A stretch of 64,000 nucleotides of DNA from Desulfospira joergensenii DSM 10085 (GTDB lineage: Bacteria; Desulfobacterota; Desulfobacteria; Desulfobacterales; Desulfobacteraceae), in contig NZ_ATUG01000001.1 in the NCBI RefSeq assembly GCF_000420085.1, forward strand, positions 2,069,223 through 2,133,222, in the 5' to 3' direction. The notes under the pieces are model-generated. The model saw only the letters and a list, made by a program, of their open reading frames with translations. It did no database searches and was not told the DNA's origin. Below, piece by piece: positions 1 to 64,000 of the stretch; the stretch's first letter is position 1, and each line of letters starts with the position of its first letter. Both the position numbers and the translations under genes were made by a program.

Positions 1-628
1 TGAACAGGTAGGACAGGTTCATCTCGGCCTGGAGGTCCTTGAGCAGATTGATGATCTGGGCCTGAATGGACACATCCAGGGCGGAAACCGCCTCATCGCA
101 GATGATCACATCCGGATTCAGGGCCAGGGCCCGGGCAATTCCGATGCGCTGGCGCTGTCCCCCGGAAAACTCATGGGGATACCGCCCCATCTGACCCGTC
201 CGGAGTCCTACCCGGTCCATGAGCCCGGCCACCCGTTCCCGGATCTCTTTTGGGGAGAGGGTTTCAAAATTCCGGATGGGCTCGGCAATAATCCGGCCCA
301 CGGTCATCCTGGGATTCAGGGAAGAAAAGGGATCCTGGAAGATAACCTGGAGGGAGGTCCTGGCCCTCCTTAGCTCTTCCTTATTCATATCTCCCAAATC
401 CCGGCCCCTGAACCTCACCGTTCCGTCCGTGGGAGGAGTCAGTCTCAGTATGGACCTTCCCACGGTGGTCTTCCCGCACCCGCTTTCCCCCACAAGCCCC
501 AGGGTCTCCCCGGACTCCAGGCTAAAGCTGATTCCGTCCACAGCTTTGATTTGATTCACGGTTTTCCCGAAAAACCCCTTTTGAACCGGATAGTACTTCT
601 TTAGATTCTCAACTTCCAGAACAGGCAT
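1..628 (-). CDS. Peptide/nickel ABC transporter ATP-binding protein, second ATPase (DppF/OppF type), truncated at the window edge
   Basis: The reverse strand from an ATG at 628 reads about 209 residues of an ABC ATPase before leaving the window. Visible are Walker [10 protein letters not shown], the signature [15 protein letters not shown], and Walker B followed by [10 protein letters not shown]. This is the second cytoplasmic ATPase of a peptide-family importer; it hydrolyses ATP together with the product of 642-1622. It starts 13 bases after that gene and ends the visible operon. The C-terminal oligopeptide-type extension is outside the window. The family assignment is firm, but the substrate (di- or oligopeptide, nickel or glutathione) cannot be told from the ATPase. 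Confidence 0.93.
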
Positions 629-641
629 GGACTTAATTTCC

Positions 642-1622
642 TTATATTTTCGAATCCGCCAGCCAGCAGGCCACCCGCCGGTTATCCCCGAAAGCCGTCA
701 TGGACGGGGACTCTTTTCTGCAGATATCCTCCGCCCTGGGACACCTGGGATGAAAGCTGCACCCCCCGGGCATGCGCAGAAGATTGGGGACAATTCCCGG
801 AATTTCGCTGAGCCGGTTCCGGCTTTCATCGTTCAATACGGGCACGGAGTTTAAAAGTCCCCGGGTATAGGGATGCCTGGCGTCGTGGAACAGTGGGACC
901 ACCGGGGCTTCCTCCACGATCCTTCCCGCATACATGACCACCACCCTTGAGGCCATCTGGGCCACCACCCCCAGATCGTGGGTGATGAGCACAATGGATG
1001 TGGCCGACCCTTTTTTCAGTCGGTTCAAAAGCTTGAGGATCTGGGCCTGGATGGTCACGTCCAGGGCTGTGGTCGGCTCGTCGGCAAAGATCAGTCTGGG
1101 GCTGCAGCACAGGGCCATGGCGATCATGACCCGCTGGCGCATGCCCCCGGACAATTTATGGGGATACTGGTCCACCCGTACCCCGGGGGAGGGAATCTGG
1201 ACCATCTCCAGCATCTGGACGGCTTTTTCCCGGGCTGCTCTCCGGTCCAGGTTTTCATGGAGGCGAAGGCTTTCGCTGATCTGTTCTCCCACGGTGAGGA
1301 TGGGGTTAAGGGAGGTCATGGGCTCCTGGAATATCATGGAAATGGTGCCTCCCCGGATCATGCGCATCTGGTCAGGGGAAAGATCCAGAAGGTTGTTCCC
1401 GTCAAACATCACCTGGCCCTGGATGCGGGTCATGGCCGGGTTCAGCAGCCTGAGCACGGAAAGGGAGGTCACGCTTTTCCCGCATCCGCTTTCCCCCACA
1501 AGCCCCAGGGTCTCTCCGGGAAACACCTCGAAATCGACCCCGTCAATGGCCCGGACAACCCCGTCATGGGTATTAAAACTGGTACTAAGCCCTTTGACCG
1601 AAAGAAGCGCATCTTTTTTCAT
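642..1622 (-). CDS. Peptide/nickel ABC transporter ATP-binding protein, first ATPase (DppD/OppD type)
   Basis: A 326-residue cytoplasmic ATPase of a peptide-type ABC importer. It shows Walker A GESGCGKS, the Q-loop segment [10 protein letters not shown], the signature [15 protein letters not shown], and Walker B with DEPTTALDV. The C-terminal oligopeptide-transporter motif with GCSFHPRCP and a further cysteine is typical of the DppD/OppD branch. Its ATG overlaps the stop of the upstream permease by four bases (ATGA), which points to translational coupling, and the second ATPase follows 13 bases later. Full family length; nothing is missing. Confidence 0.95.
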
Positions 1623-2515
1623 ATCTTGCTCCTTGGATCAAAGGCGTCCCTGAGTCCGTCCCCCAACAGGTTGAAACTTAAAACCGCCAGGAAAATCGCA
1701 ATGCCCGGGAAAGTTGCCACGTGGGGCTTGGCCATCATATATCCCCGGGCCGACCCCAGCATGGAGCCCCACTCGGGCATGGGGGGCTGAACGCCGATGC
1801 CCAGAAATCCCAAACCGGCGGCGTAGAGGATGGCCGTGCCCATGCAGAGGCTGGTCTGGACCGTAATGGGTGCCATGACATTGGGCAGGATATGCCTTAG
1901 GATAATATTCCTGTCCCGGGTTCCCACGGCCCGGGCCGCCTCCACAAAGACTTCCTCCCTTACGGTCAGGACACAGCCCCGGACCAACCGGATATAGAGG
2001 GGCACCATGCTGATGCCTATGGAGATCACTGTATTCTTCAGCCCCACCCCCATGACGGCCACCAGGGCCAGGGCCAGCAGGAACCCGGGAAATGCCAGGA
2101 GCATGTCTGTGAAGCGCTGGATGATGAAATCGATTTTTCCCCCGTAATATCCCGAGATCAGGCCCACGGGCACCCCCACCAGGAGGCCCACCCCGACCAC
2201 ACCCAGGGCGATCATCAAAGAGACCCTGGAACCGTAGAGAATCCGGCCCAAAATGGACCGGCCCAGCTCGTCGGTTCCCAGGATGTTTTCCATGCTGGGA
2301 GGAGAAAGAGAGGAGATCAGGTTGGGGGCGGAGGGATCCCCCGGGAACAGGATTGGGGCCCCCAGGGCGCAGATCAGGTAAATCAGGAGAAAAATGCCCC
2401 CCATGAGGGCGGCCCTGTTCCGCTTGAGTTTGGCCCAGGTCCGGCTGGAATTGGACTCCCTCCTTTTCTTTTCAGGGTCTTTCACGGTTTTGTCGGTAGA
2501 ATCAGGCTTATTCAT
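1619..2515 (-). CDS. Peptide ABC transporter permease, DppC/OppC type
   Basis: A 298-residue inner-membrane permease. A hydrophilic N-terminus is followed by the typical OppC first membrane segment (around residues 38-58), then the binding-protein-dependent transport domain with five more segments. The EAA loop lies in the stretch EAARAVGTRDRNIILRHILP, which contacts the ATPases. It forms the translocation pore with the DppB-type partner encoded just upstream, whose end it overlaps by eight bases. It belongs to the operon that runs from 7066 down to the left edge of the window. Confidence 0.95.
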   Translation of the reverse strand: MNKPDSTDKTVKDPEKKRRESNSSRTWAKLKRNRAALMGGIFLLIYLICALGAPILFPGDPSAPNLISSLSPPSMENILGTDELGRSILGRILYGSRVSLMIALGVVGVGLLVGVPVGLISGYYGGKIDFIIQRFTDMLLAFPGFLLALALVAVMGVGLKNTVISIGISMVPLYIRLVRGCVLTVREEVFVEAARAVGTRDRNIILRHILPNVMAPITVQTSLCMGTAILYAAGLGFLGIGVQPPMPEWGSMLGSARGYMMAKPHVATFPGIAIFLAVLSFNLLGDGLRDAFDPRSKI

Positions 2516-3428
2516 ATCTTATTCTGGGGTCTACAAGGGCGTAAATCAAATCCACTGCCAGGTTGACCAGGGTGTAAAGCAGGCCGAAGACCAGGATGCT
2601 TCCCTGGATCATGGCATAGTCCCTGGCCAGGATGGAGTCCACGATGAGCCGGCCCAGGCCGGGCCAGGCAAACACGGTCTCCGTGAGCACGGCCCCGCCC
2701 AGGAGCAGGCCGAACTGAAGCCCCACCACGGTAATAATGGGGATCAGGGCGTTTTTAAGGGCATGCTTGACAATGATCACCTTTTCCATCAGCCCCTTGG
2801 ACCGGGCCGTGGTCACATAATCCTGGGACAGGACCTCCAGCATGGAGGACCGGGTCATCCGGGCGATAAACGCCACCACAAAGGCAGCCAGGGTGACGGA
2901 AGGAAGAACCAAATGCTTCCAGGTCCCGATCCCCCCGGCCGGAAGCCATTGAAGGGTGATGGAAAAAACGATCATGAGCATCATCCCCAGCCAAAAGACA
3001 GGCATGGAGATCCCGAACAAAGAGGCCAGGGTCACCAGGTAATCTATCCAGGTATAGGGACGCACCGCAGCCACGACCCCGGCGGGAATTCCGAACACAC
3101 AGGCCAGGGTGATGGCGCACACGGCCAGGAGCATGGTGTTGGGCAGCCTGGCCCAGATCTCCTCGATCACCGGGTTCTGGGTCCGGGCCGACCGGCCCAG
3201 GTCCAGGTGGACCAGCCGGTTTAAAAACGCCCCGTACTGGACATAGACCGGTTCATCCAGCCCCAGCTGGGTCCGGATCATGGCGATATCTTCCGGGGAG
3301 GCCATCTGACCGGCCAGGACCTGGGCCGGATCCCCCGGGAGCATCCTGAGCATGAAAAAGAGCATCAGGGATATCCCCAGGAGAACCGGGATAATGGATA
3401 AAATCCGTTTAAACAGAAAATTGATCAC
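2508..3428 (-). CDS. Peptide ABC transporter permease, DppB/OppB type
   Basis: A 306-residue inner-membrane permease beginning with the DppB/OppB-specific first membrane helix (about residues 9-30) and the conserved segment LPGDPAQVLAGQMASPEDI. The EAA-type loop near TARSKGLMEKVIIVKHALKN is the ATPase contact. It lies nine bases after the binding-protein gene and overlaps the next permease by eight bases, so the two pore subunits are probably translationally coupled. The length is normal for the family. Confidence 0.95.
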   Translation of the reverse strand: MINFLFKRILSIIPVLLGISLMLFFMLRMLPGDPAQVLAGQMASPEDIAMIRTQLGLDEPVYVQYGAFLNRLVHLDLGRSARTQNPVIEEIWARLPNTMLLAVCAITLACVFGIPAGVVAAVRPYTWIDYLVTLASLFGISMPVFWLGMMLMIVFSITLQWLPAGGIGTWKHLVLPSVTLAAFVVAFIARMTRSSMLEVLSQDYVTTARSKGLMEKVIIVKHALKNALIPIITVVGLQFGLLLGGAVLTETVFAWPGLGRLIVDSILARDYAMIQGSILVFGLLYTLVNLAVDLIYALVDPRIRYE

Positions 3429-3437
3429 AGGTAATGA

Positions 3438-4985
3438 CTAGTCCATGGTGATATAGGTGGGATAAAATTTCTCCGTGGGGGTGACCACCATGCCCTTGAT
3501 CTTGCTGGAATAGGCCAGGACGAACTTTTCCACGTGGAGCCAGATCCAGGGGCAGTCTTCCCAGACCATGCCGGAAGCCTTCTTGAGCAGGGCAAACCGC
3601 TTGTCCGTATCCTGTTCCTTTCTGGTCTCCTTCATGAGGGCGTCAAAGGCCGGGTTGCTGTAAAAGGCAGATCCCAGCCCCTTGGGCGGGTTCACCTCGG
3701 TGGTGAACTGGCCGTAAAGGCCCATGTCCGCATCCAGGAAAAGCGGGCCCCAGCCCAGAAGGAAAATTTCAAGCTCGGTTTCTTCAATGGGCTTTAACAG
3801 CCCTGCAATATAGGTAGGCCAGTCATAGGTTCTGAGTTCAACCTTCACCCCGATGGCCTGGAGATAAGCCTGGACCACTTCCGCCACCTGCTTGTCAAAA
3901 AGATACCGGCCGTTGGGGGTCCTCATGCTGATGGTTTTGGAAAAATCAAAATTGGCCTCTTTTAAAAGCTGTTTGGCCTTGTCCGGGTTATAGTCGTACT
4001 GAAGGTCCATCTTGGAGTAGCCAAATACCTTGGGGGATACCGGACCGTCCATGGGCTGGGCCGTGTTAAACAGAATCCGGTCCACGATGGCTTTTTTATC
4101 AACGGCATAGTTAAAAGCCTGGCGGACTTTTTTGTCCATGGTGACCCCTTTCTGGCAGTTCAGGCCCATGAAAATGGTCCGGGTGTCCAGGGGCATGTCC
4201 ACGGTGATGGCGGCCTGGGACTTCAGGGAGGCTACGTTGGAAGGCAGGGGCTTGTAACAGACATCGATCTCGCCGGTCCGGAGCATGGCCTCCCGGGTGG
4301 TGGCTTCGGGAATCACCTTAAAGGAGATCTTATCCACACTCGGTTTTTTTCCCCAGTAGTTCTCATTCCGGGTAAGAACGATGCGGTCCCCTTTTACCCA
4401 TTCACTGAGCACATAGGGTCCGGCTCCCACGGGGTGCTGGCGTACGTCTTCTCCGTATTTTTCCAATGCTGCCGGGCTGATGGGAACACAGAGGGCCATG
4501 GACAGGGTTGCATCCAGGGGGGCAAAGGGATATTTCAGATTCAGCTGAACCGTTACATCATCGATTTTCACACACTCTTTTACCATGGACACGGCAAAGC
4601 GCAGGGGGACCCGAAGATCCGGATTCAGGATCCGGTCCCAGGTCATCTTGATAACATCTGCATTCAGGGCAGACCCGTCACTGAACTTGATCCCCTTCTG
4701 AATGTGGAGGGTCCAGGTCAGCCCGTCCTCCGATACCTCGTGCCCGGCCAGAAGCCTGGGATGAAGCCCGCCTTCGGGATCCTGAAAGTACATGTTGTCA
4801 TAGATCAGGTCGCAGATATTCTGAAACAGGGTGGTGGTCTGTTCCTGGGGGTTCAGGGTGTCGGCATCCACGCCGATACCAATTTTCAGCTCCTTGATCT
4901 GGTTGGCCCCGGCTGAAAAGCTCAACAGGAAAAGTACAGACAGCAAAGCAATGATACCGCTTAGAAACGAACGTCTCAATCTCAT
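3438..4985 (-). CDS. Periplasmic peptide-binding protein (SBP family 5, DppA/OppA type)
   Basis: A 515-residue extracytoplasmic solute-binding protein. The first ~27 residues form a Sec signal peptide (basic RLRR, hydrophobic core, cleavage near SAGA). The mature part has family 5 hallmarks: a start around LKIGIGVDADTLNPQE, the segment GLTWTLHIQKGIKFSDGS, and the NYAVDKKAIVDRILFN region. It captures the ligand in the periplasm and hands it to the DppB/DppC-type permeases nine bases downstream. A good AAAAGGAG-type ribosome site precedes the ATG. A co-transcribed amidohydrolase suggests peptides or peptide-like amides as substrate; this is inference. Confidence 0.94.
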   Translation of the reverse strand: MRLRRSFLSGIIALLSVLFLLSFSAGANQIKELKIGIGVDADTLNPQEQTTTLFQNICDLIYDNMYFQDPEGGLHPRLLAGHEVSEDGLTWTLHIQKGIKFSDGSALNADVIKMTWDRILNPDLRVPLRFAVSMVKECVKIDDVTVQLNLKYPFAPLDATLSMALCVPISPAALEKYGEDVRQHPVGAGPYVLSEWVKGDRIVLTRNENYWGKKPSVDKISFKVIPEATTREAMLRTGEIDVCYKPLPSNVASLKSQAAITVDMPLDTRTIFMGLNCQKGVTMDKKVRQAFNYAVDKKAIVDRILFNTAQPMDGPVSPKVFGYSKMDLQYDYNPDKAKQLLKEANFDFSKTISMRTPNGRYLFDKQVAEVVQAYLQAIGVKVELRTYDWPTYIAGLLKPIEETELEIFLLGWGPLFLDADMGLYGQFTTEVNPPKGLGSAFYSNPAFDALMKETRKEQDTDKRFALLKKASGMVWEDCPWIWLHVEKFVLAYSSKIKGMVVTPTEKFYPTYITMD

Positions 4986-5096
4986 TTTTCTTTTCTCCTT
5001 TTTTTCAAATATCTTTATTCATGACCCACTTCCAAAGGGGCAAATGGGGATAAGCAAATGATTTGCCCGGATTGCTTTTGTCCCGGCCCGGCAGGA

Positions 5097-6287
5097 TTAC
5101 TCCCCCAGGAATTTTCCCTGTTTCATCACCCGGGTGACCGCATCGGCCCGGTTCAGGATATCGATATCCTCCAGGGGATTTCCCCTGACCATGACCAGGT
5201 CGGCGGCCTTGCCCGGCTCAATGGTGCCGATTTCATGTTCAAGCCCCAGAAGCCTTGCTGCCGTTCCCGTTGCCGCCACCAGGGCCTGGTTGGGGCTCAG
5301 TCCCCTGGATACCAGCAAAGGAATTTCCATGAGATTTTTTCCATGGAAGTTAAAGGGGGTGCCGGCATCGGTTCCCATGGCAATGTCCACCCCTGCTTCA
5401 AGGGCTTTTTTCACGCTCTCCCGGTGATGGGGAATCACGGTATTGTTCTTTTTCACGGCCCAGTCCGGGATCCCTGCCTCCACCCCCATTCTCCCGATAT
5501 GGTAAAGGGCGGCAACGGTGGGCACAAAAAAGACCTGGTTTTCCTTCATCAGGGAGATGATCTCATCATTGAGATAGACACCGTGCTCAATGGAATCGAT
5601 TCCGGCCCTAAGGGCATTTAATATTCCTTCACTTCCCATGGCATGGGTGGCTGTTTTTTTCTCGGCCTTGTGGGCCTCTTCAATGCCGGCCTTCATCTCT
5701 TCCCGGGTGAGCTGGGCACTGCCCGGGCTCACGGCTGAGGTCAGCACCCCGCCCGTGGCCATGAGCTTGATCTGGTCTGCCCCGGCCTTGACCTGCTCCC
5801 TGACAGCCCTTCTTACATCATCGGGGCCGTCCGCCTCCCTGCCGATGGGCCATCCATGGCCTCCGGTCATACAGACCAGGCTTCCCGATGCCAGCACCCT
5901 GGGTCCGTTGATCAGTCCCGAGGCTGCAGCCTGCCTGACCGTAAAATCGACTCCGCCGACCCCGCCCATATCCCGGATCGTGGTTACCCCTGCGGCCAGG
6001 GTTTTTCTGGCGTTTTCAGCAGCCTTGATTGCCGTAAGGGCGATGGGTTCTTGGGCCAGGGAATGGAGGGGATCCGGGCTGGCATCCATGACCAGGTGGA
6101 CGTGGCAGTCGATAAACCCGGGAAAGAGGGTATGATCTTTCAGGGAAATCCTCTGGATATCCCCGGGGAGGTCTTCCCGGGAGGAATGGACGCTGATGAT
6201 CCGGTCTTTATCAACCACCACACTGCCCTGTTCCAATACCTTGCCGTTGCCTAAAAACAGCCTGCCGTCAACAAATGCCGTTGCCAT
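5097..6287 (-). CDS. Metal-dependent amidohydrolase, imidazolonepropionase/prolidase-like
   Basis: A 396-residue cytoplasmic amidohydrolase-superfamily enzyme. Metal ligands are visible as HxH in GFIDCHVHLVM, a lysine in QIKLMATGG, His in TATHAMG and DSIEHGVYL, and the catalytic Asp in MGTDAGTPF. The short N-terminal beta domain and the C-terminal GTIEPGKAADLVMVRGNPLEDI complete the fold. This subgroup includes Xaa-Pro and other dipeptidases acting on imported peptides. That fits its position 26 bases after the regulator and 111 bases before the peptide importer. The real substrate may instead be a cyclic amide or lactam. Confidence 0.88.
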   Translation of the reverse strand: MATAFVDGRLFLGNGKVLEQGSVVVDKDRIISVHSSREDLPGDIQRISLKDHTLFPGFIDCHVHLVMDASPDPLHSLAQEPIALTAIKAAENARKTLAAGVTTIRDMGGVGGVDFTVRQAAASGLINGPRVLASGSLVCMTGGHGWPIGREADGPDDVRRAVREQVKAGADQIKLMATGGVLTSAVSPGSAQLTREEMKAGIEEAHKAEKKTATHAMGSEGILNALRAGIDSIEHGVYLNDEIISLMKENQVFFVPTVAALYHIGRMGVEAGIPDWAVKKNNTVIPHHRESVKKALEAGVDIAMGTDAGTPFNFHGKNLMEIPLLVSRGLSPNQALVAATGTAARLLGLEHEIGTIEPGKAADLVMVRGNPLEDIDILNRADAVTRVMKQGKFLGE

Positions 6288-6313
6288 ATGATTTGGTTCC
6301 TTTGAATTGCCGT

Positions 6314-7066
6314 TTATTTCTTTTGGATCGATTCCCTGTCCAGGTCTTCCTGGCGGAACTGCCGGGTCAGGTCAAAATGGGCGATCATCAATTTTTCCGC
6401 CTCTTTTTCGTCCCGATCCAAAATGCATTGATAAAATTTATGGTTGTAATCAATATCCTGACGCATCCTCTCCCGGTTGTCCTGCCAGGGAGCGGCAATA
6501 CTTTCGAAGATCTCGGCCATTGCCTCCATAACCGCCACGAACAGGCTGTTCCGGCAGGCCCTGGCAATGAGAATATGAAACTCGATATGTTTTTTGGCCT
6601 GGGTTTTCCCCTGGGCCAGGTCCTGTTCGCAGGCCTGGATATTGGCCTTCATGGCCTCAAGGTCCTTTTGGGTCCTGAGCCGGACGGCCTTCTGGATCAG
6701 AACCGGCTCCAGGGACTGCCTGAAGTCGATCATCTCCTCCTCGGTCAATGTCCCGAACCGGAAACAGGAAACCATGGAATCTCCCACCAGCTTCACATCC
6801 GGGGCAGAGATAAAATTCCCCCCGTACATGCCCCGGGCTTTCCGGACCAGCCCCTGGGCCTCAAGGTCTCTGAGGGCCTCCCGCACGGCAACCTTGCTGA
6901 CCTGGAACTGGGACGCGATCTTTTCTTCCGTGGGAAGTTTGTCCCCGGGCTTCAAAGTGCCGTCCAGAAACGCCTGTTTGAGCACGGCCGTGATCCGGTC
7001 CGACACCCGGTCCTTCTGGATGGTATATTTTTCAAATAAAGGTTCCATATCTGTCCATTTTTCCAT
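6314..7066 (-). CDS. FadR-family (GntR) transcriptional regulator
   Basis: A 250-residue regulator. The N-terminal winged helix (about residues 18-85) contains GDKLPTEEKIASQFQVSKVAVREALRDLE without a gap. The C-terminal FCD ligand domain (about 105-235) has the helical pattern and metal-binding histidines expected of the FadR subgroup (HILIAR, HFDLTRQ). It is the first gene of the run leading to the amidohydrolase and peptide transporter, so it probably controls them and itself in response to a carboxylate or amino-acid-like ligand. Palindromic AT-rich sequence lies just upstream of its start. Confidence 0.92.
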   Translation of the reverse strand: MEKWTDMEPLFEKYTIQKDRVSDRITAVLKQAFLDGTLKPGDKLPTEEKIASQFQVSKVAVREALRDLEAQGLVRKARGMYGGNFISAPDVKLVGDSMVSCFRFGTLTEEEMIDFRQSLEPVLIQKAVRLRTQKDLEAMKANIQACEQDLAQGKTQAKKHIEFHILIARACRNSLFVAVMEAMAEIFESIAAPWQDNRERMRQDIDYNHKFYQCILDRDEKEAEKLMIAHFDLTRQFRQEDLDRESIQKK

Positions 7067-7072
7067 CTTTAA

Positions 7073-7112
7073 AAACTATAGTTAGTTTTTTATACTAATA
7101 GTTTTTTGTCAA
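7073..7112. promoter_or_regulatory. Candidate operator/promoter of the GntR-amidohydrolase-transporter operon
   Basis: AACTATAGTT (7074-7083) is a perfect 10-base palindrome. It is followed at 7091-7104 by TATACTAATAGTTT, so ACTAT-type half-sites face each other across a short T-rich spacer. The sequence lies immediately upstream of the regulator start at 7066, where FadR-type repressors commonly bind. Assignment as an autoregulatory operator is inference from position and symmetry. Confidence 0.45.
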
Positions 7113-7196
7113 GGAAAAAATAGCCCGGACCTGGGGAAAAATTTCCTTCCATGAATTTTTCTTGCCCTTTTCATCTCTTTGCTTTACAAAACCGGG

Positions 7197-7742
7197 ATGG
7201 GACCCCATAAGATCAGGCAGATGCTCAAGTCCGAGCGGGAAATGGCCAGAAGACGCTTCCGCAGACAGAAGAACAGGAACCTCCTGGCCGAGCCCGGAAT
7301 CCATGACTGCATCATCGTGCTTGACCACCTCAAGCCCACCTATAACATCGGAAAGATATTCAGGAGCGCCGAGGCCTTCGGCGCCAGGGAAATTCATCTG
7401 GTGGGAATCGATTTTTTTGATCCGGCCCCGGGCATGGGAGCCTTTAAACACGTACCGGCAAGGTTCCACAGGGATTTTTACCCCTGCTACACCGGCCTTG
7501 CGGACAGGGGATACACTCTATTCACCCTGGAGCCTGGAACCGGGACCCCGGTGACGGAGGCGGAACTGCCCGAAAAAAGCGCCTTTGTCTTCGGCCACGA
7601 GGAATACGGGATCAGCTTTGAACCGGATCTTTTCCCCCGGGTCCAACGCCTGACCATCCCCCAGTTCGGGAAGTCCCAGAGCCTGAACGTCAGCGTGGCC
7701 GCCTCCATTATCCTTTACGAATATGTCCGGCAGCATGCCTGA
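7197..7742 (+). CDS. TrmH/SpoU-family RNA 2'-O-methyltransferase
   Basis: About 181 residues from the ATG at 7197; an upstream in-frame TTG at 7179 is also possible. It shows SPOUT-family motifs: N and R in PTYNIGKIFRSAEAFG, FGHEEYGIS, and the C-terminal knot motif IPQFGKSQSLNVSVAASI. The enzyme would methylate a ribose 2'-OH in tRNA or rRNA using S-adenosylmethionine. No extra RNA-binding domain is present beyond about 35 basic N-terminal residues (MARRRFRRQKNR). It is a single gene facing the convergent 7767-8480 gene, and the target nucleotide is unknown. The ribosome site is weak, so the start is uncertain. Confidence 0.9.
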   Translation: MGPHKIRQMLKSEREMARRRFRRQKNRNLLAEPGIHDCIIVLDHLKPTYNIGKIFRSAEAFGAREIHLVGIDFFDPAPGMGAFKHVPARFHRDFYPCYTGLADRGYTLFTLEPGTGTPVTEAELPEKSAFVFGHEEYGISFEPDLFPRVQRLTIPQFGKSQSLNVSVAASIILYEYVRQHA

Positions 7743-7766
7743 AGAAAATCAATGGGAAATCTATTT

Positions 7767-8480
7767 TTAAAAAAAATTGCGCGTATACCCGATATCTGCC
7801 CTGTCAAAATCCTCATACAACAGGGCTAAGCGCTCATTGGCCGTATGAACGGCCAATGGTTTTTCCCGGTCTTCCAAAGCCGTGGGAAAACAGGAGAGGC
7901 ACCTTTGAAACCGGCTTTTTCTTCCCAGGGTAATAATGCTGAAATCGGCCATGAGGAATGATTGTTCATTTTTCTGATGGGCAAAGTGCTCCACGGCAGG
8001 GATGGTTTCAAGGGAAACCTCTACACGGACCTTATTGCCCTCTTCAGCGATATGGATATAATCGTGGATGGTCAGCATCCCCCCGGTGACCGGGTCTTTG
8101 CCAAGGTCGAGTTCATCATATTTCACCAGCATCTCTTCCAGGCTGAAAAAAGACTCTTCAAGGTTTATTCCGGCAAGGGCCAGCCTCTGGTAGTCTCTTT
8201 TCAAATACCGGTTGGCAATCATCACGGCCTGGGAAACATGGGGACACAGGTTATCGGGACACCCTTTGGCGTAACATTTTCTGAAGCGGTACTCTTTGGT
8301 TCCGCACTTCCCTGAGAAGTGGCAGAGAAACACATAAGCCTGGAATTTTGCCGCTCCCTGGGCAAAGTTGACCGGCACGATTTCAAAGGATGTCCGGCAG
8401 GTAACGGCTTCACCCTGTTGCTTCAGGGCAATGAGATCGGTCACCCTGTTGAGAGCCGGATGGGTTGAGGAATTCTGCAT
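7767..8480 (-). CDS. Conserved cysteine-rich protein of unknown function
   Basis: A 237-residue soluble protein with a perfect AGGAGG ribosome site before the ATG at 8480. Residues ~53-85 carry a dense cysteine/histidine cluster (CHFSGKCG, RKCYAKGCPDNLCPH) that could bind an iron-sulfur cluster or zinc. A second pair (CLSC) is near the C-terminus. No signal peptide or membrane segment is visible. It follows the TusA-Hdr-DsrE block on the same strand but is separated from it by a strong hairpin, so it is probably transcribed separately. I do not recognise a named family. Confidence 0.75.
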   Translation of the reverse strand: MQNSSTHPALNRVTDLIALKQQGEAVTCRTSFEIVPVNFAQGAAKFQAYVFLCHFSGKCGTKEYRFRKCYAKGCPDNLCPHVSQAVMIANRYLKRDYQRLALAGINLEESFFSLEEMLVKYDELDLGKDPVTGGMLTIHDYIHIAEEGNKVRVEVSLETIPAVEHFAHQKNEQSFLMADFSIITLGRKSRFQRCLSCFPTALEDREKPLAVHTANERLALLYEDFDRADIGYTRNFF

Positions 8481-8519
8481 TTTTCCTCCTTTGTCAGGTT
8501 TGGATCAATTTAAAGGTCA

Positions 8520-8587
8520 CCTGAAATGAAAACGCGGAAGCTACAGCCTCCCCCGTGACCCAAGCCGCCGCGTTTTCATTTTTCAGG
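8520..8587 (-). terminator. Stem-loop after the DsrE gene, probable transcription terminator
   Basis: The arm at 8520-8537 pairs with 8568-8587 (core ATGAAAACGCGG against CCGCGTTTTCAT, with a two-base bulge near the base). The loop is about 30 bases. It lies directly after the stop of the DsrE gene on the minus strand and before the ribosome site of the next gene, where termination of the long Hdr-like operon would be expected. Confidence 0.6.
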
Positions 8588-8602
8588 ATCTTAAGTTGCG
8601 CT

Positions 8603-8968
8603 TTAGTAGACCAGTTGGGCATCGGCTTCCAGGGCAAGAACGTTCAAGGTTCCGCCGGCCGTGATCTGGGCACCTTCAATCAAATCGGTTTCCTGGATTT
8701 TTCTTTCGTCAATGCAGGGTTTGCACACCAAGATTTTGCCGCCAAGCTCCATGAAATCGCCCATGAGCTTGGTCAGGGGGGCAAAGCCGCCCGTGGCCGG
8801 GACATGATCGATAAATCCTTTCTGGGCAAGGTAAACCCCGTTGCCCTGGAGGGCAACGGTGATATCTATATCCATTGCCACGCCCGCATTGGCCATGGCA
8901 AAGCAGATGGAGGCCTTTTCTGCCCCCTCTCCGCCGTGGGTGCAGAAATAGATGATTTTTTCAGACAT
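8603..8968 (-). CDS. DsrE/DsrF-family sulfur-relay protein
   Basis: A 121-residue DsrE-like protein, preceded by a clear AAGGAG ribosome site. It has the family's beta-alpha start (KIIYFCTHGGEGAEKASICFAMA) and the late cysteine-containing motif CKPCIDER, where the reactive cysteine carrying persulfide sits in DsrE/TusD relatives. With the TusA gene at the other end of the same operon it should accept, store or hand over sulfane sulfur in the cytoplasm. It is the last gene of the block, followed by a strong stem-loop. Confidence 0.88.
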   Translation of the reverse strand: MSEKIIYFCTHGGEGAEKASICFAMANAGVAMDIDITVALQGNGVYLAQKGFIDHVPATGGFAPLTKLMGDFMELGGKILVCKPCIDERKIQETDLIEGAQITAGGTLNVLALEADAQLVY

Positions 8969-9030
8969 GTTTTTCTCCTTTACGATACGCGTTAAAAGTT
9001 AAAAGGCTTTGGTTATCTAAATGGTTCTGT

Positions 9031-9957
9031 TTATATATGTTCCACCAGCAGACTGGACAGATCCCGGACATCTGCCCCGGATTTTTTCAGGTTGCCCAGA
9101 CATATGGGACAATAGGCCACAATGGGTTTGCCCGGTTCCTGAAGTTCCCTGGCCCGGGTCTCCATGATTTGATTGGACAAGGCCGGGGAAATGGACTCTG
9201 CCGGACCGCCGCAGCAGCTGGTAAATTCTTTTGTGTTCCGGATCCGGGTTTCCCGGATCCCGAGGCCTGCCAGAACCTTTCTGGGGATGTCTGACACACC
9301 CAGGTATCGGCCGAAAAAGCAGGGATCGTGAAGGGTGACTTCAAGATCCGCGTCTACAGCTTTAAGGTCAAGCAGTTCAAAATAGGGGGTCACTTCAAAT
9401 TGGGCTCCCGTATATTTTGGAAAGAGTTCCTTTAGTGCATAGGTGGTGTGGGGATCAATGGTGATGATTTTTCGGATTCCGGCATTCTCAAGGTTCTGGG
9501 CGACTTTCCTGGCGTGGGCCACAAAGGCGTCCTGGTCGCCCATGTCGTAGAGCAGGATGCCTGAATAATGGTCCAGGTCCGGGCGGTATCCGAAATCAAT
9601 GCAGGACTCTTTTAACAGCCGGACAATGTTTTTCAGGGGCTGTCCCGCCTCTTTCTTTTCTTTTCCTCCGGTCATCAGGGCAAGTCCGATGCCGGAAACA
9701 TAGCCGGGAACGTACCGGGCATATTTAAGGTATTCGGCCGTGGGCGTGTCCTCGTACTTTTCCAGATATTGGGTGGAGGTTTCGATAAAAGGAGTGAACT
9801 GGTACATCAGCCCGGTATAGAGCAGATACTCTCCCTTTTTCGGAAGATCCTGATCTTTGTGCCAGGCATTGACCATGAACCTGGGTATTCCGAAGGGGCT
9901 CTGGGTCTGCCTTACGTTCCGGGCAAGAATTTCGATGATATCCTGTGGGGTAAACAT
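9031..9957 (-). CDS. HdrB-like protein with one complete CCG cysteine motif
   Basis: A 308-residue cytoplasmic protein resembling heterodisulfide reductase subunit B/D. The C-terminal half has the CCG signature in full: DPCFFGRYLG, TSCCGGP, and CPICLGNL. These residues would coordinate a noncubane 4Fe-4S cluster. The N-terminal half keeps the fold (TGLMYQFTPFIE), but the first CCG motif has lost its cysteines, so only one such cluster is expected instead of two. It starts four bases after the HdrC-like gene, and the two should form a disulfide-handling module. Confidence 0.87.
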   Translation of the reverse strand: MFTPQDIIEILARNVRQTQSPFGIPRFMVNAWHKDQDLPKKGEYLLYTGLMYQFTPFIETSTQYLEKYEDTPTAEYLKYARYVPGYVSGIGLALMTGGKEKKEAGQPLKNIVRLLKESCIDFGYRPDLDHYSGILLYDMGDQDAFVAHARKVAQNLENAGIRKIITIDPHTTYALKELFPKYTGAQFEVTPYFELLDLKAVDADLEVTLHDPCFFGRYLGVSDIPRKVLAGLGIRETRIRNTKEFTSCCGGPAESISPALSNQIMETRARELQEPGKPIVAYCPICLGNLKKSGADVRDLSSLLVEHI

Positions 9958-9960
9958 GAT

Positions 9961-10275
9961 TTAAACCTTTCGAAAATTGGCAATTACAAAACGTTTCAGA
10001 CCGAGGATAAGTTCCCCCGGATCGGCCTGCCTGGGGCAGGTATGGGTGCAAAGGCCGCAGTGAAGGCATTTCCAGAGCTCATTGGCGTTTTCAAGGATAG
10101 ACTCCCTGGCGCCCACCTGGACATACCGGATCATTCTCCTTGGAAAATTATCGCTGACCAAATCCTGGCCCAGGGGACAGATCGCCGTACAGGTCCCGCA
10201 GTTGAAACATTCCAGGGCCGTATCCTGGCTAAAGGCTTTCAACTCTTCAGCAAAATCCAAATTGACCGTACTCAT
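9961..10275 (-). CDS. HdrC-like ferredoxin subunit
   Basis: A 104-residue protein with two 4Fe-4S motifs, CFNCGTCTAICPLG and CLHCGLCTHTCPR, spaced as in HdrC. It probably carries electrons from the HdrA-like flavoproteins to the HdrB-like subunit encoded four bases downstream. Its start overlaps the end of the small upstream gene by four bases, so the two are translationally coupled. Confidence 0.92.
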   Translation of the reverse strand: MSTVNLDFAEELKAFSQDTALECFNCGTCTAICPLGQDLVSDNFPRRMIRYVQVGARESILENANELWKCLHCGLCTHTCPRQADPGELILGLKRFVIANFRKV

Positions 10276-10610
10276 ATGGCACCTTCCGCTTTTTCCTTGT
10301 TGACGGTTTTTTCACTGCCGGATGAGGGGACCAGGCCGTACTTGAAAAAGGCGCCGTCTTTAGGGCCTTCAGCGATGCAGCCGTATTTTTTTAAGGTGGC
10401 CATGTACCACAGGGCCTTGTCCGCCGGCATGTCTGTCCCTCTGGCAATATCCGGGATGGTGGCCTCCCCGGCTTCCAGAAACCGGGTAATGGCATTGATA
10501 TCTTTTTTCTGTGCTTTCATCCGTGACAAGGCCCGGGCGATACTTTCCTTTCTCTGGGCCCGAAGGACTTTTAAGGCCTCTTTTCCGGATGTTTTGTCTT
10601 GTTTTTCCAT
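10272..10610 (-). CDS. Small winged-helix-like protein inside the Hdr-like operon
   Basis: A 112-residue protein with a very basic N-terminus. A central helix-turn-helix-like stretch, AITRFLEAGEATIPDIARGT, continues as DMPADKALWYMATLKKYG, which resembles winged-helix domains. It has no cysteines, so it is not itself a redox carrier. It sits between the HdrA-like gene (30 bases upstream) and HdrC-like (4-base overlap), a location suggesting a structural or regulatory subunit of the complex rather than a free transcription factor. The assignment rests on sequence pattern only. Confidence 0.7.
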   Translation of the reverse strand: MEKQDKTSGKEALKVLRAQRKESIARALSRMKAQKKDINAITRFLEAGEATIPDIARGTDMPADKALWYMATLKKYGCIAEGPKDGAFFKYGLVPSSGSEKTVNKEKAEGAI

Positions 10611-10639
10611 GATGAAGTTTCCCGCGATTTAAAGGTTTT

Positions 10640-12424
10640 TTAAGCGGCATGGCCGTCTGCGACAATGGCATCAACCATGCTCTCGTACTGCTGGAGCGCC
10701 CACCCGTTGACATCAATGGCTTTCTCCGGGCAGACCGCGGCACAGGCCCCGCATCCCATACACATGGCAGGGGTGACCCGGGCCTTTTTGACTTTCTTTC
10801 CCTCTTCCATGACCTCCACAAGGGCGAGCGCCCCTTCCTTGATGCAGGCGTCCACACAGGCGCCGTGGCCCTTGCATTTGTCCGGATCGACTTCCGCCAC
10901 AAAAGGATCCAGCTCGATATAGCCTTTTTCCAGCAGGGCGAGAGTTTTCACCGCGGCAGCACCTGCAGCGTTGCAGGTTTCTCCCGAATCCATGGGGGCC
11001 TGGCAGGTACCGGCAAGGAAGATACCGGATACGGGAAATTCAACGGGCCTGAGTTTGGGGTGGACTTCCAGGAGGAACCGGTCGGTTCCCACGGGCAGCT
11101 TCATGGCCGAGGCCAGATCAGACACATCGTTGGGTTCAAGTCCCGTGGCCAGGACCACGAGATCGGCCGGGACTTCCATCTCCTCGTTAAAGGTCAGGCT
11201 GTCCCTGATCTTTACGGACAGGGGAAAATCAGGATTTGAACTTTTTTCGACTTCAGGCATGGCATCGGCCTCGTACCTCATGAATACCACCTTATTGGCA
11301 GAGGCCCTGTTGTAAAGTTCTTCCTGGCCCCTGCCATAGGTCCGGATGTCCCGGTACATTTCAAAGATACGGGTCCGGGGGAAATTTTCCCGGATCTGAA
11401 CCGAAGCATTGAGCATGGCAGTGCAGCAGGTCCGGGAGCAGTATTCGTTAAGGAATCCGTTTTCCTTGGGCTCGTGAATCCCGGGGATCTGGCGGGAGCC
11501 CACACAATGGATCATGGCAATGTTCCGGACGGGCCTGCCGTTGAATTTGAGCTGGGTGTCCCCTGGATTCTGACCCTTTATGAGTTGGATCAGTTCTTTT
11601 AAGGGGATGACTTCCGGGTACCGGTCATAGCCGAATTCTCCCTCCCGGGGCCGGTAGGACTTTGCACCGGTGGCCATGACAATGGCGCCGGTTTCTATCT
11701 TCAGTATTTTTTGAGCTTTCATGACGGAAAGGTCGAAATTGCCCACATAGCCTGCAACTTCCTTTACCTGACTGCCGGTATGGACGGTAATGGACGGATT
11801 GGCAAGGACCTGTTCCAGCAGTTCGCTGAGGATATCCGATGCTTTCTCCCCGAACGGGGCCAGCCGGTCCAGATGGTTGAGCTGTCCGCCCAAGGTATCG
11901 GTCTTTTCGATAATAGCGGTTTTGATTCCCTTCTGGGCGATACCCAGGGCCGTCTTGATCCCGGCGATGCCCCCGCCGATCACCACGGCATGTTTTCTGG
12001 CATCCACATGAATGGGATCCAGGGGTTTGAGCCGTTCTGCCTTGGCCGCGGCCGAGGCCACCAGGACCGTGGCCTTGTCCGTGGCCGGATCCCCGTGGTG
12101 GACCCAGGAGACCTGTTCCCGGATATTGGCATGTTCGTAGATAAAGGGGTTGGCACCGGCCCGTTCAATGGCCCCCCGGAACGTAGTTTCATGAAGGCTG
12201 GGAGCACAGGAGGCCACCACCACCCGGTCGATTTTATTGGCCTTTACATCTTGGATGATCATTTCCTGGCCGGGATCGGAACACATGAACATATTGGTCC
12301 GGGCCACGGAAACACCGGGCATTTTTTCCGCACGGCTCCTTACCTCTTCCACGTCCACATGATCCGAGATATTCCCCCCGCAATAGCAGATATAGACCCC
12401 GACTTTTTTATCTTTCTCTTCCAT
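10640..12424 (-). CDS. HdrA-like FAD/iron-sulfur protein with C-terminal ferredoxin domain
   Basis: A 594-residue cytoplasmic flavoprotein. The N-terminal HdrA domain starts with VGVYICYCGGNISDHVD. The FAD Rossmann motif VVIGGGIAG is at residues 147-155. A cysteine-rich insert follows around residues 300-360 (CVGSRQ, YCSRTCCTAML). Two 4Fe-4S motifs are near the C-terminus (CKGHGACVDACIKEG, CMGCGACAAVCPEKA). It probably takes electrons through FAD and passes them to the HdrC/HdrB-like subunits. Its start overlaps the stop of the second HdrA-like gene, so the two flavoproteins are likely made in equal amounts. Confidence 0.92.
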   Translation of the reverse strand: MEEKDKKVGVYICYCGGNISDHVDVEEVRSRAEKMPGVSVARTNMFMCSDPGQEMIIQDVKANKIDRVVVASCAPSLHETTFRGAIERAGANPFIYEHANIREQVSWVHHGDPATDKATVLVASAAAKAERLKPLDPIHVDARKHAVVIGGGIAGIKTALGIAQKGIKTAIIEKTDTLGGQLNHLDRLAPFGEKASDILSELLEQVLANPSITVHTGSQVKEVAGYVGNFDLSVMKAQKILKIETGAIVMATGAKSYRPREGEFGYDRYPEVIPLKELIQLIKGQNPGDTQLKFNGRPVRNIAMIHCVGSRQIPGIHEPKENGFLNEYCSRTCCTAMLNASVQIRENFPRTRIFEMYRDIRTYGRGQEELYNRASANKVVFMRYEADAMPEVEKSSNPDFPLSVKIRDSLTFNEEMEVPADLVVLATGLEPNDVSDLASAMKLPVGTDRFLLEVHPKLRPVEFPVSGIFLAGTCQAPMDSGETCNAAGAAAVKTLALLEKGYIELDPFVAEVDPDKCKGHGACVDACIKEGALALVEVMEEGKKVKKARVTPAMCMGCGACAAVCPEKAIDVNGWALQQYESMVDAIVADGHAA

Positions 12425-13719
12425 TATAGGCTCTCCTTTGTCCGGGAATTGGACATGAACTTGGCCGCTTCCACGGCAGCGGAACCCGATTCGGTAATGG
12501 TATCCACGATGTCCTTGGGACCGGCTGCGGCACCGGCGGTAAAAATGCAGTCCATATCCGTCAGCACCGGGGAAGTCTTCGGCTTAATAGAGGTGATGAA
12601 ACGGTCCGTGTCTTTGGATACCGGGCAGATCCCCGCAGGATCCCATCCGGGCACCATGCCCATGGAAAGAACCACCAGATCGTGACCGGCCGTATCAATG
12701 CCTGATCCGTCCTGGCGTTCGAACCGAACAAGTGCCTGACCCTTTTCCCCGGCATCGATCCTTCCCACCTTGGCCTTGACAAATTCGATGCCCATGGCCT
12801 TGGCGTTCTGGTAAAATTGTTCATACCCTTTGCCGAATGCCCGGATGTCCATGTAGTAAATGGTGATATCTGCCAGGGGCAGGGAGCCTGAAAGCAGCAT
12901 GGCCTGTTTGATGGCATACATGCAGCAGACCCTGGAGCAATAGGAAACCCCCATCTGCCTGTCCCTGGAACCGGCGCACTGGACATAGGCAATGGAGTCC
13001 GGTTCCATGCCGTCGGAAGGCCGTAACACCCGGTTGTAAGGACCGTGGGGCGCCAGAAGCCGTTCCATCTGGAGAGAGTCGATCACATTGGGAATCCTGC
13101 CCTTTCCAAAGGGGACATTTTCTTCTTTGGGCAGGAGCTCGAAACCGGTGGTGACAACGGCGGTTTTTGCCTGAATTTCAAATTCCCCGGGTTCCTGGAG
13201 ATAATCAATGGCATCTGTGGGGCAGACCTTTTCGCACCGCCCGCAGAGCATGCAGTGGTCCGTGTCCAGGACGGGAAGCTGGGGAATGGCATTGGAAAAG
13301 GGAATGGAAATGGCCTTTTTCCCGGAGAATCCCCCCTGTTCCTTATCTTCCACATAGACCGGACAGGCGTACTCGCATTTCCGGCACCCAATGCATTTTT
13401 CCGTGTCCACGTAACGGGCATTCTGAACCACACTGGCTTTGACGCCCCGGCCGTCCCGGTTCAGGGCCCTAAGACTGCAATAGGTAAAAAGCGTGATATT
13501 CTTATGGTGGGCCGCAGAAGACATCTTGGGGGTGGTGATGCAGCTGGCGCAGTCCAAAGTAGGGAATACTTTTGAAAGCCGGATCATCTTGCCGCCGATG
13601 GAAGGATCTTTTTCCAGAACGGCGACCTTGTACCCCTGGTCGCCAAGATCCAGGGCCGTTTGCAGCCCGGCGATCCCTGCCCCCACAACAAGGGTGTCAA
13701 AGGTTTTAATGGAGATCAT
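12424..13719 (-). CDS. HdrA/QmoA-like FAD/iron-sulfur protein
   Basis: A 431-residue flavoprotein beginning with the FAD motif VVGAGIAGLQTALDL. It then has the cysteines of LDCASCITTPKM, two 4Fe-4S motifs (CIGCRKCEYACPV, CMLCGRCEKVCPT), and the segment CAGSRD...YCSRVCCMYAIKQA also found in HdrA. It lacks the N-terminal HdrA domain of its neighbour and so resembles QmoA. Together with the downstream HdrA-like protein and the upstream MvhD-like protein it recalls the QmoA/QmoB arrangement, but split over three genes. Confidence 0.9.
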   Translation of the reverse strand: MISIKTFDTLVVGAGIAGLQTALDLGDQGYKVAVLEKDPSIGGKMIRLSKVFPTLDCASCITTPKMSSAAHHKNITLFTYCSLRALNRDGRGVKASVVQNARYVDTEKCIGCRKCEYACPVYVEDKEQGGFSGKKAISIPFSNAIPQLPVLDTDHCMLCGRCEKVCPTDAIDYLQEPGEFEIQAKTAVVTTGFELLPKEENVPFGKGRIPNVIDSLQMERLLAPHGPYNRVLRPSDGMEPDSIAYVQCAGSRDRQMGVSYCSRVCCMYAIKQAMLLSGSLPLADITIYYMDIRAFGKGYEQFYQNAKAMGIEFVKAKVGRIDAGEKGQALVRFERQDGSGIDTAGHDLVVLSMGMVPGWDPAGICPVSKDTDRFITSIKPKTSPVLTDMDCIFTAGAAAGPKDIVDTITESGSAAVEAAKFMSNSRTKESL

Positions 13720-13747
13720 GGTTCCTCCTAAAAGAATTCTTAAGATG

Positions 13748-13782
13748 GGGTCTGCTGCTCCGGGAATCCGGGCAGCAGACCC
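13748..13782 (-). other. Strong intercistronic hairpin between the MvhD-like and HdrA-like genes
   Basis: GGGTCTGCTGC (13748-13758) pairs perfectly with GCAGCAGACCC (13772-13782), and the loop itself can form CCGG/CCGG. On the transcribed minus strand no run of U follows, and the operon continues. It is therefore more likely an mRNA processing or stabilising element than a full terminator. It would let the TusA-MvhD-like pair be expressed at a different level from the Hdr-like genes. Confidence 0.6.
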
Positions 13783-13797
13783 TGTGTGGTTGCAGGC

Positions 13798-14208
13798 TCA
13801 GGATTCCAGTTGGGGCGGCCCAAGCTCCCCGACCAGCTGGTTCATCTGGTTGACTTCGTTTAAAAAGGCCCGGTTGCAGACCGTACAGATGGCTGTCAGG
13901 CGAAGGCGCTTCAGGTCCAGTTTCAGCTCCTTCATTTTCCGGTAAACCGAATTGAGCCGGGTGGCCAGAGCCTTGTATGCGCCTTCATAGGGACATTCTT
14001 CACCGCAGGACATGATAATGATGCCGCTGATCCCTTTTCTGAAGCAATCAATGTAAAAGGATTCCGGGAAAAGAACCGGCGCCCTGACCCGCAGGATATA
14101 GGTATTGGCCGGATAGCTTGTGTGGGCCTGACCCACTGAATCCGCACCCGGATAGGCACAGGTTTCCGTGGCCAGGATCAGTATCTTATTTGCCGGTTTG
14201 TCTGCCAC
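13798..14208 (-). CDS. MvhD/FlpD-like hydrogenase iron-sulfur subunit family protein
   Basis: A 136-residue protein with the MvhD pattern: an early cysteine (TETCAYPGAD), then CGEECPYEGAY, and late CTVCNRAF. In MvhD these cysteines bind a 2Fe-2S cluster that passes electrons to HdrA from hydrogenase, formate dehydrogenase or another donor. No hydrogenase or dehydrogenase subunit lies next to it here, so the donor is unknown. It follows TusA by 11 bases and precedes the HdrA/QmoA-like gene after a 78-base gap holding a strong hairpin. Confidence 0.88.
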   Translation of the reverse strand: MADKPANKILILATETCAYPGADSVGQAHTSYPANTYILRVRAPVLFPESFYIDCFRKGISGIIIMSCGEECPYEGAYKALATRLNSVYRKMKELKLDLKRLRLTAICTVCNRAFLNEVNQMNQLVGELGPPQLES

Positions 14209-14220
14209 ATCATCACCTGT

Positions 14221-14469
14221 TTATTTGTTGCGGGTTATAAAATGTCTGTCATACCCATCTGCTTCAAGAAATCCCAGGTATTCATGGCCGACTTTTCCTG
14301 CCCATGCAGGGATATCGACACGGGTACCCGTGTCATTGGAAAGAATTTCAAGGGTCTGGCCCACCTGGACTTTGCCGATGCCTTTTTTGGCTTCAAGAAG
14401 GGGTCCCGGGCATGCACTTCCTCTGGCGTCCACCTGATCTGCGGCTTCCATTCTATTAAGATCTGTCAT
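14221..14469 (-). CDS. TusA-family sulfur-carrier protein
   Basis: An 82-residue TusA/SirA-like protein with the active-site motif SACPGPLLEAKK, where the cysteine carries persulfide sulfur. The C-terminal strand (DGYDRHFITRNK) is normal. As first gene of the operon it would be the mobile sulfur carrier, delivering to or receiving from the Hdr-like complex and DsrE. A sigma-54 promoter lies 72-87 bases upstream and an AAGGAA ribosome site precedes the ATG. Confidence 0.93.
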   Translation of the reverse strand: MTDLNRMEAADQVDARGSACPGPLLEAKKGIGKVQVGQTLEILSNDTGTRVDIPAWAGKVGHEYLGFLEADGYDRHFITRNK

Positions 14470-14540
14470 TTTACGGTTCCTTTCTGTTTAGATTTGAGTT
14501 GTAGCCTTTTTTTCAAGGCGCTCCATTTACAACCCTGTTG

Positions 14541-14556
14541 AGCAAGGAGAGTGCCA
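14541..14556 (-). promoter_or_regulatory. Sigma-54 promoter of the TusA-Hdr-DsrE operon
   Basis: Read on the minus strand the sequence is TGGCACTCTCCTTGCT, an exact match to the sigma-54 consensus, with GG and GC ten bases apart. Transcription would start near 14529, giving a leader of about 60 bases before the TusA start at 14469. The closest candidate activator sites are GGTAACG repeats at 14671-14710. Confidence 0.85.
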
Positions 14557-14670
14557 GAACGGCAAAACAGGGAAGATAAAACCACGGGGTAAATCCCGTG
14601 GACCTTTATTAAACGCAGGTTTCATTTATTTATCCGGCCGGGATCCTCTTCCAAACCCGTTGCGGAAAAA

Positions 14671-14710
14671 CGTTACCCCGACGGATCGGTAACGTTCCGG
14701 TTGCGTTACC
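14671..14710. promoter_or_regulatory. GGTAACG half-site cluster, candidate activator site between two divergent sigma-54 promoters
   Basis: CGTTACC (14671-14677), GGTAACG (14688-14694) and CGTTACC (14704-14710) alternate in orientation with spacers of 10 and 9 bases. They lie about 115 bases upstream of the leftward sigma-54 promoter and about 85 bases upstream of the rightward one, the usual distance for enhancer binding. The same half-site occurs beside the activator gene at 44757, so that protein is the best candidate to bind. A weaker 12-of-16 match to the other activator's palindrome lies at 14609-14624. Confidence 0.65.
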
Positions 14711-14762
14711 GAAGGGTCTATTGAAACAGGTCCTAAAAAACCGCATATATATAAAAATGGGA

Positions 14763-14789
14763 AGAATCGGCTGAATTCCAGCCGATTCT
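14763..14789 (-). terminator. Probable terminator of the minus-strand transcript from the 15356-15583 gene
   Basis: AGAATCGGCTG (14763-14773) pairs perfectly with CAGCCGATTCT (14779-14789) around a five-base loop. On the minus strand the hairpin is followed by TCCCATTTTTATATA, which resembles an intrinsic terminator. It would end transcripts entering from the right before they reach the divergent sigma-54 control region. Confidence 0.5.
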
Positions 14790-14795
14790 CAGGGT

Positions 14796-14811
14796 TGGCA
14801 CCAAAGATGCA
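14796..14811 (+). promoter_or_regulatory. Rightward sigma-54 promoter of a putative small RNA
   Basis: The sequence is TGGCACCAAAGATGCA (first T at 14796), with GG and GC exactly ten bases apart. Only the first base of the -12 TTGC is changed (ATGC). No credible coding start follows within the expected transcript, whereas an excellent intrinsic terminator lies about 100 bases downstream. The GGTAACG cluster at 14671-14710 is at enhancer distance. Confidence 0.7.
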
Positions 14812-14821
14812 GTGGTTCTTT

Positions 14822-14934
14822 TCAGTTATTCAAAAAGAGTAAAAGATTTACTTGCCTCCATAAATTTGGATAACCACCTCACCGAGATCCGGGGCAGCTT
14901 GAATACCGCCAGTGGCTGCCCCGGATTCTTTTTT
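14822..14934 (+). ncRNA. Putative sigma-54-dependent small RNA of about 113 nt
   Basis: The expected start is about 11 bases after the -12 element of the promoter at 14796-14811. The end is defined by a 12-bp GC-rich hairpin followed by a T-run. Between them there is no ribosome site followed by a sensible reading frame. The transcript would be divergent from the TusA-Hdr-DsrE operon and share its activator site. By analogy with GlmY/GlmZ-type RNAs, which are sigma-54 transcribed in enterobacteria, a regulatory RNA is plausible. Its targets are unknown and no RNA family was recognised. Confidence 0.5.
14887..14934 (+). terminator. Intrinsic terminator of the putative small RNA
   Basis: ATCCGGGGCAGC (14887-14898) pairs perfectly with GCTGCCCCGGAT (14915-14926). 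The hairpin is followed at once by TCTTTTTTTG. A perfect stem with a T-run on the plus strand is a textbook rho-independent terminator. Confidence 0.85.
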
Positions 14935-14992
14935 GCGGTTCCGAATGTATGTTCGTTTATTTAACCTTAGATATGGACTGAGCCCAGGCCCA

Positions 14993-15118
14993 GGGAGGAG
15001 CAGAGGTTTTCGCGGATTGGATTCCTTCGGGCGGCAGGACGCCGCTGGAGAAGGGATCCCTCCTCGGAGAAAATCATGGATGATTTTCGAGAATGAGCGC
15101 AAAAGCTTTGCTCCTCCC
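14993..15118. other. Highly structured non-coding segment in the 14935-15355 gap
   Basis: An outer stem GGGAGGAGCA (14993-15002) / TGCTCCTCCC (15109-15118) encloses smaller perfect hairpins. These are GCGGC/GCCGC (15031-15035 with 15041-15045) and GAAAATCAT/ATGATTTTC (15069-15077 with 15080-15088). Reading frames across it have no ribosome sites and look non-coding. It lies downstream of the small minus-strand gene 15356-15583 and before the minus-strand terminator at 14763, so it could be a structured 3' RNA of that transcript or a mobile palindromic repeat. The rest of the gap, 15119-15355, shows only one more hairpin-like stretch (GGTTTGGC/GCCAAACC near 15268). Confidence 0.45.
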
Positions 15119-15355
15119 GGCATGAATCGGTACGTTTTTGAGAACAGCTATGGAGGTCTTTTGCAAAAGACAAAATAGGCCCAATCCTTTTCCCGGGGAA
15201 GAAAGGTTTTTTGGGGACCCTGATTTTTTTTACACAAGAGAGGGCAGGAAGAATAGAGAGGGTTTGGCTTGGCCGGGCCAAACCACAGACTTGCCATAAG
15301 ATCTTGAAAAGAAGATGGATTTTCCCTTATCCATGGTTCTGTTTTGCTGGGAAGG

Positions 15356-15583
15356 CTATTGTTCGTCAGCCGCTCCCATTTCAATGTCCCTGCAGTCGGG
15401 GTTGCTTATGCAGGGGGCCTCTTCCAAGCTAAAGGATTTAAATCCCTGGATCTTGCGCTCAACGATGAATTTTTTTTTGCATGAATCGCAATGAACATAC
15501 ACCGGGGCATAATCCCCAGGCAATTCAACAAAAGTCTCAAGCCTGCAGTATGGACATAGGGTTTTCTGGATGGTCTGATTCAT
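15356..15583 (-). CDS. Small zinc-ribbon-like protein with two CxxC pairs
   Basis: A 75-residue protein with a good AAGGAG ribosome site. CPYC (residues ~10-13) and CDSC (~33-36) would form one zinc site. The C-terminal tail has two more cysteines in APCISNPDCRDIEMG, which looks like a conserved signature rather than random sequence. No transmembrane segment. It lies between the sigma-54 activator gene and a structured non-coding region, all on the minus strand. I do not know a named family; its function is unassigned. Confidence 0.75.
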   Translation of the reverse strand: MNQTIQKTLCPYCRLETFVELPGDYAPVYVHCDSCKKKFIVERKIQGFKSFSLEEAPCISNPDCRDIEMGAADEQ

Positions 15584-15739
15584 GATTTTCTCCTTATTTT
15601 AAAGGTCCGGGTGTAAGGCTTTGCAGCCTGAAATTTCCCCTGACCAGACAAAAAGCATTTTTTGTACCAGAGAACAGGGCCTGATTTCCATATCCGCGAA
15701 TTCATCAAAAAATGAAAAGAGGTTCCGGAAGGGAATCCG

Positions 15740-17131
15740 TCACGAAATCAATATCTTCTTCAGATCTATCCCGTATTTTTTCATCCGGTTCCAGACGGTG
15801 ACCCGGTTGATGTTCAGCAGTTGAGCCGCCCGGGTCTGGTTTCCGTTTGTCTGCCTGAGGGCATCAATCAATTCTTTTTTTTCATCTGGAGACCGGTCCT
15901 GGCGCGGCAGGGAGAAGCTCCTTTCGGATTCTTTGGAACGGATAATATTTTTCGGCAGGTGAAGGGGCTGGATGATCGAATCGTCTGTGGTGACAAAGGC
16001 ATACTCCATGGCATTTTTCAATTCCCGGACATTTCCGGGCCAGGGGTATTTCATAAACAGGTCCATGGCATCATTGCTCACCCCGGTGACCCTTTTCTTG
16101 CCACTCTGGTTCAGGCTGTCCATGAAGGCGTTGACCAGCAAAGGGATATCTTCTTTTCTTTCCCGTAAGGGGGGAATCAGGATGGGGATGACGTTGATGC
16201 GGAAAAACAGATCCTGGCGGAACTCCTTTTTCCGGATCAACTCTTCCAGGTTCTTGTTTGTTGCCGTTATGATTCTCACATCCGCCCGGATGGGAGAGAT
16301 ATCCCCCACCCGCTCAAACCGGCCGGACTCCAGCACCCTGAGCAGTTTGGTCTGGAGGGACAGGGGCATGTCACCAATCTCATCCAGGAAAAAATCGCCC
16401 TTGTTGGCCGCCTCAAACCGGCCGATCCGGCTGTTGTATGCCCCGGTGAACGCCCCCTTGGCATGGCCGAACATCTCGCTTTCCAGGACAGAGGCATTCA
16501 GTGCGGCGCAGTTGAGCTGGATAAAGGGGCCCTCCTTTCTTGCACCGCAAAGATGGACGGCATTTGCCACCAGTTCCTTGCCTGTTCCGCTTTCCCCCAG
16601 GATAATGACCGGAGCACTTGAATCCGCGGTTTTCCGGACCATATCAAAGACAGATTCCATTTCCCTTGATTCCCCTACCATGCCGAAGAAATCACTCTCC
16701 AGGTGGCAGTGCCTGGACAGGATATGGACTTTTTCATCCAGGCGCTCGATCTCGGATATATCGGTAAGGGTTTCCACAACCCCCAGCACATTCTGATCTT
16801 CATCCTTTAATACGGATGCATTTTTCAGTACCGGAAGAAAACTGCCGTCCTTTCGCTTGAGCAGGCACCGGCATTTTTTCATGTCTTCCTGGCCCGGCTC
16901 AAACAGCTTGCACCAGACCGATTTGATTCCGGTGTCCAGGGTCTGTTCACAGGCATCACAGCCCAAAAGCTGGCAGGACATGCCGATGGCCTCTTTGGAG
17001 GAATATCCGGTCAGGGATACAAAGGCCTTGTTCACCATTAAGATGGTGCCTTCGGGCCCAATGAACATCAAGCCGTCATTGATGGTGTTGACGATCTTTT
17101 TCCAGAAAATATTGATCTCTCGCTCTTCCAT
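15740..17131 (-). CDS. Sigma-54-dependent activator with cysteine-rich PAS domain
   Basis: A 463-residue PAS-AAA+-HTH protein. The PAS domain (about 10-130) contains six cysteines (53, 58, 61, 74, 88, 90) that could bind metal or an iron-sulfur cluster, or act as thiol switches. The AAA+ domain has Walker A GESGTGKE (179-186), the sigma-54 contact loop GAFTGA (226-231) and a Walker B with DEIGD. The C-terminal Fis-type HTH reads NQTRAAQLLNINRVTVW. It is divergent from the cytochrome operon, and palindromic sites lie between the two, so it probably activates that operon and may control itself. There is no receiver domain, so it senses its signal directly. Confidence 0.92.
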   Translation of the reverse strand: MEEREINIFWKKIVNTINDGLMFIGPEGTILMVNKAFVSLTGYSSKEAIGMSCQLLGCDACEQTLDTGIKSVWCKLFEPGQEDMKKCRCLLKRKDGSFLPVLKNASVLKDEDQNVLGVVETLTDISEIERLDEKVHILSRHCHLESDFFGMVGESREMESVFDMVRKTADSSAPVIILGESGTGKELVANAVHLCGARKEGPFIQLNCAALNASVLESEMFGHAKGAFTGAYNSRIGRFEAANKGDFFLDEIGDMPLSLQTKLLRVLESGRFERVGDISPIRADVRIITATNKNLEELIRKKEFRQDLFFRINVIPILIPPLRERKEDIPLLVNAFMDSLNQSGKKRVTGVSNDAMDLFMKYPWPGNVRELKNAMEYAFVTTDDSIIQPLHLPKNIIRSKESERSFSLPRQDRSPDEKKELIDALRQTNGNQTRAAQLLNINRVTVWNRMKKYGIDLKKILIS

Positions 17132-17153
17132 GGTCTTTGCTCCGAGTCAATTG

Positions 17154-17198
17154 TTTAAACACATGTTTAAATATAGTTTAACTTAAACATATGTTTAA
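17154..17198. promoter_or_regulatory. Paired palindromic activator sites upstream of the cytochrome operon
   Basis: TTTAAACACATGTTTAAA (17154-17171) is a near-perfect palindrome, and TTAAACATATGTTTAA (17183-17198) a perfect one. Their centres are 28 bases apart. They lie just upstream of the activator start at 17131 and 100-140 bases upstream of the sigma-54 promoter at 17294. Position and symmetry fit binding by the divergently encoded activator. Confidence 0.75.
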
Positions 17199-17293
17199 AT
17201 ACAATGTAACAATCCTCTTGTCAATCTCTGCCTGCCATCCCAAAATCCTCTTTAAAACCGTACTCTTATAAATTTAAAAAATTCCATTTCCCG

Positions 17294-17309
17294 GGGCACG
17301 CCCATTGCA
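17294..17309 (+). promoter_or_regulatory. Sigma-54 promoter of the TusA-like/HybAB/cytochrome operon
   Basis: GGGCACGCCCATTGCA has GG and GC ten bases apart and differs from consensus only in the first base. Transcription would start near 17320, 24 bases before the start codon at 17344. The two TTAAAC palindromes lie at enhancer distance upstream. Confidence 0.8.
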
Positions 17310-17343
17310 ACTCCATCCATTTAAACCTTTTTTGGGAGGCAGA

Positions 17344-17586
17344 ATGACGGCAAAAATTGCATTGGACCTGCGGGGGGTCATTTTCCCCCTGGACCTTCTC
17401 AAGTGCAAAAGCCGCCTTCAATCCATGAAAGAAGGGGAGGTTCTTGATCTCATTTTGGGAGATGAAGATGTGGCCCGGGATTTGATCACCATTGTCCAGA
17501 GATCAAAGGACCGGATCATTTACAACCATAAAAAAACAAACCATATCTGCCTGGGCATTCAAAAGGGAAAACGGTCCGGGCAATAG
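17344..17586 (+). CDS. TusA-like protein lacking the active-site cysteine
   Basis: An 80-residue TusA-fold protein starting at the ATG after GGGAGGC; a longer reading from 17305 lacks a ribosome site. The TusA signature is recognisable as LDLRGVIFPLDLLKCK, but phenylalanine replaces the cysteine of the usual CPxP motif. A cysteine appears instead six positions later (LKCK). It therefore cannot carry persulfide at the normal place and may be a regulatory or scaffolding relative, or use the displaced cysteine. It is the first gene of the sigma-54 operon with the 13-haem cytochrome. Confidence 0.8.
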   Translation: MTAKIALDLRGVIFPLDLLKCKSRLQSMKEGEVLDLILGDEDVARDLITIVQRSKDRIIYNHKKTNHICLGIQKGKRSGQ

Positions 17587-17641
17587 AAATGAAACGGAAT
17601 GGAAAAATTTCACAAATATTTAACCTGAATTGGGAGGACCA

Positions 17642-18574
17642 ATGCAACTCAGTAGACGGAGTTTTTTTAAATTCATGGGTGCTGCCGGCGCATCTGCTGC
17701 GGCCCGGCCCTCAACTGCTCTGGCATGGGAGTCCAAGGCGCCCCCGGATCCATATGGGTGCCTTGTGGACCTGACCCGGTGTGTGGGCTGTAGAAAATGC
17801 GAAGAGGCCTGCGCAGGAGTCAACAAGCTGCCGCCGCCGGAAAGACCGGATTGCCAATGTACGATTTTTGAAAAAAAACGGAGGCCCGATGCCAAGGCCT
17901 ATACCGTGGTCAACCGGTATTTCACAGGAAAGATAGACGGCTTTCACAACCCCTCCCCCACCTTTGCCAAGGTCCAGTGCATGCACTGCCAGGACCCGGC
18001 CTGCGTATCCGCCTGCATTGTGGGGGCGCTGACCAAGGATGAAACCGGGGCGGTCCGGTACGATGTGAATAAATGCATCGGATGCCGGTACTGCATGGTG
18101 GCCTGTCCCTTTGAGATTCCGGCCTATGAGTACTTTGATCCCATTACCCCCAGGGTGATGAAATGCACCTTTTGTTACGAAAGGATATCCAAGGAGGGGG
18201 GCCTTCCCGGATGTGCCGCCATCTGCCCCACGGAAGCCCTGACCTTTGGCAAGCGAAAGACCCTGCTCAAGGTGGCAAAAAAAAGGCTCAAGGAAAACCC
18301 CGGCAGATATATCAACCATATATACGGAGAAACAGAGGTGGGCGGAACGTCCTGGATCTACCTTTCTGAAGTTCCCTTTGACAAGGTCAACCTTCCGGTC
18401 CTGCCGGATAAACCGTCTCCCAAGCTGTCGGAAACCATCCAGCATTCCCTGTTCAGCTATCTGTGGTCTCCCCTCGCCCTTTTCGGCGTCCTGGGCATAT
18501 TCATGTACGGATCGAACAAAAGCGCTGAAAAGAAAAAGGAAACCGCCAAGGAAAAAGGAGGTCCGGATGCATAA
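17642..18574 (+). CDS. Periplasmic four-cluster ferredoxin subunit (HybA/DsrO-like)
   Basis: A 310-residue iron-sulfur protein with a twin-arginine signal ([18 protein letters not shown]) and four cysteine groups: [37 protein letters not shown], and CTFCYER...CAAICP. A membrane anchor lies near the C-terminus ([17 protein letters not shown]). It should relay electrons between the quinone-reactive HybB-like subunit and the multihaem cytochrome on the periplasmic side. The ATG at 17642 follows GGGAGGACC; the gene overlaps the HybB-like gene by eight bases. Confidence 0.92.
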
Positions 18575-19766
18575 ACCAAGTCCCCTGCGAAAAAAATTCT
18601 GGACCCCGGGCGTTCTGGTCATGCTGGTATTCATGATGGCCGGAGCCGCGGCCATTATTGCCCGGTTTACCGGAGGCATCGGTTACGTTACCAATTTGAC
18701 CAATGCCAGACCCTGGGGCCTCTGGGTCGGGGTGGACGTTGCCACGGGCGTGGCCCTGGCTGCCGGCGGATTTATCACTGCGGCCCTGGCCCATATCTTC
18801 GGCCGCCGTTTTTACGAACCCATTACCCGCCCTGCCCTGCTCACAGCCGTTCTGGGCTACACATTTGTGGTCCTGGGCCTTCTGGTGGACATCGGCCGGT
18901 CCTGGGCCATATGGAAACCCATGTTCAACTGGAATACCAATTCGGTCCTCTTTGAAGTGGCCATGTGCGTGATGGTATACCTGAACGTGCTCTACATTGA
19001 ATTTTTCCCCATCCTTGCCGAGCAGTTCAAGGGAAGAGTGAGTCTGCCGGGTCCCCTGGCCGGGCTCAACGGAATGGTGGAGGGGATCCTTGCCATTGGT
19101 GACGCCGTCCTGGACAAGATCATGTGGATCTTCATCATCCTGGGCGTGGTCCTGTCCTGCATGCACCAGTCCAGCCTGGGCTCTCTCATGCTGGTGGCCC
19201 CCACCAAGCTCCACCCCCTCTGGTATACCCCCATGCTCCCGCTCTTTTTCCTGACTTCGGCCTTTGCCGTGGGATACCCCATGGTGGTGTTTGAAACCAC
19301 CCTGGCCACCTCTTCCTTTAAACTCGATTCCGAGATGAACATCCTGGCCCCCCTGACCCGGATCACCATTTTTCTTCTGGGAATCTATATGCTGCTTAAA
19401 ATCAGCGATCTTTTTGTCCGGGGAACCTGGGTTTACCTGCTGGACGGAACCCACCAGACCAATTCATTTATCGTGGAAATGGGTTTGGGAGTGATCCTGC
19501 CCTGGTTCATGCTCCTCTTTGAAAAGGTGCGGACTTCCAGAAGAGGAATTTTCACGGCGGCCGCCCTTATCGTCGGCGGTGTGGTCCTGAATCGGATCAA
19601 CGTATTTATCGTCGGATATAAACCGCCCCTGAGCGACAACGGATATTTCCCGGCAATGGGTGAAATGCTGGTTACTTTCGGGCTCATCGCAACTTTAATG
19701 TTTATCTACAGGATCGCCGTAACCTATCTGCCGGTCCTTCAGGGATCCGAGGAGTTGTCTTCATGA
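18567..19766 (+). CDS. HybB/NrfD-like quinone-interacting membrane subunit
   Basis: A 399-residue polytopic membrane protein, about ten helices, of the NrfD/PsrC/HybB family. The family regions [21 protein letters not shown] and [12 protein letters not shown] are present. The ATG at 18567 follows AAAGGAGG; longer in-frame readings upstream are out of frame with the real HybA-like gene and were discarded. It exchanges electrons between the menaquinone pool and the HybA-like protein. It overlaps the cytochrome gene by four bases, so a three-subunit HybA-HybB-cytochrome complex is likely. Confidence 0.92.
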
Positions 19767-21790
19767 TCAAAAAAATAATTTTCCTGGCCGGACTGGTTCT
19801 GTTTGGGGCATCGCCATGTCTGGGAGCCCGGGCCTGGAAGGCTCCGGACCAGGAAAAGGCCAGGGAAAGGGCCAAGGAGATCGTCCCCTTTATCAAAGAG
19901 TACAAGGATGACTGCCGGATCACCCGGAGAATCTGCCTCATGGATGCAGGCATCTCCCTGGATGACGCCACGGACAACTATTTTCTCCTGGACAGCCCCA
20001 TCATCAAAAAACGGGAAGACCATTACGAACCGGTAAGGTTTGCCCACAAACGGCATGCGGCACTGATCCAGGACTGTACCAAATGCCATCATTTCAGACC
20101 AAAAGATGAAAACGCCCTGGAAACCACCCGGTGTTCGGCCTGTCACCAGGATGCATTCAATCCGGACCACCCGGAGAGAATCGGTCTTAAGGCGGCCTAC
20201 CACCAGCAGTGTATGGAGTGCCACATAGAGGAAGCCAAAGGTCCGTCAGACTGCAAAGGGTGCCATTTGAAAAATGTTCCGGATCACAGGGAGCTGGTTA
20301 GACTGCCGGACAATGCCGATCCCTTCCAGGTAACCGCAGAGTGCCTGCGGTGCCACGAAACCCAGGGAGAGGATATGCTCAAGACGGCCCACTGGCTCTG
20401 GAGGGGCCCCTCCCCATATACCACGGGCCATAGAAAGGACATCCTCCACGGCAAGGGCACCACAGCCGTGAACAACTATTGCATCGCCTTGCCCAGCAAC
20501 GAACCCCGGTGCACAAGCTGTCACGCAGGATACGGATGGAAGGACAAAAACTTTGATTTCACGGACAAGACAAAAATTGACTGCCTGGTCTGTCACGACA
20601 CCACGGGCACTTACAAAAAAGACCCGCCCGGCGCCGGTATGCCCAAAAAAGAGGTTAACCTGAAAAAGGTGGCTGAAAATATCGGCCATTCCAGCCGGGC
20701 CACCTGCGGATCCTGTCACTTCAACGGCGGAGGCGGAGATGCCATCAAGCATGCGGACATGTCCCGCCAGCTGCTCCAGCCGGACAGGAGCTGTGACATT
20801 CACATGGGAGGATACGATTTCACCTGTACCGAGTGCCACAAAACCCGGAACCATAGGATCAAGGGCAGAAGCAGCTCCGTGCCCGCTGCGGAAGGAACGG
20901 TCTCCTGCCAGGGCTGCCATGGGGAAACCCCCCATTACTGCGGCAGCCTTCTGGACCACCATCTGAACGACCACGCCAAAACCCTGGACTGCAATGTCTG
21001 TCATTCCCCGGTGTTTGCCAAGTGCAAGCCCACCAAGACCTTCTGGGACTGGTCCAAGGCCGGAGATAAAAAACGGAAGGTCAAGAAAGACAAGTACGGC
21101 AAGCCCGACTACAATTGGAAAAAGGGAGAGTTCAAATGGGAAGAGTCGGCCCTGCCCGATTATCAATGGTATTCCGGCTTCATGAACCGGGTCCTCATGG
21201 GGGAAAAGGTGGATCTCAATGCCGATGTCATCAACCTGACCCGCCCGGTGGGCTCCATCAACGACCCCGGTTCCAAGATCACTCCCTTTAAGATCATGAA
21301 AGGAATCCAGGCCATTGATGCGGACCATGAGTATGTCCTGGTCCCCCATCTCTTTCCCCGCAACAAGGAAGACAAAACCGCATACTGGAAACACCTGGAC
21401 TGGGAAAAAGCCTTTGCTGACGGCATGGATGCCGCGGGTCTTGAGTACAGCGGTTCCTATAAGTGGAAGGAGACCTGGATGTACTGGCGGCTGGAACACG
21501 AGGTCATGCCGTCTGAGATGGCCCTGTCCTGTGTCCAATGCCATGAAAGTCTCAAGGGTGAACAGACCTGCAACAGATGTCACCAGGACAAACGGAATGT
21601 GGATTTCAAAAAAATCGCCCACAAGGGCACTGATTTTTCCTATATGAAATCCAAGGGAAGGGATGTGGGACACCTGATTGATAAAACCGATTATATCAAC
21701 TTTAAGGCCCTGGGTTACAAGGGAGATCCCATTATCCACGGCGGCCGGTTCAAAAAGCTGCCCATGGGATATGCCGGGCCCAGTGAATAA
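19763..21790 (+). CDS. 13-haem periplasmic cytochrome c, tetrahaem-type N-terminus fused to an octahaem tetrathionate reductase-like domain
   Basis: A 675-residue secreted cytochrome with a Sec signal peptide (to about residue 24). Thirteen CxxCH motifs are visible. Four lie in residues 105-168, spaced like a class III tetrahaem cytochrome. Nine follow from residue 194 (CLRCH) to about 620 (CNRCH), and their pattern, including NNYC...RCTSCHAGYGW and CLVCHD, matches the octahaem tetrathionate reductase family. Likely electron route: menaquinol, HybB-like, HybA-like, this cytochrome, then a sulfur or nitrogen oxyanion; the reverse direction is possible. The substrate is not determined by sequence. 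Confidence 0.88.
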   Translation: MIKKIIFLAGLVLFGASPCLGARAWKAPDQEKARERAKEIVPFIKEYKDDCRITRRICLMDAGISLDDATDNYFLLDSPIIKKREDHYEPVRFAHKRHAALIQDCTKCHHFRPKDENALETTRCSACHQDAFNPDHPERIGLKAAYHQQCMECHIEEAKGPSDCKGCHLKNVPDHRELVRLPDNADPFQVTAECLRCHETQGEDMLKTAHWLWRGPSPYTTGHRKDILHGKGTTAVNNYCIALPSNEPRCTSCHAGYGWKDKNFDFTDKTKIDCLVCHDTTGTYKKDPPGAGMPKKEVNLKKVAENIGHSSRATCGSCHFNGGGGDAIKHADMSRQLLQPDRSCDIHMGGYDFTCTECHKTRNHRIKGRSSSVPAAEGTVSCQGCHGETPHYCGSLLDHHLNDHAKTLDCNVCHSPVFAKCKPTKTFWDWSKAGDKKRKVKKDKYGKPDYNWKKGEFKWEESALPDYQWYSGFMNRVLMGEKVDLNADVINLTRPVGSINDPGSKITPFKIMKGIQAIDADHEYVLVPHLFPRNKEDKTAYWKHLDWEKAFADGMDAAGLEYSGSYKWKETWMYWRLEHEVMPSEMALSCVQCHESLKGEQTCNRCHQDKRNVDFKKIAHKGTDFSYMKSKGRDVGHLIDKTDYINFKALGYKGDPIIHGGRFKKLPMGYAGPSE

Positions 21791-21800
21791 TTACACCCCA

Positions 21801-21833
21801 GGCCCGGCCCCGGACCTTCCGGGATGCCGGGCC
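21801..21833 (+). other. Intercistronic hairpin between cytochrome and flavodoxin genes
   Basis: GGCCCGGC (21801-21808) pairs with GCCGGGCC (21826-21833), with an inner CCCGG/CCGGG stem and a two-base bulge. It is a very stable hairpin with no T-run after it. It probably protects or processes the mRNA between the long cytochrome message and the flavodoxin, or attenuates transcription. Confidence 0.55.
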
Positions 21834-21886
21834 ATTCCAATTGAGGATGTTTGTACCCATTTTAAAAATACGGAGGAGAACACCGA

Positions 21887-22363
21887 ATGAAGACTTTGAT
21901 CGTCTATTCCACCCAGAGCGGCAATACCCTGAAACTTGCCGAAACGATATTTGAGACCCTTGACGGGGAAAAGGATATGCTTCCCGTTGATCAGGCCCAG
22001 GAAACAGAAGGATATGACATGGTGGCCGTGGGTTTCTGGTTCATGGCCGGAAAGCCCGATCCCAAATCCCAGGAGTTCTTGTCCGGGCTGAAAAGCGGCA
22101 CCCGTCTCTTTTTATTTGCCACCCACGGGGCGGCCAGGGATTCCGACCATGTTAAAACCTGCATTCAGTATGCTGCCGGCCTGACAGACAATGCAGACAT
22201 TGCAGGTGTATTCACCTGCCAGGGAGAGGTCAATCCCAACGTCCTTGAAAAAGTGAGTCAAAAAGCCGAACCCCCGGCATGGCTCAAAGATGCATCGGAT
22301 GCCGTGGGCCACCCGGATGAAGCCGATCTCAGAGACCTTGCCGGGATGATCAAAAAACTCTGA
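21887..22363 (+). CDS. Flavodoxin-family protein
   Basis: A 158-residue single-domain flavodoxin. The FMN phosphate loop STQSGNTLKLAE is at residues 8-19 and the later flavin contacts ATHGAARDS around 83-91. It has an excellent GGAGG ribosome site. It is cytoplasmic, with no signal peptide, although the genes before it encode a periplasmic complex. It probably belongs to the same transcript, after a hairpin. A shortened copy of the same gene exists at 39080-39268. Its redox partner is unknown. Confidence 0.9.
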   Translation: MKTLIVYSTQSGNTLKLAETIFETLDGEKDMLPVDQAQETEGYDMVAVGFWFMAGKPDPKSQEFLSGLKSGTRLFLFATHGAARDSDHVKTCIQYAAGLTDNADIAGVFTCQGEVNPNVLEKVSQKAEPPAWLKDASDAVGHPDEADLRDLAGMIKKL

Positions 22364-22402
22364 AACCGATATTGCCGGTCCGGTTGCCAAACCTCACCCC
22401 TG

Positions 22403-24700
22403 TCACGCCGGGGTTTGATCATGGAAGGAAGTTTCCAGGGGCAGTCGGATGACGAAATTGGCCCCTTTTCCCGGCTGGGAGTAAACCGCCAGGGTGCCCC
22501 CATGGTTTTCGGTGATGATGAAATAGGAGATAGAGAGGCCCAAACCGGTTCCCAGGCCGATGGGCTTGGTGGTAAAAAAAGGTTCAAAGATCCGTTTGGC
22601 AGTCTCCTTGTCCATGCCCGGCCCATTGTCCTGGATTTCGATTCTCAACATTTGGGCAGCAGGTTCATGGCAGATCCGTATCACAAATTCAGGCGGATTT
22701 TTACCGGCCTGTTCAAACATGGCCTGGGCTCCGTTCTTCAGGATATTCAGCAGAACCTGCTGGATTTTGCCGGCCTCGCAGAGGATCTGGGGCAGGTCCC
22801 GGCCGTATTCTTTTTGAATGGTGATATTTTTAAAATCATAATGTTTTTTCAGGTCAAAATCCGTGGCCGCAAGGGTCAGCACATTTTCCATCAATTCCAC
22901 TGGATTATGGGTGGAAAAGGAAGAGTCCCCTTTTCTGGCAAAACTGAGCATATTTTCCACAATGGCGGCTATTCTGGCGCCTGAGGTTTTAATGGCCTCA
23001 AGTATCTTCGGGACTTGTCTGCGGGCCATGAAAGCGGCAATCGCTTCCATGGTGGTGCCGGATTCCAGGGCCGCCTCAATATTGACAGGCATGTCCGGCC
23101 GGGTCAGACGATTGGTCAGCACAGTGGCACTCTGGAGCATTCCGGCCAGGGGATTGTTGATTTCATGGGCCATGCCGGCGGCAAGCCCGCCGACAGACAT
23201 CATTTTTTCCGACTGGATCAGCATTTCCTGGGCTCTTTTTTGATCTGAGATGTCCCGGACAGTGGCCTGGACAAAATTTTTCCCCCCGATATTCATCCGG
23301 GACAGCAGCACACTGGCATCAAATTCCTGGCCGGTGGATTTACAATGGCGCCACTCAAAATAGCGAGCCTTGCTTTCCATGACCATATTCACCAGCTTGA
23401 CCGCTTTTTCAAAGGAGGGTTTCCCGTCCGGCTGAAACTCAGGGGAAATGTCTGCGGGATTCAACAGCAGGAAATCCTCCTTGGTATCGATGCAGAAAAG
23501 GGTTAAGGCGGCAGGGTTGCAGTCCAGGATCTCCAGATCCATATTGATCAGGAAGATGGCATCCATGGAAAGTTCAAACAAATTTCTGTACTTTTGCTCA
23601 CTTTCCCTGCGCCTGACAATATTACCCGCCAGGGTGACGACCAGGAGGATCAGCACGAGTATAAAGACGCAGGCAGACCAGATCAGCAGTTTGTGGCTCT
23701 GGTAAAAGGAGGGGGGCTGGTTGATGACAACCGCCTGGGCCGGGAGATCAGAGGATTTGAATCCATGGTGTCTCAAAGCCTGGTAATCCACCAGGATGGT
23801 GTTGGGGCTTTGTTCGTGGATGGCGGAAATCCGGCCGGTGTTTAACAGGTCAAGGCATTGTCTGGCAACGGTTCTGCCCTGATCCCGGGCATTGACCATG
23901 TTGCCGCCCACAACACCGGTGTTCAGGTAATGGTCCCACAACCCGTAAACCGGTGCCCGGGACCGGCTGGAGATGAGCCTGGCTCCCATCTGGTAGGAGT
24001 AAAAGGTCCCGTCGCTGTCCTGGTTAAAGGCAATCAGCAGGACAGCATCCTTTCTACCCAGGGTTTCCAGAAAGGGGAACAACTCCCGGCTGGAGAGGCG
24101 GTCCTTCCAGATCACCTCCTGCTGGAAGCCTGACAGGATCGGTTCGGTTTCTTTTTTGATCTCCCTTGCGGTTGCCGACATACCGGTGACAACAATCAAC
24201 CGCTCCAGGTCCGGCTGCAGGTGGAGGATCAGCCGGATGGTGCCGGCAGGGTCGGTCTTCTCCACTACACCGGTGACCCTAGGGCCCAGCTTCTCCAGCA
24301 TCTGGGGATGAAAATTGTTGATGCCGCAGAAAAATAAGGGCACATTTCCGAACAGGTCCCTGTGAACGCTCTGCATAAAGATCAGGGCGTTGTTGTCCGA
24401 GACGATAATGGCATCCGGAGGATCATGACTGTATTTTTCTTCCAGAAAACGATGGAAAATGGGGGCCATGACTTCCAGGGGCCGTCTTTTTGTGTCCAGG
24501 AATTCGGACATCACCTGGACATCCTGGCCCCTGGAGAATTCATCCCGGATGGCAGCGTCAACCCCGTCCGTCCAGATAAATCCCTTGTGGTAGGAATGAA
24601 TGACCAGAACCCGGGACAGATCTTCTGCCGCGGCACGGGAAAAAAATAGACTGCCTAGGAGAAGGGGGATGCACAAGGTTTGATATACTAGCTTTTTCAT
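22403..24700 (-). CDS. Membrane sensor histidine kinase with ABC-substrate-binding-type sensor domain and PAS
   Basis: About 765 residues from the ATG at 24700, which gives a proper signal peptide (MKKLVYQTLCIPLLLGS); an upstream start at 24724 is less likely. The periplasmic region (about 30-320) resembles the ABC_sub_bind (YtvO-like) domain. A membrane helix follows (about 330-355), then a PAS domain, the HisKA box GMAHEINNPLAG, and a HATPase with NGPGMDKETAKRIFEPFFTT and GTGLGLSISYF. No receiver is fused and no response regulator lies adjacent, so its partner is elsewhere. A 12-base palindrome ATTACTAGTAAT lies at 24723-24734, just upstream. Confidence 0.88.
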   Translation of the reverse strand: MKKLVYQTLCIPLLLGSLFFSRAAAEDLSRVLVIHSYHKGFIWTDGVDAAIRDEFSRGQDVQVMSEFLDTKRRPLEVMAPIFHRFLEEKYSHDPPDAIIVSDNNALIFMQSVHRDLFGNVPLFFCGINNFHPQMLEKLGPRVTGVVEKTDPAGTIRLILHLQPDLERLIVVTGMSATAREIKKETEPILSGFQQEVIWKDRLSSRELFPFLETLGRKDAVLLIAFNQDSDGTFYSYQMGARLISSRSRAPVYGLWDHYLNTGVVGGNMVNARDQGRTVARQCLDLLNTGRISAIHEQSPNTILVDYQALRHHGFKSSDLPAQAVVINQPPSFYQSHKLLIWSACVFILVLILLVVTLAGNIVRRRESEQKYRNLFELSMDAIFLINMDLEILDCNPAALTLFCIDTKEDFLLLNPADISPEFQPDGKPSFEKAVKLVNMVMESKARYFEWRHCKSTGQEFDASVLLSRMNIGGKNFVQATVRDISDQKRAQEMLIQSEKMMSVGGLAAGMAHEINNPLAGMLQSATVLTNRLTRPDMPVNIEAALESGTTMEAIAAFMARRQVPKILEAIKTSGARIAAIVENMLSFARKGDSSFSTHNPVELMENVLTLAATDFDLKKHYDFKNITIQKEYGRDLPQILCEAGKIQQVLLNILKNGAQAMFEQAGKNPPEFVIRICHEPAAQMLRIEIQDNGPGMDKETAKRIFEPFFTTKPIGLGTGLGLSISYFIITENHGGTLAVYSQPGKGANFVIRLPLETSFHDQTPA

Positions 24701-24945
24701 TGACAGATTTTTCCCTTTGGGCATTACTAGTAATAATACAATTGTCTGTTTACCATAAAGATATATATGATATCCGGCTGCCAGAGCAATTAAAAATTAC
24801 TATCTTCCAGAAAATGAAAGGACAAACTCCCTATCATTCAATTGAAAGAATTGATGGATGAATCTTCCCCATCCTTTTGCGGTCCTGATAATCTTGATTC
24901 AAAAGGATTATAGACAGATCGCCATTCTGAAATCAATTTTACTGG

Positions 24946-26916
24946 TTAGGCCGGGTGCAAAGATCCGGCTTTCAATTCAAAGGCTTCCCGGCTCCGGCCG
25001 CTTCCGATAATGGCCACCAGATCTTCGGCCATCAAAACAAGGCCGGCATCGGGATTGGGAATCAATGTGCCGTCCCGGACAACACCCACAACCGATGCCC
25101 CGGTGGTCTTCCGGATTTGGCTTTCGCCAATTGACCGGTTGACCAGAGAACTGTCCCGGCTCAACCGGATCCATTGCAGATCAAATTGCTGTTCAGCGCC
25201 CCGAAGCTGGCTCAGGGTTCGATAGTTTTCATTTGAATTGAAAAATGCCGCATAGAGCTCCTGCCGGATGGCATCCGTATGCCTTTGAACATCCGCCGGC
25301 GGAATCATCAAATGAATCAGGGACTGGCGGGTCATTTCAAGACTGGCTTCAAACTCGGGCAGGACAACCTCTGACACTCCGAGATTGCGCATCACATCGA
25401 AATAATCCGGACCGGCTGCCTGCACCACGATATTGAGTTCTTCATTCTGGCCTTTGGACTGAACAATGGCCAGCCGGGCAGTGACCAGATCCGGCAGGGT
25501 CACTATGAGAAGGGATGCTTTTTTCACCCCTGCTGCTTCAAGGACAATGCTCTGGCTCGCATCCCCGTAAACCACGGCCATGCCGCTGGTCCTGGCAATT
25601 TCAAACCGCCTGTGATCCAGTTCGATAATGACAAAGGATATGTTCAAGCCTTTTAATATCTGCCCGATCTGGGAACCGATCCTCCCGCCTCCGATGATCA
25701 CCACATGCCCCTTGAAGCCCTGATCCGGGATGTTGGAGGTTTCCAGCTTTTCATGGCGGAACCATTGTTTTTTGAGCGCATATATTTTGCCTGTCTGTCC
25801 TGAAATCAAAGGGGTGAGAACCATGGATAAAATGGCTGCGGTCAGAACCAGGGTGTAAAGGTCATTTCCGATGGAACCGGTGGATACCCCCACCCTGGCC
25901 AGGACAAAGGAAAACTCCCCGATCTGGAAAAGGCCCAGCCCTACGGCCAGGGGGATGACGTTCCGGTAATGGAAAATGTATGAGACAAGTGCAAAGATAA
26001 GTCCCTTGCCAAGGCACACGGTAAGAACCAGGAAAAGGACTTCTCCGACATGGTCCAAGAGAAAAGCCGGATCAAAGAGCATCCCGACGGAAGAAAAGAA
26101 CAGCAGGCCGAAAAGATCCCGCAGGGGGATCACATCGCTTAAGGCCTGGTGTCCGTAATCGGATTCGCTCAATACCATTCCGGCAACAAAGGCGCCAAAG
26201 GCGAAAGAGAGCCCGGCCAGATGGGTGATGTACCCGATGCCCAGGCCGATGGCGGTAATGGCCAGTAAAAAAAGCTCCCTTGAACCGAGTCTGGCGATAT
26301 AAGACATCAGCCGGGGAAGATACCGGGTTCCGAGCAAAACCATGGCCACCAGGAATCCAACGGCTTTCAAGGCGGCAAAGCCGAGGGCGGGCAGGCCTAC
26401 GGCCGGATCATTTAACCGGGGAAGGATGATCATCATCGGAACCACCGCCAGATCCTGGACAATGAGCATTCCGATCATGACTTTGCTGGACAGGGTTCCC
26501 AGCCAGCCCTGATTCATTAAGGTCTTGAGGATGACCATGGTACTGGACAGGGAAACCAGGGCCCCCAGCCACAGAGAAGACTTCCAGTCCAATCCGATCC
26601 AATGACCGATGCCGAATCCCAGCCCCAGGGTCAACGCCATTTGAACGGGGGTTCCGATCAGGGCAATCCGTCTGACCGGCTTCAGGTCTTTCAGGGAAAA
26701 TTCCAGTCCCAGGGCAAACAATAGAAGTGCAATCCCGATTTCGGCAAGGAGTTCAATTTCATGGATGCCGGATACGGTCAACCCTCCGGTATGGGGGCCG
26801 AGAACAATCCCGGCCGCGATATATCCAAGGATAAGGGGCTGACCCAGCCGCTGCATGGCCAGACCGCAGAAAAATGCAGCCACAACGATGAGGATGATGT
26901 CCGTGGCTATGCCCAA
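24946..26916 (-). CDS. KefB/KefC-type cation:proton antiporter with TrkA domains
   Basis: A 656-residue protein: a CPA2 sodium/proton exchanger domain with about 12-13 membrane helices (1-385), a TrkA-N Rossmann domain near residues 405-525 ([14 protein letters not shown]), and a TrkA-C domain at about 560-645. It moves potassium or sodium against protons at the inner membrane and is gated by nucleotide or thiol ligands. Glutathione-type regulation as in E. coli KefB is not assured in this lineage. It is a single gene, and the 245 bases between it and the kinase hold no other gene. Confidence 0.92.
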
Positions 26917-27099
26917 TTGTCCTCCTGATTCCCCGGGGAATCCATTTTCAAATTTGCCCGAACAGGACCAAAGCCGTTGAATCGTTTTTTACACGGCACT
27001 CCCTCTCTTATAGTAAAGTTTTGCGGATTTAAAAAGTTCTCTTTTCAGGACTGACCTTCATGAACCATCCGGTTGCCGGGAATATCGGACATCCATTTT

Positions 27100-27411
27100 T
27101 CAATTCCCGCCCCCACCATCAATATCCAGGGCAACCATGACATGCTCACTGAAACCGGGGGTGCCGGTGCCCCGGATATACTTTATCCGTGTCTCTATCT
27201 TTACCGGCGGAATGGTTTTGTCCGGATAATAAAAGGTCATGGGGACCAGGGAGCCTTCCTTGAGACGGGAAAGGGCTTTGGAATTTTTCTGGACCAGTGC
27301 AAACAGCGGTTCTGCCTCTGTACGCCTCAGTTTAAACTGGAAGAAAATCCCGGGGGTTTCCAGCCTGAACGCGGCACTGGCGTATCGGTTTGGCGGGTCT
27401 GTTGCTGTCAT
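27100..27411 (-). CDS. Small protein with PilZ-like features
   Basis: A 103-residue protein with AGGAGGT upstream of its ATG. The strand pattern and the segments KLRRTEAEPL and IKYIRGTG...FSEHVMVALDI recall the beta barrel of PilZ domains, but the canonical RxxxR and DxSxxG c-di-GMP motifs are not convincingly present. It has no signal peptide. It stands alone, with the sigma-54 paralogue pair transcribed in the other direction on its left-hand (5') side. It could equally be a lineage-specific protein. Confidence 0.5.
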   Translation of the reverse strand: MTATDPPNRYASAAFRLETPGIFFQFKLRRTEAEPLFALVQKNSKALSRLKEGSLVPMTFYYPDKTIPPVKIETRIKYIRGTGTPGFSEHVMVALDIDGGGGN

Positions 27412-27537
27412 CTAAAAAAGGACCTCCTTTGTAATGGTATTTTGTCTATCCCTGGCAGATAGCAAACAGCATGCCATTTCTTCAATGCCTTAAAATCATT
27501 TGCCTATCCTGGAAACAGGGCCTGCCTTCCATTGATC

Positions 27538-27568
27538 CGGGTTACGAAAACAGCAGGTCGGGTTACGA
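27538..27568. promoter_or_regulatory. Direct repeats, candidate activator sites for the paralogue pair
   Basis: CGGGTTACGA occurs at 27538-27547 and again at 27559-27568, exactly 21 bases (two helical turns) apart and about 135-160 bases upstream of the sigma-54 promoter at 27701. A GTAAC half lies further down near 27632. The rest of the 27412-27775 gap holds no gene. The GlrR-like activator encoded at 28550-29887 is the most likely binder. Confidence 0.5.
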
Positions 27569-27700
27569 TTTTTGCACACGGACCGGCCGGCTTTTTAAAG
27601 TTGAAAAAAACGAAACCCGGATGAAAATCTTGTAACTATTCCGGCCGGAAAAAAAGGCCTCTATTTGGATAATATTTTTAAATACAGACACTTATAACCA

Positions 27701-27716
27701 TGGCACACCCCTTGCT
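27701..27716 (+). promoter_or_regulatory. Sigma-54 promoter of two secreted paralogues
   Basis: TGGCACACCCCTTGCT is a perfect sigma-54 promoter. The predicted start near 27727 gives a leader of about 50 bases before the lipoprotein gene at 27776. The adjacent GlrR-like AAA+ response regulator makes sigma-54 control of this pair very plausible. Confidence 0.88.
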
Positions 27717-27775
27717 CTTTAGGGAGGCACTGGAGTCAAAGCCCCAGAAAACATCTTAGGAAAGGAGTTAGAACC

Positions 27776-28129
27776 ATGAATAAAAAAACCGTATCCATTG
27801 CCATTCTCCTGGCCGGTCTTGTCGGGATGCTGACCTTTGCCTGTGAGGAGAAAAACTCAGTCTCCTCCGGGGACAGGGTCCAAAATCCCGGGGAGGATAC
27901 ACCGGAGGCCGTAGTCGGTCTGGAGATGTACGGGATGCTGGAACGATCCGATTCAGGAGAACTGGTTCTGGTCGATGGCCAGGACCGGTATGACCTGAAA
28001 TGCGATTCAGATGTAACCGACCTCATCGGAAGACAGGTCAAGGTGATCGGCACCTTGAAGACAGATGGCTCAGACCGTTTTATCCAGATTGTTCAGGCAA
28101 TTGAAAACCCTGGCAATTTAACAGAGTAA
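27776..28129 (+). CDS. Small lipoprotein, paralogue 1 of a tandem pair
   Basis: A 117-residue lipoprotein: basic start, hydrophobic core, and lipobox ending in MLTFAC, so acylation near residue 24 is expected. The mature domain (about 48-115) reads as a small beta barrel with LVLVDGQDRYDLKCD and GRQVKVIGTLK. The same pattern recurs in the next gene (TLLDGENTYLLECE, GKTVMVTGD). This OB-like pattern is found in small secreted domains of unknown function. It is sigma-54 driven and next to an envelope-stress-type two-component system, so a role in envelope homeostasis is inferred. Confidence 0.75.
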   Translation: MNKKTVSIAILLAGLVGMLTFACEEKNSVSSGDRVQNPGEDTPEAVVGLEMYGMLERSDSGELVLVDGQDRYDLKCDSDVTDLIGRQVKVIGTLKTDGSDRFIQIVQAIENPGNLTE

Positions 28130-28151
28130 ATCAATATAGAGGAGACAAAAC

Positions 28152-28472
28152 ATGAACTCTAAAAAAACCCTTACCATTTTAATCACTTCAGCCATGATCG
28201 CCATGGGATCCCTGGCATCTGCCCAGGACACAAACACAGGAACCGTGCCCAAGCCCGCAGGAGAACAATCCGTTTCCCGGGTTCAGGTGAAAGGCGTTAT
28301 CGAAAAAACGGCCAAGGGCGTCACCCTGCTGGACGGCGAAAACACCTATTTGCTCGAATGTGAAGAGGATCTTGGTTCCTTTGCCGGCAAGACGGTTATG
28401 GTGACAGGGGACGGCTATACCTCTGATGCCGGAATGGTAATACTTGTCCGGCAGATCTCGGAATTCAAGTAA
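28152..28472 (+). CDS. Small periplasmic protein, paralogue 2 of a tandem pair
   Basis: A 106-residue protein with a Sec signal peptide cleaved near ASAQ (about residue 24), so it is soluble rather than acylated, unlike its upstream paralogue. The mature domain repeats the same motifs (GVTLLDGENTYLLECEED, GKTVMVTGDGYT). The pair looks like a duplication in which one copy is tethered to the membrane and the other is free. It starts 22 bases after paralogue 1 with an AGAGGAG ribosome site and ends before a strong terminator. Confidence 0.75.
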   Translation: MNSKKTLTILITSAMIAMGSLASAQDTNTGTVPKPAGEQSVSRVQVKGVIEKTAKGVTLLDGENTYLLECEEDLGSFAGKTVMVTGDGYTSDAGMVILVRQISEFK

Positions 28473-28502
28473 ACCCGATTCTGCATACTGACTCCATATG
28501 AG

Positions 28503-28536
28503 AAAGGGCGGTCCGTAAAGGGCCGCCCTTTTTTTA
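28503..28536. terminator. Terminator between convergent genes
   Basis: AAAGGGCGG pairs with CCGCCCTTT, followed by further T residues on the plus strand. It ends the paralogue operon and may also stop leftward transcription from the regulator gene whose coding end is at 28550. Confidence 0.85.
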
Positions 28537-28549
28537 TGCCTCCCGGCTC

Positions 28550-29887
28550 CTATCGATAGAGACCCGGGTCGATCTTGTACTTTTTGACCTTGTAATGGAT
28601 GGCCCGTTTGCTGATGTTCAACAGGTCGGCGGCTTTTTTCTGAACCCCCCGGGTCTCTTTCAATGCCCGGATAATGGTGTTTTTTTCGCTCTCTTCAATG
28701 GAAAAGGCCGTGCCCGGTGCTTCTGCCCCTCCCCTTTCAAGGGTTTCAATCTGGAGGTCCCGGGGTTCTATGGTTTGGTTTTGGCAGAGAATGGCACCCA
28801 CCTCCACCACGTTTTTCAGTTCACGGATATTGCCGGGCCATGAATGGGTGCACAGCAGGTCCATGGCATCTGCAGAGAACCGGATTTCCCCATCTTTTGC
28901 GGCACTGCCGGCAAAGAAGGCGGCCAGTTCGGGGATGTCTTCCCTGCGTTCCCTCAGGGGCGGAATGGTCAGGGAAATGCCCTTTAACCGGTAGTAAAGG
29001 TCCTGGCGAAAGGTTCCGGCCTGGATATCCTCCATGAGATCGGCATTGGTGGCCGAAATCACCCGGCAGTCCACCGGTGTCTCGCAGACCGAACCCACCT
29101 GCCGGATCTGCCGGTCCTCAAGGAACCGTAAGAGCCGGCACTGCATGTCATGGGAGATGTTGCCGATCTCATCCAGGAAAAGGGTGCCCTTGTCTGCCGC
29201 CTCGATAAGACCGGTCTTGTCCTTCACCGCATGGGTAAACGCGCCTTTGACATGGCCGAAGAGTTCGCTTTCCAGAATGCCGGCAGGGGTGGAACCACAG
29301 TCCACGACCACGCAGGCCTGGTTTTTCCGGGCGGAATGTTCATGGATGTACCGGGCAATGCGCTCTTTTCCCACACCGCTTTCCCCGAGAAGCAGAACAT
29401 TGACCTGGGTCGGGGCCACTTTCTTTACCATGTCAAACAGGGCTTTCATGGCCGGGCTTTCTCCCCAATAATAATCCCCTTCAAACCCCTCGGGACGGGC
29501 CGTGGCTGCCTCTTTTTTGCAGAGGGCAAGGATCTGGTTAATTTTTTCGATGAGTTCCCTGCCGTCAAAGGGTTTTGAAATATAATCCACGGCGCCCAGC
29601 TTGATGGCATCCACGGCATCGGGGATGGTGCCGTAAGCGGTCAGGAAGATGACCGGAAGATCAGGAAGGGTTTCCCGGATCTCTTTGAACAGCTCCATGC
29701 CGCTTTTCCGGGGCATTTTTACGTCAGAGACCAGAAGATCGACAGGGGTCTGTTTAAGGATGCGGGAGGCGGATGCGGCATCCCCGGCCTGGAGAACCCT
29801 GAACCCTGCTGCCGAGAGCCTTGTCTCCAGCACTGCCAGAATATTGGGGTCATCGTCCACGACCAGGATCTTTTGGGGGGTCTTCAT
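28550..29887 (-). CDS. glrR: GlrR/QseF-like sigma-54 response regulator
   Basis: A 445-residue NtrC-class regulator. The receiver (1-120) has acidic DDD at 11-13 and the phospho-acceptor Asp at 55 in LLVSDVKMP. The AAA+ domain follows with GESGVGKE, and a Fis-type HTH ends it (VQKKAADLLNISKRAIHYK). The sigma-54 contact loop reads GAFTHA rather than GAFTGA. The gene order kinase, lipoprotein, regulator matches glrK-qseG-glrR of enterobacteria, which supports the name. It overlaps the lipoprotein gene by four bases. The likely target is the sigma-54 promoter at 27701. Confidence 0.85.
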   Translation of the reverse strand: MKTPQKILVVDDDPNILAVLETRLSAAGFRVLQAGDAASASRILKQTPVDLLVSDVKMPRKSGMELFKEIRETLPDLPVIFLTAYGTIPDAVDAIKLGAVDYISKPFDGRELIEKINQILALCKKEAATARPEGFEGDYYWGESPAMKALFDMVKKVAPTQVNVLLLGESGVGKERIARYIHEHSARKNQACVVVDCGSTPAGILESELFGHVKGAFTHAVKDKTGLIEAADKGTLFLDEIGNISHDMQCRLLRFLEDRQIRQVGSVCETPVDCRVISATNADLMEDIQAGTFRQDLYYRLKGISLTIPPLRERREDIPELAAFFAGSAAKDGEIRFSADAMDLLCTHSWPGNIRELKNVVEVGAILCQNQTIEPRDLQIETLERGGAEAPGTAFSIEESEKNTIIRALKETRGVQKKAADLLNISKRAIHYKVKKYKIDPGLYR

Positions 29888-30447
29888 GATGGATTCCTCT
29901 TTTCCTGAAGTTCCTGGTCAATGCGCTCAAGCACCTGGATCTGGTGTTTCAGGCGTTTGATGGCCTGTTCAAGGGTCTTGATTGTCTCAACGGAACTCTT
30001 TTTCTCCAGACCGAGCCGGAGGAGCTGATCTGCCTGGTCTTTTTGTTTTTTTTCCATGAGCCGGAACCCGTGATCTGCCGCAAGAATCAAGAGTTCAGGA
30101 TCCTGGCTCCTGAACCGGTCCCCGGATTCACGGGAAAGGGTTTTCAGGGCCTCTAAAAATGAAGGGACGTCTTCTGCCGCTGCCATGTCGACACAGGCCA
30201 GACCGTAAATCCCTGCGTTTACGGCCTTGGGGTTTTGGGTCTGGGCGGCCAGGGCGAAAAACCTCTTTTTTGCCCGGGGCCAGTCCCGGGCAAAAAAAGC
30301 CTGGGTGGCCAGATTCAAATGCCGGTCTCTTTGACCGTAAAGTCCGGTGACAGTGCATCCGGTCAGCATCACTCCCAAGACCGGGGCAAACAGGCAGGCC
30401 CAAAGGCCCATGGTCCAAAATCCCTTTAAACTATATTGAAAGTGCAT
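29884..30447 (-). CDS. qseG: QseG-like outer-membrane lipoprotein
   Basis: A 187-residue lipoprotein with lipobox LTGC near residue 31, TPR-like helices in the middle, and a C-terminal coiled coil (LEQAIKRLKHQIQVLERI). In enterobacteria the protein between the GlrK and GlrR genes (QseG/YfhG) is an outer-membrane lipoprotein that modulates the kinase. Position, size and lipobox all agree, while sequence identity is not assessed here. It overlaps the regulator gene by four bases. Confidence 0.72.
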   Translation of the reverse strand: MHFQYSLKGFWTMGLWACLFAPVLGVMLTGCTVTGLYGQRDRHLNLATQAFFARDWPRAKKRFFALAAQTQNPKAVNAGIYGLACVDMAAAEDVPSFLEALKTLSRESGDRFRSQDPELLILAADHGFRLMEKKQKDQADQLLRLGLEKKSSVETIKTLEQAIKRLKHQIQVLERIDQELQEKRNPS

Positions 30448-30466
30448 GATAAAAAGCTCCTTGGTG

Positions 30467-31879
30467 TCAGGCGTTTTTTACACAGGGCAGGGAAAAGGAA
30501 AAGGTACATCCCCGGTCTCTGTTGTTCTTGACAAAAATGGTTCCCCCGTGGGCCTGGACAATACGCCTGGCAATGTTCAGGCCGAGTCCCACGCCGTCTG
30601 CGTGGTCCCGGACCTCCTGGGTCCGGTAATATTTTTTAAAAACCAGGCGCTGTTTTTCCCGGGGAATCCCCGGACCTGCGTCTGAGATGTTAAACATGAG
30701 GTGTTGGGCCTCCAGGGTTAGAAACAGGGTGATCCGACTGTTTTCAGCGGAAAATTTGATGGCGTTGTCCAGGAGATTGATCAATACCTGGAGGATTTCC
30801 TCGGGATCTCCCATCACCTTGGGGGCCTCTTCCATGGGGGTGAAAGAGACATTGACCCGGGCAAGTTCAGCCCGGCCGGCAAGGCGTTGCACCGTTTCCC
30901 GGATGAGATGGTTGGGCTCCAGGGGCAGGATCTCCCCCGGCCCGGTGTCCAGGCTGGCCGTGTCCAGAAGGCGGTTCAGAAGATTGGTGATCCGGGCGGT
31001 TTCCTTACCGGCAATGGATAAAAATTTCTGCTGCTGCTCATTTACCGGGCCCAGCACCTCTTCAGACACCAGGTTCACAGACTCCCGGACGGATGAGAGC
31101 GGGGTCCGGATCTCATGGCTCAGGGTGGCGATGAAGTCGGAACGGATCTCCTCATCCGCCTTAAGCTGGCGGCTCATGTCGTTAAAGGCCTGGGTAAGCT
31201 CTCCGAACTCATCCCTGGACCGAACCGGAATCAGGTGATTGTAATTGTCATTGGAAACCTGTGAAAGCCCTGTTTTTAACCGGTTCAGGGGAGCCAGCAT
31301 GGACCGGGTGATAAAGAGGACCCCCAGGAGGCCGACCATGATGGAGATGCCGAAACCGACCATCCCGTTGCGGACGATCAGCCGGCTTAAGGTGTTGATC
31401 CGGATCAGGGCCTGGTCGATCCGGGTCTGGTTCTCCTTTCTGGCCGTTTCAATGTCAGCCGTCCACTGGGGAACCCGGCCCGCTCCCTCCCACCCGTCTC
31501 CGGCGGCGAGCATCTCCTTTTTCGGCCCGGGCCGGATATACTGGCCGTATGCGGTATTCAAGTCCGGCCAGGGCGGTTCGGGATTCAGGCTCAGGATGTC
31601 GGCAATGGCCTCAATATACCCCTTTCGTGCCCTTTCAAATCCGGTAAAATAGAGGTCTTTTTTCAATAATCTGAGTTTTTTTCCATTGACGTCCATGTCC
31701 ACCAGGTTGTCCTGCATTTTTTTGGATAATGCGGCAATCCGGTTGTTCACGCCTACGATGCGGGCCGACCGGGCCGACATCTCCCTGACCTTGAAAAACA
31801 GGTCAAATACGGTACCGTAAAAGATCAGGATGAACAGAAAAAATAGTATGAACAGTTTTTTTGCAATTCCCAGTTTCAT
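30467..31879 (-). CDS. glrK: GlrK/QseE-like membrane sensor histidine kinase
   Basis: A 470-residue kinase: helix 1 at about 8-28, a periplasmic helical region to about 170, helix 2 (about 175-195), HAMP, HisKA with FIATLSHEIRTPLSSVRESV, and a HATPase with DAGPGIPREKQRLVFKKYY and GVGLGLNIAR. It phosphorylates the regulator at 28550-29887. The HisKA motif and gene order match GlrK. It is the first gene of a three-gene operon transcribed leftward. Confidence 0.85.
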   Translation of the reverse strand: MKLGIAKKLFILFFLFILIFYGTVFDLFFKVREMSARSARIVGVNNRIAALSKKMQDNLVDMDVNGKKLRLLKKDLYFTGFERARKGYIEAIADILSLNPEPPWPDLNTAYGQYIRPGPKKEMLAAGDGWEGAGRVPQWTADIETARKENQTRIDQALIRINTLSRLIVRNGMVGFGISIMVGLLGVLFITRSMLAPLNRLKTGLSQVSNDNYNHLIPVRSRDEFGELTQAFNDMSRQLKADEEIRSDFIATLSHEIRTPLSSVRESVNLVSEEVLGPVNEQQQKFLSIAGKETARITNLLNRLLDTASLDTGPGEILPLEPNHLIRETVQRLAGRAELARVNVSFTPMEEAPKVMGDPEEILQVLINLLDNAIKFSAENSRITLFLTLEAQHLMFNISDAGPGIPREKQRLVFKKYYRTQEVRDHADGVGLGLNIARRIVQAHGGTIFVKNNRDRGCTFSFSLPCVKNA

Positions 31880-32238
31880 GGCCTGGCCGTTGTATTGGTT
31901 GGGCAGAGCCTGATAGGCCTTCTCCCGGCAGGCGGGCGTGGGCTGTCAGGGGCTGCCGAAAACCCGTAGCTTTCTATCATTTACCCCGGGCAAAGTCAAA
32001 CTTTGCCGGGTTGATTCGCCCGGAACCTTGCTAACGGCCGCACAATTTTATCCCACAGATACGGCTTCCGGGTTCTGTAGAAAACGGCCGATATTCTTCT
32101 TCCTTGGGAGAGGGGGGACGGGATGGCAATCAATTAATTTTACTCATTTCGCATTTTAGGTTGTAGAAGTTTTTCATTTTGTGATATCCAATCAACCGGA
32201 TATCAATCGTTCAAAAATCAAAAAGTGGAAGCGGGCCT
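31880..32238. other. 359-base gap between divergent GlrK-like and membrane Hdr-like genes
   Basis: No gene is apparent. A hairpin CCCGGGCAAAG/CTTTGCCGGG (31985-31995 with 32001-32010, one bulged base) stands in the middle. The promoter of both flanking genes must lie here, but no clear sigma-54 or -35/-10 match was seen. The rightmost 100 bases are AT-rich. Confidence 0.5.
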
Positions 32239-33912
32239 GTGATCTATACATATAGTTTCTTCCTTTCTCTGGCGGTTTTTCTTTTGGGATTATCCCATCG
32301 GTTCATTCAATTTTTCCGGGTCTTCATCGGGCCCAAGGAAGAGGCTTTTTCTTTCCTGAAAAGGATTTCAGGCTTTTTCATCGGGGGGTTGGGAATCCTG
32401 ATCTCCCCTGTCCGCCTCTTCCGTTTGTTCAGATCCCTGATTCTCGACGTCATTCTGCAGGTCCAGCTGCTTCGCCAGGATTTTCTCAAATGGATCATGC
32501 ATATGTTTATTTTTTACGGATTCACAGGACTTGTTCTCTTCCATGCCCTTGAAGGCTTTATCAGCGAGCCCCTGTTTTCCGACTATGCATCCACCCTGAA
32601 TCCCTTTATGACGATGAGAAATGTTCTGGGTGTCATGGTCATCATCGGGATTGCCATTGCCATGGGACGCCGGCGAAAAATATCAGGATTGCGCCTGATC
32701 AGTAAAAAACCGGATTATATCGCCATTGCTCTTCTCGGGATCATTATCTTTTCCGGATTCCTCCTTGAGGCAAGTAAAATCGTTTCTTCTGCCGTGTTTG
32801 ACGAAATGATGGTGGATTGGGGAGACATGATCTATGAGGAAGAACTTCCGGCCTTAAAGGTCTTCTGGCAGGAAGAGTTTAACGTGGTTTTCCCGGGGGA
32901 GGTCCTCCAGGTAACTCCTGGGGCACTGGAAGAGGGGGAAACCCTCCATGACGACAATTGCATGGGCTGTCACTCCAGACCCCAGTGGGCCTTTGCCTCC
33001 TATGGACTCTCTATGGGCCTAAGGCCCTGGGCCAGGTTCTTCAATGAACACCGCCTGGATACTCTGATATGGGTTGTTCATTTTATCAGCTGTTTTGCGG
33101 GACTTGCCTACCTGCCCTTTAGTAAATTCCTCCATATCCTGACCAGCCCCGTCAGCATTCTGACAAACGGAATTTCAGGCCAGCTCATAAAACGGCCTGA
33201 AAACAAGGCAACCCGGAGGGCCTTTGATATCCAGGCCTGTACCCGGTGCGGCACCTGTACCCTTAACTGCTCGGTGGGGCCGGTTTACCGCATTATCTCC
33301 AACCCCTATATTTTCCCCTCGGAACGGGTGGAAAAAATTCGGGAGACGGCCACAGGCGATCCTTTTGATCCGGAATCCGGGCGCTCATTTACCGAAGGTT
33401 CCTTTATCTGCACCGAATGCAACCGGTGTTCCCAGCTTTGCCCGGCCGGTATGGATCTCCAGGATATCTGGATTCAAACCCGGAATCAGCTCGCCCGGGA
33501 GCCCTCACCAGATCCCATGGCCGGACTCAGGACGGACAGGGTCCGAAAAGGCCTTCTGAGCCCCCGGGACAAGGTCATCCCCATCGCCTCCGGCCAAAAG
33601 AATCCGGATCTGGACCTTCTGAAAAAATCCCTTCCGGCCCAGACCTTTTCCTATTGCTATAAATGCCGGTCCTGTACCAATTCCTGCCCGGTTGTTTCCC
33701 TGTCAAAGGATCCCCAGGCCTTTGGCACGGCCCCCCACCAGATCATCCACAGTCTCTCCCTGGGATTGATGGATAAAGCTTTGAACGCCCCCATGATATG
33801 GGATTGCCTGACCTGTTATCAATGCCAGGAAAGCTGTCCCCAGGGAGTCCGGGTCACGGATATCTTCTATGAAATGAGAAACATCGCCTACAAACAGGAA
33901 TATCAATCATGA
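32239..33912 (+). CDS. Membrane-bound HdrE/HdrC-like oxidoreductase with one CxxCH haem site and four 4Fe-4S motifs
   Basis: A 557-residue fusion starting at GTG. The N-terminal half is a NarI/HdrE-type cytochrome b with about six helices. A periplasmic loop carries a c-type haem motif CMGCH (241-245). The C-terminal half holds two tandem HdrC-like modules: CTRCGTCTLNC with CTECNRCSQLC, and CYKCRSCTNSC with CLTCYQCQESC. It would pass electrons between menaquinone and the HdrB-like partner that overlaps it by four bases. The duplicated ferredoxin module and the CxxCH loop are unlike methanogen HdrDE and closer to TmcC/DsrMK-type complexes. Confidence 0.87.
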   Translation: MIYTYSFFLSLAVFLLGLSHRFIQFFRVFIGPKEEAFSFLKRISGFFIGGLGILISPVRLFRLFRSLILDVILQVQLLRQDFLKWIMHMFIFYGFTGLVLFHALEGFISEPLFSDYASTLNPFMTMRNVLGVMVIIGIAIAMGRRRKISGLRLISKKPDYIAIALLGIIIFSGFLLEASKIVSSAVFDEMMVDWGDMIYEEELPALKVFWQEEFNVVFPGEVLQVTPGALEEGETLHDDNCMGCHSRPQWAFASYGLSMGLRPWARFFNEHRLDTLIWVVHFISCFAGLAYLPFSKFLHILTSPVSILTNGISGQLIKRPENKATRRAFDIQACTRCGTCTLNCSVGPVYRIISNPYIFPSERVEKIRETATGDPFDPESGRSFTEGSFICTECNRCSQLCPAGMDLQDIWIQTRNQLAREPSPDPMAGLRTDRVRKGLLSPRDKVIPIASGQKNPDLDLLKKSLPAQTFSYCYKCRSCTNSCPVVSLSKDPQAFGTAPHQIIHSLSLGLMDKALNAPMIWDCLTCYQCQESCPQGVRVTDIFYEMRNIAYKQEYQS

Positions 33913-34763
33913 AATACGCATTGTTCCCAGGATGCAAAAGCGGGTTTTACCTTCCCCGGTACAAGACTTCCTCCAGCGCGGTTCTGTCCGCCCTTGGTAT
34001 CGAATTGAAAGAGCTGGAGTTTAACTGCTGCGGCTATCCCATGAGGGATAAAGACCTGATGTCCTTTCTGCTGCTGTCCATTAGAAACCTGGCCATTGCC
34101 GAAGAAAAGGGGTTGCCCATCCTGACCCTGTGCAAATGCTGTTTCGGGGCCTTGAAACATGCCGACCATTTTTTCAAGAACGATCCGGACAAGAAAAAGA
34201 TGATCACCGCTCTCCTGAAAGAAGAAGGCCTTTCCTATGGAGGAACCACTCAAATCCGGCACATATTAACGGTATTGGACATGGAAGGCGAAACCCTGAA
34301 AAAGCAGATCAAAAAACCCTTGAAACACCTGAAAATCGCCCCCCATTACGGATGCCATGCCCTGAGACCCTCCAATATCACCCAATTTGACGCCCCCCAC
34401 GCCCCCCATATCTTTGAACGGATCATCCGCCTGACCGGAGCCGAGCCCCTGGAATGGTCCAGGCGCCTTGAATGTTGCGGAGATCCCCTTCACCAAAAGA
34501 ACAGACCCATGTCCCATACCATTCTCCGGCAGAAAATGGAGAGTGCAAGGCAGGCCGGCGCAGACATGATCTGCTCAGCCTGCAATTATTGCCAGCTTCA
34601 ATTTGACAATCCCCCCGGCCCGGCCGCCCAGGAGGAACTGGAAAGCCCCATCCCATCCATCCTGGTTTCCGAATTGCTGGGCCTTGCCATGGGAATGCCT
34701 GGAAAAAACCTGGAAATTCCTGCCCCGCTCCGGGCAGTCCGGGGGCATGGATACTCTTTTTAA
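33909..34763 (+). CDS. HdrB-like protein with two CCG motifs
   Basis: A 284-residue cytoplasmic protein with both CCG cysteine motifs: C10 with NCCGYPM and LCKCCFG, then HYGCHALR with RLECCGDP and CSACNYC. It should bind two noncubane 4Fe-4S clusters like HdrB. It overlaps the membrane subunit by four bases, making a two-gene module. A menaquinol:disulfide or thiol-disulfide reaction at the membrane is inferred; the physiological disulfide (for example DsrC trisulfide) is unknown. Confidence 0.9.
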   Translation: MKYALFPGCKSGFYLPRYKTSSSAVLSALGIELKELEFNCCGYPMRDKDLMSFLLLSIRNLAIAEEKGLPILTLCKCCFGALKHADHFFKNDPDKKKMITALLKEEGLSYGGTTQIRHILTVLDMEGETLKKQIKKPLKHLKIAPHYGCHALRPSNITQFDAPHAPHIFERIIRLTGAEPLEWSRRLECCGDPLHQKNRPMSHTILRQKMESARQAGADMICSACNYCQLQFDNPPGPAAQEELESPIPSILVSELLGLAMGMPGKNLEIPAPLRAVRGHGYSF

Positions 34764-34818
34764 GTCCTGCTCCATTCCAATACGGCGTCTTCCAGTCCTG
34801 CCTTTTTGGAAATCAATG

Positions 34819-34849
34819 TTGGTCAGCTTTTATAAGTCCTTGGTCAGCT
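34819..34849. repeat. Pair of 10-base direct repeats at the left edge of the AT-rich island
   Basis: TTGGTCAGCT occurs at 34819-34828 and 34840-34849, 21 bases apart. From here to 35032 the sequence becomes strongly AT-rich and contains no gene. The repeats could be a regulator site for the island or a trace of insertion. Confidence 0.35.
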
Positions 34850-35032
34850 ATGTGACAAATTGAATAAAAAAATTTGCATACCATTTCAGATGATGTTAAT
34901 GATTTCATCATTGATAATATAAATATTTATGCAGATCTGGTTATTCTTACCTTTTGGATGTTATCCCGTTAGATGAGTGAATATGAAAGATAACGGAAAT
35001 CACGGATCAATTTATGTCCTTGGAATTTGAAT

Positions 35033-35488
35033 ATGAAAGCTTTCGATATGCCTGAAATTTTATTCCATGAAACAGACAATGCTTGTGCATTATGTGGCGC
35101 AAGAGGAAGCGAAATATTAACAATTCATCATATTGATGAAAATCGAGAGCACAATCACTATGATAATTTGATTGTGCTATGCCATAATTGCCACAATCCT
35201 TATCATGACCCGAATAAGAACATTCCAACAAAAGAGCAAGTTTTTGGGAGAAAAAGAAGCTTAATCCATAAGACAGTTACAACGTTTGGAATAAATGCTC
35301 TAAAAATTGCAAAACGAAATAACTTTGGGGTTATTGCATTCCCGTATATGCTGTATCATTTATGTGAACTGGGCTATATGAAAAAAGAAGAGACTCAGAT
35401 GGGATACGGGAAAATTGAAGATGCCACTTCTAGATTCTCAATTACAGAAGGTGGCATTAACCTTCTGAATAAATGGTTTTTGCCATAA
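35033..35488 (+). CDS. HNH-fold nuclease-like protein in an AT-rich island
   Basis: A 151-residue protein whose residues ~15-60 form an HNH finger: CALCGARG, then TIHHIDENREHNHYDNLIVL, then CHNCH. The two CxxC pairs bind zinc and the HH is catalytic in known HNH enzymes. The C-terminal ~90 residues look like a small helical or winged-helix domain. The base composition is far more AT-rich than the neighbours, suggesting recent transfer. The start is uncertain (ATG at 35033, weak ribosome site). It is 72 bases before a GIY-YIG gene on the same strand. Confidence 0.78.
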   Translation: MKAFDMPEILFHETDNACALCGARGSEILTIHHIDENREHNHYDNLIVLCHNCHNPYHDPNKNIPTKEQVFGRKRSLIHKTVTTFGINALKIAKRNNFGVIAFPYMLYHLCELGYMKKEETQMGYGKIEDATSRFSITEGGINLLNKWFLP

Positions 35489-35560
35489 CCATTTGCTCCA
35501 CCAGATTCGGGCCAAAAAGCGGCCATCTCTGGTGAGCAATACGTTCTGCAACGAAGAGAA

Positions 35561-36400
35561 ATGATCACTATATACAAAATATTTGAAATATACGGTATCA
35601 ATCCAGCCACGATAAAGCTGGTTCGTCATGGGAATAAAGAAATTCCAATTTATGAGACGTTTCTAAACAATATCAAGCGGCTCGAAGTGTATCAGAGCTT
35701 CCAGAATCCAAATAAATTTGGTAAATCCAAAGCGATCGCTGTCTTTGCCCCATATTATAAAACGACCGGTATTTTTCTTGGCCTGTGGGACATTCAAGGG
35801 TGCATAGCAAATTCAAGTTTTACCAAAGAAACTATGGTTCTCTTGAAAGAGCACAATTTGCCGGCTGACTGGTTCAACCATGCCGTAAGATATGATTTAA
35901 GAAGAAACAATATTCTCGATGATTTATCGGAACGATTAATCATTGAATGGGGAGCAGCAACTGTCGCATGGGTTCAAGCAAAAGATAAAGAAGTTGTAGA
36001 AATAAAAGGGAAAAAATCAATCGGAAATTTTCAATCCTTCAGCTTAGTGGACTTGAATTATCAAGACCTGAAAAATTTAATACAATTCCCAGACACAAAT
36101 CTTACTTGGTTGAAGGCATTATCTTCCGTTAATGGCGTTTATCTGATCAAAGACAAGACATCTGGGAAGCTATACGTCGGCTCTGCATATGGTGACCAAG
36201 GTATTTATGGTAGGTGGTCAACCTATGCTAAAAGTGGTCATGGAGGTAACTCGGAATTAAAGAGTTTAGATCCATCTGCATTCCAGTTTTCAATCCTTGA
36301 GATAGTCCCAGCCACCACAACAGTTGATGGGGTAATAGAATGTGAAAATAGGTGGAAAGAAAAACTTGGTACCCGACAATTTGGACTAAATAAAAACTGA
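35561..36400 (+). CDS. GIY-YIG nuclease-fold protein with an N-terminal domain
   Basis: A 279-residue protein. The C-terminal domain (about 185-275) has the GIY-YIG pattern NGVYLIKD, LYVGSAYGDQGIYGRW and the downstream catalytic-type glutamate in ECENRWKEKLG. The first ~180 residues form a separate domain that might recognise DNA. It shares low GC with the HNH gene before it. The pair could be a restriction or defence unit, or a degenerate selfish element; no methyltransferase is nearby. Sequence from 36400 to 36522 holds nothing obvious. Confidence 0.78.
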   Translation: MITIYKIFEIYGINPATIKLVRHGNKEIPIYETFLNNIKRLEVYQSFQNPNKFGKSKAIAVFAPYYKTTGIFLGLWDIQGCIANSSFTKETMVLLKEHNLPADWFNHAVRYDLRRNNILDDLSERLIIEWGAATVAWVQAKDKEVVEIKGKKSIGNFQSFSLVDLNYQDLKNLIQFPDTNLTWLKALSSVNGVYLIKDKTSGKLYVGSAYGDQGIYGRWSTYAKSGHGGNSELKSLDPSAFQFSILEIVPATTTVDGVIECENRWKEKLGTRQFGLNKN

Positions 36401-36522
36401 TGCATGGCGTTAAAATTACACTTAACAACATAAAAACCTTCCCGAAACAAAATGTCATAGTGGGCAGCCAGGTCCTGGCCGTCAGCAGCAGTTGGTTTTG
36501 TATCGATTAACGGGAAAAAAAG

Positions 36523-37158
36523 ATGACTATCATTGAAAATTCTTTGGACAGCCCGGAATCAGCCCTGAAACGGATTCTGGATGACAGGCGAAAGGATTCG
36601 GGCAACGGACTGCAGATTCCTGAATCTGAGTTCCTCCATTTTTCCCGTGGATTCGTCCGTCGCCGCTATCCGGCAAAACAAACTCTGATCAGGGCCGGAG
36701 AGATTTGGGATAAAGTATTTTTCATCCACCGGGGTATCATCCGGCTCTTTTATGTGGGTGCTTCCGGCCGGGAGTTCAACAAGGGACTTTTTCTTGAAGG
36801 GCAATTTCTCTGGCCTGTGGCTCCGTCCGCCCGGGTGGAGAATAGCCTGTTTACCATCGCAACCCTGGAAGCGGTCGAGGCCTCTGTCTGGGGATTTGAG
36901 CCGTTTTGCCGTTGGCTCAATCGCCAGGGCATTTGGGAACACTTTGCACTGCCCCATGCTGAGGCCCTGGCCGAGGAGAAGTTCACAAGGGAATACGAGT
37001 TCCTCATGCATACGCCACAGGAGCGGTATCTTACATTTTGTAAGGAAAATCCTGTCCTTGCCGAAAGGCTCCCTGCCTATCACCTGGCCTCCTATCTCGG
37101 AATGACCGACGTATCCCTGTCCAGAATCAAATCAAGGATAAAAAATACCTCAAATTAA
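36523..37158 (+). CDS. Crp/Fnr-family transcriptional regulator
   Basis: A 211-residue protein with a cyclic-nucleotide-binding-type beta barrel (about 45-140; FFIHRGIIRLFYV) and a short C-terminal helix-turn-helix (LPAYHLASYLGMTDVSLSRIK). It has no Fnr-type cysteine cluster. It probably senses a small effector rather than oxygen and may regulate the short-chain dehydrogenase that starts 76 bases downstream. Confidence 0.82.
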   Translation: MTIIENSLDSPESALKRILDDRRKDSGNGLQIPESEFLHFSRGFVRRRYPAKQTLIRAGEIWDKVFFIHRGIIRLFYVGASGREFNKGLFLEGQFLWPVAPSARVENSLFTIATLEAVEASVWGFEPFCRWLNRQGIWEHFALPHAEALAEEKFTREYEFLMHTPQERYLTFCKENPVLAERLPAYHLASYLGMTDVSLSRIKSRIKNTSN

Positions 37159-37234
37159 CCCGTGTTAATGACGACCGGAAGATTTCAGGTAGACTCCTGT
37201 GCATCGATAACCCGTAATTAGTACAGGAGATGTT

Positions 37235-38008
37235 ATGATTACATTCAAAGGAAAAACCGCCGTTATTACAGGAGGGAGTGACGGCATCGGATTCGCCATT
37301 GCCGAGACCTTCGCCGCCCATGGTGCGGATCTTGTCATCGTAGGAAGAAACCCGGACAAGTTGGTGGAAAAGGCCCACGGCCTTACCCTGAACGGCACCC
37401 ATGTTCTGCCCGTGGCGACGGACATGGCACAGGAGGGAGCTGTGGAAAAAATTTTTCATGCCGTCGAAAAACAGGGCATCCGGGTGGATATCCTGATCAA
37501 CAACGCCGGGATCGCCCGGTTCATTCCCTTTTCCAAAACGTCGGAGGCTGATTTCGACCGGCATTTTTCCTTGAACGTCCGGGTACCATACCTTTTGACT
37601 CAGGTATTTCTGGGCCATCTGACCGCGACCCGGGGCAATGTTATTAACCTGTCGTCCTACTTTGCAAAACGCATGCTTAAGGACCGGCCGTCCACGGTCT
37701 ACTCCGCCACAAAAGGGGCGGTGGAATCCTTCACAAGAGCTTTGGCCTTCGAACTAGGACCTTTGGGCGTCCGAATCAACGCCATTGCTCCGGGAACCGT
37801 TGCCACACCACAGGTGGCATACAATTATGGCCGGCTGGATGATGGGGCAAAAAATCGGTTCGATGCCATGATCCGTTCGATCTATCCCTTGCAGCGTATA
37901 GGTGCGGGAGCGGACGTCGCGAAAATGGCCCTGTTCCTGGCCTCGAAAAATGCTGCATGGATCACCGGCGGCATCTTTCCGGTAGACGGAGGTCTGACCA
38001 CGAACTGA
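37235..38008 (+). CDS. Short-chain dehydrogenase/reductase
   Basis: A 257-residue classical SDR. It has cofactor loop TGGSDGIG, NNAG at about 88-91, catalytic Ser in NLSS and YSATK (Tyr-x3-Lys), and a C-terminal GGIFPVDGGLTTN. An Arg after the second strand (VGRNPDK) suggests NADP(H). The substrate is not known. It is preceded by a Crp-like regulator and followed by 200 bases without a recognised gene. Confidence 0.9.
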   Translation: MITFKGKTAVITGGSDGIGFAIAETFAAHGADLVIVGRNPDKLVEKAHGLTLNGTHVLPVATDMAQEGAVEKIFHAVEKQGIRVDILINNAGIARFIPFSKTSEADFDRHFSLNVRVPYLLTQVFLGHLTATRGNVINLSSYFAKRMLKDRPSTVYSATKGAVESFTRALAFELGPLGVRINAIAPGTVATPQVAYNYGRLDDGAKNRFDAMIRSIYPLQRIGAGADVAKMALFLASKNAAWITGGIFPVDGGLTTN

Positions 38009-38208
38009 GCTTTCTTCGTTCGTGGCGGTACAGTCCAGCAAATTGAGGCCAGTGGCACCGAAGTGGTCCCCCAGCTTGGCTACGAAATTCCGAGGACATC
38101 CATGATAAGTATTGTCAAGCGTTATCGTGTTCACAACCCCACATAAGTCTATTATTGACCATTTTCAAACCAGGCCCGGGCAGAACAGAATATTAACACC
38201 ATTGTTTC

Positions 38209-38762
38209 TTATTCCACCATCAAAAGAACATAGCGATCCATGGATTGTGTCGGTTCTGTTCTGACAGCGATCGGATAACCCAATTTTTTGAAGGTGGCGT
38301 AAACATCGACCGCAAAGGCTTCGGGCGCGGGGCGGGCCCTTTCCGGCTGATTGCACAGGGACCGCTCCATCTTTTACACTCCTTGCACAGAAGGCAGCCC
38401 CCGAACAAGAGGAAAAAAGCCTTTTCAAAGCCGGATAGAAAAACTTTTTGTTCGAGTCTGCTTAATTTCAAGGTCATTTTTTTGTACCATGCAAACCGAT
38501 TTTCCGGAATGTCGAATTGTACCTGGATATGAAAGAGAACCGCATGTTTGTACTCTTTAAAAAATCGTTCGCATTCAGGCACGGACAGGGTGTTGGGTGG
38601 ACACGCCGCCTTCCGGCCGTAATTGGGGCACCCGAATTTGCATTTCACCCGGACCCATTGGGCCACGACAATCTCTTTCGGGTCAATCCATTTGTAATCC
38701 GTAAGACCATGCTCTTCAAACAATGTTTCAACATCAGAGAAATTCTGTTTGCTCTCAATCAT
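38209..38762 (-). pseudogene. DUF2284 metal-binding protein gene with a frameshift near its 3' end
   Basis: The ATG at 38762 follows AGGAGG and opens a DUF2284 protein with cysteine motifs KCKFGCPNYGRKAACPPN and GGCLLCKECKRWSGPC. At a GC-rich stretch near 38325-38345 the frame changes: the open frame continues into a basic nonsense tail. The proper ending (PEAFAVDVYATFKKLGYP and on to YVLLMVE, stop at 38209) lies in the neighbouring frame, one base out. It is either a recent frameshift or a sequencing error. DUF2284 proteins occur with corrinoid and methyltransferase genes. Confidence 0.75.
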
Positions 38763-39009
38763 TATCCTTTTGCCTCCTGGATCCAGCGGTGAAAGATGCC
38801 CCCACCTCTGGTCTGAAAAAGTAAACATCCGTCCATTTTCCACAAAGCGGATCATTATAGGGGTTTTTTTTGATTTCCCCGGTAATGATAAAAACTAAAA
38901 TCAACATACATCAGAAATAAATTGAGATCCCTAGCACAGACTACAACCATACAAATTTTTGAAAAAAAGACCCCCTGCCGAGTCGCTCCCAATTCCCTAC
39001 CCAGGTACA

Positions 39010-39025
39010 TGGCATAAAGATTGCT
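39010..39025 (+). promoter_or_regulatory. Sigma-54 promoter before the flavodoxin relict
   Basis: TGGCATAAAGATTGCT has GG and GC ten bases apart and a perfect TTGC. It precedes the shortened flavodoxin frame by 54 bases and presumably the DUF1638 gene too. One weaker GGTAATG lies upstream near 38881. The 38763-39009 stretch holds no gene. Confidence 0.65.
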
Positions 39026-39079
39026 GTTCATTATTGACAGCGTAAAGGAGAGGAAGGACAATTCAATCGGAGGGTATTT

Positions 39080-39268
39080 GTGAAATCACTGACTCCATAC
39101 TCCAGCCAATCCGGCAATACGCTGAAACCGGCCAAAGCGCTCCAGGATAATCAATGGAGAAGGGAATATCTATCCTGGATCAAGGATGCTGACCATGCGG
39201 TGGGGCATCCGGGCACCTCGGATATGAAAGAATTTCCGGGCCTGGTGAAGCAATGGCGTTACCCGTAA
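39080..39268 (+). pseudogene. Flavodoxin relict with internal deletion
   Basis: The 62-residue frame begins MKSLTPYSSQSGNTLKPAK, closely matching the start of the flavodoxin at 21887 (MKTLIVYSTQSGNTLKLAE). It then jumps to a tail WIKDADHAVGHP...KEF, matching that protein's ending WLKDASDAVGHP. About 95 internal residues carrying the flavin-contact loops are missing, so it cannot bind FMN normally. It is a remnant of a second copy. Confidence 0.78.
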
Positions 39269-39290
39269 CGCAACCCGTTTCCGTAACGGG
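39257..39290. promoter_or_regulatory. GGTAACG-type half-site cluster upstream of the DUF1638 gene
   Basis: CGTTACC (39257-39263) abuts CCGTAACG (39263-39270), forming the near-palindrome GCGTTACCCGTAACGC. A second arrangement follows, CGTTTCC (39276-39282, one mismatch) with CGTAACG (39282-39288). The half-sites match those at 14671, 44204 and 44548. No sigma-54 promoter lies between here and the DUF1638 start, so it may act on the promoter at 39010 or as a repressor site. Confidence 0.5.
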
Positions 39291-39302
39291 AAGGAGTTGA
39301 AC

Positions 39303-39350
39303 ATGTCGATTTTGATTGATCAGCAAAAAAACCATGAGGTCTGCAAATGA
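39303..39350 (+). CDS. Short upstream frame, leader or remnant
   Basis: Fifteen codons (MSILIDQQKNHEVCK) follow an AAGGAG ribosome site, and the stop TGA overlaps the ATG of the DUF1638 gene (ATGA). It may couple translation of the downstream gene, or be the truncated start of a deleted gene, since the adjacent flavodoxin copy is also cut down. Confidence 0.4.
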   Translation: MSILIDQQKNHEVCK

Positions 39351-39997
39351 AACATTTATCTTTCAGTAACACGGCCATCGTTGCCTGCGGCACCATGAGC
39401 CCGGAACTTAATTTTCTCCGGGAGCAGGGATTCCTGGATACCAGCCACCTATTTTATACGACACCGGGGCTCCACCAGGACATCGGGGAGCTGGAAAACC
39501 AGCTGGTGAAGTTCATTGAAAAAGCAAAGATGCAACTAGAAGATGTCATTGTTGTTTATGGTGGAAAATATTGCTACGTCAACCCGGACAACCCGACAAG
39601 GCTGATGCAAACCATTATTGAGGATCAGGGCCTTCATGTCCGGCGCATTGAGGCCACCCACTGCATGGGGATGCTGGCCAGCGATGAGGAAATGCAGCGA
39701 ATCGCCCAGGAGGTGGCAGGAGGAGAACCAGTCTGGTTTATGACCCCGGGATGGGTAAAATACAGAACCCAGGTTTTTAAGGGATGGGATAAGGGGACTG
39801 CCAATGAAAATTTTCCAAGACATACCGGCGGAGCCGTGGTTCTGGACGGCATCGGATATTTGGATAAGTACATGGAGGAAAAACCGGAAGACTTCCTTGA
39901 GTATTGTGACTGGATGGGCATTCCCATGCAGGGGTACCCCATCAGCCTTGATCGTTTTAAGGGGCTTTTAACGGATCAATTAAAAAAATTGAAATAG
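39347..39997 (+). CDS. DUF1638-family protein
   Basis: A 216-residue soluble protein with DUF1638 features: an early CGTM, the segment DVIVVYGGKYCYVN, the ATHCMGML motif, and FMTPGWVKY. The cysteines and histidine may bind metal. Genes of this family often lie beside corrinoid-dependent methyltransferases and RACo-type activators, and a RACo-like gene is about 1.6 kb away here. The biochemical role is not established. It ends at a strong palindromic terminator shared with the convergent transporter gene. Confidence 0.82.
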   Translation: MKHLSFSNTAIVACGTMSPELNFLREQGFLDTSHLFYTTPGLHQDIGELENQLVKFIEKAKMQLEDVIVVYGGKYCYVNPDNPTRLMQTIIEDQGLHVRRIEATHCMGMLASDEEMQRIAQEVAGGEPVWFMTPGWVKYRTQVFKGWDKGTANENFPRHTGGAVVLDGIGYLDKYMEEKPEDFLEYCDWMGIPMQGYPISLDRFKGLLTDQLKKLK

Positions 39998-40002
39998 GGT
40001 TC

Positions 40003-40035
40003 CACTGCGGTGCCATGGACCATGGCACCGCAGTG
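40003..40035. terminator. Long palindrome between convergent genes
   Basis: The 16-base arm CACTGCGGTGCCATGG (40003-40018) and its exact complement (40020-40035) are separated by one base. It lies between the DUF1638 stop and the end of the transporter-UspA gene, so a bidirectional terminator is likely, although no long T-run follows. Confidence 0.6.
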
Positions 40036-40042
40036 AATATTT

Positions 40043-41587
40043 CTATCCGGTCGGCCGGGCCACCAGAACCGGAACCTTTGAATGCTTGATCACGCCCTGG
40101 GCTGTAGAGCCCAGGAGGATGTCCTCGATCTCATCCTGGCCGTGGGTGCCCATGATGATCAGGTCGAATCCGCCCTGCTCGGCCTGAGCAATGATCTGCT
40201 CCACCGGGTCCCCGGATTTGATGATGATGTTCTCTTCGGCCAGGGGGCAATGGGGAATCTCCTCCAGCACCTTCTGGGATGTTTCGTGGATCCGGTTCCG
40301 GACCTGCTCATGGGCCAGCTCCTCGGCCTGCCGGTTCAGCCTTTTTTTCTCGTCCTGATCCATTTGCCCGGAAAGGTCGATCCCGGCTTCGGATGAATAG
40401 GCCTCCATGATCTCGGGAACCACATGCATGACCCAGACCTTGGCATTAAACCGGTGGCCGATGCTGCAGGCATACCGGGCGGCAAATTTGGCTGTGACGG
40501 AGATATCCGTGGCAAACAGGATTTTTTGGATGTCCGCCACCATGGAGACCGGAGCCCGGACCTCGGTTCCGGCCGAAGAAGGAGCCTGTTCCGCAACGGC
40601 CTCTTTCTCTTTATCGGGTTCAAGGGGGACAGGGCCGAAGATCCTGTCGGTAAATTTGACGTACCAGGCCGCGGACTGCACCTGGATGATATAGGCGATG
40701 GCCACCACCAGGGCTGCGCTGGTTCCTTCCTTTCCAAAGGCATTGATGGCAATGGCCAGGGCAATGGAGAGATTGCGCATGACCGATCCGTATACCAGGG
40801 CAATGGCATCTCCCCGGGGCAGAAAATATTTGCCCACCAGGCTGCTCAGCACATAGTTAAAGGTGTAAATGATGACCAGGGGAATGAGAATATAGAGGAT
40901 CATGGTCGGGGAAGACGCAATCCCCCGGGCTTTCAGGGCCATGGCAATGAAGACGATGCCGATGACCCCCAGGGTGGACAGGGCCGGGAACTTGGGGCCG
41001 ATGGTCTTCTGGAAGGTCTTGAACCCGTACTTCTTTACCAGATGCCTCCGGGTGAGAAAACCGGCCCCCATGGGCAGGAACACGATGATCAGGATCTGCT
41101 GCATGACCCTGGCAAAGTTGATTTCAATGGAAGCCCCCATGAGCATCTGCACGTAAAAGGGGGTGGCAATGGATCCCAGGGTCAGGCCGATCACGGTCAT
41201 CTTCACGGCAGCCGCGATATTTCCTTTGGCAAATCCGGTCCAGGAGATGGTCATGCCCGAGGTGGGAACCAGTCCGGCCAGCAGGAGGCCCAGGGCCATA
41301 TAAGGCTGATTCCTGAAAAATATCAGCCCGGTGAAATAGGCCACAAAGGGGACGATCCCGAAGTTGATGGCCTGGGTCAGGACCTGGGCCTTGGTGTCCC
41401 CCCCTTCAAATACCTTCTGGATGTTCAGGGTGACCATCATGGGATAGACCATGAGAAAGGTGAAGGGAATGATCAGGCCTTTGAGAAACTGGGATTCAAA
41501 AACAATTCCAAAGACAAATCCCGATACCATCATCACTGGAATGGCAAGGATCAGATTTTTTGTAATTTTCTGCAAGAACTTCCACAT
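40043..41587 (-). CDS. ACR3/BASS-family membrane transporter fused to a UspA domain
   Basis: About 514 residues from the ATG at 41587, which follows GGAG at 6 bases. Residues 1-320 form a ten-helix transporter of the bile acid/arsenite (BASS/ACR3) fold (LVPTSGMTISWTGFAKGN). After a Glu/Ala-rich linker, residues ~355-510 are a universal stress protein domain ending in LIIMGTHGQDEIEDILLGS and VPVLVARP, with the ATP-binding glycine pattern. Fusion of an exporter-type transporter to UspA is uncommon and may give nucleotide control of transport. It is last in a leftward run after the RACo-like gene. Confidence 0.85.
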   Translation of the reverse strand: MWKFLQKITKNLILAIPVMMVSGFVFGIVFESQFLKGLIIPFTFLMVYPMMVTLNIQKVFEGGDTKAQVLTQAINFGIVPFVAYFTGLIFFRNQPYMALGLLLAGLVPTSGMTISWTGFAKGNIAAAVKMTVIGLTLGSIATPFYVQMLMGASIEINFARVMQQILIIVFLPMGAGFLTRRHLVKKYGFKTFQKTIGPKFPALSTLGVIGIVFIAMALKARGIASSPTMILYILIPLVIIYTFNYVLSSLVGKYFLPRGDAIALVYGSVMRNLSIALAIAINAFGKEGTSAALVVAIAYIIQVQSAAWYVKFTDRIFGPVPLEPDKEKEAVAEQAPSSAGTEVRAPVSMVADIQKILFATDISVTAKFAARYACSIGHRFNAKVWVMHVVPEIMEAYSSEAGIDLSGQMDQDEKKRLNRQAEELAHEQVRNRIHETSQKVLEEIPHCPLAEENIIIKSGDPVEQIIAQAEQGGFDLIIMGTHGQDEIEDILLGSTAQGVIKHSKVPVLVARPTG

Positions 41588-41601
41588 ATTCATCTCCAAT
41601 A

Positions 41602-43686
41602 TTAGTGTTGAGGCTGTAAAATTTTTACACTGGGAAAGAGTCTGGAATCCGTATGGGGCAGGAACTGGGCCTTGGTAAACTCATCCATGAACCGGGTGCT
41701 GCTGGAAAAATCCACATAGGTCATCCGATTGGATATGTCGATGGCCTCCTGCCGAAATTTTCCCGACAGCAATGCCATGTAGGCCCCGGCAATGGAGCTG
41801 TTGCCCATGTATTTGAATTTTTTCCGGTCAATGTCCGGGAGAAGGCCGATGGAAACGGCCTTCTCAATATCCAGGAACTGGCCGAATCCACCGGTGATGA
41901 TCATCTGGCGGACCATGGAAAAATCCATGCCGATCTTCTCAATCAGAACGGTGAATCCGGCGTAAACGGCTGCCTTACTCAGGGTCAGGCTCCGGATGTC
42001 CGATTCCGTGAAGATGATATCCTCTTTCATATCGGTATTTTCGGCAAACTCCAGGATAAAGGCAGGCTCATCGTTGAACACCGTCATCCTGGGGTGGCGG
42101 CTGTCCAAACGGAACTTGCCGTCCTGTCCCACCACTCCTTTGACCATCATCTCGGACATGAGATCGATCATCCCCGAACCGCAGATACCCCGGGCCGGTT
42201 TGCTGTCAACGGTCTCATATTCAGGATCAAATCTGGCAGGGTCCAGGAAGATTTTTTCCATGGCACCGGTTTCCGCCCGCATGCCCCATCGGATCCCGCC
42301 CCCTTCAAAGGCCGGACCGGCGGAACAGGCCGCGGTCATCATGAACTCGTCGTTTCCCAGTACGATTTCCCCGTTGGTTCCCACGTCGATAAAAAGGGTA
42401 AGATTATTGGAACGGTGCATCCCGGTATAGAGGATGCCCGAAACAATATCCCCGCCCACATAGCCGGCCGGGCCGGGCATGACAAAGACCCCGGCGTAGC
42501 GGGCAGCCTTGAGCCCCACATGGGCGGCCTGGATGACGGGAAACTCCGATACCGTCGGGATATAGGGTTCTCTTCTGATATACTTTGCCTCGATTCCCAG
42601 AAGAAGATGGACCATGGTCGTATTTCCGGACACCACGATGTTTTCGATCTGCCTGTGGGTCTCTTCCAGGGGGATCAGGGCTCTTTCGGTGAGGTTGTTG
42701 ATGGTGGACAGGGCCATTTTCTTTAATTTTTTTATCCCCTCTTTTTCAGAGCAGACAATGCGGTTGATCACATCATCCCCGCAGGCGGCCTGGCGGTTAT
42801 GCCCCGATGCCGCACTTAGAATTTCACCGGTCTCCATATCCACGATATAGACGACAATGGAGGTGGTCCCCAGATCCACGGCCATTCCCAGAGACCGGAG
42901 GGCCTGGTTGGCCGGCCGGACATCCACAATCTGGGTGGAACATTTTTTCTGGAGCACCGAGGCAATGACCTGCCAATTGTCCTCTCTTACGGACCGGGTC
43001 AGCTGGCGCATCACCCCAAGGTCCGTACTCATGGAGAAGATATCGCACCCGTTTCGTTTCAGGCTCCGCTTGAGCCGGTCCAGATCGCTGACCGTATCGT
43101 CCAGGCTGGGGACATCAAGGGTCAGGATATATTTTTTAACAATGGGATCCATCTCCCTGACCAAGCCCATGAGCTTTTGGGTGGCCTCATTCCCCATTCC
43201 CTCCGCCCTCAGCTTTTTCTCAAGGGTCTCTTCGGGAATCCGGACCGCAAGATCATTCTTCACCTCGACCTGGCAGGCCAGGACAACTCCCCTCTCCTTT
43301 TCCACGGGACTCAGCAGGCCGGTATCCCCGGTTTCAAAGGATCCTGATTCGATGATCAGTTTGCATTTGCCGCAGGATCCGCTGCCGTTGCAGGAGGCAT
43401 TGACATAGACATCCGCCTTTTGGGCGGCTTCCAGCAGATTGCCCCCCTTGGGGAGGGTTACGCTGTTTCCCCCGGGTTGGAAAACAACAGAAACCGTTTC
43501 AGACTCTTTTTCTTCCGGTTTTTCATCAAACCCTTTCAGGGAGATAAAATGAATGGGGCAGGAGGATCTGAACTTGCAGTAAAGATCCGGGTCCCGGCAC
43601 TCCAGGCAGTCTTCGCAGAGATGGATCTGGTGCTTCATGCACAGGTAGTTGGTTTCAATATCGGGATGGTTGATGCATCTTCCCAT
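41602..43686 (-). CDS. RACo-like corrinoid-activation protein with N-terminal zinc finger and 2Fe-2S ferredoxin domain
   Basis: 694 residues from the ATG at 43686 (GGGGAGGT upstream); the longer reading to 43911 would overlap the thioredoxin gene and was rejected. Order: a B-box-like Cys/His finger (about 1-50; CINHPDIETNYLCMKH, LCEDCLEC), a plant-type 2Fe-2S domain (CNGSGSCGKC), a linker region, and the ASKHA ATPase domain (AVDLGTTSIVVYIVD, DVGTNGEIVLGN, ICGSGMIDLM). RACo proteins use ATP and a reductant to return inactive Co(II) corrinoid proteins to Co(I). No corrinoid protein or methyltransferase is in the window. Confidence 0.9.
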   Translation of the reverse strand: MGRCINHPDIETNYLCMKHQIHLCEDCLECRDPDLYCKFRSSCPIHFISLKGFDEKPEEKESETVSVVFQPGGNSVTLPKGGNLLEAAQKADVYVNASCNGSGSCGKCKLIIESGSFETGDTGLLSPVEKERGVVLACQVEVKNDLAVRIPEETLEKKLRAEGMGNEATQKLMGLVREMDPIVKKYILTLDVPSLDDTVSDLDRLKRSLKRNGCDIFSMSTDLGVMRQLTRSVREDNWQVIASVLQKKCSTQIVDVRPANQALRSLGMAVDLGTTSIVVYIVDMETGEILSAASGHNRQAACGDDVINRIVCSEKEGIKKLKKMALSTINNLTERALIPLEETHRQIENIVVSGNTTMVHLLLGIEAKYIRREPYIPTVSEFPVIQAAHVGLKAARYAGVFVMPGPAGYVGGDIVSGILYTGMHRSNNLTLFIDVGTNGEIVLGNDEFMMTAACSAGPAFEGGGIRWGMRAETGAMEKIFLDPARFDPEYETVDSKPARGICGSGMIDLMSEMMVKGVVGQDGKFRLDSRHPRMTVFNDEPAFILEFAENTDMKEDIIFTESDIRSLTLSKAAVYAGFTVLIEKIGMDFSMVRQMIITGGFGQFLDIEKAVSIGLLPDIDRKKFKYMGNSSIAGAYMALLSGKFRQEAIDISNRMTYVDFSSSTRFMDEFTKAQFLPHTDSRLFPSVKILQPQH

Positions 43687-43726
43687 GGCGGACCTCCCCT
43701 GATTTTTTTTGTATGAAGGCAATGGG

Positions 43727-44026
43727 TTATAATACCGCATCCAGGCTGTTTTCAATAGTCGATTTTGACTGAAGACCGACAAACCGCTTGATTTCCACAC
43801 CGTCTTTAAAGAGGATGAGCGTGGGAATACTCTGAACCATATAATCTGTGGCAAGGACCTTCTGGGAGTCAATATCAATTTCCAGGATTGATGTCCTGCC
43901 CGCATATTCATCCCTGAGTTCCCGGATCACAGGCGCCATTGCCCGGCAGGGACCGCACCAGGAAGCTCCGAAATCCGCAAGCACGGTCTTTCCTTTAAGC
44001 TCAGACTGGAATTCTTCTTTGTTCAT
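43727..44026 (-). CDS. Thioredoxin
   Basis: A 99-residue thioredoxin fold with active site WCGPC and the cis-proline motif SIPTLILF. The ATG at 44026 follows AAGGATAG; a start at 44053 is less likely. It is transcribed just ahead of the RACo-like gene and may act in the same pathway, keeping its cysteines reduced. A short leader upstream contains a perfect inverted repeat. Confidence 0.92.
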   Translation of the reverse strand: MNKEEFQSELKGKTVLADFGASWCGPCRAMAPVIRELRDEYAGRTSILEIDIDSQKVLATDYMVQSIPTLILFKDGVEIKRFVGLQSKSTIENSLDAVL

Positions 44027-44073
44027 CTTTCTATCCTTTATATCGGGTTTCAAAATGATCTCAATTTTTTTAG

Positions 44074-44089
44074 ATCAAGTTCTATGCCA
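44074..44089 (-). promoter_or_regulatory. Weak sigma-54-like sequence upstream of thioredoxin
   Basis: Minus strand TGGCATAGAACTTGAT has a good -24 element, but the -12 reads TTGAT rather than TTGCT, with GA where GC is expected. The GGTAACG pair at 44204-44219 is about 120 bases upstream. It may be a second, divergent target of the same activator site. Confidence 0.3.
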
Positions 44090-44117
44090 AATCAGAGAAT
44101 TTTTAAAAACACCTTTT

Positions 44118-44154
44118 AAGCCTTTAAAATTAAAAGAAATAATTTTAAAGGCTT
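44118..44154. repeat. Perfect 14-base inverted repeat in the thioredoxin leader
   Basis: AAGCCTTTAAAATT (44118-44131) is complementary to AATTTTAAAGGCTT (44141-44154) with a nine-base A-rich loop. It lies about 95 bases upstream of the thioredoxin start and just above the weak sigma-54-like element. It could be a protein-binding site or a terminator for rightward transcripts, with TTTT following the right arm. Confidence 0.45.
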
Positions 44155-44203
44155 TTGCCGCCTGACCCATATCCGCCCCTGGGATGGATATGGACCCGGG
44201 AAA

Positions 44204-44219
44204 GGTAACGCCGGTAACG
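44204..44219. promoter_or_regulatory. GGTAACG direct-repeat pair
   Basis: GGTAACG occurs at 44204-44210 and 44213-44219, about 80-90 bases upstream of the sigma-54 promoter at 44296. The spacing matches an enhancer site. The same element recurs at 44548-44565 beside the activator gene, and at 14671-14710. Confidence 0.6.
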
Positions 44220-44295
44220 TTCCAGGACCCTGGAAATCCCTGTTCCGCCTTTGAAAAGCCTTCCGGGACAGCCCGGCAATGCTGTTCCACCAGCC

Positions 44296-44311
44296 TGGCA
44301 TATGGTTTGCT
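44296..44311 (+). promoter_or_regulatory. Sigma-54 promoter of the 29-residue membrane peptide
   Basis: TGGCATATGGTTTGCT has GG and GC ten bases apart and a perfect TTGC. Transcription near 44322 would give a leader of about 30 bases to the ribosome site at 44342 and the TTG start at 44353. Confidence 0.75.
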
Positions 44312-44352
44312 TATTTTAAAGATGGAAAACACGTATACACCGGAGGCAAACC

Positions 44353-44442
44353 TTGGACGACATGGGCTATATCCTAATTTTTCTCGGCATCTATTTCCTG
44401 GCGCAGATCTGGATTCTTCCCAGGATGGGCATATCCACATGA
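44353..44442 (+). CDS. 29-residue hydrophobic membrane peptide
   Basis: A TTG start sits six bases after GGAGG (an ATG at 44362 is also in frame). The peptide reads MDDMGYILIFLGIYFLAQI, then ends in WILPRMGIST. Residues 4-22 form one transmembrane helix, followed by a short basic end. A perfect ribosome site, a sigma-54 promoter and activator half-sites at the right distances make it likely to be expressed. A role such as regulator or small subunit of a membrane complex is inference; the sequence is not from a family I can name. Confidence 0.6.
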   Translation: MDDMGYILIFLGIYFLAQIWILPRMGIST

Positions 44443-44547
44443 ATGCGGGATTCCTGCCGGACGGCAGGCAAAAAGAAAAAAATTCCCTTTCAGGAGAAAA
44501 TCCCAAAAGAATAGGCTCCAAAAAAAATTTTCTTGTAAAATGCGAGT

Positions 44548-44565
44548 GGTAACGGTAACGTTACC
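44548..44565. promoter_or_regulatory. GGTAACGTTACC palindrome upstream of the sigma-54 activator gene
   Basis: GGTAACG at 44548-44554 overlaps a second copy at 44554-44560, which continues into CGTTACC (44559-44565). The twelve bases 44554-44565 are a perfect palindrome. It lies about 190 bases upstream of the activator at 44757, suggesting that the protein binds its own control region. Confidence 0.65.
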
Positions 44566-44613
44566 ATATCCTTTACATTAAAGGGTATCTCTAATAATTA
44601 GAATTTTGGTTTG

Positions 44614-44710
44614 AGTTCAAGGCGCGGGGAAATTCTAACCGGAGGAATATATGGAATATTTCGAGGATTAAAATTATCCTGCAACGCAGAAATCGGGCCA
44701 AAAGGCAATG
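44614..44710 (+). other. Possible intergenic repeat unit with a six-codon frame
   Basis: The region between the operator and the activator gene contains GGAGG (44641-44645) followed by a six-codon frame MEYFED (44651-44671). It is flanked by GAGTTCAAGGCGCGGGG and ATCGGGCCAAAAGGCAAT. The layout resembles dispersed intergenic elements that I recall from Desulfobacterota genomes, but no second copy was found in this window. Otherwise 44443-44756 holds no gene. Confidence 0.3.
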
Positions 44711-44756
44711 ATTAGAGGTGGCCTAAGATCATCTTTCCATGGAGACAGGACGGGCA

Positions 44757-46151
44757 ATGAAAACACATGAAATCTGGAATGTACACTTTTTAAATCAAAT
44801 CCTGGATACCATGGCCGAGGGGCTTTTTACCCTGGATTCCCAGGGAATCATCACTTCCTGGAACAAGTCCATGGAAAAGATCAGCGGCTATTCCGCAGGC
44901 GAGGCCATCGGAAAAACCTGCTCCCTGATTGAATGCAGCCGGTGTTTCGGTAAAAAATGCCCGGCCAATATCCATAAATGCGGGGTGATCGAACATGGCA
45001 GAACCGAGGCAAAAGAGTGCTTTATCCGTCACAGGGACGGCCATGACATCCCGGTTATCAAAAACGCAAGGCTGGCAAAGGATGAGGACGGCCACATGCT
45101 CGGCATTGTGGAAACCATCACCGACCTGACAGAATTAAAAAAAATAAAACAGACCGCGGAAGAGGCCCAGAGAAAACTGAAAAAGGCATACCGGCTCGGC
45201 AATATCATCGGGAAAAGTACGGCCATGCAGAATGTTTTTGATGCAATCCGGGCCGCGGCAAACAGCCGGGCCAATATCCTCATCCAGGGGGAAAGCGGCA
45301 CGGGCAAAGAACTGGTGGCCGGGGCCATCCATTACAACGGCGTCAACGATAAAAAACCCATGATAACGGTCAATTGCTCGGCCCTGTCCGAAACCCTGCT
45401 GGAAAGCGAATTGTTCGGTCATGTCAAGGGAGCGTTTACAGGGGCCCACAGGGACCGGAAGGGACGGTTTGAAGAGGCGGATCAGGGGACGATATTTCTC
45501 GACGAGATCGGGGAGCTCACCCCTTATATGCAGGTAAAATTATTAAGGGTTCTCCAGGAGAGAGAGATCGAAAGGGTGGGCGATTCAAAAAAGATTAAAA
45601 TTGATATCCGGATCATCGCTGCGACCCACAAAGATCTTTTTCTTCTCACAAGGGAAGGGCTGTTTCGGGAAGATCTGTTTTACCGGCTCAAGGTCTTCCC
45701 CATCCCTGTGCCGCCGTTGCGGGAAAGAAGGGATGATATTCCATTGCTGGTAAATCATTTCCTGCGAAAGGGGAATAAGAGAGAGGGGAAAAACATATCA
45801 AAGATCAGTACAGGGGCCATGAAAAAGATCATGGAACATCCCTGGCCCGGGAATGTCAGGGAACTGGAAAATGCTGTTGAGCACGCCTTTGTTCTCTGTG
45901 AAACCGACCGGATCGAATCAAAGGACCTGCCCGTTGAAGTCCGGGAAACCAAGACCCGGCCCCTCCCCACAATGGATCCGGATCCGACTGCCAAAACCGG
46001 ATTCTCCACTCAAAAGATAACCCGGGAAGACCTGGTCCGGCTCCTTGAAGAGTGCCACTGGAATAAGGCGGAAGTGGGACGGCGCATCCATAAAAGCAGA
46101 ACCGCGGTCTGGAAATACATGAAAAAATGGGATATTCCCCTGCAGAGATAA
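44757..46151 (+). CDS. Second sigma-54-dependent activator with cysteine-rich PAS domain
   Basis: About 464 residues from the ATG at 44757 (AGGACG upstream); an ATG at 44739 lacks a ribosome site. The PAS domain (about 12-125) holds cysteines 55, 60, 63, 68, 75 and 88, a pattern similar to the activator at 15740-17131. The AAA+ part has GESGTGKE, GAFTGA and DEIGE. The HTH ends in KAEVGRRIHKSRTAVWKYMKK, with a recognition helix different from the other activator. It has no receiver domain. The GGTAACGTTACC sites upstream suggest autoregulation and a regulon covering other GGTAACG loci. Confidence 0.9.
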   Translation: MKTHEIWNVHFLNQILDTMAEGLFTLDSQGIITSWNKSMEKISGYSAGEAIGKTCSLIECSRCFGKKCPANIHKCGVIEHGRTEAKECFIRHRDGHDIPVIKNARLAKDEDGHMLGIVETITDLTELKKIKQTAEEAQRKLKKAYRLGNIIGKSTAMQNVFDAIRAAANSRANILIQGESGTGKELVAGAIHYNGVNDKKPMITVNCSALSETLLESELFGHVKGAFTGAHRDRKGRFEEADQGTIFLDEIGELTPYMQVKLLRVLQEREIERVGDSKKIKIDIRIIAATHKDLFLLTREGLFREDLFYRLKVFPIPVPPLRERRDDIPLLVNHFLRKGNKREGKNISKISTGAMKKIMEHPWPGNVRELENAVEHAFVLCETDRIESKDLPVEVRETKTRPLPTMDPDPTAKTGFSTQKITREDLVRLLEECHWNKAEVGRRIHKSRTAVWKYMKKWDIPLQR

Positions 46152-46340
46152 GCCACAAAAAAGGTTGATTTTCTGAAAGTTCAAAGATACTCTGCTGAAA
46201 GCACTGAATTCTAACTTATGTTCATCGGGCTGGAAGGCGATTTTAGGGACAGGGACTTTAGAGATCCTCTGTACATTAAAGTCTAATTCCCTTCTTCGCC
46301 AATTTAAAAACGGCAACTCATCAGGCTTTTTTGGGGAAAA

Positions 46341-48350
46341 ATGGATACGCTTATATCCTTGCTTCCGTACATCGAATCTGACAGGGAGGGGTTTGTTCTG
46401 GATCTTCCTGTCCCGGAGAGGGGACCGGAATCAAGTCCGGGCGATTCATCTCCTTTTCAGATCGCAGACAGCGGGGGGAATTTTTCAATATTAGTAAAAG
46501 CCGGTATAAAAACAGGGCCTTCCCAAATCGTTACGCCCTTTTTCCTGCTGACCCAGAGAGACCATTATCCCATCCCGCCGGACGATTTACATCCCCTTAC
46601 CAATGCAGATATGGACCGGATCTGGATTGAGACCCTTCGATTTTATACCGGCGACGAAATCGCCTTTACTCTCCCGGGGCCCCCTGGCCGGGAAAAAGAG
46701 CCCCTTGCCTTCCATTCCCTGTTTTTCTGCAAAAAAAAGAAAAAATTTTTCCAGCCCCCCTGTCCCGAATGCGGAGAGCCCCTGGTCCTGTGCAAGGATG
46801 ACCAGGCCTTAAAGGGGGCCGGGCTCTTCCCCTATTATACCTCCCTGCACCGGTATCTTTACTGCCCACGGTGCCACGGAGCCAAGGCAGACCCCGCCTT
46901 TTACCAGTTTTCCCGGTCTTCGGAAGACCGGGTGTTTGTAAAAGACCGGTTTGATCTGATCCGGGATTTCAACCGGCTCAGAAGCAGGGCTTCCGGAAAT
47001 TTTCCCTGCCTTGAATGTCCTGGCCATGCCGAATGCTATATCACCGGCGAAAAAGCAGGATCCCGTATCGCCTTTTTTTCCTTTTACCCCTTTTACATGC
47101 TTTTTTTCCATGCCGCATCCATAAAAGCCGTTGATTTCCTCCCCCTCATCTCAGGGGCGTCCCCTGAACAGATTCCCTCCCTGTCCATGACCGTCCGGGG
47201 GGCTGATTTTACGGAATGCCTCGGCCGGAAAGGAACTCCCCGGTTCTTCTTTGAACAGGACGAAAGGTTTTTCCTGGAGGTCCTTTATTTAAAGCTCTCT
47301 TTTCTGGAAAGCTTTGTCCGATGTTTTAGCCGGAAAGGGGATATCCCATCCCTGCCCGGTTTTTCCGCCCACAGCATCTGGATCCGCCCCGGACCGGACA
47401 AGGGGATACTTCCGGTTTTCTGGGATTTCAGCCTGAATGTCATTGACCTTGTGTCCGATGTTCACCTGAACCGGGACCAACATGTCCTGACCCAGAACCG
47501 GGATCTTGTTTTTATGGTCCGCCTCTGGTTCCATACCTTTCTGGCAAACAGCAACCAGGGCCCCGGTGCGGTTTATGACCTGGCAGGGAGCCTGGCCGGA
47601 CACCAGACGGCCGGGCACTCCTTTGACTCCCAGGCCCTGGTCCGGGAATTTCCCGGTCTTGCCCCGGAAAATATCTTCTGGGAGCCCCGGCCCCAGGCCA
47701 TTCCCGGGGAGTGGGAGCCGTTCTGGTTCAAAACCCTGTTTACCGGCCTTTCCCTGCTGAAACAGGAACCTGGCCGGGATCTGAAATCCTGCCTGGCCGG
47801 ACTGCTCGCGGACATGAAATCCCTGAAGCAGGAGATTCAAACCGAATTGTTTTCAACCCGGCCCCCGGCCCCGGCGGCTCCCCTTTGGGAAGCCCGGCCC
47901 ATGGAGGAAAATAATGCGGCTGAACAAAAAAAAGCCCCGGAAGAGTCTTTGCCGGAAAAAGAGGCCATCGCCGGAATGCTGAAATCCTTACGGACCCGAT
48001 GGGCCCAGGCATCCCCTGCTCCTTTGGCGGACATGGAAGAGGATGTCCTTGAAACCATTGTCCTGTCTTCCCCGGATGAAGCCCCGGAGCCTCCGGAGGA
48101 AAACCGGCAGGAGCCTGCAGAGAAGCCGCCCGAGCCCGATGATTTTTTTGAAGAGACCGTGGTGCTGCAGGGGCCTGTTCCCCCGGATTCAGATGATGGT
48201 GCAGGTGATGACACCCATGATTTCGAAGAGATGGAGGAAACCGTGGTGCTGTCCCCGGGTCAATCACCGACACCGGCAGAACCGGACACCGGTTTCTTCG
48301 GCGAAGAGGACGATCTGGATAAGACAATCATAATCCCTCCGAAAAAATAA
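46341..48350 (+). CDS. Large T6SS-associated protein with zinc-ribbon cysteines and four repeated threonine motifs
   Basis: A 669-residue protein opening the T6SS locus. The middle has zinc-type cysteine pairs (CPECGEPL around residue 142, YCPRCHG around 175, CLECPGHAEC around 228). The acidic C-terminus (560-669) repeats a short motif four times: ETIVL (Thr572), ETVVL (Thr606), ETVVL (Thr634) and KTIII (Thr662). These look like phosphothreonine peptides that FHA domains bind. A T6SS phosphorylation or FHA scaffold is inferred; no kinase or FHA domain is in the window. I do not recognise the family. Confidence 0.75.
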   Translation: MDTLISLLPYIESDREGFVLDLPVPERGPESSPGDSSPFQIADSGGNFSILVKAGIKTGPSQIVTPFFLLTQRDHYPIPPDDLHPLTNADMDRIWIETLRFYTGDEIAFTLPGPPGREKEPLAFHSLFFCKKKKKFFQPPCPECGEPLVLCKDDQALKGAGLFPYYTSLHRYLYCPRCHGAKADPAFYQFSRSSEDRVFVKDRFDLIRDFNRLRSRASGNFPCLECPGHAECYITGEKAGSRIAFFSFYPFYMLFFHAASIKAVDFLPLISGASPEQIPSLSMTVRGADFTECLGRKGTPRFFFEQDERFFLEVLYLKLSFLESFVRCFSRKGDIPSLPGFSAHSIWIRPGPDKGILPVFWDFSLNVIDLVSDVHLNRDQHVLTQNRDLVFMVRLWFHTFLANSNQGPGAVYDLAGSLAGHQTAGHSFDSQALVREFPGLAPENIFWEPRPQAIPGEWEPFWFKTLFTGLSLLKQEPGRDLKSCLAGLLADMKSLKQEIQTELFSTRPPAPAAPLWEARPMEENNAAEQKKAPEESLPEKEAIAGMLKSLRTRWAQASPAPLADMEEDVLETIVLSSPDEAPEPPEENRQEPAEKPPEPDDFFEETVVLQGPVPPDSDDGAGDDTHDFEEMEETVVLSPGQSPTPAEPDTGFFGEEDDLDKTIIIPPKK

Positions 48351-48360
48351 GGGTGAATGG

Positions 48361-49098
48361 ATGACAAAAGACCTTCAAAACATGGAAGAAAGGATTCGTC
48401 AGATTTTCCGGAAACACGGGGACCGGAGCGAGTACCGGATGGACGATTTCCTGGGCAGCGAACTGGCCTCCCTGGAACCGGCCGATAAGATCAGGACCCT
48501 GGACAGGCTGATCGAGCGGTTTGAGGGTCCCGGACCGAATTCTGGAGAACATGCAGGGGGTTCCCCAGGAGTATCCATTGACGACCATGTCCTGGGAAGG
48601 GTGATCAAGCTGCTCCTGGGAAGGGACATCTCCCAGGTGGACCTAAGCTCGGAGGAGCTTCTGGAGAGTCTTGCCGATTCCATTAATACGGTTTTTGAAT
48701 CCCTGAACCAGGTGATATCCGTGATCAACACCACCCTGGTAGGAAAACAGGATTCAGACCAGACCATCCGCCAGGTCATCGGATTCCACCTGGAAGGCAG
48801 CGACCGGGCCAGACCCCTGGAAAGCTACATCGGCCAGATCGGCAAGGCCTTTTTCGAAGCCCAGGAAGCGGCCAAAAAAGCGGCCCATGCCAAGGTCATG
48901 CAGATTCTGGAGGAACTTTCCCCTGAAAAAATCGAAAAAGAGGCCGGGGTTTCCAAACTGACCCCCATGCGCAAATCCAGATACTATGAAGAGTATGAGC
49001 TCAAATTTGGAAAATTTGAAAAATGGTTTGAATCCGGCCGGTTCATGGAGTCTTTTTTACGGGAATTTGAAAAGAACTGCCAAAAAATATCAATTTAA
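48361..49098 (+). CDS. T6SS FHA-protein-type C-terminal domain without the FHA domain
   Basis: A 245-residue protein. Residues ~80-180 (RVIKLLLGRDISQVDLSSEE and VFESLNQVISVINTTLVG) and the helical end resemble the C-terminal domain of T6SS FHA proteins (TagH/Fha1), but the N-terminal FHA domain is absent. It follows the 46341 protein by 10 bases and precedes the lipoprotein gene tssJ. It may pair with that protein, which carries threonine motifs, to do jointly what a single FHA protein does elsewhere. Confidence 0.65.
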   Translation: MTKDLQNMEERIRQIFRKHGDRSEYRMDDFLGSELASLEPADKIRTLDRLIERFEGPGPNSGEHAGGSPGVSIDDHVLGRVIKLLLGRDISQVDLSSEELLESLADSINTVFESLNQVISVINTTLVGKQDSDQTIRQVIGFHLEGSDRARPLESYIGQIGKAFFEAQEAAKKAAHAKVMQILEELSPEKIEKEAGVSKLTPMRKSRYYEEYELKFGKFEKWFESGRFMESFLREFEKNCQKISI

Positions 49099-49112
49099 GG
49101 GAGGAGGAAAAA

Positions 49113-49652
49113 TTGAAAAAAAGTATTGTTCTGTTGGTTTCTGTGCTTTTCATGCTGGTCCTGTTTTCATGCGCAAAAAAAGTGTTGCCCCCGCCCCGGT
49201 GGACCTATGAAAAGGAGGCCATTAAAATTCAGGTCAAGGCCGACCCCATGCTGAACCTGGACAACGGAAAGGCCCATACCCTCTTTGTCTGTGTTTACCA
49301 GCTAAAGGACCCCAACGGCTTCAACCAGCTGTCCGGTGATCAGAGCGGCCTTTACAAACTCCTGGAATGCCGGCTGTTTGACCCGGGCGTTGCCACGTCC
49401 AAACGGCTCATCGTGAATCCCGGGGAGCAGACCACCCTGATGATGGACCGGGCGGAACATGCCAAGTATTTAGGCATCATTGCCGGATATTACGGTATTG
49501 TAAAGGAGCGCATCACCCGGCTCATTGAAATTCCCGTTGTCGTGGAAGAAAAGGGATTTATCGCCAGGGAAAAAACACAGAAACCCGGACTCCTGGACAT
49601 CACTCTTCTGCTGGGTCCGGAGCAGATTGAAAAAATAGAAGGGCAGGAATAA
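49113..49652 (+). CDS. tssJ: T6SS outer-membrane lipoprotein TssJ
   Basis: A 179-residue lipoprotein starting at TTG with a strong GGGAGGAGG ribosome site. The lipobox LFSC ends the signal near residue 20. The mature part has the TssJ beta-sandwich pattern (KIQVKADPMLN, LFVCVYQLKDP). It anchors the TssM-TssL membrane complex to the outer membrane. It overlaps tssK by one base, so the pair is translationally coupled. Confidence 0.92.
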   Translation: MKKSIVLLVSVLFMLVLFSCAKKVLPPPRWTYEKEAIKIQVKADPMLNLDNGKAHTLFVCVYQLKDPNGFNQLSGDQSGLYKLLECRLFDPGVATSKRLIVNPGEQTTLMMDRAEHAKYLGIIAGYYGIVKERITRLIEIPVVVEEKGFIAREKTQKPGLLDITLLLGPEQIEKIEGQE

Positions 49653-51037
49653 TGGTTAAACCTCTTTTCTGGCATCAGGGGCTCTTTCTTCAGCCCCATC
49701 ACTTCCAGCTCAGCGATTTATACAATAAATCCCTGGTGGAACCCTGGTACAGGTTCATGGCTCCCCATTTCTGGGGGGCGGGCAGCCTTGAAATCGACGA
49801 GGCCGTGCTGGCCAATTCCGTCTTTGACATCCGGGGCGGAGAATTTCTTTTTCCGGACAACTCCCATGTGATCCTGGGGGAGAACGGAGTGATCCAGGCC
49901 CGGTCCTTTGAATCGGCCTGGGAAGAGGGCGGAAAATCCTTTTCCGTCTTTCTGGGGCTGAAAAAATGGGATGCCGGCGGAGAAAACGTCAGTGTTCTGC
50001 CGGATTTCAAGGATCTGTCCCCGGCATCCAACCGGTTCGTCTCCCTGGGCGCCCCGGAAGAGATCGAAGATCTCCACGGAAACGGCCCAAAGGCGGAAGT
50101 CCGGCGGATGCTGTTTCTCGTCAGGATCTTCTGGGAAACGGAAATCGAGCACCAGGGAGAGTATCAGCTCATCCCCATTGCCAGACTCAAACGCCGCCTT
50201 GAGGAAACCGTGGTGGATCAAGACTTTATCCCCCCCTGCCTGACCATTGAAGGCTCCCCTGTCCTGGCCGGCATCATCAAGGAGATCAAGGACCAGCTCT
50301 TTTCCAAAACCCGCCAGCTTGAGGCTGTAAAACGGGCCAAGGGCGTTCATACGGCGGAGTTCGGCGCAAGGGACATGGTCTATATGATGGCCCTGCGCTC
50401 CCTGAACCGGTACCTGCCCCTGCTGGCCCATCTGACGGGAACGGTCCAGGGTCAACCCTGGGGGATTTACGGGGTCCTGCGGCAGATCATCGGAGAACTC
50501 TCCTCTTTTTCCGCCGAGGTATCGGCCGGGGGAGAACTGGAAGACGGCACAGCCCTGGTAAAGGAGTATGACCACAAAAACCTGTGGGAATGCTTTACCG
50601 GCGCCCAGAAGCTGATTACCCGGCTTTTGGACGAAATCACCTCAGGTCCCGAGTACATCATTCCCCTGCACTTTGACGGAACCTATTATGCCGCAGATCT
50701 TTCCCCCAATCTCTTTGAAGGAAGCAACCAATTTTACCTGGTTCTTGAAAGCCGGCAGAACCCGGAGGAGATCATCGAATCCATGAAGCATATTGCCAAA
50801 TTCAGTTCCAGGGAATCATTGCCCATTCTCATTGCCCAGTCTCTGCCGGGGATCAAGCTGACCCATCTTGAAACCGTTCCCCAGGAACTGCCCCGCAAGG
50901 CAGATGCCCTTTATTTTCAGGCAGACCATCACGGTAAGCAGTGGGAGTCGGTGACCGGGGGAAACAACATGGCCCTTTACTGGGATACGGCTCCCGAAGA
51001 CCTGGGGGTTGAGCTCATGATCGTAAGGAGGAATTAA
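49652..51037 (+). CDS. tssK: T6SS baseplate protein TssK
   Basis: A 461-residue TssK-family protein with the typical start LFWHQGLFLQPHHFQLSD and the C-terminal part ending in ALYWDTAPEDLGVELMIV. TssK forms trimers that link the baseplate wedges (TssF, TssG, TssE) to the TssJLM membrane complex. The length is normal and the sequence intact. Confidence 0.95.
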   Translation: MVKPLFWHQGLFLQPHHFQLSDLYNKSLVEPWYRFMAPHFWGAGSLEIDEAVLANSVFDIRGGEFLFPDNSHVILGENGVIQARSFESAWEEGGKSFSVFLGLKKWDAGGENVSVLPDFKDLSPASNRFVSLGAPEEIEDLHGNGPKAEVRRMLFLVRIFWETEIEHQGEYQLIPIARLKRRLEETVVDQDFIPPCLTIEGSPVLAGIIKEIKDQLFSKTRQLEAVKRAKGVHTAEFGARDMVYMMALRSLNRYLPLLAHLTGTVQGQPWGIYGVLRQIIGELSSFSAEVSAGGELEDGTALVKEYDHKNLWECFTGAQKLITRLLDEITSGPEYIIPLHFDGTYYAADLSPNLFEGSNQFYLVLESRQNPEEIIESMKHIAKFSSRESLPILIAQSLPGIKLTHLETVPQELPRKADALYFQADHHGKQWESVTGGNNMALYWDTAPEDLGVELMIVRRN

Positions 51038-51040
51038 GGA

Positions 51041-51715
51041 ATGAGACTGGCCGATTGTTTCACGGATATGATGGCGTACACCCTCCTGCTCAAGAAAAAA
51101 ACAGGGCCGGAAAGCATCCCCTTTGACCAGGCCCATGCCCACATGGACCGGCTGATCCGGGAGAGTGAGGTCCTGTCCGAGCAGGCCAGGGCCACCCGGG
51201 AGGATTATGATCTGGCCCGGTTTGCCGTATTTGCCTGGATTGATGAGGCCGTCATGGGCAGCGCCTGGGAGGGCCGGGGATACTGGCAGGGGGAACAGCT
51301 CCAGCGCAGATACTATCAGACCTCGGACGCCGGGGAACTCTTTTTCCAAAAACTCAACACCATCGGCCCCCACCAGAACCCGGTCAGGGAAGTCTATTAT
51401 CTCTGCCTTGCCCTGGGCTTTACCGGCCAGTATCACAACCAGGGGGACGATATGCTCATTGACCAGCTCAAGACATCCAATTTAAAGCTGCTCACCGGCA
51501 GTTCCATGGACCTGCCGGCCATTGACCGGATGCAGCTCTTTCCCGACGCCTATAGAAAGGACCCGCATTCAGTCGATGCCGGGGGAAAGGGGGGATTTTC
51601 CCTGCTCACGGCCGCAGCCTTCCTGGTGCCGGTGGGCCTGTACGGGATCTTGTTCTTTATTTACAGATTTGTCTTGAGCAATGTGGGGGAAACCTTAATC
51701 AGCAGGATACCTTAA
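51041..51715 (+). CDS. tssL: T6SS inner-membrane protein TssL (DotU type)
   Basis: A 224-residue protein. It has a cytoplasmic N-terminal domain (about 1-180) of the DotU fold and a single C-terminal membrane helix (SLLTAAAFLVPVGLYGILFF). No peptidoglycan-binding domain is fused. It pairs with TssM in the inner membrane and docks the baseplate through TssK. It begins three bases after tssK. Confidence 0.93.
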   Translation: MRLADCFTDMMAYTLLLKKKTGPESIPFDQAHAHMDRLIRESEVLSEQARATREDYDLARFAVFAWIDEAVMGSAWEGRGYWQGEQLQRRYYQTSDAGELFFQKLNTIGPHQNPVREVYYLCLALGFTGQYHNQGDDMLIDQLKTSNLKLLTGSSMDLPAIDRMQLFPDAYRKDPHSVDAGGKGGFSLLTAAAFLVPVGLYGILFFIYRFVLSNVGETLISRIP

Positions 51716-54700
51716 ATGAAAAATCGGCTTGCTTTTTTCTTTAAAATTTTTTTGGTTCTCGTGCTGCTGGTATTTATCGGCATTGCCGTATTTGCCGGTG
51801 TTGTCTGGGCCAGATGGCCCCTGTGGGTCTGCTTTTTCATCGTTGCGGGGATCGTCGGTGTTTTCCTCGGCCTCCTGCTGGTCCAGAAACTGCTCTCCAG
51901 GAAGCGGGAGCAGAAATTTGTCAGCCAGATCATTGAGCAGGACAATGCGGCCCTGAAATCCCGTGACAAAAAAAGCCGGGAAGTCTCCAGGGAGATGCAG
52001 GCCAAGTGGAAAGAGGCCGTGGAATCCCTGAAAAAATCCCATTTAAAAAAACAGGGCAACCCGCTCTATGTGCTGCCCTGGTACATGATCATCGGCGAGA
52101 GCGGTACCGGAAAAACCACGGCCATCAAGAGTGCCGACCTCTCCTCCTCCTTTGCCGAAGTCAGCAGCGTGTCCGGCATCTCAGGCACACGGAACTGCGA
52201 CTGGTGGTTTTTCGAGCAGGCCATCCTCATTGACACGGCCGGACGGTACGCCGTCCGGGTGGATGAGGAACGGGACAAGGACGAGTGGCAGAAGTTCTTA
52301 AGTATTCTGGCAAAGTACCGGAAAAAAGAACCCTTAAACGGGCTGATCGTCACGGTGGCTGCGGATTCTTTGAACAATTCGACACCCGACAGCCTGGAGC
52401 GGTACGGACGGGATATCCGCAAAAGGGTGGATGAACTCATGCGGGTCCTGGACGCCAAGTTCCCGATTTACATCATGGTGACCAAATGTGACCTCATCCA
52501 GGGCATGACCCAGTTTTGCGACGGCTTTGACGACGAGGCCCTGGGCCAGGCCATGGGAATGGTCAACCACAAGCTTGAAAAAGACGCTGCAGGGCTTGTG
52601 TCCGGCTGTTTCAAGACCATGGGAGAGAGGATCCGGGATCTCCGCCTGCTCATCCTCCAGAAGCAGAGACCGGAAAACGTGGACCCGGGTCTCATCCTTT
52701 TTCCCAGTGAGCTGGACAAGATCAAGCCCGGACTCCAGGCCTTTATCAAAGGGTTGTTCCAGGAAAATCCCTACCAGGAAACCCCGTTTTTCCGGGGGGT
52801 GTTTTTCAGCTCCGGCCGCCAGGAGGGGACGCCCTTTTCCCATTTTCTCAAGGACATGGGCCTGATCGGGGAGCAGGAAGTCCTGCCCGGAACCAGCCGG
52901 GGGCTTTTTCTCCATGATTTTTTCTCCCGGCTGCTGCCCTCGGACCGGGGCCTCTTTACCAAGACCCAGAGGGGGGCAGCCTGGGCCAGGCTGACCCGGA
53001 ATATCGGGTTTGCCGCTTGGACAACCCTCATCCTTGCCGTTTGCGGAATTTTAAGTTTTTCCTTTGTCAAGAATCTCCACACCATCAAGACGGCCACCAC
53101 CCAATTTGCCGGTCCCCAGATCCTGAAAGGAGAGCTGATCTCGGATGTCTCCACCCTGGAGCAGTTCCGGGCCACCATCCAAAAAATCGAAGAGAGCAAC
53201 AACAATTGGTGGATTCCCCGGCTGGGACTCCACGAGAGCATTGAAGTGGAAGCGGCATTGAAGAAAAAATACTGCGCCCTTCTGGAAAAGCGGTTTCTTT
53301 CCCCCTTTGATGAAAAAATGGCCGACAACATGACCGGCTTTTCCCTTTCCACGCCCGTGGAGATTTCCATCAGCCATATCGAACATCTGGTGAGAAGGAT
53401 CAACATCATCAAGGCCAAGCTCACGAACCTGCCGCCTGAAGAGCTTACGGCCATGGCACAGCCAAAGTTCAACACCGTGGACATCGGAGCTCAGAAAGAT
53501 ATCCTGGAAGATGTCCAGATGAAAATGAATGACCTCTACCTTTTTTACCTGCTCTGGCAGGAAGATACCGGGGCCATGAACCTGAAGATGAACGAGCTGC
53601 AGAAATGGCTGGCCCGGATCCTGACCCTGGAGGGGACGGACCTGAAATGGCTGGTGATCCGGGCAAACCAGGATCCAAAGATCAGTCCCTATACCCTGGC
53701 CGACTTCTGGGGAAAATCAGTCCGGGCCGCCGAGGCAAAAGCGGTTGCACCCGGTTTCACCCGCAAGGGCAAGGACTCCATTGACCGGTTTATCCTGGAG
53801 ATCGAGTCGGCCCTGACCGACTCACTGATCCCGGCCGGGCGCAAGCGGGAATTCCATAAATGGTACAGAACCGCCTACATCAATGCCTGGATGGACTTTC
53901 TTGCCGAATTCGGTACCGGGATGACATACCTGACCACCCGGGAGCAGTGGCAGGCCCTTTCCACCAGCGTGGCCCATAAAAAAGGTCCCTATTTTTCCCT
54001 GTTGGACACCATCCCCAAGGAACTGGCTCCCTTTTCTGAAAAAGGGGATCAGCCCGACTGGGTGAGCCTGGTAAGGGACATCAACCAGCTCCACGGCCAG
54101 GCCGCGACCCTGAGGGCCCAGAAATCCGGATCCACCGGGGTCCTGGGAACAGCCGTTTCCAAGGTGAAATCCAAACTGGCCCCGGGCCTGGCAAGCACCC
54201 GGCTGGATGCCCAGGCCATGCTCAAGGCCGGGAAGAGTTTCATGATCTTTCAGGACTCCCTGGCTGCACTCGGGCCGGCAATCTCCTCCCAGAGAGCCGC
54301 CTTTGACCTTGCCACCCAGATCTACACCCAGGATCCGGCCACCAGCGATGCCCCGTTTTTTGTGGCCCGAAGGGAAATCAAAAAGCTTTCCCGGCTCATC
54401 GTCTATCCCGGGAAAGAGCCTGCTCTTGTCTGGGGAATTCTCCGGGGCCCCCTGGTCTTCATCCATGAGTTTGCCCTGAAAGAGGCTGCCTGCCAGATTC
54501 AGAAAAAATGGGAAAACGAGGTGCTCCTGGAGATGAGGGACGTGTCCGACGACCAGAACCTGAACACCCTGCTTATGGGACCGGAAGGGTTTGTAACCCG
54601 GTTTGTCAAGGGGCCGTGCCAGCCCTTTATCAAAAGGGGAATCAAAAAAGGCTTCTACGCCGCCAAGGTGGACGGAAAAGGACTGCCCCTTTCCCCCTAC

Positions 54701-55189
54701 TTCTTTAAGTTTCTGACCCGGGGGGTTGCGGCGTCTAAACCGGCCAAGTCAAACTACAGCGTCAAAATCGGCGGAAAGCCCACCAGCGCCAATGACGAGG
54801 CCCAGGTCCAGCCCCACGCCACCCTGCTGGAACTGGTCTGCGCCGACAAGACAACCACCCTGGAAAACCTGAATTTCCCGGTTCAAAAGGTTTTTTCCTG
54901 GTCTCCCCAGTCCGAATGCGAGGTGATTTTCACCATCAAGATCGGCAGCCTGGACCTGATCAAAAAATACCCGGGCCGGCTCTCCTTTCCCAAGTTTCTA
55001 AAGGATTTTTCCAACGGGGAACACCGGTTTTATCCCAAGGATTTTCCAGACCATGAAGACAGCATGATCCGGATGGGGGTCAAATATATCAAGGCAAAAT
55101 ACAGACTCAGGGGGCATGAGCCTGTTGCCAAACTCCTGAGTGCCGGGCCGGGAAAAACGCCCATGGAAATCGTTACATGCTGGGAATAA
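51716..55189 (+). CDS. tssM: T6SS inner-membrane protein TssM (IcmF type)
   Basis: A 1157-residue protein: two N-terminal helices (about 8-30 and 36-58), then a cytoplasmic nucleotide-binding domain with intact Walker A GESGTGKT (127-134). A third helix (about residues 429-447) precedes the large periplasmic part that reaches TssJ. The IcmF-related and DUF1215-type C-terminal regions are complete. The ATG starts directly after tssL, and the end overlaps tagF by 13 bases. Confidence 0.95.
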   Translation: MKNRLAFFFKIFLVLVLLVFIGIAVFAGVVWARWPLWVCFFIVAGIVGVFLGLLLVQKLLSRKREQKFVSQIIEQDNAALKSRDKKSREVSREMQAKWKEAVESLKKSHLKKQGNPLYVLPWYMIIGESGTGKTTAIKSADLSSSFAEVSSVSGISGTRNCDWWFFEQAILIDTAGRYAVRVDEERDKDEWQKFLSILAKYRKKEPLNGLIVTVAADSLNNSTPDSLERYGRDIRKRVDELMRVLDAKFPIYIMVTKCDLIQGMTQFCDGFDDEALGQAMGMVNHKLEKDAAGLVSGCFKTMGERIRDLRLLILQKQRPENVDPGLILFPSELDKIKPGLQAFIKGLFQENPYQETPFFRGVFFSSGRQEGTPFSHFLKDMGLIGEQEVLPGTSRGLFLHDFFSRLLPSDRGLFTKTQRGAAWARLTRNIGFAAWTTLILAVCGILSFSFVKNLHTIKTATTQFAGPQILKGELISDVSTLEQFRATIQKIEESNNNWWIPRLGLHESIEVEAALKKKYCALLEKRFLSPFDEKMADNMTGFSLSTPVEISISHIEHLVRRINIIKAKLTNLPPEELTAMAQPKFNTVDIGAQKDILEDVQMKMNDLYLFYLLWQEDTGAMNLKMNELQKWLARILTLEGTDLKWLVIRANQDPKISPYTLADFWGKSVRAAEAKAVAPGFTRKGKDSIDRFILEIESALTDSLIPAGRKREFHKWYRTAYINAWMDFLAEFGTGMTYLTTREQWQALSTSVAHKKGPYFSLLDTIPKELAPFSEKGDQPDWVSLVRDINQLHGQAATLRAQKSGSTGVLGTAVSKVKSKLAPGLASTRLDAQAMLKAGKSFMIFQDSLAALGPAISSQRAAFDLATQIYTQDPATSDAPFFVARREIKKLSRLIVYPGKEPALVWGILRGPLVFIHEFALKEAACQIQKKWENEVLLEMRDVSDDQNLNTLLMGPEGFVTRFVKGPCQPFIKRGIKKGFYAAKVDGKGLPLSPYFFKFLTRGVAASKPAKSNYSVKIGGKPTSANDEAQVQPHATLLELVCADKTTTLENLNFPVQKVFSWSPQSECEVIFTIKIGSLDLIKKYPGRLSFPKFLKDFSNGEHRFYPKDFPDHEDSMIRMGVKYIKAKYRLRGHEPVAKLLSAGPGKTPMEIVTCWE

Positions 55190-55929
55190 AAAAACAAACC
55201 GGAGGTTTTCAGGTCTCCGCCTCGGGCAAGCATCCGGCATTCAACGATTATTTCAGTGTGAACGTTGAATCTCCCCTGGCCATTGCCCTGGCCTCCTGGG
55301 TGGAAAACGGGATGGCCGCCAAAGGAAAAACCGACCGGACAAGGATACCCCGGTCCTTCCGGTTCTGGGTGCGGGGCATCAGAAAGGGGGAGCTCTCCCT
55401 GGGAATCCTCCGGGAGAGCAGCGACCGCATGGGACGGATCTATCCCCTGATGATCATGGGAAGCCTGGTCATGAACGGGAGGGACCGGGAATGGCAGTCC
55501 ATATTTGACGGATTTGAGATGGTTTTCAGGAACTTTGAGAACATGACCACCACTGTCTATGACCGGTTTAACGACTTTGAAGACGGGCTTTTGGAAATGA
55601 CCGGACGCGGCTCCCCCCCCTTTGAGGAAAACGGGAAAGAGACAGACCTTTCCAGGGCCATGGGAGCCTGGTTCCATCGGGACAGGGACCAGGAGATGAT
55701 GACCCTGCCCGTGGACCAGCTCAAAAAGATTTTTTCCGGCCTTCCCCCCAAAAAGGAAAGCCGGGGATTTTTCCGGCCCGGGCCGGACCCGCCCGGGGCC
55801 GCTTTCCTGGGAGGTCTGCCCGGAGAGCCGGTGATAACGATCTATTCCCGGGCCCTGAGAACCCGGGACTTTTTAACATTGTTCAATCTGACCGGTAGGG
55901 ATGAAACGGAAAACCGACAACACCCATAA
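55177..55929 (+). CDS. tagF: T6SS regulator TagF
   Basis: A 250-residue TagF-type protein with the family start GKHPAFNDYFSVN and the segment YPLMIMGSLVMN. TagF proteins hold assembly of some T6SS back at the post-translational stage until relieved by threonine phosphorylation signalling. Its presence fits the threonine-motif protein at 46341. The start lies within the tssM end, and the stop is 12 bases before tssA. Confidence 0.85.
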   Translation: MLGIKKQTGGFQVSASGKHPAFNDYFSVNVESPLAIALASWVENGMAAKGKTDRTRIPRSFRFWVRGIRKGELSLGILRESSDRMGRIYPLMIMGSLVMNGRDREWQSIFDGFEMVFRNFENMTTTVYDRFNDFEDGLLEMTGRGSPPFEENGKETDLSRAMGAWFHRDRDQEMMTLPVDQLKKIFSGLPPKKESRGFFRPGPDPPGAAFLGGLPGEPVITIYSRALRTRDFLTLFNLTGRDETENRQHP

Positions 55930-55941
55930 AGGAGAAAACGG

Positions 55942-57306
55942 ATGGATATGGATCCCATTCTTGAGCCTTTGGCCGGGGACAACCCCTCGGGTGAAAACCT
56001 GAGGTATACATCGGTGTATGATGAAATCCAGGAGGCCAGAAGGGCCGACGATCTCCTGGACCAGGGGGAGTGGCAGCACGAGGTCAAGACATCGGACTGG
56101 AATGCGGTATTGACCCTTTCCATTGATGCCCTGACCACCCGGACCAAGGACCTGCAGATCGCAGCCTGGCTTTTTGAGGCCCTGACCCATACCAGCGGCT
56201 TCCAGGGAGTTGCCCAGGGACTTGAGATCCTGATCCGGCTTTTGGAGCGGTTCTGGGACAGCCTCTACCCGGAAATCGAAGATGATGACCTGGATTATAG
56301 GGTGGGTCCCCTGGAGTTCATCAATGACAAGCTATGGTTTCCCATCAAGGAAATTCCCATGACAGATCCCGGTGTCACCCCGGGTTTCTCCTGGATAAAA
56401 TGGCAGGAATCCAGGGACGTGGGATATGAAAAAGATACGATGAACCAGTACGGCGACACCATTGAGGACAAGAAAAAGGCCAGGGACGAGAAGATCGCGG
56501 AAGGCAAGCTGACCGCTGAGGATTTTGACGGGGCTGCGGCCTCATGCTCCAGGGCCTATTATGAGGAGCTCTTTGAGGTTGTGAATCGCTGCGGGGAGCT
56601 GTTTAAGGATTTTGACGCGGCGGTTGACGAAAGATTCGGCCGGGAAGCACCCAGGCTGGCGGAACTGAAATCCTCTTTGGAAGACTGCCTCACCCTTGCC
56701 ACCCGGCTGGTCAAGGAAAAAAGGCTGGCCGAACCCGATGCAGAACCCGAAGAGGTGGAGGTAGACCTGGAGATTCAGGAGGAGGCTCTTCCAGAAGAAG
56801 GTCCGGCAGATGCACCTCTTCCCGGCGGGCCGGTCCAGGCCCCACCGGTCAAGCCTCCCGGGGGCAATGTGGGAACCTATCATGTCAACCGCATCCTGGG
56901 CAGCGCCGGCATTGAAGAGGCGGTCTGGCAGGATGCATTGAAAAAACTGGGAACCCAAGGGGTGAAACCGGCCCTGGAACAGCTTTTAGGGGCATCCTGC
57001 AGTGCCCAGTCCGTAAGGGAAAAGACAAATTTCAAACTGCTCATGGCCAGACTCTGCCTCAAAGCCCAGCGGCCCGACCTGGCCAGGCCCATTGTGGAGG
57101 AACTCAACACCCTGATCGAAGAGCTTGCCCTGGAACGGTGGGAATCCCCCATATGGATCGCCGAGGCCCTGGGCACCCTTTACCAGTGCCTCACGGCAGA
57201 GGGCAGCTCCGACGACGATCAATACCGGGCCCAGGATATATTGACACGGATGTGCACCCTGGACGTGACCAAGGCCATGGAGTTTTCAAGCCGCGGGACA
57301 GAATAA
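55942..57306 (+). CDS. tssA: T6SS assembly protein TssA (ImpA type)
   Basis: A 454-residue protein with an ImpA-type N-terminal domain (NPSGENLRYTSVYDEIQEAR) and a helical C-terminal half after a proline-rich linker (about 275-310). TssA guides priming and growth of the TssBC tail from the baseplate. It overlaps nothing and is followed by 39 bases before tssB. Confidence 0.9.
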   Translation: MDMDPILEPLAGDNPSGENLRYTSVYDEIQEARRADDLLDQGEWQHEVKTSDWNAVLTLSIDALTTRTKDLQIAAWLFEALTHTSGFQGVAQGLEILIRLLERFWDSLYPEIEDDDLDYRVGPLEFINDKLWFPIKEIPMTDPGVTPGFSWIKWQESRDVGYEKDTMNQYGDTIEDKKKARDEKIAEGKLTAEDFDGAAASCSRAYYEELFEVVNRCGELFKDFDAAVDERFGREAPRLAELKSSLEDCLTLATRLVKEKRLAEPDAEPEEVEVDLEIQEEALPEEGPADAPLPGGPVQAPPVKPPGGNVGTYHVNRILGSAGIEEAVWQDALKKLGTQGVKPALEQLLGASCSAQSVREKTNFKLLMARLCLKAQRPDLARPIVEELNTLIEELALERWESPIWIAEALGTLYQCLTAEGSSDDDQYRAQDILTRMCTLDVTKAMEFSSRGTE

Positions 57307-57345
57307 AAAGATAGAATCCATAATGATTAATCAAAGGAGGGTAAG

Positions 57346-57852
57346 ATGGCCAAGGAAAGTTTACAGCATACCCTGGACAGGGTGAGATCCCCCAGGGTCC
57401 AGATCACCTATGATGTGGAAGTGGGTGATGCAATTGAAATGAAGGAAATTCCTTTTACCGTGGGGGTTCTGGCAGACCTGTCCGGAAAGCCGGAAAAGCC
57501 CCTTCCCAAGCTCAAGGAAAGGAAATTTGTGGAGATCGACCGGGACAATTTCAACAATGTCCTGGAGGGGATGGAGCCGAGGCTGGCCTTCCGGGCGGAC
57601 AACAAGCTCACGGAAGACGATACGGCCATGGCCGTGGAACTCAAGTTCAAATCCCTGGAAGACTTTCACCCGGAAAAGGTGGCCCGCCAGATCGATCCCA
57701 TCCGGAAACTGGTGGAGGCCAGGGAAAAGCTCAAGGGCCTGCTCAACAAACTGGACGGCAATGACAAGCTGGACGAGCTGCTCCAGGACGTGATCTCAAG
57801 TACGGATTCCCTGGAAAAACTGGGCAAGGAAGCCGGTGTAAAAAAGGATTAA
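57346..57852 (+). CDS. tssB: T6SS sheath small subunit TssB
   Basis: A 168-residue TssB/VipA protein with the hallmark RVQITYDVEVGDAIEMKEIP and PFTVGVLADLSG, and the segment FLNRIDR replaced here by the related VEIDRDNFNNVL. It forms the contractile sheath with TssC. It has a strong AGGAGG ribosome site and lies 24 bases before tssC. Confidence 0.95.
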   Translation: MAKESLQHTLDRVRSPRVQITYDVEVGDAIEMKEIPFTVGVLADLSGKPEKPLPKLKERKFVEIDRDNFNNVLEGMEPRLAFRADNKLTEDDTAMAVELKFKSLEDFHPEKVARQIDPIRKLVEAREKLKGLLNKLDGNDKLDELLQDVISSTDSLEKLGKEAGVKKD

Positions 57853-57876
57853 CCATCAACGAGGAGGAAAGACCCA

Positions 57877-59373
57877 ATGGCTGACAAGGAACAGCAGGCC
57901 CAGCCCGATGGGGCACAGGCAGAGGAAACCACCCAGGAGCCGGGGCTCCTGGATCAGATCATACAGGACGGACGGCTGGCCCGGGACGAGAGTCAGAAAC
58001 CCTGGGCCAAGGATCTTTTGGGCGAATTCGTATCCCAGATCATGGAGGGAGAAATCACGGTTTCCAAGGATACCGAAGCCATGATCAACGCCCGGATCTC
58101 CGCCATCGACAAACTCATCTCAGACCAGCTCAACGAAGTCATGCACAAGGAGGAGTTCCAGAGACTGGAGGCCTCCTGGCGAGGCCTGGCCTACCTGGTG
58201 GACAAGACCGAAACCGGGGAGAGAATGAAACTGCGGGTCATGAACGTATCCAAGAAAGACCTGCTCAAGGACATGGAAAAGGCCGCTGAATTTGACCAGT
58301 CCGCCCTCTTTAAAAAGGTGTATGAAGAGGAGTTCGGCATGTTCGGAGGGGCATCCTACGGCGCCCTGATCGGGGATTATGAGTTTACCAGCCACCCCCA
58401 GGACATGGCCCTTTTAAGCAAGATCTCCGAGGTGGCTGCGGCGGCCCATGCCCCGTTTCTGTCGGCGGCCGGTCCTGAACTCTTTAACATGGACAGCTTT
58501 ACCGAACTGGGCGAGCCCCGGGATATGGCCAAGATCTTTTCCAGTGTGGAATACGCCAAATGGAAGTCCTTCCGGGAGTCTGAAGATTCCCGTTATGTGG
58601 CCCTGGCCATGCCCCACATCCTCATGCGCCTTCCCTACGGCAAGGCCAATGTGCCCGTGGAGGCCTTTGACTTTGAGGAAAAGGTGGACGGCACCTCTCA
58701 CAACCAATACCTCTGGGGAAATGCCGCCTATGCCCTGGGCACCCGGCTCACCGAAGCCTTTGCCAAGCACTCCTGGTGCGCGGCCATCCGGGGGGTTGAG
58801 GGCGGGGGACTTGTGGAAGGACTCCCGGTCCACACCTTTAAGACCGATGAGGGGGATGTGGCCCTGAAATGCCCCACGGAAATCGCCATCACCGACCGGA
58901 GGGAAAAAGAACTGGCCGATCTCGGGTTCATTCCCCTGGTCCATTGCAAGGGAACCGACTATGCCGCCTTTTTCAGCACCCAGAGTGCCAACAAACCCAA
59001 GGTCTACGATTCAGATGCGGCCAATGCCAATGCCCGGCTCTCCTCCCAGCTCCAGTACATCATGGCCACCTCCAGGTTTGCCCACTACCTCAAATCCATG
59101 ATGCGGGATAAGATCGGCAGTTTCATGACCCGGCAGAACGCAGAGGATTATCTCAACCGGTGGATCAGCAACTACGTGCTCCTGGACGACAACGCCACCC
59201 AGGAGATGAAGGCCAAGTATCCTTTGAGGGAGGCCCGGATCGATGTCAGCGAGATCCCGGGAAAACCCGGGGCTTACCGGGCGGTCAGCTTTTTAAAACC
59301 CCATTTCCAGCTGGACGAGCTTTCCGTCTCCCTGCGGCTTGTGGCTGAACTGCCGCCGCCGGCAAACGGGTAG
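57877..59373 (+). CDS. tssC: T6SS sheath large subunit TssC
   Basis: A 498-residue TssC/VipB protein with the family blocks LEASWRGLAYLVDKTETGER, FGMFGGASYGALIGDYEFT and FARSY-type region FASVEYAKW. The C-terminal end PHFQLDELSVSLRLVAELP is the usual one. With TssB it builds the sheath that contracts to drive the tube. A single complete tssC is present here. It is followed 32 bases later by tssE. Confidence 0.95.
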   Translation: MADKEQQAQPDGAQAEETTQEPGLLDQIIQDGRLARDESQKPWAKDLLGEFVSQIMEGEITVSKDTEAMINARISAIDKLISDQLNEVMHKEEFQRLEASWRGLAYLVDKTETGERMKLRVMNVSKKDLLKDMEKAAEFDQSALFKKVYEEEFGMFGGASYGALIGDYEFTSHPQDMALLSKISEVAAAAHAPFLSAAGPELFNMDSFTELGEPRDMAKIFSSVEYAKWKSFRESEDSRYVALAMPHILMRLPYGKANVPVEAFDFEEKVDGTSHNQYLWGNAAYALGTRLTEAFAKHSWCAAIRGVEGGGLVEGLPVHTFKTDEGDVALKCPTEIAITDRREKELADLGFIPLVHCKGTDYAAFFSTQSANKPKVYDSDAANANARLSSQLQYIMATSRFAHYLKSMMRDKIGSFMTRQNAEDYLNRWISNYVLLDDNATQEMKAKYPLREARIDVSEIPGKPGAYRAVSFLKPHFQLDELSVSLRLVAELPPPANG

Positions 59374-59405
59374 CAGACCCTTGACAGAAAAGGGACGGGA
59401 ACACA

Positions 59406-59879
59406 ATGGATGATTCAATAAATCTGAACGCCTCCATACTGGACCGGCTCCTGGATGATGACCCCAAAACCATCCAGGAGCCTTCCCTGTACCGGGTTCT
59501 GTCGGAAAAACAGATCCTGGACAACGTGATCCGGGATATTGAAAACCTCTTGAACACCCGGTGCAGCCCCATTGATATCCCGGCCCCTTTCAAAAATCTG
59601 AAGCGGTCCCTGATCCGGTACGGGATCAGTGATTTTTCCGTTGAAAATCCCGGGACCAGCACGGTGAGACAGAAATTGTGCAAGGAAATCGAAACCGCCA
59701 TCTCCGTGTTTGAACCCCGGCTGAAAAAACCGGTGGTGAGGATTGAAAGGGAGAACCATGACAAGAGAAAGCTCTTTTTCAGGATATCCGGGATCCTTGT
59801 GATGGAACCCCTTTCCGAACCGGTCTCCTTTGATACTTTTTTTGACCTGAACCGGGGCCGGTATGTAATTTCAAAATAA
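59406..59879 (+). CDS. tssE: T6SS baseplate protein TssE
   Basis: A 157-residue TssE protein, a relative of phage gp25. The N-terminal DSINLNASILDRLLDD is typical, and the gp25-like core contains NTRCSPIDIPAPFKNLKRSL. The expected pattern GI-D-FS-ENP (YGISDFSVENPGT) is visible. It joins TssF and TssG in each baseplate wedge. Confidence 0.92.
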   Translation: MDDSINLNASILDRLLDDDPKTIQEPSLYRVLSEKQILDNVIRDIENLLNTRCSPIDIPAPFKNLKRSLIRYGISDFSVENPGTSTVRQKLCKEIETAISVFEPRLKKPVVRIERENHDKRKLFFRISGILVMEPLSEPVSFDTFFDLNRGRYVISK

Positions 59880-59903
59880 AACAACTTGAATGCGCTCTTT
59901 CCT

Positions 59904-61706
59904 ATGGATGATAAATTACTCAACTACTATGAACGGGAACTGACCTTTGTCAGGGAGATGGGGGCAGAATTTGCGGCAAAATACCCCAAAATCGCCGGAC
60001 GGCTCCAGCTGGAACCGGATAAATGTGAAGATCCCCATACGGAAAGACTCATTGAAGCCTTTGCCTATATCAGCGGGAGAATCCATAAAAAGATCGACGA
60101 TGATTTCCCCCAGATCACCGAATCTTTGATGGGGATCACCTATCCCCACTACACCAACCCCATCCCCTCCATGACCCTGGTTCGGTTCGACCCCAACCCG
60201 AAAAGCATCACGGAAAAAGGATATGAGATTCAAAAGGGCGCTGCTCTCTTCTCCAAACCGGTCAAGGGGGTGCCCTGCACCTTTACCCTCTGCGCACCGG
60301 TTTCCCTGTGGCCGGTCAGGGTCAAGGCGGTTTCCCTTGAAGAGCCGGGGCCCGGGGCAAAGGGAGCGGTCCAGGCCATTCATATCCAATTGGAAACCGT
60401 CAATGATATTGATTTCAGCGATTTGGAATGTGAATCTCTGCGGTTTTTCCTCAACGGCCAGCACCAGCATGTCTTTCCCCTGTACGAGAAGATCTTCAAC
60501 AATGTCTCGGCCCTGGAATTCCGGTTTGCCAATTCCAGCGGACGGACCGAGACCATCGCCTTAGAACCGGAATCGATCCGTCCGGTGGGGTTTGATCCCA
60601 ATGAGAAGATGCTGCCCTATTCAAAGCGGTCCTTCCCGGGATATCTGCTCTTGTTTGAGTATTTTACCTTCCCGGAAAAATTTTTATTCTTTGATCTCAC
60701 CGGTTTCAAGGCCCTTAAGAAGAGATCTGCAGGCACCTCTCTGTCCGTTATCCTCTATCTTTCCCAAAGCATCAAACGGGATATCGTGGTCAACAAAGAT
60801 ACCTTCCAGCTCCATTCCGCCCCGGCCGTGAACCTGTTCAAAAAAATAGCCGAGCCCATGAGGGTGGAGCATCGGAAAACCGAGTACCGGGTGGTTCCGG
60901 ATCTGAGAAGGGCCGGGGCAACCGAGGTCTATACCGTGGACCGGGTCAAGCCGGCCTCTGTCTCCGCAGGCCAGGCCAAGGAGTACAGGCCCTTTTATTC
61001 CATCCGCCACCATCTCTCCCATGAAGAGGCCGGAAACAGCCATGTTTTCTGGCATATCCAGCGGAGACCGTCGGGACGGCAGGGGGACAAGGGAACCGAG
61101 GTCTATCTTTCCTTTTCCGACCTGAACATGACCCCGGCAGATCCCGGGGCGGATATTTTGACCATTCACCAGACCTGTACAAACCGGGACCTGCCCTCAA
61201 GGCTTCCCTTCGGGGACGAGCGGGGGGACTTTACCATGGAGCTTGCCGCACCCGTGGACAGAATCGTCAGCATGATCAAACCCACTCCCACCCGGCGCCC
61301 CTTTCTGGGCGGGGCACTTCAGTGGAGGATGATCTCCCATCTCTCCCTCAACTATATCTCCATGGTGGAGGGCGGAGAGGACGCCTTAAAAGAGATCCTG
61401 AAACTCTATGATTTTGAAAATTCCACCTCCACCAAACAGCAGATCAGCGGCATTGTCTCGGTCCAGTCCCGTCATGTGACCAAGCGGATCCGGACCTCTT
61501 TTGCCCGGGGCGTGGAGATCACCCTCACCCTGGATGAGGACAAGTTCGTGGGATCCGGACTTTTTCTGTTCGCCTCCATCCTGGAAAGGTTTCTGGCCCA
61601 GTACGTATCGGTCAACTCCTTTTCCCAGCTGGTATTGAAAACCCTTCAGAAAAAAGAGGAAATGAAACGGTGGCCCCCCAGAAGCGGCAATCAGATACTG
61701 GTTTAG
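59904..61706 (+). CDS. tssF: T6SS baseplate protein TssF
   Basis: About 600 residues from the ATG at 59904, which gives the family start MDDKLLNYYERELTFVREMG; a TTG six codons earlier is possible. No strong ribosome site precedes either. The C-terminal region with LGGALQWRMISHLSLNYISM and the RTSFARGVEITLTLDEDKFVGSG stretch are typical. It overlaps tssG by 37 bases. Confidence 0.93.
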   Translation: MDDKLLNYYERELTFVREMGAEFAAKYPKIAGRLQLEPDKCEDPHTERLIEAFAYISGRIHKKIDDDFPQITESLMGITYPHYTNPIPSMTLVRFDPNPKSITEKGYEIQKGAALFSKPVKGVPCTFTLCAPVSLWPVRVKAVSLEEPGPGAKGAVQAIHIQLETVNDIDFSDLECESLRFFLNGQHQHVFPLYEKIFNNVSALEFRFANSSGRTETIALEPESIRPVGFDPNEKMLPYSKRSFPGYLLLFEYFTFPEKFLFFDLTGFKALKKRSAGTSLSVILYLSQSIKRDIVVNKDTFQLHSAPAVNLFKKIAEPMRVEHRKTEYRVVPDLRRAGATEVYTVDRVKPASVSAGQAKEYRPFYSIRHHLSHEEAGNSHVFWHIQRRPSGRQGDKGTEVYLSFSDLNMTPADPGADILTIHQTCTNRDLPSRLPFGDERGDFTMELAAPVDRIVSMIKPTPTRRPFLGGALQWRMISHLSLNYISMVEGGEDALKEILKLYDFENSTSTKQQISGIVSVQSRHVTKRIRTSFARGVEITLTLDEDKFVGSGLFLFASILERFLAQYVSVNSFSQLVLKTLQKKEEMKRWPPRSGNQILV

Positions 61707-62734
61707 AAGACCAACTCTACGACTCTTTCTATGAGTTCTCCTTTTTCAGGGCGGTTGACCTGCTGGAGCAGTTTGCCCGGGACAAGAAAAAAATAGGGGA
61801 TACCCTGGAGCCGGGAAAAGAGGTGGTGCGCTTCTCGGTCAAACCCGGGTTTTCATTTCCCCCAAGCGATATCTCAGGCCTTGGACAGGACCCGGAAAAC
61901 GGACCCTCCCGGATGGAGGTGGCCTTCATGGGGCTCATCGGGCCCTCGGGCCTGCTTCCCAACTGGTACAATGAACTGGCCCTGGAACGGCGGAAAAATA
62001 AAGATCATGCTTTTATCGATTTTCTGAACATCTTCCACCACCGGCTGATCTCCTTATTTTATCTGGCCTGGAAAAAACAGCGGTTCCCGGAGAACTATGC
62101 GCCCGGGGCCGGGGACCGCCTGTCCCGGTATATCCTGAGCCTGGCCGGACTCGGGACCTCCGGCATGGTCGGGCTTCTGGGACTGCCCCGGGAATCCCTG
62201 ACCTTTTACGCCGGACTTCTCTCCCTGCCCGTGGCCTCGGCCGCCGGGATTGAGGCGGCCATTGAATATTTTTCCGGGGCCCCCACCCGGGTGGACCAGT
62301 TTGTGGAAAGAGATGTTCCCCTGGAACCCCAGGACTGTACAAAACTGGGTTCGGCCAATGCCTCCCTGGGTATTGATGCGGTCTGCGGAACCCGTGTCCG
62401 GGAGTGCCAGACCAAATTCAGGGTTAACCTGGGCCCAATAGACTACACTGCCTATACACGGTTCATCCCCATGGGAGACCTTCTTCTGCCGGTTTTCTCC
62501 CTGATCCGGTACATGGTGGGGATCGAATTTGAATTTGAAATCCGGGTCTTCCTCAAAAAAGAGGAGGTCCCCTCCTGCGTCCTGGGGGAAAAGGGCCCGG
62601 GCCGGGTCTTTCTGGGCTGGACCACCTGGGCGGCCTCGCCCGGACATGAGTTTACGGAAAACCCGTATATCACCTTTGAGGAAAATGATCTAAAGCGGAT
62701 GAAGGTGGGTAGGCTGAAGACCGAAGGGGTTTAG
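61670..62734 (+). CDS. tssG: T6SS baseplate protein TssG
   Basis: A 354-residue TssG protein beginning at GTG inside the tssF end. The family opening YDSFYEFSFFRAVDLLEQ, the VAFMGLIGPSGLLPNWYNEL block and the C-terminal TWAASPGHEFT are present. It forms the TssF2-TssG wedge. Its stop codon lies in the loop of an 18-base-pair hairpin between tssG and tssH. Confidence 0.93.
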   Translation: MAPQKRQSDTGLEDQLYDSFYEFSFFRAVDLLEQFARDKKKIGDTLEPGKEVVRFSVKPGFSFPPSDISGLGQDPENGPSRMEVAFMGLIGPSGLLPNWYNELALERRKNKDHAFIDFLNIFHHRLISLFYLAWKKQRFPENYAPGAGDRLSRYILSLAGLGTSGMVGLLGLPRESLTFYAGLLSLPVASAAGIEAAIEYFSGAPTRVDQFVERDVPLEPQDCTKLGSANASLGIDAVCGTRVRECQTKFRVNLGPIDYTAYTRFIPMGDLLLPVFSLIRYMVGIEFEFEIRVFLKKEEVPSCVLGEKGPGRVFLGWTTWAASPGHEFTENPYITFEENDLKRMKVGRLKTEGV

Positions 62735-62761
62735 CAGCCTATCCCCCTTCGGTCTTCAGCC
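62712..62761 (+). other. Eighteen-base-pair hairpin at the tssG-tssH junction
   Basis: GGCTGAAGACCGAAGGGG (62712-62729) is perfectly complementary to 62744-62761. The tssG stop codon (62732-62734) is in the 14-base loop. No T-run follows and the operon continues into tssH 41 bases later. An mRNA processing, stabilising or attenuating role is inferred. Confidence 0.65.
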
Positions 62762-62802
62762 CAATACCCTTAGCCTAAAAACCGAAACAAAAGGAGAGTC
62801 CA

Positions 62803-64000
62803 ATGTCCGTATCAAATCTCAAGTCATTGATCGGCAAGCTGAACACTGCCTGCCGGAAAAGCCTGGAATCGGCTGCAGGCCTGTGCCTGTCCCATACCCA
62901 CTACGATGTGGAACTGGAACACTTCTTTCTCAAGCTTTTGGACATCCAGAATACGGACTTTCACAAGATCCTTTCCTATTTTGAAATCAACGAATCCCAT
63001 CTGATCCGGGATCTCACCGATGTCATGGAAAAATTCAAGACCGGAAATGCCAGGACCCCGGCCCTCTCCCCCCGGATTCCGGAGATGATCAAACAGGCCT
63101 GGCTTCTGGCATCCGTCGATTTCGGAGTCTCTTCGGTCCGGTCCGGCCATATCCTGCTTGCCCTGCTGTCCAATTCGGAATCGGCCCGGACCCTGGTTTC
63201 CTCCTCCTCCCTGTTTGAGAGGATCTCCGCTGAAACCCTGGGCGACTCTTTTTCAGACCTGACTTCAGGATCGGTTGAAGAACAGGAAGAGGGGGCTTTG
63301 GCCGCCCCAGGGACCCGTGGAGACGGCCCTGCCCCGCCGGCCGGGGGGGGCGGGAAAGCCCAGGCCCTGGCCCAGTACACCATCAATCTCACGGAAAAGG
63401 CCAAAAACGGGGAGATCGATCCGGTCCTGGGCCGGGATTTTGAAATCCGGCAGATGGTGGATATCCTGATCCGGCGAAGGCAGAACAACCCCATCCTCAC
63501 CGGTGAAGCCGGGGTGGGCAAGACCGCAGTGGTGGAAGGCTTTGCCCTGAGAATCTCCGAAGGAGACGTGCCCCCGGTTCTCCAGGGGGTGGCCGTCCAC
63601 ACCCTGGATCTGGGACTTCTCCAGGCCGGGGCCGGGATCAAAGGCGAATTTGAGGAACGGTTAAAATCCGTGATCAACGAAGTCAAGGCCTCCCCCATCC
63701 CCATTATTCTCTTCATCGACGAGGCCCACACCCTGATCGGGGCCGGAGGCGCAGCCGGATCCGGGGATGCGGCCAATCTTCTCAAACCGGCCCTGGCCCG
63801 GGGGGAGCTCAGAACCATTGCCGCCACCACCTGGGCCGAGTACAAAAAGTACTTTGAAAAGGATGCAGCCATGGCCCGGCGTTTCCAGGTGGTCAAGATA
63901 GAGGAGCCGGACGAGGAAAAGGCCATGGTCATGATGCGGGCCATTGCGCCCTTTCTGGAAAAACATCACAATGTCATGATCACGGACGAGGCCCTCCAGG
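62803..64000 (+). CDS. tssH: T6SS sheath-recycling ATPase TssH/ClpV, truncated by the window end
   Basis: The first 399 residues of a ClpV-type AAA+ protein; the rest lies beyond 64000. An N-terminal Clp_N domain (about 1-150) that binds contracted TssC is followed by an acidic/Gly-Pro linker. The first AAA+ module then has Walker A GEAGVGKT (234-241) and Walker B with LFIDEAHTLIGAGG. It disassembles contracted sheaths. AAAGGAGAG precedes the ATG. Confidence 0.94.
   Translation, partial: MSVSNLKSLIGKLNTACRKSLESAAGLCLSHTHYDVELEHFFLKLLDIQNTDFHKILSYFEINESHLIRDLTDVMEKFKTGNARTPALSPRIPEMIKQAWLLASVDFGVSSVRSGHILLALLSNSESARTLVSSSSLFERISAETLGDSFSDLTSGSVEEQEEGALAAPGTRGDGPAPPAGGGGKAQALAQYTINLTEKAKNGEIDPVLGRDFEIRQMVDILIRRRQNNPILTGEAGVGKTAVVEGFALRISEGDVPPVLQGVAVHTLDLGLLQAGAGIKGEFEERLKSVINEVKASPIPIILFIDEAHTLIGAGGAAGSGDAANLLKPALARGELRTIAATTWAEYKKYFEKDAAMARRFQVVKIEEPDEEKAMVMMRAIAPFLEKHHNVMITDEALQ

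Follow-up and report, generated by a model that had tools for sequence, protein, structure and literature searches.

A probable threonine-phosphorylation switch in a type VI secretion system with Fha/TagH divided among three gene products

The type VI secretion system (T6SS) is a harpoon-like bacterial secretion machine. FHA domains read phosphothreonine, and in TagH/Fha (TIGR03354) an N-terminal FHA domain and a C-terminal T6SS_FHA_C domain are carried by one protein. The T6SS operon considered here opens with a 669-residue protein ending in repeated threonine motifs, followed by a protein that retains the C-terminal domain of TagH alone, which raises the question of how phosphothreonine control could be laid out where these halves are parted. 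A sequence-only reading had proposed an arrangement different from PpkA-PppA-Fha1, in which a multivalent phospho-tail recruits an FHA protein encoded elsewhere. The window, meaning the whole stretch of DNA analyzed, comprises 64,000 nt (C1:2069223-2133222, C1 being the contig that carries it) of a 6.1 Mb genome. The operon contains the following genes, numbered by window position.

46341..48350, + strand: scaffold with zinc ribbons, a kinase-like region and a predicted phospho-tail, 669 aa, first T6SS operon gene (homologues occupy the equivalent operon position in the genomes inspected)
48361..49098, + strand: stand-alone TagH/Fha C-terminal domain (PF20232), 245 aa, without an FHA domain (Pfam)
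49113..49652, + strand: TssJ lipoprotein (PF12790)
49652..51037, + strand: TssK baseplate-membrane connector (PF05936)
51041..51715, + strand: TssL, short form (PF09850 at residues 3-209)
51716..55189, + strand: TssM (PF14331)
55177..55929, + strand: TagF repressor (PF09867), whose presence had been noted from the sequence
55942..62734, + strand: TssA, TssB, TssC, TssE, TssF and TssG, in this order (Pfam matches)

TssH lies just past TssG, outside this stretch, and a genome search returned a single TssK copy, that of the scaffold operon. The homologous loci long enough to read share the order from the scaffold through FHA_C, TssJ, TssK, TssL, TssM and TagF to TssA, with TagF undetected on one contig. 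Directly upstream of the operon lies a PAS-sigma54-activator regulator (44739-46151). Because of this gene, a sigma-54 promoter was sought before 46341; no match was found there, and matches across the window were no commoner than chance.

The description of the second gene as the C-terminal domain of T6SS FHA proteins and nothing more was borne out by family profile searches, in which PF20232 was the sole match (26.4 bits against a cut-off of 23.7, residues 168-238) and no FHA domain was found. Likewise, the PF20232 protein stands alone in all genomes with both a scaffold and a PF20232 match. Scores against TIGR03354 were 14.9 and 61 bits, below the cut-off of 120, and the system was not filed as a TagH member because the fusion that defines the family was tested for and is absent. 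Compared with TagH/Fha (TIGR03354, PF20232), the FHA_C domain is the same and a related FHA domain exists (see below), the difference being that the two halves here reside on genes tens of kilobases apart.

The scaffold carries its threonine motifs exactly as had been described, at Thr572, Thr606, Thr634 and Thr662, and they fall within a C-terminal region that a nine-row AlphaFold model predicts to be disordered (pLDDT <50 over residues 557-669).

47949..48008, + strand: conserved helix xAIxxILxxIxxKW before the tail, aa 537-556, kept in mini-proteins (alignment; AlphaFold2 model)
48009..48347, + strand: acidic tail predicted to be disordered, aa 557-669, carrying the four phosphothreonine-type motifs (pLDDT; motif statistics)
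48051..48065, + strand: motif 1, ETIVL, Thr572 (sequence)
48153..48167, + strand: motif 2, ETVVL, Thr606 (sequence)
48237..48251, + strand: motif 3, ETVVL, Thr634 (sequence)
48321..48335, + strand: motif 4, KTIII, Thr662, 8 residues from the C-terminus (sequence)

All four motifs fit E/K-T-[IV]-[IV]-[LI], and composition shuffles of this tail gave an expectation of 0.06 such sites. Across 35 homologous tails, 149 T-[VIAML]-[IVLM]-[ILVMF] sites were counted against 4.2 expected when the same letters were shuffled, a 35-fold excess. Random low complexity was rejected as an account of the tail on this count. At least two motifs occur in 33 of the 35 tails and at least three in 31; most homologues have 3-10 sites, while L033 has one and L047 none, and the final motif lies close to the C-terminus in most of them. 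The motif is kept in nearly all full-length homologues from three phyla (Desulfobacterota, Nitrospirota and Planctomycetota). The even spacing remarked on earlier holds for this protein (34, 28 and 28 residues between threonines); between species, the motif and its repetition are conserved, the spacing is not, and tail length varies. Outside the motifs the tails are barely alignable. In the divergent homologue L050, near-identical tandem repeats around EDFEATVVLGRGAAAAARG indicate a recent expansion of the motif array.

The motif profile places Glu or Asp at -6 to -4, Leu or Ile at -3 and Glu (60%) or Lys at -1, followed by Thr, Val (81%), Ile/Val, Leu/Ile and then often Ser-Pro; the family consensus reads [DE][DE]xLxETV[IV][LI]. 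When a second pattern left the key residue free, 122 of 124 sites had Thr and none had Ser, which is slightly commoner than Thr in the tails overall. Strict Thr, preceding acidic residues and a hydrophobic residue at +3 could constitute an FHA-ligand-like pattern, and the pT+3 position carries weight in FHA ligands (PMC5549992). The Agrobacterium TssL peptide DLPpTVVEI binds Fha with millimolar affinity (PMC3953482) and was the sole measured T6SS Fha ligand found in the literature searched; it shares pT-V-V with the scaffold motifs and differs at pT+3, where it has Glu and the scaffold Leu or Ile.

Which part of the scaffold matters most is suggested by a natural deletion. Homologues of the scaffold were found in Desulfobacterota, in Nitrospirota (Thermodesulfovibrio and Nitrospirae MAGs) and in one planctomycete, in addition to the 22 found among 395 genomes from the phylum to which the window belongs; a search of plasmids for the zinc-ribbon scaffold found none. 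In one genus (G020, G058, G153, G228 and G250), the folded domain is absent and a mini-protein of ~120-130 residues sits immediately upstream of FHA_C, consisting of the helix AIxxILxxIxxKW and three motifs, the last of which is EFLEETVILKP or nearly so. Since helix and motifs are kept and the rest is dispensed with, the motif tail would be the conserved core and working part of the scaffold, and such variants point to what is essential. In the relatives L017 to L021, only the C-lobe-like half of the scaffold is missing. The notion that the f18/g21 genomes without a scaffold domain lack the system altogether was discarded, as a mini-tail is present there.

Genes for FHA, Ser/Thr kinase and PP2C proteins were sought throughout the genome and were found clustered ~40 kb further on, past the window's end, next to Hcp and VgrG. 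This second T6SS-associated cluster (C1:2164112-2178860), separated from the operon by unrelated genes, encodes a DUF4280 protein, a weakly metalloprotease-like protein, VgrG, Hcp, a two-FHA protein, a TPR lipoprotein, a deacetylase-like lipoprotein, a Cache-like membrane protein, a Ser/Thr kinase and a PP2C phosphatase.

C1:2172014-2173018, minus strand: two-FHA protein, 334 residues (two FHA domains)
C1:2176424-2178133, start uncertain: Hanks-type Ser/Thr kinase with a Cache-like membrane half (PF00069 at C1:2177246-2178028)
C1:2178048-2178860: PP2C phosphatase (PF13672/NF033484)

The suggestion that the FHA protein is encoded elsewhere needs qualifying, since its gene frequently lies within the scaffold's T6SS locus, at the opposite end. 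The genes for the two-FHA orthologue, PP2C and kinase are grouped, and in several genomes they lie at the border of that locus, 20-45 kb from the scaffold. Of 24 genomes inspected, 20 encode a kinase no more than 8 kb from the FHA gene; in G380, none was seen in the portion of sequence read on either side of it. Within the first FHA domain, G33 R34, S50 R51 H53, N71, T73 and N76 G77 are invariant in ten orthologues, and the GR, SRxHA and NGT residues are kept across orthologues with few exceptions. In the second, Arg and Ser are missing from most of the ten aligned orthologues, so that, judged by these residues, only the first domain appears equipped to bind pThr. Fused TagH has an FHA domain to which this first domain is related (HHalign P 1.6e-7).

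Several minor features of this neighborhood were recorded. A Cache-like membrane protein just before the kinase (L024 5644-6507) has a Cys-rich C-terminal stretch (CPLCG...CC) and appears to be related to the sensor half of the kinase while having no kinase part itself. Two-FHA proteins (here L024 2015-3019, minus strand) often end in S-[LI]-[FYL]-K-[KD]-[LI]-[FW]-[KR] after a variable linker, a possible docking peptide. The VgrG-linked, weakly metalloprotease-like protein (L023 13551-15326, minus strand) has an HExxH-type motif and is a candidate T6SS effector.

Further FHA and kinase genes occur elsewhere in this genome, as several do in most of these genomes, and the link between tail and reader was examined by co-occurrence in 395 genomes of the window's phylum, 44 of which are TssK-positive. 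The scaffold domain was detected in 22 genomes, all TssK-positive, and 28 T6SS genomes were counted as tail-positive when mini-tails and one tail at a contig edge (G368) were included. A strong profile match to the two-FHA protein was present in 26 of these 28 and in none of the 16 tail-negative T6SS genomes (Fisher P 3.7e-10, a value that overstates independence because the genomes are related). This distribution supports the proposed layout of phosphothreonine control, and neither of the two findings named beforehand as speaking against it, a genome devoid of FHA or kinase genes and motifs that homologues do not share, was observed. The two tail-positive exceptions are G106, an assembly of 710 contigs, and G285, where the scaffold is only a contig-end fragment. 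Complete fused TagH (439-461 residues) was found only in G154, G159 and G181, all three without tail and two-FHA protein; fused TagH and the tail/double-FHA pair are mutually exclusive. That any FHA protein of the genome is equally likely to be the reader was rejected, as it is the two-FHA orthologue that co-varies with the tail.

Among characterized pathways, that of Agrobacterium tumefaciens consists of PpkA, TagF-PppA, Fha and pThr14-TssL; phosphorylated TssL brings Fha to TssM-TssL, and Fha is also bound by TagF (PMC3953482, PMC5995506). The present system has in common with it a kinase, a PP2C, an FHA reader and TagF, and in both the membrane-complex operon encodes a protein with a pT-V-V site, whose phosphorylation is presumed here. 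Agrobacterium has one site on TssL, whereas the putative acceptor here is a scaffold protein of its own, in most cases with 3-10 sites; in addition, TssL is short, FHA and FHA_C are separate proteins, and the reader has two FHA domains. The short TssL, in which DotU already opens at residue 3, has no N-terminal extension like the one bearing Thr14 in Agrobacterium, which would be in keeping with an acceptor role moved to the scaffold tail. In the H1-T6SS of Pseudomonas aeruginosa, the FHA protein Fha1 is itself phosphorylated at Thr362 (as cited in PMC5995506). Kinase/phosphatase/FHA logic and TagF are likewise shared with PpkA-PppA-Fha1 as described there, the difference being that Fha1 is its own substrate and acceptor and reader would here be separate proteins. 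Of the PpkA-PppA-Fha-TagF pathway, the genome has a kinase with PP2C beside it, an FHA protein with intact pThr-binding residues and TagF; the known substrate sites are missing (the TssL Thr14 region is absent, and there is no fused TagH with an Fha1 Thr362 region), for which reason we class the system as a variant of this pathway.

The folded part of the scaffold has no Pfam or NCBIfam match above cut-off for the whole protein, and nothing significant was retrieved for the domain in Pfam, NCBIfam or PDB sequence searches. An AlphaFold model from nine rows was poor (pLDDT 55.6), whereas AlphaFold2 with a 29-row domain alignment reached pLDDT 80.5 and pTM 0.81.

46728..47036, + strand: Cys-rich zinc-ribbon region, aa 130-232 (29-homologue alignment; AlphaFold2 pLDDT ~90 over most of it)
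47253..47600, + strand: region like a protein kinase C-lobe, aa 305-420, without catalytic residues (Foldseek; HHalign)

Eight cysteines (C130, C141xxC144, C175xxC178, C223xxC226 and C232) are invariant in 29 of 29 aligned homologues, enough for two predicted zinc sites. Foldseek matches of the model in the PDB were mostly protein kinases (JAK2, TYK2, JAK3, BRAF, FAK and EphB3), with TM scores by target up to 0.48 and a best E of 0.17, none significant alone. The divergent member L050 has HLNLRPENVWV and DLYGVGMLLMRAL at the places of kinase HRDLKPENILV and DxYSLGVLLYELL. HHalign of L049 with L050 against kinases gave collinear alignments (P 0.00045, 0.014 and 0.22), and L050 from HRD to alpha-F gave P 0.0056; the whole scaffold family against kinases was not significant (P 0.19). 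The scaffold lacks the HRD catalytic Asp and the DFG Gly, with WDFS or WNFx at the DFG-like place, and a catalytic Lys is not evident in sequences of the main family. This resemblance is suggestive; we regard kinase ancestry as likely, and the folded part is probably a degenerate kinase fold carrying zinc ribbons.

Taken together, we consider it probable that this locus encodes a T6SS threonine-phosphorylation switch with Fha/TagH split into three gene products: the scaffold, composed of the zinc-ribbon kinase-like domain, the conserved helix and the disordered acidic repeat tail; the TagH C-terminal domain as a stand-alone protein from the adjoining gene; and the two-FHA protein, encoded with the Hanks kinase and PP2C at the far side of the T6SS locus. 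The proposal draws on genomic evidence, namely the anatomy of the genes, motif conservation, the exclusive choice of Thr, linkage, co-occurrence, mutual exclusion and the natural deletion. Weighing against it are the ~40 kb and unrelated genes between operon and cluster, the additional FHA and kinase genes of the genome, the Glu at pT+3 and millimolar affinity of the Agrobacterium peptide, the homologues L047 and L033 with no motif or one, and the result for G380. The kinase, triggered via its Cache-like sensor half, would phosphorylate several tail threonines, and the first FHA domain would bind pThr-V-[IV]-[LI]. Since each reader has one competent FHA domain, a four-site tail could hold several readers if all sites are used, and multiple sites per tail may bring several FHA proteins together at the TssJKLM complex. 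The FHA_C protein, expressed beside the scaffold and presumably doing what TagH elsewhere does with its C-terminal half, and the baseplate would then proceed to assembly, while PP2C would reset the switch and TagF oppose it. Phosphorylation, FHA binding and activation as the direction of effect are what we infer within this scheme.

Other readings of the same tail deserve weighing. The TV[IV][LI] motifs might act unphosphorylated, as SLiMs docking by beta-strand addition onto TssK, the sheath or FHA_C, with the kinase acting elsewhere. The motif core is indeed short, hydrophobic and beta-prone and follows acidic residues, and the substrates in Agrobacterium and Pseudomonas are TssL and Fha1 (PMC5995506). 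We nevertheless find such docking improbable given the near-absolute use of Thr and avoidance of Ser, the acidic residues at -4 to -6 combined with hydrophobic ones at +1 to +3, and the tight co-occurrence with the two-FHA protein, kinase and PP2C. Phospho-control might also be real with a tail that recruits another FHA protein, or that inhibits as a phospho-sink or PP2C decoy. The several FHA proteins and kinases of most of these genomes leave room for this, but the two-FHA orthologue is the only one shown to track the tail, and the operon already has a repressor in TagF; we judge it quite unlikely. That the tail is a mere flexible charged linker, its repeats being low-complexity drift, fits its disorder and its variable length and spacing, yet is hardly tenable against the 35-fold motif excess, the C-terminal placement of the last motif and the genus that lost the folded domain and kept helix and motifs.

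Returning to the split Fha/TagH switch, a more detailed version can be offered tentatively, and we regard it as possible though doubtful. A dead kinase with zinc ribbons would have turned T6SS scaffold, with a live relative phosphorylating its tail at several sites; two-FHA proteins would bind multivalently, clustering the membrane complex in a switch-like manner, and the number of sites (1 to 10) would tune the threshold between species. Multivalent clustering is a conjecture by analogy with Mycobacterium tuberculosis Rv1747, which has two FHA domains and a disordered linker and whose condensation is promoted by PknF and reversed by PstP (PMC9312465). Alike are the two FHA domains, the phosphorylation in a disordered region (presumed here) and control by kinase and PP2C; in Rv1747, both parts belong to one ABC transporter, whereas here they are two proteins and the clustering is conjectural.

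Pathways of this kind are known, and what appears new is the acceptor scaffold together with a separate FHA_C protein and a separate two-FHA reader. In a literature search that excluded most subscription journals, no paper describing this arrangement, a split TagH or a T6SS pseudokinase scaffold was found. The T6SS phospho-acceptor differs between models, being Fha1 in Pseudomonas and TssL in Agrobacterium, and a lineage-wide system appears here to name its own acceptor and reader, with a repeat-site tail that tracks one FHA protein over ~14 families of one phylum and has homologues in two more phyla. The target of this kinase-FHA switch is directly testable with short peptides, and the tail, if phosphorylated as proposed, would be a simple bacterial example of phosphorylation at multiple sites.

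Several genomes also encode, near the FHA, PP2C and kinase genes, a further TssC-like sheath protein that is divergent and ~515-554 residues long (E 1e-10 to 1e-53) (L070 13558-15219 and L067 8590-10179; also L075, L077, L081, L087, L089 and L106).
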